Part shown: in pieces, positions 1 through 64,000 of the stretch
Layout: each line of letters starts with the position of its first letter
Position numbering within the stretch: position 1 is the stretch's first letter
Source of the DNA: Anas platyrhynchos
Taxonomy: Eukaryota > Chordata > Aves > Anseriformes > Anatidae
Length of the DNA: 64,000 nt
Direction: 5' to 3'
Assembly (NCBI RefSeq): GCF_047663525.1
Contig: NC_092607.1
Location: 8,651,001-8,715,000, forward strand
Notes under the pieces: model-generated
What the model was told of the DNA's origin: nothing
The model's input: only the letters and a program-made list of their open reading frames with translations
The model's database searches: none
Translations under genes and position numbers: made by a program

Positions 1-2702
<2,702 letters not shown>

Positions 2703-5240
2703 ACCTGGAGCTCCTCCTGGCACCGGACACCTCGCCGCGGGGCGCGGAGGGCCGGCCTCCCCGCCGAGGGGGCCGTTTTTGGGGAGCCCCGTCGCTCGTT
2801 AAGACTGCTGGCCCCTGATTAACGACGGGGCGAGAGGAGCCCAAGGGTGCTGGCACCGGCTCAGGAGGGAGAGCGGGGCAGCGGGCTGGCGGGGCATCAC
2901 CCCCCCCCCCACACACACACACCCCAAGAGGCCTGGCTTTTGGGAGGCTTTTTCCCCAGAGAAATCAGGGGACGGCACCTCCTGCCTCAGACATGTGGCC
3001 ACGGCTTCTTGCACCCTCCCTGGTTTAAAATCACCACGATTTTCCCTTTCCCTGCCCCTCCGCCCACCCTTTTTGCTCTCGTTTGCCCAAAGGTGTTCAC
3101 AGAGACGTTTGGCTGTGGGGAAGGCGCACGCCAGCGCTGGTTTGGACTGGGATGCAGCTGGGGAGCAGACGTTGTGAGGCACCAGGCCCCAGGATCCCGC
3201 AGGCCCATGGTGCCAACGGGACGCTGGCCTTGGGGCTCCTTCCTCCAGTGCCTGCCCATCCTCATGCCGGGAGTGGGACCCGGCCCTGCTTGGGGCCCTG
3301 CTGCCCGCCCCGTCCCGTGGGACCCCCTGGGCACACAGTCGAGTCTTCCAGCCGTGCCTGTCCCCAGGGCTGTGCCTCGTCGCTTCTGGGATCGGCATCA
3401 AGGAGGGAGGAACCCCACGGAGCCCTCGCCTGCCCCGTGCAGCCCACCCGGGGCTTCTCCACCCAACGCTATGCCTCTGCCGCCCGCCAACCCCAAATCG
3501 AGACCACGGGGCTGGGACACACGACAGAGGAGCATTTTGGGGGAAATACTCGGTTTTTTTGCAATGTGGTTGTCCACTGGGACGTTTCCAGCTGCCCCCC
3601 CCCCGGGGCTGGGCTGCTGGGGAGCATTGTGCCAGGCGGGTGTCTGCGGGCTCCCCGCGCCCTTGGCTGTGTTTCGGAGGTCTCTGCGTCCCCGTGCCCA
3701 GCTTCACCCCCCCGTTGTTCCCCCCAGGCTGAACCCCAGGGGCCGCGCACAGCCCCAGCACCCCCCTTGTACATAGCCCCCGCGCGCCCCCCACCAGCCC
3801 CACAGGTTGCATGTGGGTTTGTTTTCCTCCTGCCGTCACGCCGCCGTCTCTGTCTGCGTTTGTCCCTGAGCAGAACCCCTCACTGCTGGCCCAGCACCCG
3901 TGGAAAACCAGGCGAGGAAGGTGCTGGGGCCGCACCGGGGGGGGCTGCTCCTGCCCCTCGCCCCAGTAGGAGCAGGGCAGAGCCCCCCGCTCGCTCCTGC
4001 AGCTCCCCAGCGTCTTATTTATTGAACGAGTCCTGGCTTGGTGGCTCCTTTTTAATCGTGAAGCCTTCGAACGTGGCACAAATGGAGAGATCCTGCCTTT
4101 GGCTTGGAGAACAGCGACTGTTTTAATGGATTATTTTTTTTAAAACCACCTTGGGACTCGGAGCCTCTCCTTCCCCCAGCACCTTTGCGTTCGTGCAGGG
4201 ACCGTCACACTTTGAGGTCTTTTAGTTCTGGCCTCGTGGCCGTTTGGCTGATGGGTCCCGGAGAAGCCCCTCAGTGCTACAAGGGGCAGCCTGTGCCAAA
4301 ACCATGGGTGGGACACAGAATCCCCATCCCCAGGAGAAGGCTCCTAAAGCTCTAAATCCATGTGCAGAAGACGGATCGGACCCCCGAGCTGGGGAGAGAG
4401 AAGGCGAATGCACGTGTTAGTGTGTGACCTTTTGTTTTCCTTAGCACGGACAGGTTCTCGTGAGCGAACAGCCGGGCCGGGGTGCTCCCAGCCCAGGTGT
4501 TTCATTCCCTGGCACAGCAGCAAGAACGGCCCGGCAGCATCAGCACCGCCCTGGGCTCTCTTCCCTGCCCCGGGGGTTTGAGGCCAGGGAGAGGCTGGGG
4601 ACTGCTGGTGGCAGGAGGCAGGGAAATGACCCAGGAGGAGCACGGCGCAGGGCTGGGGATGTGTCTGTGTGTCCGTCTGCGTGTCCGTCCGTCTGACCGT
4701 GTGTGCGGGGTGGGACCTGGGGTCCCTCCTGCAGCTGGCCCTGGGGTCCCTTCAGTCCCTGCTGCTGCTGGCCCCAGCAGAGGCCACGCAGGCTCAGAGC
4801 CTCCCCGCCGCCACCCTCCTGTCTGTCAATTTGTTTTCAAAGCCGGTCATTTAGAGGGGAGCCCCCCCTACCCCACGATGCTCCTCGGCACGGACGCGCT
4901 GGGCCAATAATCCCGTACGAGAGATTTTCTGCTGGTGTAATTTTTTTTTTTTTTAAAACAGCATTTTTGTAAGATCTCCAGACGACTATGCAGAGAACGT
5001 GTGGCTCTGGTTCTCTCTCCCCAGCTCCCCCTCCTCCCCACCTGCCTTTTTCAGTGTCGAAGTAAAATATTTAGCTTTTTTTTTTTTTTTTTTTTTTTTT
5101 GGATAATAATAAAACTTTGGAAAAACCTGAAAACGTCCAGCTTTGTGGGTGGTGGGGGGCGGAGATGCTTCGGAACTCTGATGTTGTTGTAAATACTTTG
5201 CAATTTGATAATTAAATACAAACAGACCTCACAAAAACAA
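2703..5240 (+). other. SRC: SRC 3' untranslated region
   Basis: A GC-rich stretch of about 2.5 kb follows the TAG at 2700-2702. It has a C/CA-rich simple repeat near 2900-2924 and a run of about 30 T near 5070-5100. It then has AATAAA at 5108-5113 and ATTAAA at 5211-5216, which are the likely polyadenylation signals. The length fits the long 3'UTR known for SRC. Open frames in this stretch have no family resemblance. Confidence 0.75.
5108..5216 (+). terminator. Probable SRC polyadenylation signals
   Basis: AATAAA at 5108-5113 and ATTAAA at 5211-5216 lie at the end of the SRC 3'UTR, followed by a T/GT-rich segment and A-rich sequence. Which of the two is used cannot be told from sequence alone. 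Confidence 0.6.
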
Positions 5241-8200
5241 ACAAACAAAAAAGCGTAGCTCATGTATGAGAGGGCTTCTTGGCATCCCTGGTAGGGGGTC
5301 GGTGGTTACCACAGTGCGTGCAGCTTCTCTGTGTGGCTCCTGGGGTTTTGGGGGGGCCTTTTCCATGCGATGTGCCCCAGGTTCGGTGCGCAGCCCTGCA
5401 GGATGCTGTGCGCCTCTTGGGGTTGGGATTGGGCTCGGGGGGACCAGAGCTGCCTCCAGCAAGGGGAACCTTTTCCATCACATCCCTCCTGCTCTGCCAG
5501 AGCTCTAAATCCACCCCTGGGTAACAGCCAGCACGAAATACACCTTTATATTCACTTACAGCCCCCTGATTTATATAAGCTGCATGGAATTGCGCACAGC
5601 AAGCCTGGCTGCTGGTGCTGGGTGAGCTCCCAGGGGAGGCAGGGGCTGTACTGGGATGGCAGCCGGCTCCTGTCCCACATCCATCCATCCCAAATCCTTT
5701 TCTGCATGGGGCCGTGCGGGTGGCAAAGCCCAGGCTGGGGAGGGAAGGCTCCTCTCTGCAGCCTGCTGGATCAGTGGGCTGGCAAGGAGCAGGCTCGCTT
5801 CATTAGGGTAATTAGTGGGTGCTGATTGGGATCCCTCAGCTGGTGATTAAGTAATTGATTTGTACCAGCGGTGCGGTGGGAATGGGCCCTTGGAAAGCAG
5901 GGCTGTGGCTGAGCCTCAGCGGTGTGGGGTGGTTTTGGTGCCCTGCAATCCACGTGCTGCGCTCCTGCGGTGCTCTCCTGGGGCCGGTGAGTGAGCCATG
6001 TGTGGTCCTTGGTGCTTAACGCTTTGGGTTTTACTTCTCCTTAAAGCACTTAAGCGATTGAGGCAGTATCTGGTGTTGGTGAGCCCCCTGTGTGCTGGGG
6101 GGGGGCTGAAGCTGCTGCAGCCCTGGGGTTTGTCCCTGGAGGGGGCAGAGGTTTGCTGGGCTGGGGGGTGAGGAGGAGCCCCCACCACATGTCCCCATCC
6201 TGAGCCGGGCAGACGTGCCTGGGGATTACAACGCTCACCTCCTCTAACAGGCTTAATCTCGCTGTTTGTGCTCTCGCCTTGCCTCGTGAACTGGGGAGAG
6301 GGCTCGGGCGCTGGTAGGGGGCTGCTCCTGCTGGGGGGCTGCTGGAAAGGATGCGCTCTGCTTGGCCTGAGCACCCCCTTAATCTTCTCCAAAGTGTGTC
6401 AAGTCCCAGCTCTTGATCCAGGCTGCTGGAGGGTGAAGGTGGAAAATGCTGAGGGTTTGTCCTGGCGCTGGGGTCCTCCCTCACCCCCCTGCCTGTTTGC
6501 TCGGAGGCACAGCGCAGCCCTCTTGCTGAGGGTTAATCTCTGGGCTCCTGAGACAGGCTGAAGTCCTCACCCGCTGCACTTAGCTCCTGCCAGCCGCCGA
6601 GGGCGAGGAAAATGCCCCTTTCATGCAAGGAGCGGGAGCAAAGGGCGCAGGCAGGGGAAGGGCTGGCCCGGAGCGATGCTGGTGGCTCCCTGGGTCCAGC
6701 AGGGTTTGGGCCAGCCCCGGGCTGGTGGGAGCAGGTGAGAGGTGTGGAAGGGGGCACAAGGAGAGGAGCCCCCGGTCCCAAAGCTGCAGTGGGGAGCCCG
6801 AGATGTGGCCAGCCCCGCTGCAGCTCTGATCGCTGGGATCTGAGTTTGGCTTGGTGTTTTTTTTTTTCTTTTCTCCTTGCCCTGACCCTGCAGTGCCACC
6901 AATCTGTTCCGTGACCTAGAAAAGAAAACCATCTCCTTGCGATGGAAAGGCAGAGGAGTAGCTTAAGGCTCCTGCTCCCCCGTAGCCGGGGAGCGCGAGG
7001 CAGATGGGCAATTTGCAAAGCCAGGTGCCGAGGTGTGCTCTGTGCCAGATCCCTCCCGGCCAGTGCCTGGGCTGGGCAGGACGTGGAGCCACGCAGGGAC
7101 CCCCCGGTGACAGGGACACCCCGCTGGGGGACAAAAGCCACTGCGGAGGAGCCACAACCGCGCCCCTGTGGGCTCAGCCCGGCCCGTGGCGCGCAGGCAG
7201 GGAAGCCGTGGTGCTGCTCTCCAAAAGCTGTCGGGTTTGACCTGTTCTGCAGTTGCAGGCTGGTTTTTCACGGCCTCGATGAGCTGGGGATCAGGGCATT
7301 AGCATGGGATGTGAGACCCGGTTGGCTTCCTCGCCCTGCCCGAGGCTTTCTGTCTGACCGCGATGAAGTGACTTTAATTTTCTATCTTGGAGATGAAGAT
7401 TGCATCTCGGCGCGCTGAGAGGTGGCAGGCAGTGCCCCGGTGAGGGCGATGTGCACATCAAAGCGCGCCCTTAACTGCGTTTGGGGTGGGAGTGCTGTAA
7501 AAAGCAGATTTCCTACGCATCAGTTTGGGATCTCCGGTTGCTGCACTCTTTTGAAGTGCCTCTCTCCCCAGGTCAGGTCTGGCAGAAGGGGAAGCCCAAA
7601 GCCCTGTCCTGGGCTGGGCTGGGCTGGGTGTACGAAGCCAGGGCTCGCTCTCACCCAGGGCTGTCTGGCTTCGTGGCTAGGGCTTATTTAAATTGCAGTA
7701 GAGCGCATCTTGGCTCATTAGCAACTAAAATATAGCTTTAAACTGACTGCATTAGCTTAAATTAAAAAAAAAAAATCCTTTTAGCTTAAATAAATAAAAG
7801 TTGCTCAGAGTGCAGACAACCGTGTTGTCACAACTTGCCAATGAGAGGACTTCCTTTTTCCCTTCTATTTTTATTTACACTGTAGCTAGCACGGCAGCTC
7901 CTGGGATTCCCCTCAGCCTGACAGGTGACGGGGCTGCCACCTCTATTCCTGAGGATGTGTCACGCTTGTTTTTTTGGACGGGCAAACACTGATATGCCTT
8001 GAACGCCTTCCAATTTGGGCTTGGTGTCCTCAGGAGCGAGGGTGGACGTGCAGCAGCTGGGTCCCAGCCCCGTCTCTGCCCACAGCGAGGGGACAGCACT
8101 GGGGGGACCCCGCAGGGCAGCCTCGGGTGCACGTCTGGCACTGGGATCAGTGGGATTTGGGGTCAGCAGGACTGCAGGACACAGCTCTGGGGTTGGGTTT

Positions 8201-8504
8201 CTTAGCGAGTAAGGGAACGGTGAGGATCTGTCACACCAATACGGGCACAGCCAGAAGCTGCCGCCTGCGCTGTGTGCAAAATGGGCTAGTTTTAGGGGTT
8301 GCCTGTAGGTTTCCCAGCCTGGGTTAGGTTACCCTGTTAGTGCAGCCGGTGCTGGGAGCTGCAGGGCTGACAGGCTCTGCCTCCTGCTAGAGGCTGGGAT
8401 TACAGCGCCGGGAACAAAACAATGCAGAGACGCGTGATTGCTGGGCTGAGGCATCTGCAATGAGCAGCGAACGCATCACGCTGGGCAGGAGTCCATAGAC
8501 CAAA
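5241..8504. other. Intergenic, between the 3' ends of SRC and BLCAP
   Basis: The two flanking genes converge here. I see no conserved coding exon, only short unrelated open frames. There is an A/T-rich patch at about 7690-7800 with AATAAA-like words and poly-A. Confidence 0.6.
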
Positions 8505-9873
8505 GTTTATAAAGCTTTATTAAACATTTTGAACAGCTGTGCAATGAACAAACAATACTCGGGAAGTTTCACAACCTCATAGCTCGAACTTCCTCGGGAC
8601 AGCAGCAGCCGCTTGTGCTGCTCTCCCCTACGGGACTCGTAGACTGAAGTGAAGATGAACAGATGGCAAACGAGAGGGAACCCTTGGCCAGTGCAGAGAC
8701 AGAGCTTTGTGTTAACCCCCGAGGTTGCTCATCAGCAAACCCCCTTGCCCCAGGGAAGGCTGCCCCGAGAGCCGCTGCTGCAGGCAGCAGTGAGCGCAGA
8801 GCTCTCAGCAGCGGCTGTGTAAGAGCATCCCGCTGCCACCCAGCCCTGACATCCTCCTGCCAGGGGAGGTGGAGGCAGCGGGCGCCCCTCTGGCCTCTCT
8901 CCTTCCCCAGCGCACAGCACCAGCACCCTCTGTCACCCCTGGCCTGAGAACAGTCACCCAAAGCAGCTGAAGCAGCCGCTGCTCCAAGCTGTGCCTCCTC
9001 CTCGGGACCCTCTCCTGCCCTGCCCACACGCAGCCTGCCGGGCTAGCGGCGAGCGTTGTGGGGTGAGGCTCGTGGCAGCTGTGAAAACCCCACGTCTTGC
9101 AGCATAGCAGTTTTTTTTTTTTTTTAATCCCAACAGTCAATACCTCAGTAAACCCTGGAAATCTAGCAGGGGAAGCGGCAGTCTCCGCTGCCTGTGAGGC
9201 TTTATAAAAGCAGCAGCACAACTGAGGCTTTCAGGCTATGACCTCGGAGCATAAGTAGTTCAGAAAGCACTTGGGCAGTGCGCGCATCTCTTTGGCAGGC
9301 GGAGCGGGAGGAGATGACTCAACTGCCTCTGGCCCCAGCAGCTTTTGGCCAAGTGCATCTGCGAGCTGCCGAGCTTTCCCTTGATCAGCAAGGCGGGAAG
9401 GCTGGCTCCCCGCAAACAGAAAGATGGAGAGGCTCCTGTAGCTACTTGGGCAGAATCAGAGGGCCGGGAGCCCTGAGTTAGACCACCGTGGCCTAATGCA
9501 GACAAGAGCCACGCAGCTCCACCACCACGCGACAGCTGGGCAGAGGCCAGCAGCTCTTTCCTCTACCAGTTCTCAGTTAGGAGGGCTGGTGTCCGTTCCC
9601 AGTGATATGGGAAGGGAAAAAAGAAAAAAAGACTTCTGCTTCTAAAAAAGCAGGTGGTGCTGCCAGAGTTCACACAGTAAACAAGTCAAATTTCACAGGC
9701 AGAGTGGGAGGGCTGGTCAGGAATTTACCACTCAGGTCCACACACACGTTACAGGAAACAGGCTGGTTTTACTCCAGTCACATGCCTAGCACCCCCTCCC
9801 CTCCTCCCTAGCCCCCCCTTTTTTTTTAAAAAGCAAAACCAGAGCTGTCAGCAGACTGGAAGATTATCGTTCT
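8505..9873 (-). other. BLCAP: BLCAP 3' untranslated region with poly(A) signal
   Basis: A stretch of about 1.35 kb from the stop codon to an AATAAA on the minus strand at 8516-8521 (TTTATT on plus). The long 3'UTR after a very short coding region is typical of BLCAP. No other gene is seen here; a T run at about 9111-9125 is the only simple repeat. Confidence 0.7.
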
Positions 9874-10137
9874 CTAGGTGCCCACGATGCTGGGATCATG
9901 AGCTGATTCCGGCAACTGGGATCCTGTGCAGTGATACAAGAAGCAGTTCCCCCAGCAGCTGTAGCAGATGAGGAACAGAGCTGCCAGGAAGACCAAGGCA
10001 CAAATCGTGCAAGGTTTCCGTTCCAGGAGGAAACTGAGCAGGTAGAAGCCCATGAACATTGAGTGACTGAACCACAGCGCTGGGTTGAGGGGCTTGGGTA
10101 TGAGCAGGACAGGCAGCAACCACTGCAGGCAGTACAT
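9874..10137 (-). CDS. BLCAP: BLCAP, bladder cancer associated protein (apoptosis inducing factor)
   Basis: An 87-residue protein from a single coding exon, the usual length of the family. It begins [16 protein letters not shown] and ends [10 protein letters not shown], nearly identical to the human protein. Two hydrophobic segments (about residues 19-41 and 44-65) and a cysteine-rich middle ([14 protein letters not shown]) are visible. The function is poorly defined; it is a small membrane protein linked to growth control. The ATG at 10135-10137 was chosen because it gives the conserved start; the frame stays open upstream to 10287 but that part is 5'UTR and intron. The acceptor CTACAG ends at 10221, so the exon begins at 10220. 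Codons for Tyr2 (TAC), Gln5 (CAG) and Lys15 (AAG), the known A-to-I editing sites in mammals, are all of the editable form. Confidence 0.97.
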
Positions 10138-10220
10138 GGTGTCCGGCTGGTGGGGGCCCTGCGGCAGCAGCAGGCAGGTGTGCTCCCAGCGGTCTTCAGC
10201 AGCTCCTCGGGTGGGCTGGT
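10138..10220 (-). other. BLCAP: BLCAP 5'UTR part of the coding exon
   Basis: Lies between the acceptor CCCTACAG (ending at 10221 on the minus strand) and the ATG at 10137. It matches the family's plan of a non-coding first exon and a second exon holding the whole coding region. Confidence 0.7.
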
Positions 10221-13200
10221 CTGTAGGGATGTGAAATGTCAGACTGTCAGAGACACTCAGCAAACAGACCAACAGCAGTTCTTGCACAGTTCACGCGTTC
10301 CCAAGCATCACACGCTGATGCTCAAACCCCTGATGTGAAATTCTGGTGTCACCCTCCCTGCTTCCTGAGGGAGGAGCTGGGGACACGATTACCTCTTGCT
10401 GACACAGCAGCGTATCCCCTGCGTGCTTTGTTTCTCGGGCTCTTACCCTGGCGAACAGTCCTGAGACCCTTTTCTTTATAGTGCAGGGGAAGAAAGGTGG
10501 AGGGGGAAGCAACAGAAGAGGAAACAAGCTGCCTCCCTACACCTGTATTTCTACAAGGCTGTCCAAAGTCTTGAGTGACGGTACAAATGTGCAACCGAGA
10601 GGTAAACTCACAGGTGGCGCAAAGGAAGAAGCAAAAAGGGCTGGTTTGGTGTTCAGCCACGCTTCTGGGGAGTGTTAAGCACACAAATGCTTCATCCCCA
10701 GGCACAGCCCCACTGCAGCCGGCTATGGGGACAGCAGAAAATTTGAACTCGGCACGTAGCTGCCCGGGGGAGCCCCGACAGCGTCCGTGCTGCTAAACAA
10801 AGGAGAGGACCGTCCCTGCTTAAGGGATTTACAACCCTTGCCAATCAGCTAAAGGCAGATAAGACAAAGCATGCGAATGGATCAAAGGGGAGGGGACAGT
10901 CTCAAAATGGCAATTTTCATAAGTGCTGTAAACACAGGATTTCCTTTCTTGGATTATTACAAAACCCTGTGGAAGCAGCGAGCTTCAAGGGCTTCTCTGA
11001 GCAGGGATGGCAGCACACTAGCGGTCCAGAAAATGCACTTCTATCTTTAGCAACTGGATCAACTACACTGTGTTGTTTTTCTTTCTAAGCCAAACATCTT
11101 CAAGTATTTTAGAGGGTTTTAAAAATAATAAATGCCTTACAGGTGTTCTTACAGAGCCAGAGCTGTTGAAAGAGGGCGGAAGAATGGAGTTGAGCAGTGT
11201 GGGATAGCAGCAGCCGGTCGGGTTAGCAGATGTCAGTATCGCTGGGGAGAGTAACTGATAAGATTTCCCTCAGTTTGTGGAACAACTCCTAGCTCACTGC
11301 CCCTAAAAGGCAAAAGCACACAGGGGAATGCTGCAAGAGGGCCCAGCTTGGAAAGCCTGCTCTTCTTCCCTGCTGTCCTGCAGCACATCACGGGGACACG
11401 CAGGCAAGATGCAGGAAGATGGGCAGGACAGCCCCAGCCTCACCCCAACTAACCAGAGCCTGGCCAGAACAGCTTTTTTGGCAGCAATCCTTTTATCTGA
11501 ACATACTCATCTGCGAGGTATGCTGTCAGGAGGATGAAGGGCTGAGCCAAGCCTGTTCGGATTAGGACTGGGGGGCGGGAAGGTTGGTAGGATGAAGGAG
11601 TGAGAAAGTAAACAAACAGCACAGTCCTCTGGCTCCTGCTGGCAGGAAAAGGGATTTCCTGGCAAAGGGAGAGAGAACGAGGGACTGAACAGAAAAGCCA
11701 AGAGAAAACCACAAATGGGTCTCTTCCAAAAAAACCACTGAGGTCAGGCCCGTGCCTCACAGCTCGGGAAGCTCCCTGGTACCGACCAGCTCTGGTGTGG
11801 GGAGCAGGATGCACGCTGCCATCGCCCTGTTCCTGGCAGCAGGATCGATGCTAGTGGTACTGAAAGAGAATGCAGGCCAAAGGCCCCACCAGGGCAAACA
11901 GATTAAGAGTATTTGGGGGGAGTACGTTGTGTTGGCTGTCCTGCAAGAGAGTGCTCTCCAGCAGAGAGGCCAGCTGGGGTTCCGTTAGGCAGCCAGAGGA
12001 ATAAGGAAGTTATTTTACACGGCAATGTGGCTGGAGTTAAAGGAATAAAATCCCAGTGTTAATCCCATCTCATGCGGCTCACATCTTTAAGGGCAAGTCT
12101 TGAGTTTCCCTCATCTGTGAGCAGATGATCTGGGAATGCTGATCACTTATTCCACAGCCAAACATGCTCTCTGCGAGCCTCTGCACATCACCGAGCTCTT
12201 TCTGGAGTATGAGTGCTGCTGGAGCATTGGGTAACTTCTCCAAGGGGAAGTGCTCAGAGAGCAGATTTAACAGATTCGTAATTGAACCACACTGCCCAAT
12301 CTCTCAGTTCCTGTCCTGCCAGGATGACGCTGCGCTGAATACAACCAAGTTGTGCTAAATCAGTGATGTGGCCAGCTTAATCCTCCTGAGTGCTCTCCAC
12401 TTGACGTTTCCCATAGCCTCCCTCCCAAGTGCCTTAAACACTGGGCAGGGCAAAGCACTGCATGAACACCATGCAACACTGCGGCCAAATCCAGCCCTGA
12501 GATCACGTCAGCTCCACTTCTCTTGCTGGACTTGTGCTGCAGTCTTCAGGTCACCCGTTCCTAAAGCCTTAGCGTTGTGCCTACAGATAACTGCTCCGGG
12601 CTGTCTCCGCAGCAAAGGATGGATAAGAAAATCAGCCTAGGACAACGTGTCTATCATAGTACAAACTCCAGAATCATCTAGGCTTGTTGTCATAAATACC
12701 TCGGATGTAACCATGCTACAACCACCAAGCCTTTGGCTCTCAAACTGCACTTGATTACATTTCATGAGTATAATTAAAACTCGTGACAGCTGCACTGAAC
12801 TCCAGGGCCTGGCCTTCTCATCGTGGCAGGCTCCTTCCTACACACGCCACTCTCAGAACAGGTTACCCGTTCTTAAATATTGATATTTTCTGGAGGAGCC
12901 AGTTGCTCGTAGCAATCAATAACAGCACTCTGCAGAATAAAGAAGCATTTAATGGTGGTTATTTTTACTGTGAAGTTTCTATGGCAGTGCCCTTCAATCT
13001 GCAAAGCTCTCAGACTTCTAACAAACGCAGGTGTTTCAGCAGCTGAGCCTTGTATCTGCAGTAAGCTTTATTTTCCTCTGCCCCTTAGCTACCCACCAGT
13101 TAAAGGCTGAAAACCTGCAGTCTGTGTGATCTGGCAGATCTTAGATAAGGTAACCTTTGCTTGAGAATCCTGCAGCTCTGTATTCCTCAAGACGCACGCT

Positions 13201-15828
13201 CTTCCTCGTTCTTTGCTGGAGGTTCCTGTACGCAGCTGGCAATGAGCGTTCCCTTCCCAAGCTCTCGCTCCTCACGCTGCAGAGGCCTTCCTAGGGAGAC
13301 GCCACGTCTCCCACTGCCAGCTCGTTAGGGAAATGGCACTCTCCTTAGTGCCCAGGATAGCGAGTCCCTTCCTGAAGCTGTCATAGCAGTTTTGCCTAGA
13401 TGCTCACCTAGATCTGCAGGTGAAACTTGCAAATGAGACATTCCTCCCTTGTTTTCTTTGTCCCCTCCTCATGATCCAAGCAAAAGATTACCGCGTGTCC
13501 CCGAGCCAATAATTACCTGTCACCCAGCAGCACCTCTGCGAGCTCCATTTCACAACCGCATCCTGCTTTTCCTCAACCAGTTGCTCCTGTTCTCCCCTGC
13601 CTGCCTGACTCATCTGGTTCCTCAGCCGGCCTGGTGTCCTGCTCCCCTCAGGAGGGCTCGAGTCATCTGACTTGGCAGCCGCTCGTGTTTACCAGCCAGT
13701 TCCTCTCCGTCGCACCACCACTGCCTCCTCTCGCTCCTCCGCAGCTCCTCCGCCACTCAGACTTGCTCGGAGCCCCTCTGCAGCACAGCACGTGCTGCTG
13801 CTGCCATCCTGCCCGCAGCCAGCGCTCTGCGGTTCCCCTCTGATCTCCCTGTGCTGCCGGAGCCTCCCTGCCAGCTCCCGCAGGCAGAGGAGCAGCGTGG
13901 GGAGTTCCCCGCACGCCTCGGCAGCAGGCGCACACCAATACTTGTCCACACGCCTATTAATCAGTCTCCACCGTGCTCACGGTCCTTCCTCCGCCCTCCC
14001 GAGACCATTCAAAACGAGCAGGTGGGACTGGCATGTGATCGTGGGGAGGGTTTGCAAATTCCCAGGCAAGCCCGGCACACCTTTCCCACCCAGAAACAAA
14101 ACTTTAATTAGGACAAGTCCAAAGCGAGTAGCCCAGCACAAGCCTCGTGTTTTGCAATGGATCGTTCACCTTTACAATAAATCCATCTGAGGAGCTCGCA
14201 AGCTGCTCCTTGGTATTCTCCGAGATAATTCAGCACTTAGAAGGATGAGAAGTGCTCACACACCACAGACGTGCTGCATCAGGAGGCCAATACCAAGTTT
14301 ACGTGTTTCTCAAGAACGCCTTCAGTCCTTAACAAGCCAAATGCCGGGACAGAATAATCAGCTGGCTTTCACTAATCACTCGAGGTACTTAAAAGGTAAG
14401 CTTGTTCAGACCTCACTGAGGCAGCTGCTAAGCCAGTGGTGTCCACAAGGAAGGCAAAACTTGCCCATGCTACACAACCCAGTCACCCAGAGTCGCAACA
14501 AAAGGCTGCACAACTCCTTTTTGTGTGTGGCGATGCCAATCTCCCCCTCTCCCAGGAGCCCAAGTTCCTGCTTGGGAGTTAAAAGCCACACGTCTAGATA
14601 CAAATCTCTCCAGTTAAATAGCGTGGTGTACTTACAGCATGCCTCGGGGCCTCGCACCTGAGTTTCTTATGTATAAGGCTTGCCTGTACCATAGTTTGCT
14701 TAAAAGAGTTTAAATCAAGGACCTTGTCAGAGCCACGCAGCTTGCTGTGTGGGCAGAGCTTCCTGCTGCCTGCGCGTGTTTGAAGCCAGCTCTCAAATAC
14801 TGCGTGGTGTCCAAAACAGCTGCTAAGCACACAACATCCAAAGCGCCGGGGAAAAAAATAGGTGAAAGAGCTATCAAGTGACAAGGGTGTTTGTTTGGTT
14901 TTTGCCTTTTTATCTACAAAAAATATCGGCGCACCAGCTTTCGAGATGTCAGCCCTCCCAAAAAAAAAAAACTACAAATGAAACAACTCAGGGCCATAAC
15001 TGTTCAAACTGTTAAGTCTTATTTGTAGCAACAGGGTTTTAACTTCTGCTTTTATTTCAGTCATTGCCACTATTTTTCTATGCTTTTTTTTTTTTTCTTT
15101 TAAATGCTTGTTCTGCCAGAGTGACTCAGCTGGAAAAAGTGAGTCTTCAACTTTTGGCCAAGGCTTTGTGCCACTCTTTGATAAGTTCAAGCCTTGGAAC
15201 ACCCGAGGGAGACTCGGCAATGGTGCGAGACGGTTTGCGAACACTTCCCAAAAGGGCAGCGCCTCCTTGACGAACCAAGCCTCGGGGGTTACAAAGCGCT
15301 CTGGTTTCTCAAGCTGGGGACGATCCGGAGCAGCGTGCGTTTCGTGAGGAGCGGGGACGCTCCCTGCAGCCCCTCTTTACCATCTCCACAGCCGCTCCCT
15401 GGGCCCTGTCCCCCTGGGGAAGCGCTCAGCTGGTGTGCAGCCAGCACAGCGCCCTGCCCCGTGGGGGTCACTGCACAGTGGGCAGCAGAGGCGACAAACC
15501 TGTGGCCGTGAGCAGTCGGGCAGCAGCAGGCAGCAGCAGGGCAGCAGCAGGCAGCAGTTTCCCAGCAGCAGCTGACAGGATCAGGGCCCGCTGCGCCCTG
15601 CACCCGCTGCCAGCCCCGTTCCCCTTTGTGCCCATTTCTCACCCCCCAGCGGCCCCGGATCTCCACCCCTGCCCTTCCCGTGACGGGCCGGGATGGCGAC
15701 CTGCAGGCCTGGCCCGGCCCCTCTGCCCCAACCCCGCCTTGGTGGCTCCGGGCCGGGTTTCAGCGCCCCCCCTCAGCCCCCCCCGGCACCCCCCTGCCCC
15801 ACACGGCCCCCCCCAGCCCCGTACTCAC
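10221..15828 (-). other. BLCAP: BLCAP intron 1, no gene seen inside
   Basis: An intron of about 5.6 kb. In placental mammals the imprinted gene NNAT sits in this intron. I looked for a small hydrophobic proteolipid starting MAAVAA on both strands and found none. The stretch holds only short unsupported frames and a few A or T runs (for example 14960 and 15087). Confidence 0.6.
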
Positions 15829-16075
15829 GGCGCGGCGCCTCCTCCCTCCTCCTTCCTCCTCCTCCTCCTCGTCCCGCTGCCCCTCAGGCCGCCATCCGGG
15901 GCCTCCCTCCGCGCCGCGGAGGCCCCGAGGAGCGCCCGGAGCCGCCTCAGAGCCCGAGCCCCCCCCCGGGCCCCGCCGCCCCCCCCCGCCCTGCCCGGCC
16001 CCCGGCAGCGGGGCCGCTCCGTCCGCCGGGGCGCGCACTGCGCCTGCGCGGCCACGGGCGGAGGGGAAGGGGAGG
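15829..16075 (-). other. BLCAP: BLCAP non-coding first exon (approximate 5' end) in CpG island
   Basis: On the minus strand GGCGCC is followed by the consensus donor GTGAGT at 15828-15823, inside a dense CpG island (about 15640-16150). This is the right place and strand for the non-coding first exon of BLCAP. The transcription start is not resolved; I set the 5' border near the first of the NRF1-type sites. Confidence 0.55.
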
Positions 16076-16130
16076 GGAGCGCGCATGCGCGGCCCCGGGG
16101 GTGGGGGGGGAAGGGGCAGTGCGCGTGCGC
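16040..16130. promoter_or_regulatory. Three NRF1-type palindromes at the BLCAP promoter
   Basis: GCGCCTGCGC at 16040-16049, GCGCATGCGC at 16081-16090 and GCGCGTGCGC at 16121-16130 match the NRF1 consensus, the middle one perfectly. Their starts are 41 and 40 bases apart. They lie just upstream of the inferred BLCAP first exon in a TATA-less CpG island, where NRF1 commonly acts. Confidence 0.6.
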
Positions 16131-16149
16131 GGGGCGGGCGGGAGCGCGC

Positions 16150-17536
16150 CTGAGCTGGGGGGGGTGTAGGGGGTATAAGGGGGGATATGGGGGGGGGGGG
16201 TATGGGGGCGCTGCGGCTGTCCCTGGAGCCTGGGGGGGCCTGGAGGGGTCCTGGGGGGTCCTGGGGGCTGTGCCCGCAGCTCCTGCTCGGGGTCACCCCC
16301 CCCAGGTGTCCCCTTCCCTCCACCGCCCGCTGACCCCGTCCCCAAACACCCGCCCCAGGGCACCCCCAGGGATGGCGACGCCACCACCGCCCTGGGCAAC
16401 CCGTCCCAGTGCCTGGCTGCTCCTTCTGAGCAGAAATGGCTCCTCATTGCCAGCCTGAGCCTCCGCTGGTGCCATCTGGTTCCCTCTGGTCCCATTACCC
16501 GTTACCTGTGAGCAGAGGCCGACCCCCAGCCCCCACACCGTCCTTTCGGGCAGTTGCTGTGAGCAATTCACGGCAGTGTTTTCATGTCAATGAAATTCAA
16601 TGCAGTTTCAATGGAATTCATTGCAATGCTGAGGTTCTTGTGCTTTGTTTCCCTGCCCGCACTCAGCTCTGTTCCTGTCACCACATCTAAGGTGCGAAGG
16701 GTGTACCCCTGGAACTGAGCCCACCCTGCAACCAGCAGCAAAATCACCCTGGGGAGGGTGTTCAGTGGGGCCCCTGCTCTGTGCTCCCAGCCCAGGGCTG
16801 CAGGGTGCTGAGCCCAGGCTCCTCAAGGCTTTGGGGACACCGTGTGGCACAGACAGGCAGAGATATATGGCAGAGCTTCATGGGAAGGGATGGAGGATCG
16901 TGAGTTGCTGCGCAGGGGAAGCAGATGGAGGGGTTTCAAAACACTGCGAGTGAAAGCTCTGCTCCTGGCTTCTTTAAAAAAGGAAATAACCTCCTGGTAT
17001 GAAAGAGGGGACAAGCAGATAGTTCACAGACCCAGTCTGGAGGTTCATTTGCAAACTGGCTCAGATGTGCTAGAGGCTGGAAGGAGGGCAGTGAAATGTG
17101 GCAACCAGAACTGTGCTGGCAGAGCAGACGCAGCCGTTCCTGCAGTGCAGGTCATGCCCCTGACCCCCAGACCATCTGCATCTTCCCCTAGCCGACCACA
17201 GCAGTCTGCTGGACACTTAGCAGTGTCTTCTGGGGTCAGCTCTGCCTGTGGGGTCAGGAAAGCAAAACCAACGAGCAGCACAAATGTACAAAACAGCTCA
17301 AGTTTACTTCCAGCATTGTTCCTGGTAAATAAGTTACTCCTCACCCAAACAGACAGCTTGCACATTTCCTAATCCAGTGCGAGTGCAGCTCAGTGGTTAC
17401 TGCGCTCAGGGCCCTTTTCCATCTTAATTCTGGAAGCAAGCTCTCAGCTTGTAGGACCCAGGAGAGATGTAGGCAGCAAAGACAGGAGGCAGCAGCACGT
17501 TGCTGCTGTGCCCTGCTCCAGCGGCCCCGGCTGCTC
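16150..17536. other. BLCAP-PIGT intergenic region and PIGT 3'UTR
   Basis: G-rich runs at 16157-16265 are followed by ordinary unique sequence, then the PIGT 3'UTR, whose end I cannot fix because no canonical AATAAA is obvious on the minus strand. A 21-base near-duplicate rich in CAATG/AATTC words lies at 16587-16627. No coding exon is supported. Confidence 0.5.
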
Positions 17537-23091
<5,555 letters not shown>

Positions 23092-23094
23092 CAT

Positions 23095-24575
23095 GGCGGC
23101 CCCGGCCTCAGCGCTTCCGCTTCCGGTCCGTTGCCATGGAGACGCGGCGGGGCCATGGCGGCCTCGGGCCTAGTGGGGAGGGGGGCGCCGGGGCCGGCCC
23201 CTGAGGGGCGAGGGATGGGGCAGTGCTGTGGGACAGGGATGTCACCGTGTCACAGGGCTGTCCCCGTCACGGCTGTGCCACACATGGGGGTTGTGGAGTC
23301 ACCGTCCCCGGGGGTCTTTAAAGGACGTGTGGGTGCAGAGCTGGGTGCTGGGGGTTAGCGGAGGAATGGGCAGGGTTGGGTCAGGGGCTGGACAGGGTGA
23401 CCTCGGGGGTCTTCTCCAGCCTGGGTGATTCTGTGCCCTAACACCGTCCTCATCCTCATGGCTCACATTGCCCTCATGTCCCAGCCCTGTCCCCGTGTCC
23501 CAGCCCTGTCCCCACAACATCCTCCTCTTCCCAGCCTGCCCCTCCGTTTCCCGGTCCCCCTCACCCCTTGATGAGCTCTTTCCAGAGGCAGCGGCTGTCT
23601 TCAGGCAGGGACCCAGCTGGATGCACGCTGCCTTCACCAGCCGCCAGCAAGATGGGGGCACCCCAAGGAAGGTCATGCCGGGACAGCGTTGGGACAAGGA
23701 CACGATCGAGCTCACCGCTCCTCTTACCCCAGAGACCCAGCAGCCTCCACACACGGCTGCCTGGTGCAGGAGGGATCATGGCAAGCAGCTCAGAGCTCCC
23801 CTGGGAAGCAGCAGGGGTGCATGGCACTGCCGGGATCCAGTTGCTTATCTCGCAGGCTCCTTCCCCCCTCAGGGTGACTGCGGTTGTGCTGACACAGCCG
23901 GAGCAGCGACAGCACTTTCCTGGCCTGCAACCACTGATAGAGGCAGCAGCTCTGCGATGGTTCTTCCGGCACTCCTCAAAGCAGCCTCCAGCCGGGACAA
24001 TGCTCCCTGTACTAGTTTTGGGGAGCAACAGCTGCTGGTGCTGCGTGTGCTGAAGTACTCCTCTCAGCTGGTTGGCACGGGATAGCTCCCTGCAGTCCCC
24101 ACCTAACCATCATCTTCCCTCCTGCAGCCCGCACCTAACCCTCATCCCCAGCGCTCCTGTCTCCCAATAAGACACGCACCCGCTGCTGGGTTAGACAGGA
24201 GTGTTATTGTTGTGTCTGCTGTTGTTAAATGCTTGTCCGGAAAGGATCCTTGTCAGTGCGACCGGGGGAGCTGGGATCCCAAGGGATGGCTTTCTGGGAA
24301 CGGTGTGGGAGGGACTGTGGGATACTGAGCGTTCGGGGGGGGAATGAAGCAGGGAGTGTTAGCAGCAAAGCCTGAAGAGTTAATTCTGGGAGCCTAACAA
24401 CACCCCTTTCCTTCTCCCTTGGCTGCCAGGAGAACCTGTGGAGGGAGAGGGGGGAAACATCTCCCCTCTCCTGCAGGGCAGCAGTCCAGGATGGGGCTTA
24501 GAGTGCCAGCAGCCTTCCTTCCTCCAGGCTGGCAGGTCCATACAGAGGAGGCTGGGAGCGGGGCAGAGCTGGCTG
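23095..24575. other. PIGT promoter side and DBNDD2 3'UTR
   Basis: A short CpG-rich segment directly upstream of PIGT is followed by a worn CR1 fragment and then by sequence that must include the DBNDD2 3'UTR (upstream neighbour on the same strand). I see no clear minus-strand AATAAA for DBNDD2. A cysteine-rich minus-strand frame near 23561-24028 is not supported as a gene. Confidence 0.5.
23285..23445 (+). repeat. CR1 LINE 3' fragment between PIGT and DBNDD2
   Basis: Reads GTGGAGTCACCGTCCCCGGG, then GTCTTTAAAGGACGTGTGGG, and ends GGTCTTCTCCAGCCTGGGTG followed by ATTCTGTG, in the order of the CR1 3' end. More decayed in the middle than the copy in SRC. Confidence 0.65.
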
Positions 24576-27500
24576 CTAGCTCCTGGCCGCCTGCTCTTTA
24601 GGACTGTCCTCCTGCAGGTCCTCCTCGTCCGACTGCACCACGGGGGTCTCGGCCCCCTCCTCGCTGGTGTCCAAGCTGTTGGGATCCGTGGAGACGGACG
24701 ACGTGGAGGAGATGCGTGACTTGGTCTCGGCTGCGCTGGGCACCGGCAGGGTGATTTCCTCTGGGCACTGGCTGGCGTCTGCCCCTGGAGCAGAGAGAGG
24801 TAAGAGAAGGAAGAAAAAGGCTTCTGGAGGCTTCTTGCTCCCCGAACTTCACGGGTATCCCCACAAAAGCACCTTGCTCCTCTGCGGGCTGCACTGCCCT
24901 CCCACACGCCGCTTTCAGGTGCAGCGGGAGCCACGGGTTGGCCCTTCCCCATCTCACCCCCCCGGCTTGGCGCGAGGCCGTGCCTCGCATTCCTTCCCCA
25001 TTTTTGGCAGCGGAGCCGTTTCTGTCTCGCGTGAGGCGCGGCTCGGAGCCGTGCTGCGTGAGGCTGTCGGCAGGATGTGCAGGGAGATGTTTGGGTTGGC
25101 CTTGGTGGCTCGCTGCAGCGCCTGTGCGTGGGGTGCTGGCACCCCAGGCTTTGCTTGTGGGACCTCAGCACAGCTCTGCTGCTGGAGTATGGGAACTGGC
25201 TGGGGAGAGAAGGGCTCCTACAGCCTCCCCGCTGAGTGCAGCGAGCTCTGCAGCATGGTGGGGACCTAGAAAATAATGGCAAGACGCGGGCTGCTCTGGA
25301 GGAGCTTCAGGACAAGAGAATTTGCCCCGCAGACTCTGGGAAGTGTCTGAGCTCTCTGGTCTTCTGCAGTGAAATACATTTACAGGCTCCGTACCTCTGG
25401 GCTGTGGAGGTGGGTAGAGGCAGGGACCAGCCCATGGTGAAGTCTGGCCAGCCTCACAGTTGGCCAGACACTACGGAGCTGTCTTTGTACAGGGGGTGTG
25501 CGTGTACGCAGGCACGCTGAGCGCTGGGATGGGTGACTGACAGAGCAGGGCGGCCAGGGCTGAAGAATGAGCTGCTGGGGGGATGCTGGGGGCAGGAACA
25601 GCTCCCGTGCTGCACCACAAAGCGCTCTGGCTGCCTGTACCTGGCCCAGAACTGCTGCTCTCCTCCGTCCCGCAGCCCAGAAACACGTCCACGGTGTCCT
25701 GGTCTGTCAGGTCCATCATGTCCATCTGCTCCAGCACGTCCACATTCACCTCCATGGAGGAGATGCTGCCCAAGGGGGCTGCGGAGAGAGAGGCCAGCAA
25801 AAAGGTGAGTGCAAGGCAAAGTGCCAGGCAAAGGGCACTCGTAGCCTGTGGGGTGAGGTCTGTCTGTCCCACAGACGCCGAGCAGGACCCCAAAGTGGGA
25901 GGGCAGCCTTGCAGTGGGAAACTGAATTCCACCTGCTGGTAAGAGGTCCCCGGGAGAATCCTTTTTCCTTAAAATATCCCTCTGGAAAACCTTGCTGTTT
26001 CGCTGCGCCCCCTGCTCCTGTCCCAAGCTGCTGTCTGGAGGAGCCTGTCTCAAGCAGTAACTATGCAGGGAGCCAGCCAGGGTACAGGGCACCCAAGTTC
26101 AGTGCCTTTGGTGAAGTGGTGTGAGTAATCCGCACGTACACCCCCACGCAGCGTGTGTGGTCTTGTGTCCGTGCGGGACAGGCACGTCCCCAGCTGCCTT
26201 TAGACTGGGGACACCCAACCCCTCTCTAGCGGCTGTGCCAGTTCCCTGAAACACCCCCAGCCCCGTGCCGGTGCCCACAGCACTCACGTCTCCGGTGCTC
26301 TATCTGCAGGTGAGACACAGGGAAGAAGAAATCTACGTCGTGCTGGAAAACCTCCTCAAAGAACTTCTGCCGCTCCCGGAGCTTCAGCTGCTGCTGCTGC
26401 ATCTGCTCCGTGTCCAGGCTGCGCTGCCCCTGCTCCATGTCGGCTGGGGAGGAAGGCGAGGAGGGTCAGGCCAGGAGGGGCTGTCCGAGCCCTCCTGCCT
26501 GCCCCAGCTCACACGGTGCTGCTGTGCTGGGGCGTGGGTGATTCCCCTCTGCTCTGCTTTGCTTTTTTTTTCAGAGCACAGTGATCCAGTCACCCTGAGT
26601 GGATGTGACAGGCTGGAGTGGCAGCACCACCAGCACTTGCTGTGCCGGAGCCTCAGACCTCCCTTCTGAGATTCAGGGCAGCTAGGAGCTGGGGGACCGC
26701 GTGCTGCTTGCACTGCTGCTGAAGTAAATTATCGAGGGGGGAAAGGGTGTTGGTGTGAGGTCAGCCCCGGTTTGCACATGTTCGGAATTCATCTTTCCTG
26801 CGACAAAACAGAGGGCTGCCTGTGAACATCAACAGGCAGGGGAAACTCCCTGGAACAAGAATTGGCGTTAGTGCTCCAGACTTGCTGGGCTGAGGAATGC
26901 ATAAGGAACAAAAGGGATTAGGAACCTCGTTAGCCCTGCACATGCTCACCCCTGCTGCCACCCCTGCCGCCACCGGCGCTATAAATACAGCCGCACCCAC
27001 GCTCGCAGGCTCCCGCGCTCACATCCCCTGCTTGCACAGCCAGCTTGGCTTCTGCCTGCACAAACATTTTCATTCCTGTAATTCCTCCTGCAGTTCAGCG
27101 CCGGTGCTTGAGTCCCTGGCTCGCACGGGAACGACGGAGCCCTTGGGCAGTTGCTGAAGGAAAGCAGGAGTGAGCCTGTTGCTGCATCCCAGGAGCTGGT
27201 GCATCCCTCGGGGGCTGGGTACGCGCAGCAGGTAGGACCCAGCTGCCACGGAGGGGCCGTGGCTGGTGACCCGGGCTGTTCCCAGGCTGGTGTTTGGCCT
27301 CAGTTGTTCCACATTTCCTCTCTGCAGCTCTTGGCCCGGCCGGCACAAGGAAAATGTGATTACTGGAGCAGGCAGTGCAGTAACCAAGGGAACCAAACAA
27401 ACATCCCCTGCTTTGCCTGAGCACAGCCCAAACCTTCCACTCCTCCGAGCTAGGGAGGGAGCCGAGCAGCAGCCAGCGCTCAGCATCCCCACCCTGTCTG

Positions 27501-30500
27501 GCAGGAGCAGGGGCGAGGGCAGTGGGGGGCTGTCAGCAACATTTGGTGGGGTAGGACCACAATGGGAGAGAGGCGGCGGGCCTGGGGAGATGTCCTGGAG
27601 GTAAATATCACATCCCGAGAGCCCCTTCGGTGCTCTTCTGCCCTCTGCACCCCGTTCTCAGGGACATCCTTCAGCTGAACCCCAAAGCACGGTCCAGGAT
27701 AAGCTTTGCTTAACCAGCAGCTGATGGGTGCTGCTGCCCCCCAGCACAGGGCGCAGGGGAAGGTTTTGCCTTGCCACCTGCAGCAGGGCTCAGCCAGGGA
27801 CAAGGAGGGGCTGCACTGGGACAGGGACGGAGGTGACCAGGGCACTGATTACAGAGCTGGTGCATTGCTGCTGCTGGAGCCAGCCCTGTCCCGTCAAAGC
27901 TCTGCCCCCCAGCCCAGCTGTGCCAAATCTGTGGCAAACAGCCCACAGTTCGTCACGCTCCTCAGGGCTAAGGAGAGCTCATCGGGCTGGGCTCAGAGCG
28001 CACTGTGCCGGCTTTTTATCAGCAGGAGGACGTGACCCCTCGCCTGTCGCCTCGTCTCAGCTCAGGCTCCTGGATTCGGGGGGATGGAGCAGCTCTCTGT
28101 GCAGCCTCTTCCCAAAGGGGCCCTAATCTCAAGGTGAGGTGGAAAGTCTCCAAATTATGCAAAATAAACTAAAACACTGGCAGGTGCTGCCTGTAGTGCT
28201 GTGAGCGTGGCTGACCCTCGCCGTTCACGTTCTCACTGTCCATCCCCATCGGAAGGGCGCGATGGGGACAGTGCTGGTGGCAGCATTCCTGTGGGTGCAC
28301 GGGGAGGGCAGGCCGGGATTCCTCTTGCGGGAGAAATGAGCAGGACCTGTTTGTGAACTTGTTTGTGAGCTCTGGCCGGGGCGCTGGGCACGAGCACTGA
28401 GATGCCATTGTGGCCGTCACACCGGCAGCTGCGCCGCTGGGCTCGGCCTGAGACCCGTGACCGTGGTGAGAGTCGGGGACGGAGCCTTCCCCCTCCTCCC
28501 GGGCCTTTCCGGGCACAGGAGGAGCAAACAGCCCCGCTAGTGTGTGGCTGCTACTCAGCAACCCTGGCTGGGGACATAAAGGAGAGCGGCGTTCCCTGCC
28601 GCTGCCCTTCCCCATGTGACGGCCGGTCACGCTCCCTGCCTGTCAGCGGCGGGGATTGTCTCATCCGGCTGGCATGTTCCCACCGAGGGACACGTTCGGC
28701 CGCACAATGCGGTCCCTGTGCACCGCGGGGGATTTGTCAGTACCTGCTGGTGGCCTGCCTTTTATTACTATTGTCATGGTTATTACTCCAGCCAGCTCAG
28801 CCAAGGGGCCGGAGGCTTATCTGCATTCAGAGCCAGGCCCTCCCCGCTGGTGGCTGAACCTCCCGCGCGCCTGGGCCGGCCCCGAGCACCCCGCTGCCTG
28901 CAGATCCTTCCGGCTCTCACGGCTGGCTGGGCAGCGAGGCGCTGCCAGCTGCCCCGTCCTCATCCTCCCTGCCGTGGGAGGGAAGGGGAGCAGCTCCTGG
29001 GATGGGGCTGGCGCGGGGCGAAGCAGAACGGAGCTCGAGGGAGCAGCGGTGGAAAGGTGTTCAGGCGGCGCTCACGCTGGGAGCTGAGCGCGTTTCACTT
29101 GTCTGGCTGCGTTTCCCCGGGGAGGAGATGAGTTTTCCATTCCTCCTTGTCCCCGGGATCCCAGCACAAACCCCCCTCTGTGCTGGTGAATGGGAGGGGT
29201 GTGCTTGGGGGTGGGAGAAGCCTCGTTAGTGGAGGCACCAGGCCAAGAGGGGATGGGGACGGCCTTTTCTTCAGCCCGCAGCTCACTGATACCTCGTGGA
29301 AGTTTCAAGGCAGTTGAGTTTTGTTTTTCAGGACCTTCTTTGAAGAGGGGCGATGGCGAGGGGTGCAGATTAAATGAGAGGCTGTGCCGAGCGTGGGCTC
29401 GTTCCCTACAGAGCTGGGGCAGCCTCGCTCAGCCTCCTTTGCCCCTCTCCCTGCACTTTCCCGGAGCCAACCCCGTGTCCGTGCACCTCTGGAGCGGTCA
29501 GGGGCACCCCGCTGCCGCTGGCTGGGATGCACCTCGCGCTCCCTGCCTCTGCAAGGAGATGGGAGCAGAGCAAGAGACAGCTCCTCGGCCACCTCAGCAT
29601 CCTCTGGGACACCCCGCAGAGCTCACAAGTGTTTCCCTATCAACCCTGCCCCAGCAAAACCACGGTGGCACGAGGAAGTCCCAAGGGCTCTCGGCTCCCT
29701 CAGCCTCGGGAGAAGCAGCCGGAGGGGAGAGCTGGGAACGGCGGTGGGGAGGGGATGCCCGAGCGTGAATTCCCTGCGCGGGCCCTTCCCAAACAGCACG
29801 CCTGACCTCGTGCCACAGCCGAGCAAAAAATAACCCCGGCCCCGGTGAGAGGAAACGCAGCGGGCGAGCGCGAGGGAGGCGGTGGTTTTGGCAGAGCCAT
29901 TCGCTAGGAAAAGCAGGGGGTGAGGAGCCGGGGAGGACGCGGCACCGCACAGCCCCTGCCTGAGCAGCGGTCTCATCGCCTGCGCTCCTCCGAGCGATCT
30001 CCAAATCCCCTGCGTCTCGGCACTAAAAATATCCCTGCCGCCCAGAGCTCTTTCCCCAGCAGAGGCTGTGTCATAAGACCCTGCTATTTACGGGGCCCTG
30101 ATTCAATTCCTGCCGAAGGAGGACGGGGAACCAGGAGGGACCGGACGCAAGGCAGGGCTACGGCACCCTGTCCCCCGACACCTTGGCACTTGCTGTCGCT
30201 CTGCCCGGCCTCCTCTGACCCCAACCCTTACCGCAGGGGGGGCACCCGCTCCTCCGGGTGCTCGGGGGGGATCCGGGGGGCGCCCCAAACCCGTGGCCCA
30301 ACAGGTGCCCGAGCTCGGGCTGTCTCCGTGCAGGTGCCCCCGCAGCGCATCCCCCTCCGGGGCACGGAGCTTTCCGGGCAGCCCCTCACCGAGCAGCCGG
30401 GCTGCAGGGGGATCAGCACCGGGGCTCGGGGGCTGTGGGGCGGCGTTTTTAGGGCCAGGCTTCGAGGCGAGCAGCGCTGCGGGGCAAGGAGCACCCACGG

Positions 30501-30652
30501 GCTGCGCTGCGGGACGGGGAGACGGGGAGGGGGGGGGGGGACCGCGTTGCCAGACCTCTCCCATCCCACCCCTCCGAGCTCCCCCCGCCGTTTGGCGGCC
30601 GGTACTTACCGGGCAGCCGCCGGTTGCGGCTGCGAGCCCCGGAGCCCGACAT
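24576..30652 (-). CDS. DBNDD2: DBNDD2, dysbindin domain-containing protein 2
   Basis: Small dysbindin-family protein, known in mammals as a casein kinase 1 binding partner. Exons are 30610-30652 (first coding exon, in CpG island), 26288-26443, 25641-25778 and 24576-24784. All borders are AG/GT and the joins are in frame, giving 181 residues. A second start at 26438 (MEQGQRSLDTEQ) would give 165, close to the 161-residue human form. Family landmarks are LKLRERQKFFEEVFQHDVDF, then PLGSISSMEVNVDVLEQMD, and an acidic/serine tail with TPVVQSDEEDLQED. The residues ADM at the exon 1/2 junction match the ADM that precedes the human short start. PIGT follows downstream on the same strand, as in human. 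Which first exon dominates is not visible. Confidence 0.93.
26444..30609 (-). other. DBNDD2: DBNDD2 intron 1
   Basis: About 4.2 kb with no exon I can support. GC content rises toward the promoter side (29900-30600). Many shadow frames arise from that GC content. Confidence 0.6.
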
Positions 30653-31000
30653 GCGGCTTGTGCTGCTGCTGCCGGGCCGGCTCAGATCGGGGCCGCCGCG
30701 GCTCGCCGCTCGCCCATGCCGCGCTGCGGGGCGGTGCTGGGCGCTGCGCGGGGCGGCGCCGCCGAGCCCGGCCCCGGCGGGCGGGGACCGGCAGCGGGGA
30801 GACCCCCCCCCCCGGGACCCCCGAAATGAGGATGGGGATGCTGGGGTGAAGGGGCGAGGGGAAAAAGGGGGGCGGCGCGCAGCAGCCGGTGCTCATGGAG
30901 AGGAGAGGTCCCGGGCGGTGGGAGGGGGGGTCCGCGGTGCTGGTGCCCCCGGAGGGTCTCTGCTCCCCGGGGTGGGGTGGGGGGCACGGCTGGGCAGTGT
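29900..31000 (-). promoter_or_regulatory. DBNDD2: CpG island / promoter of DBNDD2
   Basis: Dense CG dinucleotides flank the first coding exon (ATG at 30652, donor CCCG|GTAAGT at 30610/30609). No TATA box is obvious just upstream on the minus strand. Confidence 0.6.
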
Positions 31001-32800
31001 CAGCCCCTCTGCAGCCTGCTGGCAGCCGGCCGGGGAGCTGGGGGCTCTGCCCCACGCGTGGAGCAGCCCCTGTGGCAGGGCAGGGAGCGTGCCTGTGATT
31101 CACGCTCCCTGTGCTTTGTTTTTTTTTTTGCTTTTCTTCCCCAAACGGGCAGCTGACGCAGCTCGGGCAGCTCACTCTGTGGCCGGGCCGTGGACTCCTT
31201 CCGCAGCTCTCCCTGACTTCCCTCAGCAGCACCCCCAAAATCCCCTTTTGGGGTGTTTTGCCCACTTCCAGCTGTGCTGCTCCCCGCGGGGTGACTCAGT
31301 GCCCAGCGCCAGCCCCGCTCGCATGCTGCTCCGGGCCTCTGCCTCCTTTCCTCCGGCTCCAGGGGAGTTCCCAGTGTCTGTGGCATGTCCTGCCGGCCCC
31401 TCTCAGCCTGTTTATCTCGCTGTCTGCATGGCTGGAGATAACTGGGTATTGTTTGCATCCCAGCTCTGCTTTGGCTACCGTCCCTTTGCTGTCCCCAAAT
31501 CGCCTCCTGCTGCTGAAAGCGGCTTTGAGCTGGGGACCTGCTCCCGCACCCCCTGCTCTTGCCCACGGCTGCTGGCTTCAGCTCCCCTGGGTGCCGCTGG
31601 GTGCGAGGGGCGAGCTTTGCTCACAGGACGGTGGCAGGAAGGGGGAGGCTCTCGGGGCAGCCGCCAGCCCTCCCTTGCCCCAGCTCCGAACCCTGGCACG
31701 CGTCCAGGCAGCGAGCTCCAGCATCAGCTCTCCCTGCTGCTGACCCCTCGGCCCTGCCCGGCCCTGCCGGCGGGGAGGCGAGAGGCAGGGCCAGGGAATT
31801 AGCTCAGGTCTCTGCTATGTGAGATGTCTGCGCCGATTGGCACCGCTTTCCCCGGCGAGGCATTGAGGCAGTTTCTGTGCTCGCCAGCTCCCTGCGGCTC
31901 CCCAAATCCCCACGGTGGTGACGGCACCGGCAGCGCCGAGAGACCCCGCACACGGGCACCCCGCTGCTGCATCCCCTCCGTCCCGCCGGGCGAGGAGGGG
32001 GCTGGAGAAGCTCTGATATCACCCGCACGGAGACTGACTCATCCCAGCTCTTCAGCACAAGCCGTGCTGCGCAGCGGGGCACCCATTTTAGTCCCATTAT
32101 ACGCACGCAGCCAAGCCAGCCCCACGTAATGAGTGTTGCTCCCAGCCAGGCATGCCTGCCCCCGGCCAAAAGGCAGGAGGGGACGGAGGGGACGCTGAAG
32201 GTGGTGGAGAGTCTCCACTTGTTCCCCGGGCTCCCTGCTACGAGCCTCGCCGGCCCCAGGGAGATACCTGCAGGGTCTGCCCCTACCCGCAGCAGCATCC
32301 TGCCTCGCTTGTGCCGCGGGTGCAGGCTCATGGCATTGCCGTGTGTCACCAGCACTCGCCCTCACTGCAATCCCAGGTCCCTGGGAGGTGTCCCCTGGAG
32401 ATGCGGGTCGCCAGCACAGGTAGGAAATGACACATCCTCTTTCCAGGACACAGAGCTCAGCTCCTGCCAAAGGTCCCCGGGGAAGCCAGCATCAAAGCGT
32501 GCCCGTCACCAGGAGAAAACGCAACGTGACTCGTTCCTCCTGCCGCTCCCGGTCAGGTTTCTCCCTTCGATTACAGGGCTGTAGAAAACAGGAGGTGAGT
32601 CAGGGTGCTGCGGGGCGGGAGGCGAGGATGGAGCTGCGCGGGGAGACTGCTGCTAAGGGAAAGGTGAGCTAGTGCCAGGCAGGTGAATCACTGGGAGGTG
32701 AAAATAGATCTTATTCGTTACACGCAGCGCTGGGAATGAGACGCAGCTTGACTCGCTCAGTACATTGTGGAGCAAAGAGAAAAACAAGGCTCTTTTTTTA
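31001..32800. other. Intergenic, between DBNDD2 promoter and the ataxin-1-like gene 3' end
   Basis: GC-rich unique sequence with a T run at about 31119. No family-matching exon is visible on either strand. Confidence 0.5.
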
Positions 32801-32801
32801 A

Positions 32802-33072
32802 TTTATTTTTTTTTCCTGAGGCAATGAATTGCGAGGGAGCAGCCTGCGAAACTCCAGCGACCGAGTTCCCGAGGCTCCCTTAAAAGGGGAGATTTGAGTC
32901 CAGGACAGCGGGGAGACAGCAAAGCCATAAACACCCTGGGAGGAATGTGGCTGCTGAGAAACGAGCATCCCCGCAGCGCGGGGGCCAGCTCGGCGGGGGG
33001 AGAGGGGCTGCACCGCCCGGCCCTGCAGGATCCTTGCCCGAGCCCCCCGGGGGCACGCGGTGGCCACCAGGG
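32802..33072 (-). terminator. 3'UTR and poly(A) signal of the ataxin-1-like gene
   Basis: The stop codon at 33073-33075 is followed on the minus strand by about 265 bases and then AATAAA at 32807-32802 (TTTATT on plus), flanked by an A/T-rich patch. This supports a complete short last exon ending near 32785. Confidence 0.55.
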
Positions 33073-35136
33073 CTAGCGGTCCCCAGGAGGCTCTCGCTGA
33101 GCCCCGTGGGTGTCGTGTCCCTGCCTCCTGGGGCTCCACACCATGCAGATGTCCCCGACGGCCAGCTGCTGGCACGGGAGCTGGTAGAGCTGGCAGGTCC
33201 TGTGCGGGCAGCAGGACACCCAGCCCCGGTGCCGGGCGAAGAAGGGGAACTCCTGGAGCACCTCCACGGAGACCTGGGCAGGGTGAGGAGAGGGCCTGCA
33301 TCAGGAGCAGCCCCAATGCCACCAGCACCCCCTGCTTGCCCCACAGCTGAAGGGCAGCCTCCTGAGGCTGCGAGGCTCCCCAAGCTGCCCTCCACAAACC
33401 CCGCAGCCCCAGCACACCCCACAGCTCCTTCTTTCCACCCCACAACAGGAGAGGTGACCAAGGCCATGCAGCAGCTTGGTGGTGGAGCTGGAGTTCACCC
33501 GTTTCAGCCCTCCCTGGCCTCTGACCCTCTCCTCTGTAGGGCCGGGGCCAGCCTGGCATTAAGGAAAGCCACCGATTCCAGGGTTAGGGTGCCAGGGCTG
33601 GCTGGTCCTGCTCTGCCTGCGCGCTCTCAGCTCTCTGGGGCTGATGCTTGGAAAGGCCCCCTAAGGATGAGGCTGGGGACATGTAGGTGGCACCAGGCAG
33701 CCTGGCCTGCCTCTCCCCGTGCCCCCACTCCCTCCACGCAGACAGGACGGAGCCTTGCCCGCTTCCCTGCACCTGGCAGCCCTCACTGCCAGCCCCCGGA
33801 GGCGCAGAGCTTTTGGGGAAAAATATTCGCAAAGCCCAGGCGGCTCCTTTGGGTGATGAGCACAGGGAATGGCCCTATGAGTTTGGGGACGTGGGGATCC
33901 CCGTCCCAGGGGACAGCCCCTCACCTGCCTGTCCTGCTCCTCGAGGCAGACCCGCAGGGAGGCGAAGCCAGCGTGCGAGCTCCTCTGGATGCCCCGCACC
34001 ACGCACGAGCTGATGCACAGCTCGCTGCCGGCCACCGCGCACCGCAGGAAATCCTCCTCCCGCAGCTCCTCCACCTTCCTCTGCTCGCCGCCGGGCAGCA
34101 GCGCCAGGGAGCCCCTCTGGAAGTGGGGCAGCACCACGGGTGTGCTGGCGATGGGCAGCAGCATGGCCCAGAGCCCCCCGGTGCCGGCTGGGTTTTGGCA
34201 CCGCCGGTACGAGACCGCGGGGCAGAGCGGCCGGGAGTAGAGCAACGCGTGGGATGGTGCCGTGGGGGGCAGCCCTGGGGTGGTGGGAATATGGGCAGAC
34301 AGTGGGGTGGGTGTCATGGGGACAGTCCCCGAGCCAGTGGGGGGCTGCTCCTCGCCTGTCCCCTGCGGGGAAGCCGCCCTGGGAGGGGGCTGCAGAGGGG
34401 CAGCGCTGGTGGAAGGTGGAGGTGAGGGGTTGGGGGACTCCGAGGGGTTTGGGGTGTTGGGGGGGACGCTGGCATCGTGCAGGCTGGCAGCTGCCCTGCT
34501 CGGCTCGCCCGTGCCCACTGCCAGTCCGTAATACAGCCGTGCCCTGGGGACACTGCCTGTGGGCAATGGGGTTACCGAGGGGAGCCCCCCGCCCGGCTCT
34601 GTGCCCCCAGCTGGTGCCACCGGGCTGGCAGCAGACCAGAGCCCTGGCAGGGCCCCCACCGTCCCCATCCCCATGTCCTGCCTGTCCCCGTGCTGCCCGC
34701 TCGGGGACATCCAGGCTGGGGCGTGCAGGCAGCTCCTGGCCCCGGGACAGCCTCGGGGGGGGCCCCAGCCCCTTCCGCAGGCGGTGGCGATGCCCAGGGG
34801 CTGCGGGCAGCCCCCTGCTGCCCCATCAGCCGTGCCCATCATGGAACCAGGGTCCCTCCTGTGCCCAGGGGGGGCGCATCGTGCCCACGGCTGCTGGGTG
34901 CCCGCAGGAGCCACCGGCCTCATGCTGGGTGGATGCTGGGGCGAGGGGCAGGCAGCCCTGGGCCCCCCCGGCAGCACCCAGGCTCCTGGAGCTGCTGTGG
35001 AGCCCCAGGGCCTGGGGCTGCCCGGGGCCGGCAGCGCCTTCCTCGCCGTCATCTCCCTCTTCTTCGGGGGCAGGCTGAGCCCCCCCGTGACGGTCCTGCT
35101 TTCGGCACCCTCCGGCAGCTCCGATTCTTGGGGCAT
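33073..35136 (-). CDS. Ataxin-1-family protein with AXH domain (third paralogue beside ATXN1 and ATXN1L)
   Basis: Two coding exons, 33925-35136 and 33073-33273, join at CAG|GTGAGG and CCCAG|GTC with no phase break to give 470 residues. Residues 22-28 are LPPKKRE, the motif near the start of ATXN1 (CLPPKKREI). The middle (30-320) is proline-rich and of low complexity, without a glutamine tract. Residues about 331-452 form an AXH domain: LPHFQRGSLALLPGGEQRKV, VEELREEDFLRC, then after the intron VSVEVLQEFPFF, GWVSCCPHRTCQLYQLPC and LAVGDICMVWS, aligning throughout with the ATXN1 domain. The protein stops soon after, so the ATXN1 C-terminal nuclear signal and 14-3-3 site (RKRRWSAPE) are missing. 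AXH mediates dimerisation and binding of the repressor Capicua and RNA in the family; the same role is inferred. Likely acceptor upstream of the ATG at 35149/35148. Expression is not proven, but an AATAAA follows the stop. Confidence 0.88.
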
Positions 35137-38100
35137 TTTGTGGGGCTGCTGCGGGCAGGTCCCGGAGGCACCGCGTCACCCGTGGGGCTTGGAGAGCTGG
35201 AGCATCTAGGAGAGCACCAGGAGCGGGGTTACGGGGCTGGGAAGTGGCACAGATCCGGGAGGCTGGCAGTAATCCCCTGCTGGGGACATCGGTCACATAG
35301 CAGGGGAGCATCAGGCCCTGGGGCTGGGCTGGGCTGGCTCCGTCCCCATCTCACCGTGACAGCTCAGGGCTCCCGTGGGGGGCTTGGGGAGGGGTGGCAG
35401 GGGGCAAGGGAAGCCCCTCGTAGGGCTTGGGGCCGATGTGACCCCTAGAGGGTCAGGCAGCGGCACCGGGAGGCAGAACAGATGCAAGAGCAAGGCTGAG
35501 CCCCTTTGAAGCTGGGCTGGAGCTGCCAAAAAGCAGCAGGTTCAGCTGGTGCTGAGTGATTTCTCTGATTTTCTGAATGCCAGCCGCAGCCCCACAGCCC
35601 CGCCACCCCCACGGCTCTCCCCTTGCGCTCGGCTCCCAGCCCTGGCTGGCTGCCCACGCCGGGGAAACCACCCCGGCTCCTTTTACTTTCACGGGGGCTA
35701 CACAAGCAGCAAGGGTTAGTGACAGAGCCCGGCCACTCAGGGGTGCTCTTTTCTGCCATAATCATGATTTTTTTAATTTAATTTTATTTTTTTCCCTGCA
35801 CAACACCAGCTTTAAAACTCAGCTGGCTTAACAGAAATGCAGCACAGCTGGCCCCAGGCGGGTGACATCTCCGAGCTGGACGTGCCTGCGGCAGCCCCCA
35901 GCCAGCACCAGGTGGGTGCTGTGCCCTCCACAGCTGCTCTGCACGGCTGCAGGGTGAGGGCACGGCCTGGCCAGGGGCTGCGAGGGGGTTGGGGGGAGCA
36001 GGATCTCTGCCCTGGTGCCTGGGACCAGTCCCATTAGCTTGGAGCAGAGCTGTGCCAGAGCACCGTGAGGGCTGGGCAAAATGGGAAGGGGTCTGCGACC
36101 TCCCTGCTGTCTGTGGGGTTGGGGGAGGACAGGAGCTTGGCAGGGACAGCCACCCTGGGTGCCCAGATGGGTGCAAAACCACACACACCCCCCAAACCAG
36201 GCGATGCTCCCTCACCCTCCTGCTCACCTCAGCACGGCGCTGCCGAGCTCCAGGCTCTCCCCCAAAGCACTTTGCTCCCCCAAACAGCTCGGACACCCCA
36301 TCACCTCCTGCCTGGAGCCCCCCGCTCCCCATTCCCTGCCCCAAACCAGAGCCCCCCGCCTTGGCCAGGAGCCGGAGCAGCCCTTACCTGCTGGGGGGAG
36401 CCAAGTGGGAGCCAGAGGGTGCACGAGCCGCCCTGTCTGCCGGGGCACGGGGGCGCACTGCGTGCGGCGGAGAAGGTCACCACGGGCCGCGTGGGAGGCT
36501 GCCTCGTGCAGCGCTCCTGCTCTCACCGCCTCCTCCCGAGGCAGCCAAGGAGGGGACGTGGGACCCTCCAGGTATGGGTTGTGGGGCTGTGACCCCCCCG
36601 AGCTGAGCCCTCAGGGTGGGAAAGGGGCTGGGGATGGAGGTGGATGGGGATGCTGGTGGGCTGCACCCGCGGCATGGTGACCCCGTGGATGCTGCCATGT
36701 GAGGACCCTTGGGGAGAGGAGGTGGCCCCGGGGACTCCTGCAAACAGCCCGTGGAGCTGGTGCTGCACCAGGGCTGGGCATCCCAGGGTGTGTCCTCGTT
36801 CCCAAAACCATCCCAGCAGCTCGGGGTCCCGACACCCACCCGGGCCCTGCTCAGCCGGCAGGGAAAGTGGGAGGAGGAGCAGCCGAAACAGCCTCCTCCA
36901 GCAGTGACATTTAAGCCACCTTCTCTGTCGCTGTGTTGTGGTTACACACGGCTGGGTGAAAACACCTTCCCCGGCCTGGCAAGGCGCTGCTCACACTCAT
37001 CTGGGTACTGAGAGCCGGGGACGGCGGCGGGGAAGCACGCGGAGATGCTGATTTTGGGTGGGCGGCAGGGCCGGGGGGAAGCAGGGCTCGCCGTGGGTGC
37101 CTGCCCCGTCACCGCAGTGGGGTCAGGCAGCCCCAGCCCCAAGGAGCTGAGGGCACCGTGGGGCTGGGAGGGATGCTCGCAGCCAGGATTGCAGAGGAGG
37201 ATCGCTGTGCAAGGTAGGGACAGCTGCTTGCTTCTGCCCTGCTGCTTCCCACCAGCCTCTTGGTCCCTGCACGGCTCGGTTTTCCCCCTCTCTAGGCAGG
37301 AGGGGAGGAAGGGAGAGCTTCAAATGGGAAGATGCCATCGGGGATTGAAGTGCGTGAAGCGTGCACGCGTGCTCACGTATGGACACAAACGCGATGAGGT
37401 CTCAGTTCAGCCACAACAAGGTTTTATAGCTCACCCCCCCACAAGGCAGCCTCCAAAGCTGCTGGTGGCAGTGGTTTTGTGCTCTCCTTGGCAGGTCTCC
37501 GGGTGCACTGGGCTCAGCTCCTCGCCTGAATGAAGCCCGTGGTGGTGCAGCCGTGTCCTGCTGCACACAAAACAGTGGGGCACAGGTAAATGTGGGCAAA
37601 TCTCCCCCAGCGCTGTACCCGGACTGCTGGCATTGGCCCTACTCAGGTTCTCTTGCTTTGGGATGACGGGGGAAGGAACGGGATGACCCTCCACCTGCAG
37701 ACCTGGCCCTGTGCCCCGTCCCTTCTGCCCTTTGGAGCTGCTCCATGCACCCGCGCTGTCCCCAGGATCTGCTCGAGGACATCCACGGGCAGGTTGGCAG
37801 CTCCCCTGTCCCCACCCCGGTGTCCCGGGCTGTCCCTGCCCAATTGCCTGGGCCCAGCTGGAGCAGGGGGGTCCTGCAGCTTTCCCATACCCCATGAAGG
37901 GAAGGGGAGCCCCACTCCCAGCCACGTCTTGAGCTGTGTCACCCGAGCTGACTCCCCATTAAGCTGTGTCCCCCATTATAGGATTGTCCCCGGTCCCCTT
38001 TGTGCAGCTGGGCGCTGAGACTGGGGCTCTGGTGTCACAGAGGCGTGAGGTCACAGCCCTTGTCCTCGCTGCCACCACCAGCTCCAAGCACAACCCAGCC

Positions 38101-38458
38101 CTCGTCCCCCACTGCCGCTGCCCCAGCAACTCACCCTGCGGCCCTACACTGCCATCCGAAAAAGGAGCCAGCTGCCCCACAGGAGGTACAGCCCCCCGGC
38201 ACGGCACTGTGCCCCCCCCGGCCACCATCGTGGGGACATTCCTGGGCAATGCCATGGGCTGGGAGAAGCCCCTGCTGGGTTACCCAAATTACGCACCTCT
38301 GCCTTGTGGGGACAGGTCCCCGCGTCCCCAGGGAGTGCAAGCCTGCGGTGCTGCTTGCCGGGACGAGCTCGATACCACCCCATCCCTAACCCCAGTCCTA
38401 ACCCTAACCCCTAGCCCTAACCCTAACCTTGTCTTGTCCTTGACTTTCCCTCTCCCAG
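35137..38458. other. Region between the divergent ataxin-1-like gene and TP53TG5
   Basis: It should hold the untranslated first exons and promoters of both genes. I cannot place them. GC-rich with CpG clusters around 36300-37150. A poly-T/A patch lies at 35767-35790. A + frame at 37966-38610 is open over 200 codons but resembles no family I know. Confidence 0.45.
38383..38429 (+). repeat. Interstitial telomere-like (CCCTAA) repeat
   Basis: About seven imperfect CCCTAAC units (CCCTAACCCCAGTCCTAACC, then CCTAACCCCTAGCCCTAACC, then CTAACC) lie 30 bases upstream of the TP53TG5 coding exon. The motif is that of vertebrate telomeres. The array is short and degenerate. Confidence 0.85.
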
Positions 38459-38467
38459 GCTGGAGAC

Positions 38468-39463
38468 ATGGGGGACCAGCCCCGTCCACTGGGCAGCAGG
38501 GATCCAAAAAGCCACCTCCGCAAGGTGAGGGTCCCTGCGGCGGGGCTGCGTGGGGGGCTGCGGTGCTCGGAGGGGTGCTCACCCTGCCCGCCCCGCTCCG
38601 CAGGTGCTGAAGGAGCTGTCGCTGCTCAGGCTGCTGAAGCGCACGAACCGCAGGATCCTGCGGCTGCACGCCGTGGCCGTGCAGTGCTGGCACTCGCTGG
38701 CGGCACAGGGGCTGCCCGGCCTCCTGCCGCTCCCTCCCAGGTAGGTCGGGGGGCAAAGGGGGCCCCGCGCCCCCAGCCCTGCTTGGCTGCCACGCGAAGG
38801 CACAGATTTGGAGGGGTGAGGAAGAGCTAAAGGGGGATGAACTGCGGGGATGCGAATCAGGGGTGGGTTTGGGGTGGGCGGGGAGGGTGCTGGATTCAGC
38901 CATACCGGAGGTCTGGGCTCAGGGCCAGCCTGGGGTGCACCAAAACACCCCGCTCCCTGCACCCCATGGGCACTGCAGCCCGTGGTGGCCCGGCACAGGC
39001 ACTTCCCTGTGCTCCAGAGCCTCTCCCTCTGTGCTCCGTCCCTGCGGGCTGTTTGATGGGACCGCGCTGAGCCATGCCCTGGGGCTGTCTGGGCTGCCCA
39101 GGGCAGGACAAACGCGCCCTTCTTCTTCTTGGATTTGGGCGCAGGATGTGCCACCTCACACCAAAGCCACAGGAGGTCACGGAGGAGGCCGTTGGCAGCC
39201 CAGCAACCAACACCACCAGCAGCAAGGATGTGCCCATGGACCCCGAGACGGGGACCCCGCCAGGGGATCCCCAGCCGCTCGCCAAGGACCAGGGGGCTGG
39301 CGAGGCCAAGAAGGACTTGCTGGGGACCCTGCCCCAGCGCTTCCACTTGCCGGCCCCCAAAGTGCTCTGCCGGCCGTCGGCCCAGCGCTGGGTCAAACCC
39401 TGCTGCACCCGCTCCTGCAGCGAGAGCCTGGAGCACACGCTCACCATCCGCTACCCGCAGTGA
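38468..39463 (+). CDS. TP53TG5: TP53TG5-like protein (TP53 target 5)
   Basis: Exons 38468-38524, 38604-38740 and 39145-39463 join in frame to a 170-residue basic protein; human TP53TG5 is about 290. Two blocks match the human protein. The first is VLKELSLLRLLKRTNRRILR with a following CWHSLA (human VLKNLSLLKLLKSSNRRIQE, CWHSLL). The second is RFHLPAPKVLCRPSAQRWVK with a following CCTRSCSESLE (human RIHLPAPRVMCRSSTLRWVK, RCTRFCSASLE). The middle is shorter and Pro/Lys/Glu-rich. The human gene is a p53-induced, testis-rich gene of unclear function. It stands opposite in strand to DBNDD2 and SYS1 and between them, exactly as in human. The first exon has an acceptor CCCAG at 38454-38458, so an upstream non-coding exon is likely. 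AATAAA lies at 39685-39690. Confidence 0.85.
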
Positions 39464-39684
39464 GGGCGAGGCGCCGCTGCCATCGGTACGAACCCCAAGG
39501 TGCAGCATGCCCTGCTGGCTGGGCAGGAGTCTTTCCACCTCGGGGACCCCTGTTAAGGCCCAGCTCGTTAGCAAGGTGGTTGTGCTGCTGGCTTTCCTTC
39601 CAGGGCTGCCGGAGGTTCGGGGCTGGGAGGAGCAGGAGGTGAGCTCCCGAGAGGAGATCTGTGGGGTGAGCCCTTGTGCTGTGA

Positions 39685-39690
39685 ATAAAG
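39685..39690 (+). terminator. TP53TG5: TP53TG5 polyadenylation signal
   Basis: AATAAA 222 bases after the TP53TG5 stop codon, followed by a GT-rich segment (TTGTGTTTGGTTTGG) at about 39733. Confidence 0.7.
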
Positions 39691-41032
39691 GGAGTGAGCT
39701 GCATCTCCCTGACCCAGACTTTCTGCCCGGGAGTTGTGTTTGGTTTGGCGTCCCGCCGTGTTTGCCGCTTGGTGGGTTCCACTTTGGATTCGAGGGGATG
39801 GAGACGTCGGGGGTGATGCCTGCGTGCAGAGGGGCTGGAAATCTTTCCTCCGTGCACCCCATCACCAGGCACCTGGAAAAGCAATGCCCCTGCTGGGCTC
39901 AGGGACCAGCAGTCCCCAGGATGCCTGGCTGGGGTCAGGAGCCTCACACAGTCAGAGGTAGCAGCTGCAGGGCTCTGCTCCCCTGGGTTTCCTTCTGGGG
40001 AGCACGGCAGCATTTTCCCACCAGCCTCGCAGGTCAAAGCCCAGCTATCCCCATCTCTCCAGCCTGGAGAAGGAGAGAAAATCCTCACCCATCTCCTGTG
40101 CGAGGAGGTGGTGGGCTGATCCTCCGGCAGGATCAATGGAGGGGCAGAGCTGCCACCGGGCTGTGAGCTGGGACGTGCCCAGGCCCCAGAGCGGTGTCAC
40201 CAAAGCAGCCAGGAAACTGCTGCCACTGGGGTAAAGAAAAGCCACTCACTGGCCAGGAGCCAGGGCAGGGCTGTAAGGATGCAAACAGCCGCACGATCCC
40301 CTCCAGGACATTGCCGAGATGGGAACTGCCGGTGCCAGGATCAGCAGAGAAAACTTTATAGCTGCAGGGGCCGAAATTTCGGGCTTTGAACCCACACGCA
40401 CTCAGGTCTCTGTTTAACGTTTGGCCTTGCGAAATTACAAGGGGCTGCCCGGATTGCGGCTGCTGCAGGGCGGCGGCGACCTCCTCATGCCCTGGGGCCG
40501 AGAACTGGGAGCTGCAGCCCCGGGGGACACGGGGCAAGGGGGGATTTTGGGGACTGCCTCGGCAGCGAGGGGGGCGAGCCCAGCAGGGAGCACCCGGAGC
40601 GCACGGGGCGGGGGCGCGGAGAGCGGCTGGGGAGGGATGGAGAGAGGGGAGGAGAGAAGGATGGAGGGATGGAGGGAAGGAGGGGACGGGTTTCGGGATC
40701 CGGGAAAGGGGCAGGGCGACCCCAGCCGGGGGCTGTGCGGAACCAGCCGGGGGAGGTCCGAAAGGGCCGGGCTGGGGGCTGGGGGATGCCTCCCCCCCCC
40801 CCAGGCTCTGCCCCGGCAGCCGCGCAGATCCGGGGGGCGCTGCCCTAGGGGTGCGCCGAGGAGCCGGGCTGCCCCCCCTCCAGGTGCTCATTAGCGGCGG
40901 TCCGGCCCCCTCATTAATTACCCGTGGTCAAAGCCGCTAATTAGCTGCGGCCGGAGCTGGGGCGGGGAGCGCTGGCGGCCATGGGGGGCACCGGCACGGG
41001 ATTAAGATTAGGATTAGGATTGGGGTTGCGGG
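39691..41032. other. Intergenic and promoter region of the neuritin-like gene
   Basis: Unique sequence, then CpG-rich from about 40400 with a GA-rich simple repeat at 40625-40690 (GGATGGAG words). Just before the neuritin-like ATG there are tandem GGATTA words (41000-41020). No TATA box is obvious. Confidence 0.5.
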
Positions 41033-44000
41033 ATGGGGCAGCGGCGGGGCACGGCCGTGCTGCTCGTCCTGCTCATCGCCCTGGGTAAGGCTGCGACCCC
41101 CGGCGGGTGGTGGGGGCTGCCCCGGCTGGGGTGCGGGTGCTGGAGCCGGGGAGGTGCTGCCCGGGCTGGGTTTGGGGGCTCTGGGCAGGGGCAGGGTCCC
41201 GTGCTGGTGTGTGGGGGGATGCTGGTGGGGGTCCCCTGCCTCTTCTCCGTGTCGTTGCCCTGTGGCTTTTCTCTGGGGGCTCCTCGCTGGCTGCACCCCC
41301 CTATTCCTGTCCTCAGCTTGAGCAGGGCAGGCAGAGAGGGAGGCACCCAGGCTGCCCCCCACATCATTTCTCTGAGCACCCCCTAAAACAGGCAGGACTG
41401 GGAAACAAGCGATGGGTGTGTGGTTTGCATGCCCCCCGCTCAGAAAGGGGAGCTTGCCCTGCCCTGGTGGCCCCAGGAGGGAGGTGGGCACCGTCCCCAA
41501 AGGTCTCTGAGCTCGCTCTGTCCCCTCGGGGGCTGGCAGGGCACCGGGCGCTGGGCACGGCATGCACAGATGTCTACCGAGGCTTCTCGGACTGCGTCCT
41601 GAAACTGGGGGAGAACATGGCCACGTACAAGGAGGAGGAGAGCATCGAGCCCCAGGGGCTGCACCGGGTCTGTGGGTGAGTACGGCCCCGTGCCGGGACC
41701 CCCTGTGTGTTCCACCCTCTGGGGATGGTCTCTGGGGGGGTGGGATGGGGCCCTGGACCCTCATGGGCTCTCCAGCAGCGCTGGGAGGGCAGGGGCTGGG
41801 TGACTGGGGGCACACATCCAGCACCCCTCCGTGCTGCTGTGGGCCTGGATCCCTCCGTGCAAGCACCCTGCTGCCCTCCGACCCCAAACATGGGGAGAGC
41901 TCCCTGCTTCCATCCACCTCCGGGCAGAGTCTGCATCCCCAGCCCTTAAAAATAGCTCCAGCCCCCAGGACTTGTGCCGTGACCCCCCTGCAGGTGTGGG
42001 GCTGGCAGGGCTTGACCTGGATCCCCAAGTGTTTGGATGGAGGTGCCAGGACCTGGCTGCGGGAGGCAGGCTGCCCCCAGCTAGGTGCTGCAGCCCCAGG
42101 CGGGCTCGCTGCCTCCCTCCCTTCCCAACCCATCATCTTTCGGGCTGGAATTGCCACCTGCCCCTGGTATTTTGCATGACTGCAGTGCTGGGAGGGCGTT
42201 AACTGTAGGAGACCCAGAATAGTAATGAAAGAGGTAAAAGAACCGAGAATTAGCTACCCTCAGTGCTTTCATTTCTAATTATTCGCTTTGGGAATGTGTT
42301 CCCCTGACAGAAACCCTGCTGATGGGGAGCTGGCTGTGTCCTGCTCCTCCTTGCTTCCCTCTCCTCCAGACCACCTAGCTTAGGATGAAATGCCTCCCTG
42401 GGATGCAGTGGGAGAGGGGGCTGAAATGAGAACTGCTTTTCCTAGGCTGTGGTGTGAGCGGCTCCTTGGTATCAGAAAGCAGCCGTGTGTGGGGCTCAGC
42501 ATGTGCTTGGGGGGCTGCCGGAGGCGTGATCGCTCTCTGCTGAAACTCACAGCATGAAATGAAGTGTAAGAGGTTTTCAAGAGGCTCTGGGGCACTAAAT
42601 AGGAAAGAACAGGACCTGGGAATTGGGGCTTGGGATGGGACCTTCCTGGACAAGCCGACTCCTTGCGCTGGTCCTGGTGGGCAGGTGGCGGTGCGTGGCA
42701 AGCTGGGCTTGCTGCGGCTGGAGGAAAAAGCTGATGTCCCATTATCCTGCCGGGAAATATTTCTGAATGACGGCCTTTAACCCCTACCCTCCTCAGCTGC
42801 TGTCTGCCCGCCCATGGAAGGCACCGTGCTCCCCTCCCCGGGATCGTGGGTCGGGAATGGGGATGAGAGGTGTCAGTGGTGTCGGCACCTCGGCTCTGCG
42901 TGCGCGGTACTTCCCTGCCTGACCACAACCTGAACAGATGGAGGCTGTGAAGGGTGAAGGACCAGGGACTGTGAATCCTGCTGAAAGCAGAAGGAGGCTG
43001 GAGCTGCTTCCCCCAGCCACATTTTGCCCAAATATTTAAGCCAGGCTAAACCCTCTCCTGGCAGAGCTGCCCGGGGCAGCGGCAGCAGCTCGGGAGCGAA
43101 CACGAGGGGTTGCCTGGGTTGGCACTGGGCTCTCATTATCTCAGGATATTTATTCTGCCACAGTGACTCTGTTTAATGAACTCGATCACAGCTGGCATTT
43201 TGACGTAAGCCTGGTAAGAAAACTAAATAAAGGAAGTGCTCCTGCCTGCCTGGACGAAGGTGTCATCTCCGGCACGGGGTCCCAGATAAGAAGGAGATCT
43301 GGGAAAGGAGAAAGCCCGGAGAGGTCTGGGCAGAAGCAGTGGGGTCAGGCCTGCAGGCTGCTGGCACCCGCTGCACCTTTTCTAGACCCGTGCCTATTTT
43401 GTGTTTCTGTTTCTGGAGCTCCTCAGAAGTCTCTTGCCATTGAACGGCTTCTGTTTGTGCAGGACAATACTGAGATAAGTAGAGGTGTCTAATGAGAACA
43501 CAACTCCCCAGCCTCTGCTGATGTGTTATTTATAAATCCGTGAGAGGCTGCAGGAGCCGTTGTTCCCCTCTCCGTGCCTGTGTTTTGCCCTGCGTCAGCC
43601 TGAAGGAAGCCCTAAATGAAGTGTGCTGGGCCTTTGACCGCGGTTTCAGATGCTCAGGGTGCTCAGTGCTGAAAGGAAACACGTTGAAAAATAATGGGTT
43701 TTACTGACTTGCAAGGGAAAAAAATAATGTCAGTGATGTTTGGAATTTTAGCCAGGATGCTCTGAGGGACTGCGGAGGGGATGGGTGATGGTGTGGGGAA
43801 GGAGGGAAGCAGTGAAGGGCTGTAGGGCCAGGCTCCTCGCGTGGCTCCTGCCCAGCTGTGGGGTGAGAACAGCTCCACAACTTGGTCAGAGATCCTGAGG
43901 CTGCAGCTTGCAGGGCCGGCACCGGGCAGCGAGGCTCTGCCTGGCTCCTGGGCCTCACCACACAGAGGGACTGACGGCGATGTCTCCGGGCTGCAGGTAC

Positions 44001-44237
44001 TGGGATGAATTTCACATCTGTGCCCTGACCGTGCTCTGGGAGTGCCAGAAGGAAGCAGCGGCTGTCTGGGAGATGCTGAGGAGGGAGTCCCAGAAGGTCA
44101 AGTTTCGAGGCAGTTTGTTTGACCTCTGCAGCCCCAGCACGGCCCAGAGCTCTGCCTGGACCCAGGTTCCCAAACTTTCTGTCCTCGGCATCCCCCTCAT
44201 CGTCACTTGGCTGAACTCAGGACCCGCAGCTCTGTAA
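41033..44237 (+). CDS. Neuritin-family GPI-anchored protein (third paralogue beside NRN1 and NRN1L)
   Basis: Exons 41033-41084, 41540-41675 and 43997-44237 join in frame (G|GG, GG|G) to 142 residues, exactly the length of NRN1. The parts in order are a signal peptide (MGQRRGTAVLLVLLIALG and on to about 25), the core and a hydrophobic C-terminus (LSVLGIPLIVTWL) of the kind removed on GPI attachment. The core contains GFSDCVLKLGENMATY, YWDEFHICALTVLWECQKEA, VWEMLRRESQ and GSLFDLC, against human NRN1 [46 protein letters not shown] and GSLFELC. All six family cysteines are kept. By family, a secreted or surface factor that promotes neurite growth and synapse stability; that role here is inferred. 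It is closer to NRN1 than to NRN1L by eye. Neighbours are TP53TG5 upstream and SYS1 convergent. Confidence 0.88.
41676..43996 (+). other. Second intron of the neuritin-like gene
   Basis: About 2.3 kb with no other exon seen. It ends in CTGCAG at 43991-43996. Confidence 0.7.
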
Positions 44238-47200
44238 GTACCGCAGCAGAGGTGGGGGCAGCGCATCGTGGCACCTTTCTGATTATTTTCTGCTCCAAAC
44301 CCTTGAGGACTGCAATGTGTGGTGCTCAGTGAACGCTCAGCGCTGTCCTGTATCTGAGACATGGAAGAGCTCGGCAGCGTCTTGTGGGTTTTTGTTCCTC
44401 TGTAATTTGGGATAATGCTTGTCCCCCTTTTGCCTCAAGGCGCAGGCGCGGCTCTGGCTGCCTGCAGAATTTGTGGACTGTACACGTGGGATGGAGGACT
44501 TGGGGAAAAATGGGAAATCGGTTGTGAAAGCTGAATTCTTTTGCACTCTTCTATGGTTATTGGATGGAAACCTGTTTGTGTAGCTGCCTGCTTCCACCAG
44601 ATCAACTCCTCCGATTTTTGACTTAGGCACTGAAAATTAGATGGGAATTTTCACACTGGCATTTGTGAGGTGCTGGGGATGGTGTATGTCCTGCCACCAG
44701 CATAGAGGTACTGGCCATCTGTCTCTGAGGACACTTTGAAAACCCACTAAAGAATAATCACAGGTGCATGACTTCTTCACTAGCACACATCTGGACTCCT
44801 GAGTAACTCCTGTATTATGTGTAAATCCCTTTTCTAAGGAAATGGAAAGGCAAAAGTACTTGTGAGGAGAAGCTACCTTTTAAAAATGTATTTATGGTAA
44901 CTCTTGCTTTACAGCTTTTCCCAATGGTACCTGTAAGCAGCTCTGTGGGTAACTCTGTGTAATTCCAGAGAATTAAATCTTGTTGTACAGGCTGAAGCTA
45001 TTTGTCCTGCATCTTGTTTGAAAGCAGTCCCTTCCAGCTTCCTTCGCAACTGTGGTACAAGCATAAAAAGTGTTTTCGACAGAGGGGTGCTTGCGTGTGA
45101 CTCCTGGGTGTGCTGTGAAAGCTGTTACAGGGCAGTGTGAGGCAGCTGTGCTGTAAGGATGCTGATGAAGCTCTGTGCCCTGCCCTACTGCACAGGGTTA
45201 CGGGAGCTGGAGGCACAGCACGGGGCTGTTACCTGTCCCTGTGAAGGGCTGGGGCCAGCCCCTCGCTAAGAAGAGCACTGTGAGCCTTGCTGGGTCTTCC
45301 TGCTGCTCCAGTGTGCTCCCCATATGGTGCTGCTGCTCCTGAATGGGGAAAGGTCTGGTTTCATCATGCCCTAAATTAGGGCTCAACAGCTGGATGTGGC
45401 TGTGAACTACATGCCCTAATTAAGGGACCCAGCTGCGTCTTTCATCAGACCTGAATTGTCAGTGTTTGACTAAGAGGATGTTTTGGTCTGACTCCCCTAA
45501 GCACATCACTTTGGCTGTTTGCACAGACTGGCCACTTACCAAGGCACTTGTGTTCTCTGTAAGGGAATGGTGGTTCAGGGCTCCTTAACAACAGCTCACA
45601 TTCCTCTCCGGGCACTCCTGGGCTCTTACCTGCTCTATCACCTCTCCTTCCTCTCCAGGAGGGAAGGAATGGATGGAGGCACATTCCAAGCAGTAAGTTG
45701 GTGAGGAGCAGCTGCTGTTCAGCCAGCACTTCAGCACAGGGTTAAACAGGCTGTCTGCAGCCACCTCTTATGGACTCAGCATCGCTGGCACAGAGCCTGA
45801 TGATTCGTAGGGGAGAAAGCCTCAGTCCAGGCTCTGCAGTGGTCTGGTTTAGCCTGTTTCGGTTTCCTTTCTGTTCTGCTCCAACAACGTATGTTGCTTG
45901 ATCCACTCTCCCCCCATTACCTTTTTTCCAGCCTGTTGTTTGCATCGGGGGAAAGCTGAGGCAGTGAGTATTGCATGCAGCCAAGGCTGGAGTCTTTTGA
46001 ATCCAGAAACTGCACCTGATTCATCTTTAGGGTAGGTGTTTAATGCCTTTAGGGTAACAAATAAGCCTGTCAGAATTACCCTTCCTTAACTTCTCTTTGG
46101 TTTTTGGCACCTTCTCTTAAAATTTTGTACTTTTAAATGGCTTTGGAGGGGGAAAAATGTAGAAGTTGCAGCAGAGATCTCAAAGAACCCAGAGAGCTTT
46201 TTGCAAACCTTGGGTGCGGATAGCTAGCAGATACTACCACTGTCTCTAAGAAGAGCAGGTGTTGGGGAAAATCTTCCCTGAAAGCAAAATCAACTCCACT
46301 GCACACACACAAAAAAATTCATTAAGAAACAAAGACCATCTGCCACCATTCAGGTATGGAGCAGCAGAATTTTTTAAAGCCAAAGGTGCTGTGGAGACCT
46401 GACAATGCACACAAGTGATAATTAGGTTTCACAATATGGGAGTGACTAATTTCAGAGGTTTTCTCCTTAATTAGTACGTAATTTTTCGCAGAACTTCCCC
46501 TATGATTAGGACAGCTATGGTATATTTCCTTTATAAAAATAAAAAGCAGTGTACAGATTGATCCCTCAAAGGGAGCCTGCTTAAAGCAAGCACCTCTAAC
46601 CCTGCAGCGTGCTTGGATGTCCCACGGCCTTGGTGTTGGATCCAGGTTTGTCGAGTCATCTTGTGTCCTTGCTCTGCCCAAGTGTCCCCAGACACAATGC
46701 TGCACTGAAACTTCGGATCCCCCTGCAAGGATGCCTGTGAAAAGCAGTCGAAGCATATCTTATGCACACAAAGTAAGGAGATAAGTGTTCCTTGGTCTGG
46801 AGTCTTCATCCCTGTTCCTCCAGGGGAACAAAGCTAGCACCTCTTTAACAGTCTCACAGCAACCCTGGGATCTGCTGTCTGTTCTCCTTTAAGGGATGGG
46901 ACTAGTGTGACTTCTCTCCTTTACATGTGCTCACTTATATTCACTCACCCAGTCCTCTGCTCCACAGTTGCCTGGAGATCATTCCTAAGGAGCACTGGGA
47001 TTTGGTGTGGTATTCAGCCTTGAACTAAACCTGCAAACCTTCCCTGCACAGGGCTGGGACATTCCTTCTCAATACTAACAACAAAAAGCAGTAGAGGACA
47101 AAATGACCCTGAAAGAGTCTGAAAATACAACGGATGGTAGCGAGCCAGTGTTCGGCAGCCCCAAGGCAGAGCATGCTCTGTGCTGTGTGCCGTGACCGTT

Positions 47201-48383
47201 TGCATGGGTCTCGTTTCTGAAGGAGATACTGGCACCTACTGGAAGACCAAGCACCAGTTTGTTCATGTCTGGGCTGAATGGGACTGGAAGGAAGGCAAGT
47301 ATCCTCATATGGGAGAAACCAGCAGGTTTTAAGGAGGGAAAAAGTGTCTTGCTGAGCTCACAGCAGGGTTAGAGGGGAAGTAGTAAGAAACTACCTCAGG
47401 GGGGCCCTCCAGAAAGTTTTGGCTCCTGTAAAGAAAAACTTCTGTAAACTTTTTGCTCTGAAAAACTGCTGCTATACTCATGATGGGACTAAAACCGGGC
47501 TTAAAGGGGGTTTGGTTAGCAACAGGGGGACTAAGACTGAGTTTAAATGGGGTTTAGTTAGCAGTAGGTACTGGTGAAATCTCAGACTACAAAAAGTTCT
47601 GCCTAAACACATGCAGCCATCAATCCTTCCTTCTCTGCTGCAACCCCCCAAAATACTTAATGTCAGCATTTTACCCCGCCTGAATCCATAGTATCTGGAT
47701 AGAGCACAAATAGAAACAGTTTCTCACCAGTAATAAAAGTCAAAAGAGCAACTTTGAAGAGAGTTTATCAACCTCAAATCATCCCATCAACTCTCAACAA
47801 ACTAAATTAGCAAATAATTTACACAAATTGGCATTTACAAACATCGACATACAAAGGAAAGTTACTGCAGCAAGAAGCTGCACAGGAGAACAGTCTTTCT
47901 TTAGGACTTGCTTTGCCCTCTTCTGGGATCTCACAAGCAAAACAGCCCTTAGCAGGCCGCACACGAGATGCAGGTCTGCCCTTTGGCTGTAAGGTTTTTG
48001 TTTGTGGTAGCCCAACAGGTGAGATTTTTGGAAGCATCTCTAACTGACCGTGCATCCTAACACTTTGAGAACCAAGTAGAGGTTTCTTACTTGAATAAAT
48101 GGTACCTCAACCAGACTGCCTATGCTGCTAGATTTTTGAGGCCTGACAGGAAGACCCAGGCAACCAGGAAGGGTAGTGTGGCTATAGAAACTTCTGCAGA
48201 TTTCCCCCAAAACAGCCCCAGCCCAGGACTAAGCATGTGGAGGCCCCGGGCTGCTGACACGCTTTCTGAAGCAAGCATTATGCTGCCTGATTTGCCCAGA
48301 TACTTCTGTTGCCACAATGCAGACATTCATGGTATTTCTTGCAGTGCTTAGCTTCCCAGTAACACGCTCGCAGCAACATAACA
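44238..48383. other. Intergenic, between the 3' ends of the neuritin-like gene and SYS1
   Basis: A possible poly(A) signal ATTAAA for the neuritin-like gene is at 44972-44977. Otherwise AT-richer unique sequence without a supported exon. A 42-base tandem duplicate is at 47485-47568. Confidence 0.5.
47485..47568. repeat. Two-copy 42-bp tandem duplication
   Basis: GGGACTAAAACCGGGCTTAA and its continuation (from 47485) recur from 47527 as GGGACTAAGACTGAGTTTAA, each ending GTTTGGTTAGCA or GTTTAGTTAGCA. The copies differ at several bases. Confidence 0.8.
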
Positions 48384-48385
48384 CC

Positions 48386-48391
48386 TTTATT
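48386..48391 (-). terminator. SYS1: Probable SYS1 polyadenylation signal
   Basis: AATAAA on the minus strand (TTTATT on plus), about 600 bases after the SYS1 stop codon. Confidence 0.5.
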
Positions 48392-48989
48392 ATTACAAAA
48401 GATTTCTTCAGCAAACTGCTGTCTGACATCTCTATGTATTAAACATGGAAACAGCAAACAAACCCATCTAAGATTATAGGTTATTTAGGGTCTCAGCTGG
48501 TGATTCACATTAAGTACAGTTATGTTCTCTTTCCCCCATCCATTCACTTCTTTCCAACGAAAGCACATGCGAATCACAACCTGGTAGCAGCAGCTCCTGG
48601 CCCCGCTCTCACTGTGCCAGCTCCTGCAAGATGAGCTGACCACTATAATACCCATACAGGGACCTCTCACATTTGCTTAATTCCAGGTGCTCCTCACGCA
48701 TGAAGATTTGCTACTTGCTTTTTAACAGTCTCATGAATGAAGAGCTTAAGAGCACACTTGCCATACAGTCATTAATGCTTTGTGTTAATAAAATAAACAT
48801 CTGCTCCTCCCTGCTGTCTGATGATGACAGAGGAGATGCTCACACTCACGCAGTCACCAAGATCTTAAAAAAAAAAAAAAAAAAAGTCTAAACAGACCTG
48901 CTGTGCTTCTTCAGTGATGACTTTCAGGCATTAGATGTACTTGTGCTGGAAACAATGATGCAATGCGGCACGTTGTTGCCAGAGCAAGT

Positions 48990-50258
48990 TTATACGTTGG
49001 ATTTGGGAGCAGAATTCAGTGGGATTTCTCTGAGTTCTATCCTCATGCAGAGGTACTCCCCAATCGCAGCCATGAGCGCTGTGCACACGATGTGCACCAG
49101 CCACCACGTCAGAGTTGAGGGAAAGTGCGAGTTATAAATCCAGCAGCCCAGAAGATGGAAGAAGTGAACGGTGACTGTGAAATCCAGGCACTGCTTTCCT
49201 CTTCGGATGAAGTACAGCAACCCCAGAGCACTGCAAAGTAAAGACAGATGAATAAACATCATGCTGCACTGTGCCCGTGGAAAAGGGGATATGGCAAGAT
49301 CTAGTAGGAATTGTTGGTGCTAGTTATCAAGACGTTTTAGGACTTCTTAACTGTTTTAAGGATAGGTTGTTCTTCACATTGCTCACGGACGCTGTAGCAA
49401 GATTTAAATGGCTTACAGCACTTTAATTATATGACAGCAGGCAAATGAGTTTTTAGTTTAAGAATTCCTGCCTGGCTCTCTGTGCTATCTCCCCCAGTAA
49501 TCTCTGCCTAGTGGCAGGCACAAAGTACAGTACAGCTTACAGACCAGTGTTTGCTGAGACTCATTAATTCTAACGTTCAGTAAAATCTCTCACGGGACCA
49601 AGACTCATTTTTGGAGTGGGAAACTGAGGCAGTAAAGTGAGATGACTTATCGGGGATCAGGACAAGTCACCTTCAGAGCCAGCGGCTCCCAGCTGGCCTC
49701 CTCTCCAGACCAGAGGCACGGGGAATAACCTGACCTCAAGGGACGTGCACTGGGCTTCCAGGAGGTGTGAGAGCGGCGGTGGCCACGCTGAATTCTCACA
49801 GAGCTCAATGTTATGAAGGAGTAAGCACAAGACACGGGGACTGCTGGCGTAACGGGCGCGCTACGCCTGCCCCAGTGCCTCGCTGACTTACCAGGTGAGC
49901 GCGTTGAGGATGAAAGCCATCATGGAGAGCCTCCCGGGCGGGGTTGAGAAGCCTAAAATCTGCACAGCATCGTTAGTAAGAGACCACAGCGCCCACCGCA
50001 GCCAGCCTCACCCCACGGGCACTGCCCCGCGCCCGCTACGCCCCGTACGGTTCCCCCCGAGGTGGGGGTGTGGGGACGGGACAGCCCCTTCCTCACCTCG
50101 TCGCTGAAGACCTGGTGCAGGGAGGGCCGGGTGCTGCCCAGGGCGCCGAGGAGGGCGAGCCAGAGGCCGAGCGAGCTGTAGTAGGCGGCCTGCAGCAGCA
50201 CCATCTGCGCCACGATCAGCGCCGGGTCCCACACGTAGCTGCGGAACTGCGCCGCCAT
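48990..50258 (-). CDS. SYS1: SYS1 Golgi trafficking protein
   Basis: Four-pass Golgi membrane protein that recruits the small GTPase ARFRP1. Exons 50097-50258, 49892-49959 and 48990-49230 join in frame to 156 residues, the human length. The start MAAQFRSYVWDPALIVAQMV matches human MAGQFRSYVWDPLLILSQIV. The last exon (ALGLLYFIRRGKQCLDFTVT, and the end EIPLNSAPKSNV) is nearly identical. Hydrophobic segments lie at about 14-42, 66-87, 93-115 and 117-137. The start lies in a CpG island. It is oriented as in human relative to SDC4 (head to head) and TP53TG5. Confidence 0.97.
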
Positions 50259-50470
50259 CTCACGGCGGATGGGGCCGCGGGGCGGCGGCGGGCAGCGCCC
50301 CGCAGCGGGCGGGAGGACCCGGGGTGGGGGCCCCGGGGGGGGCTGCTCCTTGCCCGGCCTCGTGGGCTCTGCTCGAGGGGCTCTGAGGCACGGGGGGAGC
50401 TGCCCGGCAGCGATCCTTGCCTGCTCTTTCCCCCAGCCCGCTGCCCGCCCGTCCCTGTTTCAGCATGTGG
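49980..50470 (-). promoter_or_regulatory. SYS1: CpG island at the SYS1 start
   Basis: Dense CpG around the first coding exon and about 200 bases upstream of the ATG at 50258. No TATA box is seen. Confidence 0.6.
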
Positions 50471-53400
50471 CCCTGGCGCAGTAGATGTGTGCGCTGGCAG
50501 CACCTTTGTGGCTCAAGGCTGCTCGTGTGGGCTTGTTTTTTGGGAGGGTTTCCGCCGTTAATCGGTGTTTTCTTCTTTGTATGCCTCACACAAGGAGTCC
50601 CTCCTGCTCTGCTGTGCCCGCTCTGTCACCCGCTTCTGGCTGCCGAAGCTCATTTTTGGGGTCTGAAGGGCGCTGCCCTGCCCACATGGCTCCTGGCATG
50701 AGAGCCATCGCTGCCCGCACGCCCTTGTCCCCAAGGCTTCGGGACAGCAGAGCCGTCCAGAGGTAAGATTTTGGTGGAGGAGGGCAATAGGCAGCTGCAG
50801 AGACCCCAAAGGCTCCAAAAACGAGGAGGAGGCTGAAGGAGGAAGGCAGCTTCATGGGAGGCGGTGGGCGAGCATCAGTCATGGGCGTGGAATATTTCTG
50901 GCTCTGGGAACTCAGATAACGATCTCTGCTGTTCTCTCGTGACATTTTTTCCACTTCCCAGTAAGGGAAGTTCCACACGCTGCCTTGCCGCGTGTTCCTC
51001 CTTGTTCTGTGGATGTCGCTGTGCCGATGCACGTTTGACATGCTTCCTTCCCTGTTCCCGGGCCTGTTGCTCCTAGGAAGGATTGTGCAAGGCTGCACGC
51101 TGCGGACGTGGGCTGTGACTGCTGAGTTTTCACAGGGGCCTTCGGAGAATTTGTCTCTGCTGAAACGTGCCAACCTTAGCGAGTGTAAAAGTGAACATGG
51201 GAAAATCCCGGGCCTTATCAAAGCTGCCTGCTGGCAGCACATTGCTGAGCATGAATTGTGAGACTCGACACATCCTCTGGTACTTCTTGGTAGAAATTGG
51301 TTTCCTTTCCTGAAGTCTGCTGCGCTTGCCTCTCTGAGATGTGCAAGCCGTCACATAGATACTAACTTTCACTTCCCTGGTTCCTTTTTAAGCTTTGTAG
51401 GACTAAATTTCCTTTGCCAGCAAAAATTCTGGTTGTTTAGTCAGAGCTGACTAAAACTCCATGCTTGTGTAACAGAAGTCCTGGCAGGGCTGTTGGTGTA
51501 ATTGCTGGGTATCTTTCCACAGCCTCAGTCATCAGCAAAAATATTCCTGCTTGATGCGATAGCCCCTGGGAGCACACGATACGAGATAGTGTTTTGGGAG
51601 GTACCTGCTTGAATTCCTTGCAGATTTGAGTGTCCTCCCTGCTTGGTTGCTGCCCCATACTTGAAGCTGTCAGTGTGGCAGCAGGCACGTCAGAGCCATG
51701 TGTTCAGATTTCCTCCTGCCCTGCAGCGGGAACAGTCCCACGGCACAAAGCTCTGTGCTCTGTCCTGGGGGTCAGCTGCAGCCCATCTCACAATATCCTG
51801 GATGACACACTATGTGGTTGTGTTTGCTCATCTCCCAAGTCCAGCTTTTCCTCCTCCCCAAGCTGCCCCTGCTTACAGGGCCGTGTCCTCCTCCTGGAAG
51901 AGGAGATCTCACCAAGGGGAGTCTCGCTTCGCGCCTCTTTTCTGCAGGAATGGTTAAAGTGGACCTGGAAAGGAAAAGTTTGGGGGAAGTAAGTGCATTT
52001 TCAATTTTCATTTTCTTCTTCTTAGATGAAACGAAAGTCGCACACAGCTGTGGAAGAACGATATGTTAAGGGGGAAAGGGATGTCGAAGCACAGAGGTTA
52101 TGCTTTCTAGCTTACCACAGTACATGTTGCTTGTCTGGCTTCTGATTAGGATGCCCTTTGCTAACCAGCTGACTGTTTTGTGCGTGACACCTGTGTGTCA
52201 CGAAGAGCAGCAGGTGGAAGAAGAAATGGCGATATGCCCAGGACACAGCAGATGCCCTGAGAGTGTCCCCGGATCACATGTAACTTCACCATCAGGGGGA
52301 TGGAATAAGAATGCCCTATTTAGCCAGGGATTCTTTCCATAAGAAACGGCTGTGTGGGACAGTATTGTTTTGCCTTCTCAGGAATCATTTCCTAAAACAG
52401 GAAGTTATTTGTTTAGATCATCTACATTTTACTAACTGACGGACAAAGGGCAGGGCTGCTATCTGAACTGATCCTTGTTGGGGTTCATTTACCCCTTGGA
52501 AAGTAGGGTGTTTTTAAAACTCTACCTAAGGTTTCTCAGTGCTTGAGAAAATATCTTTTTCCTGCCCAATGCAGTAGCATTTGTGATCTAGAATTGTCAT
52601 ATGGCCTCAGGATTATCTAGACATTTCTTCATATGCCGTATAAAAATGCAATTCCCCTCTCTCCAAATGCAGTCGGACACTGCATTCTACTTCCAGCGTG
52701 TTTGTGTCATGTATTGGGAACTGGCAGGCATTTCTGTTTATTTTCAATGTAAGAGTTAGTTAACTGCTCACTAAGGAACGCGGGGTTAGGAACAATTGTG
52801 GCCAGCCTACGTTATTTCTCTGCCAACTAATTTTAAATGGAGAAGGGAACCGATACACCTTGAATGTGAGCATTCACTGCCTGGAACAAATATGAGGCGT
52901 TGCGTGTGTTTTTTTTTTCTTTTTTTCTTTTTTTTTTTTCTTTCTGCTTCCCTCACTTTTAGTGAGGCTTCAGGAGACTACAGTTCAGCTGAGCATTTTT
53001 CTGTCAGGGTCCATTTGTCCTGTCACTCTCGGTGAATGTCATATACCCACGATTTTTCTGCATTGTTCCAGAGAGAGGAGAACGGCAGTGTTTTAAGAAG
53101 AGACATATGAAGGGCAAAATGAAGCAGGCTACTTTATGCTATGGTTTTAAAGAACCGTGTTACAATTTTTGTGGCTGCATTTCCTCTCATATGATTGTTT
53201 TTGAGACACTGCAAGTTGTGTGTGTGTGGTAGGGAGGTGGAACTACAGGATGAACTTTGAAAATGTCATTGGTAGAGTTATATAAATTTGTTCTTGAGGT
53301 TGGAAAATACATTAGGGTCTCGTTTAATTTTTTCTTCTGTTTTCCAGAAGCCCAAGATTTCTTTCAGGTTATTTGCAGGACTGTGCACACAGATGTGGCT

Positions 53401-54999
53401 GTGACGGACAATGGCGTGGTCCCAGGGCCGGGAAGGCAGGCTGGCTCCTGTCCACTGTCAGAGCAGGAACGCTCACCGGGATCAGAACTTCCCTAGGAGG
53501 GAAAACAGGGTCCGGTGACACGCAGAGGGATTTTGTAGTGGACGGATGTGAGTTGAGGGGTATAAAAGCCCGGAGGTGTATTGTGCTTGTTGCAAGAGGA
53601 AGTTAACAGGAAAGTCAGCACTGTTTGTAGCCACAATACAGGCAGCCGTCTTCGAAAGCATTTTTGTGGTTGCTGCTTTACCTGGAAAGAGGTGTAGAGG
53701 GATCACAGCGCACAAACGTGGGCCTCATGCAAGGGGTTAGGGAGGAGAACACTGCTTCTGTCCACCTTGTGCTGCTGAGGCTGTCCCTGCCTGACAGGGG
53801 CCAGCCTTTGCACGTGCACCCCATCCCATCTGCTCTTGTTCCTTCCTGCCTGCTGCTGCCCACCTCGGTGGGGTGTCCAGAGCTGGAAACTGATGAGAGC
53901 TGGGCTGCCCTGCTGCGCCAGGAGTGCCTCTTTGATCAGCTACCCTGCGTGATGAAACAAGGGCAATAAGGAAGGGGAGTGATCCAGCCCACAGCGCAGA
54001 GCCCTCCCTGACGTCCTCAACGGCCTTGGATGCTGAGGTGAACCAGAGGTTTACTGATAAATCGCTGTCCTGAGCACAGGGGGGCAGTTACTACAGGAAG
54101 CTCCATCCCAGCCTCCAGCCCGGTTCCTACCCCCACCTGGCTGTGTGCCGTCTTCAGATTTTATGTTTGCAAGCTCAGAGCAGTGCCCCTTGTCAGTTCA
54201 TATGGAACCAGCTCCACAGCCAGCTCGGGACAGTGCTGCAAGGAGGGTCTCCTGCCAGCAGAGTCCCCACGCAGGTACAGTCCTAACACAACACAACAAG
54301 ACCTCGTGGCCTCAGCTTACAACCCCCTATCTTCCCAAAGGCAGCTGGGAAGGCTGCTTCACCCGAGAGATGTCTTTGCTTTGAGGGTCGGCATGTAAAG
54401 GTGGGACAGGGAGGCTACGAGGTCTCGTGGGGCAGCACAGGAGTGGTGGAGCGGGCTGAGAACCAGCTCTAGCAGAGTTTGGATCCATAACGGGCTGATG
54501 GGGGCATGGCACACGCGCTTTGTAGTCCGGGCATTGCTTCCTCATTAAGAATATATTGTACTCTCCATAAAATAATAAAAAAATTTTAAAAAAGTGCAAT
54601 CCAGTGTGGCCTGCAGTGTGAACAAGGGACAAAGGGCATGCCAGTGTGCTAGTTCAGGTGCACCCCAGGCTATTTCAGGGCAGGAACTGATGCTGTCAAC
54701 AAACACAACCAAATACCCACGATCAGGCAAAGTAATCAATGGCAAGAAAAACCTGAAATAGTTAAACTCTGCTGTCGTGGTGTGTTTTTTTTTGACTACC
54801 TGGGTTTTTTTTGCACACGCTGCTTGCACAGAAAACAGACGGAGCGGTTTCATTTTCTGTCTCCAAAAAGAACTGCGTGATGTAACGCGCCGCCCCGTAA
54901 CCGCAGCGGTGGCAGAGACTCAAACAGAAAGTCCCGCTCGGCTTTCTGGAAACGTAACACTGTCACTTGTGGAATGCTGCGAAAACGAGAACAAATACC
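50471..54999. other. Intergenic, between the divergent SYS1 and SDC4
   Basis: Unique sequence with a T-rich low-complexity patch at 52909-52944. I found no exon with family resemblance. The distance between the two starts is about 5.7 kb. Confidence 0.5.
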
Positions 55000-55004
55000 G
55001 TGTG

Positions 55005-55805
55005 TTTGCTTCCCCCTCCTTTTCCCTTTCGCTCCCCCCATTTTCTTTTCCCCTTTCTCCCCTCCCCCTTTTCCTTTTCCCTTCCCCCTTTTTTCCCCTC
55101 CCCCTTCTTTCCTTTTCTCCCCTCCTTTTTTCACTTGACACTTCGTTTCCATTTCTCCCCCCTTTTCCTTTTTCCTTTCCATTTCTCCCCCCTTTTCCTT
55201 TTTCCTTTCCATTTCTCCCCCCTTTTCCTTTTTCCTTTCCATTTCTTCCCCCTTTTCCCTTCCCCCCCTTTTCTTTTTCCCTTCCGCCCCTTTTCTTTTT
55301 CCCTTCCCCCCTTTTCCTTTTCCCTTTCCATTTCTCCCCACTTTTCCTTTTTCCTTTCCATTTCTCCCCCCTTTTCCCTTCCCCCGCTTTTCTTTTTCCC
55401 TTCCCCCCCTTTTCTTTTTCCCTTCCCCCCCTTTTCTTTTTCCCTTCCCCCCTTTTCCTTTTTCCTTTCCATTTCTCCCCCTTTTCCCTTTCCATTTCTC
55501 CCCCCTTTTCCCTTCATTCCCTTTTCTTTTTCCTTTTCCCTTTTCTCTTTCCCTTCCCCCCTTTTCCTTTTCCCTTCCCCTTTCTCCCCTTTTCCTTTTC
55601 CCTTCCATTTCCCTCCCCCTTCCCCTTCCCCCCTCCCTTTTCCCCTTCTCCCCCCTCAATTTCCATTCTCCCTTTTCCTTCCCTTTCCCCCCCGCCTCCT
55701 TCCCTTCCCTCCCCCTTTCTTCTTTCCTTCCTCCCCTCCCCTCCTTCATTCCCATTTCTCCCTCCTCTTTCCCTTTCTCCCCGCTTTTCCCTTTCCCTTC
55801 CCCGT
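55005..55805. repeat. 800-bp polypyrimidine tract (CCCCTTTTCC type)
   Basis: Nearly pure C/T on the plus strand, built from units such as CCCCCCTTTTCCTTTTTCCT with TTCCATTTCTCC insertions at roughly 38-base spacing in its centre (55150-55500). It gives long artificial frames on both strands. It ends about 60 bases before the SDC4 TATA box. Confidence 0.97.
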
Positions 55806-55867
55806 TCCCCTCGGTGGCACAGTGCCGGGGGCTGTCCCCGGGTGCGCTCCGCCCCGCTGCCGGCCGC

Positions 55868-55873
55868 TATAAG
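55868..55873 (+). promoter_or_regulatory. SDC4: SDC4 TATA box
   Basis: CTATAAGC lies 120 bases before the SDC4 ATG, in a GC-rich setting. A start site near 55900 would give a 5'UTR of about 90 bases. Confidence 0.6.
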
Positions 55874-55990
55874 CGGTGCTGCGCCGGGGAGCGCCCAGAG
55901 CCTCGCTGCTCAGCCGAGCTTCAACCTCAGCCTCATCCCAGCTCCGATTCAGCCCGATCTCATCTCATCCCATCCCATCCCAGCCTCACC

Positions 55991-56056
55991 ATGCCGCAGC
56001 TCCGCGTCGCCCTCCTCCTGCTCGCCCTCCTCCTGGCCTCCGCCGCCGCCGAGTCG
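55991..56056 (+). CDS. SDC4: SDC4 (syndecan-4), first coding exon only
   Basis: The exon encodes MPQLRVALLLLALLLASAAA then ES, a signal peptide, and ends at the consensus donor TCG|GTGAGT (56056/56057). Syndecan-4 in human and chicken has a first exon that ends in AES, followed in the next exon by (I/V)RETE. Position and strand next to SYS1 match human synteny. Syndecan-4 is a heparan-sulphate proteoglycan of focal adhesions. The next exons (RETE, acidic ectodomain, membrane and EFYA tail) are not in the window. The identification leans on position and on the short exon, so it is less certain than for the complete genes. Confidence 0.8.
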
Positions 56057-59000
56057 GTGAGTGCCGGCCCCGGGGCGCAGCCCGGTGCCTTCTGCCTGCC
56101 CTCCCCGCTCCGCTCCGCCGCTTCTTTCTCTCTCTCTCTGCCCTCCGGCACACTCAGGGCAGCGGTGGGCTGCTGGCTGCGGGGCCGAGCCCTCGGAGCC
56201 CTCTTCTATCGCCGGGTTTTGGTGGTGGGTTGGAGGCACGCAGCGCGTTGCGGTGCCTGGGCGCGCTTTCCTGCCTCGCCTGGGTGTCAAACCCTCCTCG
56301 CCTCCAACCGGAGAGGAAAAAGGGTGCCCGACTGATTTAGGACTCGTTGAAATGCAACGAGGTGAAGGAATCGGGATGCCTCGAGTCAGGCACGTGTGTG
56401 ATCTCCCCGGTGAGGCGGAGGTTTTGGGATTTTGCCTCCCCAGTGTCTGGGTTTGGGTGTTGGTGATGTCTCGCTGGTTGCGCGCTCAGGGCAGGTTCCT
56501 CTGCTGGTCTGAGGGAGCTGCTGAGCGTGAGATGGCTGCGAGGATCCCAAAGCTAGGTCGGGTTATCCACATGGGATGTTTTGGGCAGCAGGCTGCCCGT
56601 GTGGGCAGGTCAGTGCCGCTGCTGCTGTGCTCAGCACCGGGCACCGCTCCCCAACAGGGGCAGGGGGCTGTGGGGTGGGAAACTCCCGCAGAGGGCGTCT
56701 GCAGAGCTCGTCTGCCGCCCTCTGCCCACACCAGCAAGCCCAGATCCTCTCTAGCCCAGCGTCCCTCTCTAAGTTTGTGACTTGCTCGTCCGAGAAGTGG
56801 CGGGGCTGGCGGGGCAGACCTTTGGGGCAGACAGCATCTGGAAGTTGCGCTGACCATGTTTGGTATGAAATGCGACTTGGTGTCCCTGGGGAGCCGAGTG
56901 GACTGCAAGCATCGGATTTCGGCAAAGACAACGGCTTTGCAACAGATGGATTCTGTAAATCCCCGCACGCAGCCCATGCGGGGTGTTTGGCGGTGTCTTC
57001 CCTGCTGCGTAAGGCGAACCGTGCGCCTGAGCGGTCACACGAACCTACCGCAGAGCCGTATCCAAACAAATCAGGCTACGGACTGCCGAGGAGGAGACGG
57101 GATGACACAGTATGTGGGAGAGCTCTGTGCGTGCTCCTCCCCTTATTTTTTTTATTATTTTTTTTTATAGCCCTGCCAAAACGTGCAGGGCTGCACAGCA
57201 TGCGGCTCCCGGCTCCTCCGTGCGGGCGGGGTGAAGACAGGTAGCAGTTTCTTCACAAGACGGGGATTGTGTTGCCTGTGCTTATGTAAGAGCGTGGCTT
57301 TGGGGAGCGATTCGGTGCTCGAATATTTCCCCGAGCCTGTACAAACAAAACCGCCTTGGCTCCTTTCCCCTCGTCGGCGCGGACGGGATTTCTCCGCGTG
57401 AAGCAATCCGGGGTGTGTAGGAGGGTGGGGGCTAGCAGCGGGGTGCCGATGTGTGACGTCTGCGCCTGGGCTGGGGGTGGCTGGTGTTACACCCGTGGTG
57501 TGGCTGGGTGTGAGGACACCGCCTCGTCCCTGTGCCCTGGGGACGGCTGGGTCTGCAGCCTGCCATCCCCCGGTGGTCCCCAGCCCTCTCCATCCAGTGC
57601 CGCGGGAAGCAAAGGCTGTGTGGGGTCAGTAAGGGGGTCCCACAGGAGGTGCTGGGGATGCGCAGAAAGCCCCCAGTGTGGCTAAAATGTGGGATCAGTG
57701 GAGTTGAGGAGGGGCAGTGTGGGACTGTAGAGCTCTGCCTGCACTTCCAGCATCTCGCTGGCCTCTGGCAGCACAGGAGGTAGGCAGCAGGTATTCCTCG
57801 GCATCAGGGGGATGTCTCTGCCTGCTGGGGGCTTGGGCTGCTCCTGGCTGTGACTGCCCTGAGCTCAGCAGGTCCTCAGCAGCGCTAATGGGCTGCGAGC
57901 TGGGTGTAGCAGTCCTGCTTCACTGCCCTGCAGTAAGCAGAAGGTTCCTCCCCAGCACCGCATTGTGTTTGTGCATCCCCAGCAGTGCAGGCAAGCAGAA
58001 ATCCATCCCCAAAGCCGGGGAGCCTTCGGGGAGAGGGGGGAGGCCCTGAGCTCCGTGGGCTCTGCCGGCTCGTTAGCAGCAATCACGCTTGGAGGCTGCC
58101 TGATTGGCAAAGCCGGTGTCTGGCCGATGATAGCCTGTGTGAGGAAAGTAGTGCAGCATTATTAATGCCAGAACCGGTCAGGCTCGTCCTGCTGCCATCG
58201 ATCCCCGAGGCCTGTTCTTTCTGCTCTTTGCCCAGTTTCTCGGCTGTCCCTCCCAATCAAATCAAGACGCCGCGATCTGCGTCTTCCTCTGCCTCCCGAC
58301 TTGGCAAACGCAGGGGGCAGCTGAACGGCTGCGAGAGATCCCAGCCTCCCTAAAACACCAAGCGGCAAGGCTGAGGAGATGGCCCGTGCTCCTGAAGAGG
58401 CTTTTGGTATCTGACCCCAGAGCTGGCTGTCACGGTGCAGTTCCCATAACGCAGGGGAAGCAGTGGCCTCTCCAGCACCTCGTACCCCGCTGAGCAAAGC
58501 AGGCAGGAGGGGTGCACGTGGGTGGGAGCAGTGACCCCGCAGAACATGGGGTGCTGCTGCCCCTGCCCCAAGTGCCTGCTGGCTCCTGTGCTGGGGAGAT
58601 CTTCCTTGGGGTTCTGGTTTCCAAACAGTTTGCCCAAGAGGCAGCTTGGGGCTGAACTTGGGACTCTCAGAGGCGTGATGATACCAGAGGCTCGTTCGTT
58701 CTAGGAAGTTAAGGCTGTTAGCCAACGTGATTGCTCTCTTTCCTGCCCCTCCTGCTGTTGTCTCCAAGGCCTTGGCACTTCAAGGTCCTGCAAATGCCTG
58801 TATGCAGTCCAACAACTGTGGAAATGTTTTTTCCTATATGTCCTCACCTCTCCCCTCCTCTCTGAGCCTGTGTTAAGCACTTTGCTGTTGCCTTGTGCTG
58901 CCTGGATGTTTGTGCTCAGCAGACCAGCCCCTGCTCTTCTCAACACGCCTGAAGCAGAGCCTGACGTCCCCTTTGCCTTGGTGCTCCTGGGTGGCTGTTG

Positions 59001-62000
59001 CCTTCCTGGCACACTTGTCCTGCTTCCACCACGAGGCTGGAGGCTGCTCGCCTGCCTTTGGGCAATTATGGAGAGGAAGGATGGAGTCTGGCTGGTTGCT
59101 CAGCATGCAAACTTCAGCACAGTTCCCGCAGCTATTTTTCCCTTCCCTTCAGGCTGTTGCTGGTAAATCCTCTGAAAACGTGCCGGCTCGCTCATCCCAG
59201 CGCCCCGGTCACCGCTTCAGCTAGACAACATGGAGCATCCATCCTCCAAAACACTTCTTTGCTCTTAAGTTAACATTTAGCCTCTTCACCTTCCTCTTAA
59301 ATCCTTGCAGCCGCATTCCCTGCTCGGCACAGCTTGTTCCTCTATGCCCTATAACAACAGGAGGGGTCCTGCTGCTGTCGCAGCCTCAAGCTGAAGCTGG
59401 TGTAGCTGCAGCACTACAAAACTGGATGAACCCGGCGCACGTTTGACCTCTGGGCAGCTGTTGTGGAGCGTGTGTGGCTGTTTGTTGAGACTGGGTGGAA
59501 TGCAAACGCTTCAGATTAAGGATTCAAATGATTTGCACTGGAGTGAGACTCTGGCGATGAGACTCGGCTTGCTGGCTCCAAACAGACAGGGCAGCCTGCT
59601 TAAAGGGTTGTAACAAGCTGCTGCACTGAGGGGCTGTAGGAAATCCTGCATTAATGAGCTGTTAGGGCTGTGCTTTTGGGTTACGTGGGACTTCTTGTCT
59701 CTGAGCATGCACTTGGTTGTCCAGGCAAGGCTTCAGTCCCACCAGCCCTGCGGTGCGTGGCCGTCAGCCCCACAGCAGCACTCTGACTCAGGGTTTCTGG
59801 CACTCGCCTGGCGTAGCAGCTCCCCGGGACTGCTGTCACCGTCTGAGTAACGGCTCTGCCCCCGGACTCAGTGACTCAGATGTGCTTGGCACAGCCGCAG
59901 CACCGGGTCCCTCCTTATGGGGGGAAGGAAAGGGGCGACTGCGGAGCCAGTGCTGCTCCTCAGCAGGCTGTGCCGTAGCCACTGCCGCCGGTCTCGTCCA
60001 TCCCGGTTTGTGTCCGTGGTGGGTAAAAAGCTGTGGGTTGCTGCCACCGCCTTGTGCTGAGATGGTGTTGGCAGAGGTTTGTGAGAAAACTGCCTCGTCT
60101 CCAGCAGCAGCTAACTTGCTCTGGCAGCTCCGCGGGTGCTGCCTCTTCAGGCAGATACAGCTGGAAACGAGAATTGCGCGGGGACAGGGGAAAAGAGCAG
60201 CGTTATCTGGAGCAATTGAAAGTGTGCGTAGCAGGGCAAAGGAGTGGAAAGTCATAAAGAGGAGGCTAAATACTTAATCCTGAAATTGGAGAAAATGTCA
60301 GCGTAGGAGGGGGAAACACGCAAGACACAGCGAAGTCCCTCTCAATTTCTAAAGGTTGGCTGACTTCAAAAATACCCTTCTTGTAAAAGTCTTATTTTGT
60401 TTTGCTGGAAATATCTGCTCTTGTCAGTTTTATCCTTGAGTCCTTTGAGGCTGAGACTCTGCTCACAAAACACCAAGTGGCTCTCGTTAGACAAATTACT
60501 GGGATAACTTAAAAATCAAAGCAGTTAATTAAAACCTTGGTGAGACACTCCTTGGGGTGGGAAGGAGACTGCTAGGCACGTAGTCCTGTTACCCAAGCAG
60601 CTCACGTTGTGTAGCAAAAACAAGGTTTCTTCTTGCTTAAACAAATTGCAATCTGTCGGTCAAAGCAAGTCGTGCCTTGGGAAGGATTTCTTTCTTTTCA
60701 TGTTGCTGTGCCTTAGCTGCTGAGGGGGAAAAGGTGTCTCCGTCCCAGTGCAACTAAAACTGTGCCACCTGTCTCTTCTAAAACCCCAAAGACAGCACCA
60801 CGGCCGTACCTTGTTTACCTTGCTGGGAGGCTAACCCTGCCTCCTGCCCTTTAGCTGCAGTTACAAACTGTAGCAATAAAAAGAGCTGTTAATGCACATT
60901 AATGGCCGCACTGGGAAAGTGCCTGCCTTGGACTTGCAGCAAAACTGTCCCAGTTGCGCAGAGGCCAGGAGTCTCGATGATCTCGGGTCTGGCTTTGCTC
61001 CTGAAGGTGAGCACGCCCGGCTTGATGGGTGCTGCCCTGGGCTCCCAGGGGGCAGGGACGGCTCCTGACCCCTGTGGCACAAGGAGGGGCTGCTGAGCTT
61101 TTGGAGGCTGGTGTCCCCCTCTAAGAGCCGAGCAGCTTCTAGCCATCCCCCCCTCAGCTGGAAATAGATGTAGTCCTTACTGATGTCAGGAGCTCTTGCT
61201 TGGAAGGCTGTGTTCCCAGCCAGATAAATATTTATTGCAAGTCCACGGCGCGCGGCGGGGCCGACTGGAGCAGGAGTCTGTTTATGTGTGAGCTGTTCTT
61301 GGCGCTAATTCTGAGTTTCCTGAGGCTGAGTACGGGAGGCTGGTACCATGCCGTGGTTACTAAATGACTCGCTAGTCTGGCCCAGCGCAGGCTCTGCAGA
61401 GCCAAGGAAGGAGAGAGCAAAACAATAACTCGGTCCCTCTGCTCCTGGCTGCAGCAGTGAGGGTGCAGAGAAGGGGTCAGGGAGTGCTGGAGAACTGCTG
61501 CCAGCTTCCTGCCCTCTGCTCGGAGAGGGGAGGAGATCTGGGATGGAGTCAGGAGCTCTGGGAGAAGGACAGGACTCTGTAATGCTGCTGTGTGGTCTGC
61601 AGTCACAGAACATCACAGGATCACAGCAATAGTACACTCTGGGGCTGCTGGACGCTCCCAAACCAGGGCAAGCTCTGCACATTCAAGAATACTTTAAAAA
61701 AATAAATAAAAAAAAATCCCATGCACTAGAAACTCCGTCTTTACAGTGGTAGCCAGCTAGGGGAAAATCCGTGCTGTTGAATCTATTGTTTATATAAATT
61801 CGTACATGGGTATAGTCTGACAATTAGTGGCACAAGTACTTCATCTTGAGTGCTTCCATGCTGATAGCTTTCACTGGTAGCTTTGCCAAAAGCAAAGCTC
61901 TCCGTAGTGTAACTGCTGGCAGCGCTCAGCAGCCGGGGCTAAGCCTAAATCGCTGGGCTACTACTCCTGATTAGATTAAAAGGGTTTGTGGGAAGGGAGG

Positions 62001-64000
62001 CTTTTGTAGGGCACAGCACTGGGAATCTTGATCGCACAAATCAGCTGCGATTAGCTGCCCGGCGAGCCGGCTAGGAAAGGCACCGTGCCTCTGAGCCTTT
62101 GAAGTTGGTGTCTGCCAGGCTTAATCTCGCTAACGCTCTGGCATGAGGGAGAATAAAGATCCTGAAAATGCACGTTGTGTGTTTCTTGCCAAGTGGAAAT
62201 TCTGCTTGTGTGTGTGTTGGGAAATATCGGAGTATCGCCAACTTCTAGGAAGGGCAAGACGTGCCCTCACTGCCCTTGGGTGAGGGAGAAAGGCGATACA
62301 CGAAGTATCCCAAGCCTGAAGTAGCAGCATGAGAAGTCACCTTGGTGGACAAGCTGCCTTGTTGTGGCCTTTGTATCCTTACAAGGGATACGAATAAATG
62401 TATTTATCCCCCCATCCCCAGGCAGAGATACAAAAGGAGCTTCCCGGGTTAGGGTGGACAACTCAGAGTGAGTCTTAACCCTCAACACAGAATCCCCCCT
62501 CTGACCTTGAATAGATTTCTCCTACTTCTGAGCTAAGCCCTTGGTAGTGAAGTATCTGAACTACTTGTGATAAGATTTGTAGCTAGCATTAGAAAACAAA
62601 CAAACAAAACACAACAAACTTTGAACCCTGAATTCCTGTCCCTGACCCGGAGAACCTTCCAGGGGCTTGCCATGGCTCTGCTGTAGTTGTTTTCCTCCTC
62701 AAGTCACATGAGAGCTCCTGCTTTCCCCTCCTGTTTTCTCCTCCTTATCTTTATTTGCTCCAGGGCAAGTGATTGACACACAGCGATCTGCAACTGCCTG
62801 CTGAGCGTTATCTAGTCTAGCTGGAGGGGCAAGCAGTCATCTCCTCCCCGCTCTGCTGCATGGAGCCGGGCACTGAGCGTTTATTTAGAGCACCTATTTT
62901 GCCACCGTTGCAGTAAACAGATCCCAGCATGTGCCTGTCTGGCAGAGGACAGGGATCTTGACGGCTTTGCTCTCGGCTGATAATCAGGCAAGAGCAGTTA
63001 AACAAGAATCCATTCCTTTGCAATCTATCCACCCTCCTGTTTGCTGCTCCAGCACGGCCTGAAAGGCACAAACGTGCAGGGTGGCCTGAAGAGAGCAGGC
63101 TGTGTGTTAGCAAAGGCACACGGTTAGGAGGTAAGTTAAGAGGTAATGAGGTTTGGCTGTGCAGGGAAGCCTATTTTGAGCAAGCTCCCCAGTGCCTGCA
63201 GAGCCTGGGAGGATTCAGCCCCGCTGCAGGAGAGGGATCGCCCCGTGGGAGCGGGTCACACCGCCGAGCCCGGGATTACGGCGTCATTGTCACAGGGATT
63301 ATGACTCCGCGGCCGCGTGAGCCCCCAGCAGAGCTGCTCGCTGCGACACGGCTTACAGGATCCCAGGGGGACCTGCAGGCGGGGGGTGACCCGTACTGGG
63401 GCTGTGCTTAGCGCTGGCCACATGCCGCTGTACCTGCCCCCACGGAGCACGTGGCCTGCTGTGTTTGAGCACACAGGGCTGGGTTTGTGGCTGCAGGGAG
63501 ACGGATACCTGCTTGGACAGGGACTGGGGATGCTTCCCGTAATGACCTTGAGCGGGTGGCGCTCTGTCAGCCCCTGCCTTCCTCTTGTTCTGTCTTACTG
63601 AGCGAGTCGCTGCTCCCAGCCTCTATTACCAAGCACAATTATGTATATACATACAAAATATATGTAAAATATAAAGCCTTTTCTGAATGCTTGTCTCTGA
63701 TTTCCTCAGAGGCATTGTGGGCTTATCTTTACAGCTCGCTGCGATGCACGGGTAGGGTGAATTAGTGGGAAGATGGGCTGAGCCTGTGGCCTGCTCCAGG
63801 ACTGCTTCAAAAGAGCTGAGCATAGGCATAGTGGTACTTAACTGTGTCTGTAAGCCTGGGGGTGAGTCCGTTGTGGAACAAACCACACACAGGTGCCTCC
63901 ATACCTTAACTTCTGTCCCTTGGCACAGAGGGCACTGTGGGCCCTGTGTGCTGTGCTGCGTGGGACAGCGTGACCAGAGGTAGCTGGGTACCCTCCAGGC
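56057..64000 (+). other. SDC4: SDC4 intron 1 (continues past the window)
   Basis: Nearly 8 kb with no supported exon. I looked for RETE and the membrane segment and did not find them. Short A runs occur at 61693-61717. A phrase near 61607-61630 (CACAGAACATCACAGGATCA) recalls the reverse CR1 end but is too short to call. Confidence 0.6.

What the first reader, a model, noticed from the sequence alone, without database searches (positions are those of the whole stretch)
24576..44237. Third copy of a dysbindin-ataxin-neuritin linkage group
Human 6p carries DTNBP1, ATXN1 and NRN1. Human 16q carries DBNDD1, ATXN1L and NRN1L. This window carries DBNDD2, an AXH gene and a neuritin within 20 kb. Three families repeating together in three places is what whole-genome duplication leaves. 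Mammals then kept only DBNDD2 at this locus (20q13). This explains both unnamed genes at once and predicts remnants or losses at the fourth site.
Basis: partly seen in the sequence, partly recalled or inferred. Interest (0 to 1): 0.88.

Follow-up and report, generated by a model that had tools for sequence, protein, structure and literature searches.

The report
Third ataxin–neuritin–dysbindin gene set
A duck chromosome keeps a third copy of a small gene neighbourhood (a dysbindin, an ataxin-1 and a neuritin relative) whose other two copies lie on two other duck chromosomes, as the ancient vertebrate genome doublings would leave; two of its three genes appear to be missing from mammals.

Summary
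The window (duck; contig C21) holds DBNDD2, an ataxin-1-type AXH gene and a neuritin, within PIGT–DBNDD2–AXH–TP53TG5–NRN–SYS1–SDC4. Genome-wide family searches found each family at three duck loci, one each on C2, C12 and C21: NRN1/NRN1L/window, ATXN1/ATXN1L/window, plus HBP1 on C1, DTNBP1/DBNDD1/DBNDD2. Two more families, picked beforehand from recalled human positions, fit too: ETO/NHR2 and large MAF. The AXH gene has duck ATXN1's intron at the identical site and phase, so it is no retrocopy. The third neuritin occurs in sauropsids, coelacanth, gar and teleosts; none of 72 named hits is mammal or frog. Chromosome-scale 1R/2R duplication explains this best. Limits: the AXH copy cannot be dated by tree (young copy of ATXN1 not rejected); neuritin trees disfavour but do not formally exclude a late origin; no fourth copy was seen; the neighbour SDC4 follows another chromosome set. 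Mammalian loss and gene order outside the duck were not tested directly.

The parts
24576..26438 (-). DBNDD2 (exons 26438-26288, 25778-25641, 24784-24576; 165 aa), dysbindin-family member of the block
   Evidence: Gene model; Pfam PF04440 1.2e-45; duck paralogs DTNBP1 at C2:107.464-107.469 Mb and DBNDD1 at C12:1.324 Mb (names given from recalled protein features and order)
33073..35136 (-). Third ataxin-1-family (AXH) gene: exon 1 35136-33925, exon 2 33273-33073, 470 aa; ends shortly after the AXH domain
   Evidence: Pfam PF08517 8.2e-28; human ATXN1 AXH 117 bits vs HBP1 30 bits; intron site and phase as duck ATXN1; second bird-like copy P0084
33274..33924 (-). Phase-0 intron inside the AXH domain (GTGAGG...CCCAG), at the same site as the duck ATXN1 intron (Gln|Val-Ser-Val-Glu-Val)
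35053..35073 (-). N-terminal LPPKKRE motif; duck ATXN1L has it too; the human ATXN1 and ATXN1L versions are recalled
38468..39463 (+). TP53TG5 homolog (exons 38468-38524, 38604-38740, 39145-39463), between the AXH and neuritin genes; not shown to be part of the duplicated set
   Evidence: Pfam PF15331 1.5e-20; splice sites
41033..44237 (+). Third neuritin gene (exons 41033-41084, 41540-41675, 43997-44237; 142 aa): signal-peptide-like start, six-cysteine domain, hydrophobic C-terminal tail
   Evidence: Pfam PF15056 1.8e-40; 99% to P0001, Anas platyrhynchos XP_027328990.1 neuritin-like; six Cys columns invariant in 20 rows; hydropathy of both ends
17540..17926 (-). PIGT C-terminal coding exon (flank anchor)
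   Evidence: Pfam Gpi16 5.3e-23
49956..50459 (-). SYS1 first part (flank anchor)
   Evidence: Pfam SYS1 6.1e-9

Best explanation
The window carries the third surviving copy of one proto-vertebrate chromosome segment. The early vertebrate genome doublings (1R/2R) multiplied a chromosome that held one dysbindin, one ataxin-1-type AXH and one neuritin gene. Today's copies lie on duck C2 (DTNBP1, ATXN1, NRN1), C12 (DBNDD1, ATXN1L, NRN1L) and C21 (DBNDD2, the AXH gene, the third neuritin). SHOWN here: the gene models, the distribution of the three families over the same three contigs, two more families with the same distribution, a neuritin type shared with bony fish, and the ATXN1 intron in the AXH gene. 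INFERRED: that the event was whole-genome duplication, and that mammals lost the AXH and neuritin copies while keeping DBNDD2 and TP53TG5 between PIGT and SYS1 (human order recalled). Likely products (inferred from family): a secreted, GPI-anchored neuritin-type neurite/synapse factor; and a short, fast-evolving nuclear co-repressor that keeps the N-terminal motif and the AXH (Capicua-binding) domain but lacks the C-terminus that duck ATXN1 and ATXN1L share.
For: Distribution: neuritin C2/C12/C21; AXH C2/C12/C21 plus HBP1 on C1; dysbindin C2/C12/C21; ETO/NHR2 C2/C12/C21; bZIP_Maf: the three best of 14 matches are C12, C21, C2, with frames of 439-601 aa, the C21 copy 0.48 Mb from the window. 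72 of 82 hits carry a name: 46 birds, 14 squamates, 5 turtles, 2 crocodilians, 1 coelacanth, 1 gar, 3 teleosts. AXH intron identical to duck ATXN1 in site and phase. Both neuritin introns have the same phase in the window gene and in duck NRN1 and NRN1L (first exons of the latter two not read). Frame kept in P0084: 11 indels over 398 aligned residues, about 6e-6 if a third of neutral indels keep frame (P0084 is in the database because it is an open frame, so this overstates). In chicken and guineafowl the same neuritin carries the TP53TG5 name (P0020, P0026), which fits the same neighbourhood.
Against: The AXH trees do not reject a young copy of ATXN1 (AU p=0.187). The neuritin trees do not formally reject birds-with-NRN1 (p=0.111) or birds-with-NRN1L (p=0.056), nor a split of the third type into a fish and a sauropsid part (p 0.39-0.40). 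No AXH copy outside P0083 and P0084 was found. In one search the next three matches (C15, C19, C1) score nearly as high as the C2 one (110-113 vs 113 bits); calling them small MAFs rests on their short frames (145-176 aa) and recall. The neighbour SDC4 has its paralogs on C2, C3 and C24, not C12. No fourth copy. On C2 and C12 neuritin lies more than 11 Mb from the other two families. The two extra families were picked because their human positions were recalled to fit, so they test a prediction and are not a random sample.
Confidence: 0.87

Rival explanations
1. The neuritin and DBNDD2 copies are 2R relics, but the AXH gene is a later DNA-level copy of ATXN1 that landed beside them in the reptile or bird line and then evolved fast.
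For: A placement beside duck ATXN1 is not rejected (AU p=0.187); it shares the ATXN1 intron; only P0083 and P0084 were found as relatives of this type; ATXN1 itself is 98% identical between duck and human in the AXH domain, so trees have little power here.
Against: It would have to land by chance within 20 kb of the third neuritin and DBNDD2, on the one contig where the paralogy pattern calls for a third copy. It is only 43% identical to duck ATXN1.
Confidence: 0.1
2. The three sets arose by separate segmental duplications or translocations, not by whole-genome doubling.
For: The immediate neighbour SDC4 follows another chromosome set, and linkage on C2 and C12 is loose.
Against: Five families give the same three contigs over spans of many megabases (C2 1.4-107 Mb, C12 0.3-12 Mb, C21 5.6-8.7 Mb), which is chromosome-scale. 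A mixed neighbourhood is expected where two proto-chromosomes fused between the two doublings, as Simakov et al. describe in general (PMC7269912, passages).
Confidence: 0.05
3. The AXH reading frame is a chance open frame or a pseudogene in GC-rich DNA.
For: Exon 1 is 73% GC, and long stop-free frames are common in this window (195 of at least 120 aa). No named protein record matched the AXH gene.
Against: Domain score, splice sites, intron site shared with ATXN1, and P0084 with the start region and frame kept.
Confidence: 0.04

Closest known systems
ATXN1 and ATXN1L (ataxin-1 family)
   Same: AXH domain (43% and 41% identical to the duck copies), N-terminal LPPKKRE motif as in duck ATXN1L, two coding exons as reported for human and zebrafish ATXN1 (PMC8583371, passages), intron at the identical site as duck ATXN1.
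   Different: 470 aa; lacks the C-terminus that duck ATXN1 and ATXN1L share (its motifs were not found in any frame of the window). At the two positions whose mutation disrupts Capicua binding (Val591, Ser602; PMC12730705, passage) it has Val and Cys. It evolves fast: 64% AXH identity to P0084, against 98% (ATXN1) and 94% (ATXN1L, human row recalled) between duck and human.
NRN1 and NRN1L (neuritin family)
   Same: Six cysteines, same intron phases, hydrophobic ends.
   Different: A separate group; 52% to duck NRN1 and 49% to duck NRN1L in the domain. Database records call it neuritin-like, neuritin, neuritin 1, or (chicken, guineafowl) TP53TG5.
2R ohnolog sets with copies lost in one lineage
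   Same: Several families repeat once each on the same chromosomes.
   Different: Three copies seen, not four; the neighbour SDC4 belongs to another chromosome set.

Membership tests
Neuritin family | NRN1 domain with six conserved cysteines | tested here: met
   PF15056 1.8e-40; six Cys columns in all 20 rows aligned
Neuritin family | Intron phases of the neuritin genes (second intron just before the YWDEFH / SWDDFH stretch) | tested here: met
   Window, duck NRN1 and NRN1L exons 2 and 3; first exons of NRN1 and NRN1L not read
Neuritin family | Secreted, GPI-anchored product | not testable with these tools
   Hydrophobic N- and C-terminal stretches only
ATXN1 family | AXH domain closer to ATXN1/ATXN1L than to HBP1 | tested here: met
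   56/131 and 51/125 identical vs 18/80 to duck HBP1; 117 vs 30 bits in the PDB search
ATXN1 family | ATXN1 intron inside the AXH domain | tested here: met
   Same site, phase 0; duck ATXN1L has no intron there, duck HBP1 has one elsewhere
ATXN1 family | Conserved C-terminal region (one of three conserved regions named in PMC8583371) | tested here: not met
   Present in duck ATXN1 and ATXN1L, not found in any frame of the window. The gene is filed by descent (a paralog), not as a full-length ataxin-1 protein
ATXN1 family | Binds Capicua through AXH | not testable with these tools
   Val591 position kept, Ser602 position Cys (alignment; residue numbers from PMC12730705, placed by their 11-residue spacing)
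Dysbindin family | Dysbindin domain | tested here: met
   PF04440 1.2e-45. First exon boundary near profile position 48-49 as in duck DTNBP1; the last window exon is not listed there, so the second boundary was not compared
2R paralogon | Several families with one member on each of the same chromosomes | tested here: met
   5 of the 6 families whose genome search was answered, three being the finding itself and two preselected; the sixth, syndecan, has C2, C3, C21, C24
2R paralogon | Paralog splits predate the bony-vertebrate ancestor | tested here: inconclusive
   Neuritin: third type present in gar, teleosts and coelacanth and the best tree agrees, late-origin trees not all rejected; AXH not datable; dysbindin aligned but no tree
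2R paralogon | Fourth copy or its remnant | tested here: inconclusive
   No fourth neuritin, dysbindin, ETO or ATXN1-like match in the 42 duck contigs; counts are lower bounds and the assembly may be incomplete
2R paralogon | Conserved order around the locus in gar, coelacanth, frog, turtle, platypus | not testable with these tools
   The genome search holds prokaryotes and the window's own genome only (tool description; one search says it has no relatives here)

The most novel reading that the evidence does not exclude
Sauropsids keep a working third ataxin-1, a short protein with the N-terminal motif and AXH domain but without the C-terminal tail, which modulates Capicua repression apart from the splicing-factor and 14-3-3 arm of ATXN1; mammals, including the species that gets SCA1, lost it together with a third neuritin.
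Probability: 0.35. Interest if true: 0.72.

Novelty: new member of a known kind. Interest (0 to 1): 0.57.

Why it matters
A review seen here speaks of one ATXN1 paralog, ATXN1L (PMC10676324, passages), and the neuritins I know of in human are NRN1 and NRN1L (recalled). A third member of each, side by side with DBNDD2, completes a three-way set on three chromosomes, gives the neuritin-like bird and reptile records a proper place, and offers a natural truncated ataxin-1 for separating Capicua binding from the other ataxin-1 functions. SDC4 beside the block also suggests that two proto-vertebrate linkage groups meet here.

Tried and rejected
Retrocopy origin: rejected for AXH and neuritin by conserved introns. 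HBP1 relationship: rejected. Recent copy from ATXN1L: rejected (AU p=0.0095, SH p=0.059). Placement of the AXH gene with ATXN1 (AU p=0.81), outside both (0.48) or with ATXN1L (0.33) cannot be told apart. Recent copy from NRN1 or NRN1L: disfavoured by about 10 log units but not formally rejected. A first AU test with only the two recalled human references gave birds-with-NRN1 p=0.049, birds-with-NRN1L p=0.244 and the third type as one clade p=0.565.

Led nowhere: the AlphaFold model of the neuritin (mean pLDDT 67) and its PDB fold search (no match at E<=0.001); PDB sequence search with the neuritin (best E 0.27); papers for the chromosome set (passages, 50, 51); the zebrafish atxn1/axh paper PMC2722686 is not held. 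One AXH tree run timed out and printed nothing. In one search, 6 of 10 window stretches had no Pfam match.

Novelty searches (PMC library, listings only): 1 paper; 0; 0; 3; 15 of 166 listed; 2 of 4 listed; 15 of 66 listed. I saw no title or abstract start on a third ATXN1-family or neuritin gene at this locus; the unlisted papers were not seen. Papers read in passages: PMC8583371, PMC10676324, PMC6814966, PMC12730705, PMC7269912, PMC6193309, PMC3560075. None was read whole.
Full report
What is in the window. The neuritin query is 99% identical to a protein recorded for Anas platyrhynchos, so the window is from a duck; in the held genome it is contig C21:8651001-8715000. Between 24576 and 44237 lie DBNDD2 (-), an AXH gene (-), a TP53TG5 homolog (+) and a neuritin (+), each with a Pfam match and consensus splice sites. 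Of ten flanking stretches sent to Pfam four matched: a Src-type kinase (the name SRC is recalled), BLCAP, PIGT and SYS1. SDC4 lies just outside (motifs; Syndecan match). The order PIGT–DBNDD2–TP53TG5–SYS1–SDC4 is that of human 20q13.12 (recalled); the AXH and neuritin genes are extra.

The AXH gene. The reading frame starts at 35136, 21 residues before an LPPKKRE motif also found near the start of duck ATXN1L. The phase-0 intron falls between Gln and Val-Ser-Val-Glu-Val, exactly as in duck ATXN1; duck ATXN1L reads through AXH to its C-terminus in one exon and duck HBP1 has an intron elsewhere. Identity in AXH is 43% to duck ATXN1, 41% to duck ATXN1L and 22% to duck HBP1. The protein stops soon after AXH; motifs of the C-terminus that duck ATXN1 and ATXN1L share were not found in any frame of the window. 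P0084 keeps the start region and the frame: 221 of 398 aligned residues identical, 11 indels. Human and duck ATXN1 AXH are 98% identical and ATXN1L 94% (human ATXN1L recalled), against 64% between window and P0084: the third copy evolves much faster, which is why trees cannot date it. A FastTree run put it outside ATXN1 and ATXN1L, next to the long HBP1 branch (support 0.65).

The neuritin. 82 proteins matched: 46 named birds, 14 squamates, 5 turtles, 2 crocodilians, coelacanth, gar, 3 teleosts and 10 without a name; no named mammal or amphibian, although fish, which are further away, were found. The list comes from 200 candidates sharing words with the query, so absence is suggestive only. 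The monophyletic third type is the best tree; splitting it at its base costs 0.9 log units (not rejected); moving the birds alone to NRN1 or NRN1L costs about 10 (AU p=0.111 and 0.056); joining the duck's three copies is rejected (p=0.001). In domain identity the duck third copy is nearer to coelacanth (66%) and gar (57%) than to duck NRN1 (52%) or NRN1L (49%).

The linkage test. Whole-genome family searches, run exon by exon, placed the members as follows. Neuritin: C2:89.54, C12:11.92, C21:8.69 Mb. AXH: C2:107.16, C12:0.30, C21:8.68 Mb and HBP1 on C1 (of the window gene only exon 2 is listed). Dysbindin: C2:107.46, C12:1.32, C21:8.68 Mb. Two families were then chosen because I recalled their human positions as fitting. 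ETO/NHR2 gave C2:25.4 (two neighbouring matches), C12:1.7 and C21:5.6 Mb and no other place. bZIP_Maf gave 14 matches; the three best, with long frames, are C12:5.9, C21:8.17 and C2:1.4 Mb and are taken as the large MAFs, while the next three, nearly as high in score but with short frames, lie on C15, C19 and C1 (large and small MAF told apart by frame length and recall). A family chosen as a contrast, syndecan (SDC4 is next door), gave C24, C3, C2 and C21, as I expected from recalled positions (a weak extra match on C3). So 5 of the 6 families that were answered share C2/C12/C21, and the sixth suggests that another ancestral linkage group is interleaved here. Simakov et al. describe fusions between the two doublings in general terms (PMC7269912, passages); the passages seen do not name this chromosome set.

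Reading. Chromosome-scale paralogy of five families, a neuritin type shared by ray-finned and lobe-finned vertebrates, and conserved introns make 1R/2R the best account; confidence 0.87. The weakest link is the date of the AXH copy. Mammalian loss is inferred from the hit list, from a review that names one ATXN1 paralog (PMC10676324, passages) and from recalled human gene content. A fourth site was not seen in the duck assembly.

Function. The neuritin product should be a secreted, GPI-anchored neuritin-type factor (hydrophobic ends, six cysteines). The AXH product may still bind Capicua: of the two AXH positions whose mutation disrupts that contact (PMC12730705, passage) one is kept (Val) and one is Cys. 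Without the C-terminal tail it should lack the ATXN1 nuclear signal (PMC8583371, passage) and the motifs described for splicing-factor and 14-3-3 binding (PMC10676324, passages). These are inferences, not tests.

Noticed in passing
window 38468-39463 (+): TP53TG5 homolog in a bird; in chicken and guineafowl, records of the adjacent neuritin carry the TP53TG5 name (P0020, P0026), which looks like a read-through or mis-joined gene model.
   Followed up: partly
L008 6696-8080 (C21 about 8.7217-8.7231 Mb): SDC4, next to SYS1, has its paralogs on C2, C3 and C24, unlike the block beside it (C2/C12): two ancestral linkage groups seem interleaved at this place.
   Followed up: partly
window 54900-55900: Long stretch with extreme strand skew (GC skew -0.39, AT skew -0.35 in 54001-56000) that gives long low-complexity open frames on both strands, just before a signal-peptide-like start that may be SDC4 exon 1.
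   Followed up: no
L020 (C2:107.154-107.157 Mb) and L018 (C12:0.301-0.304 Mb): Duck ATXN1 keeps the intron inside AXH while duck ATXN1L reads through AXH in one exon, so ATXN1L (or its ancestor) may have lost it.
   Followed up: partly
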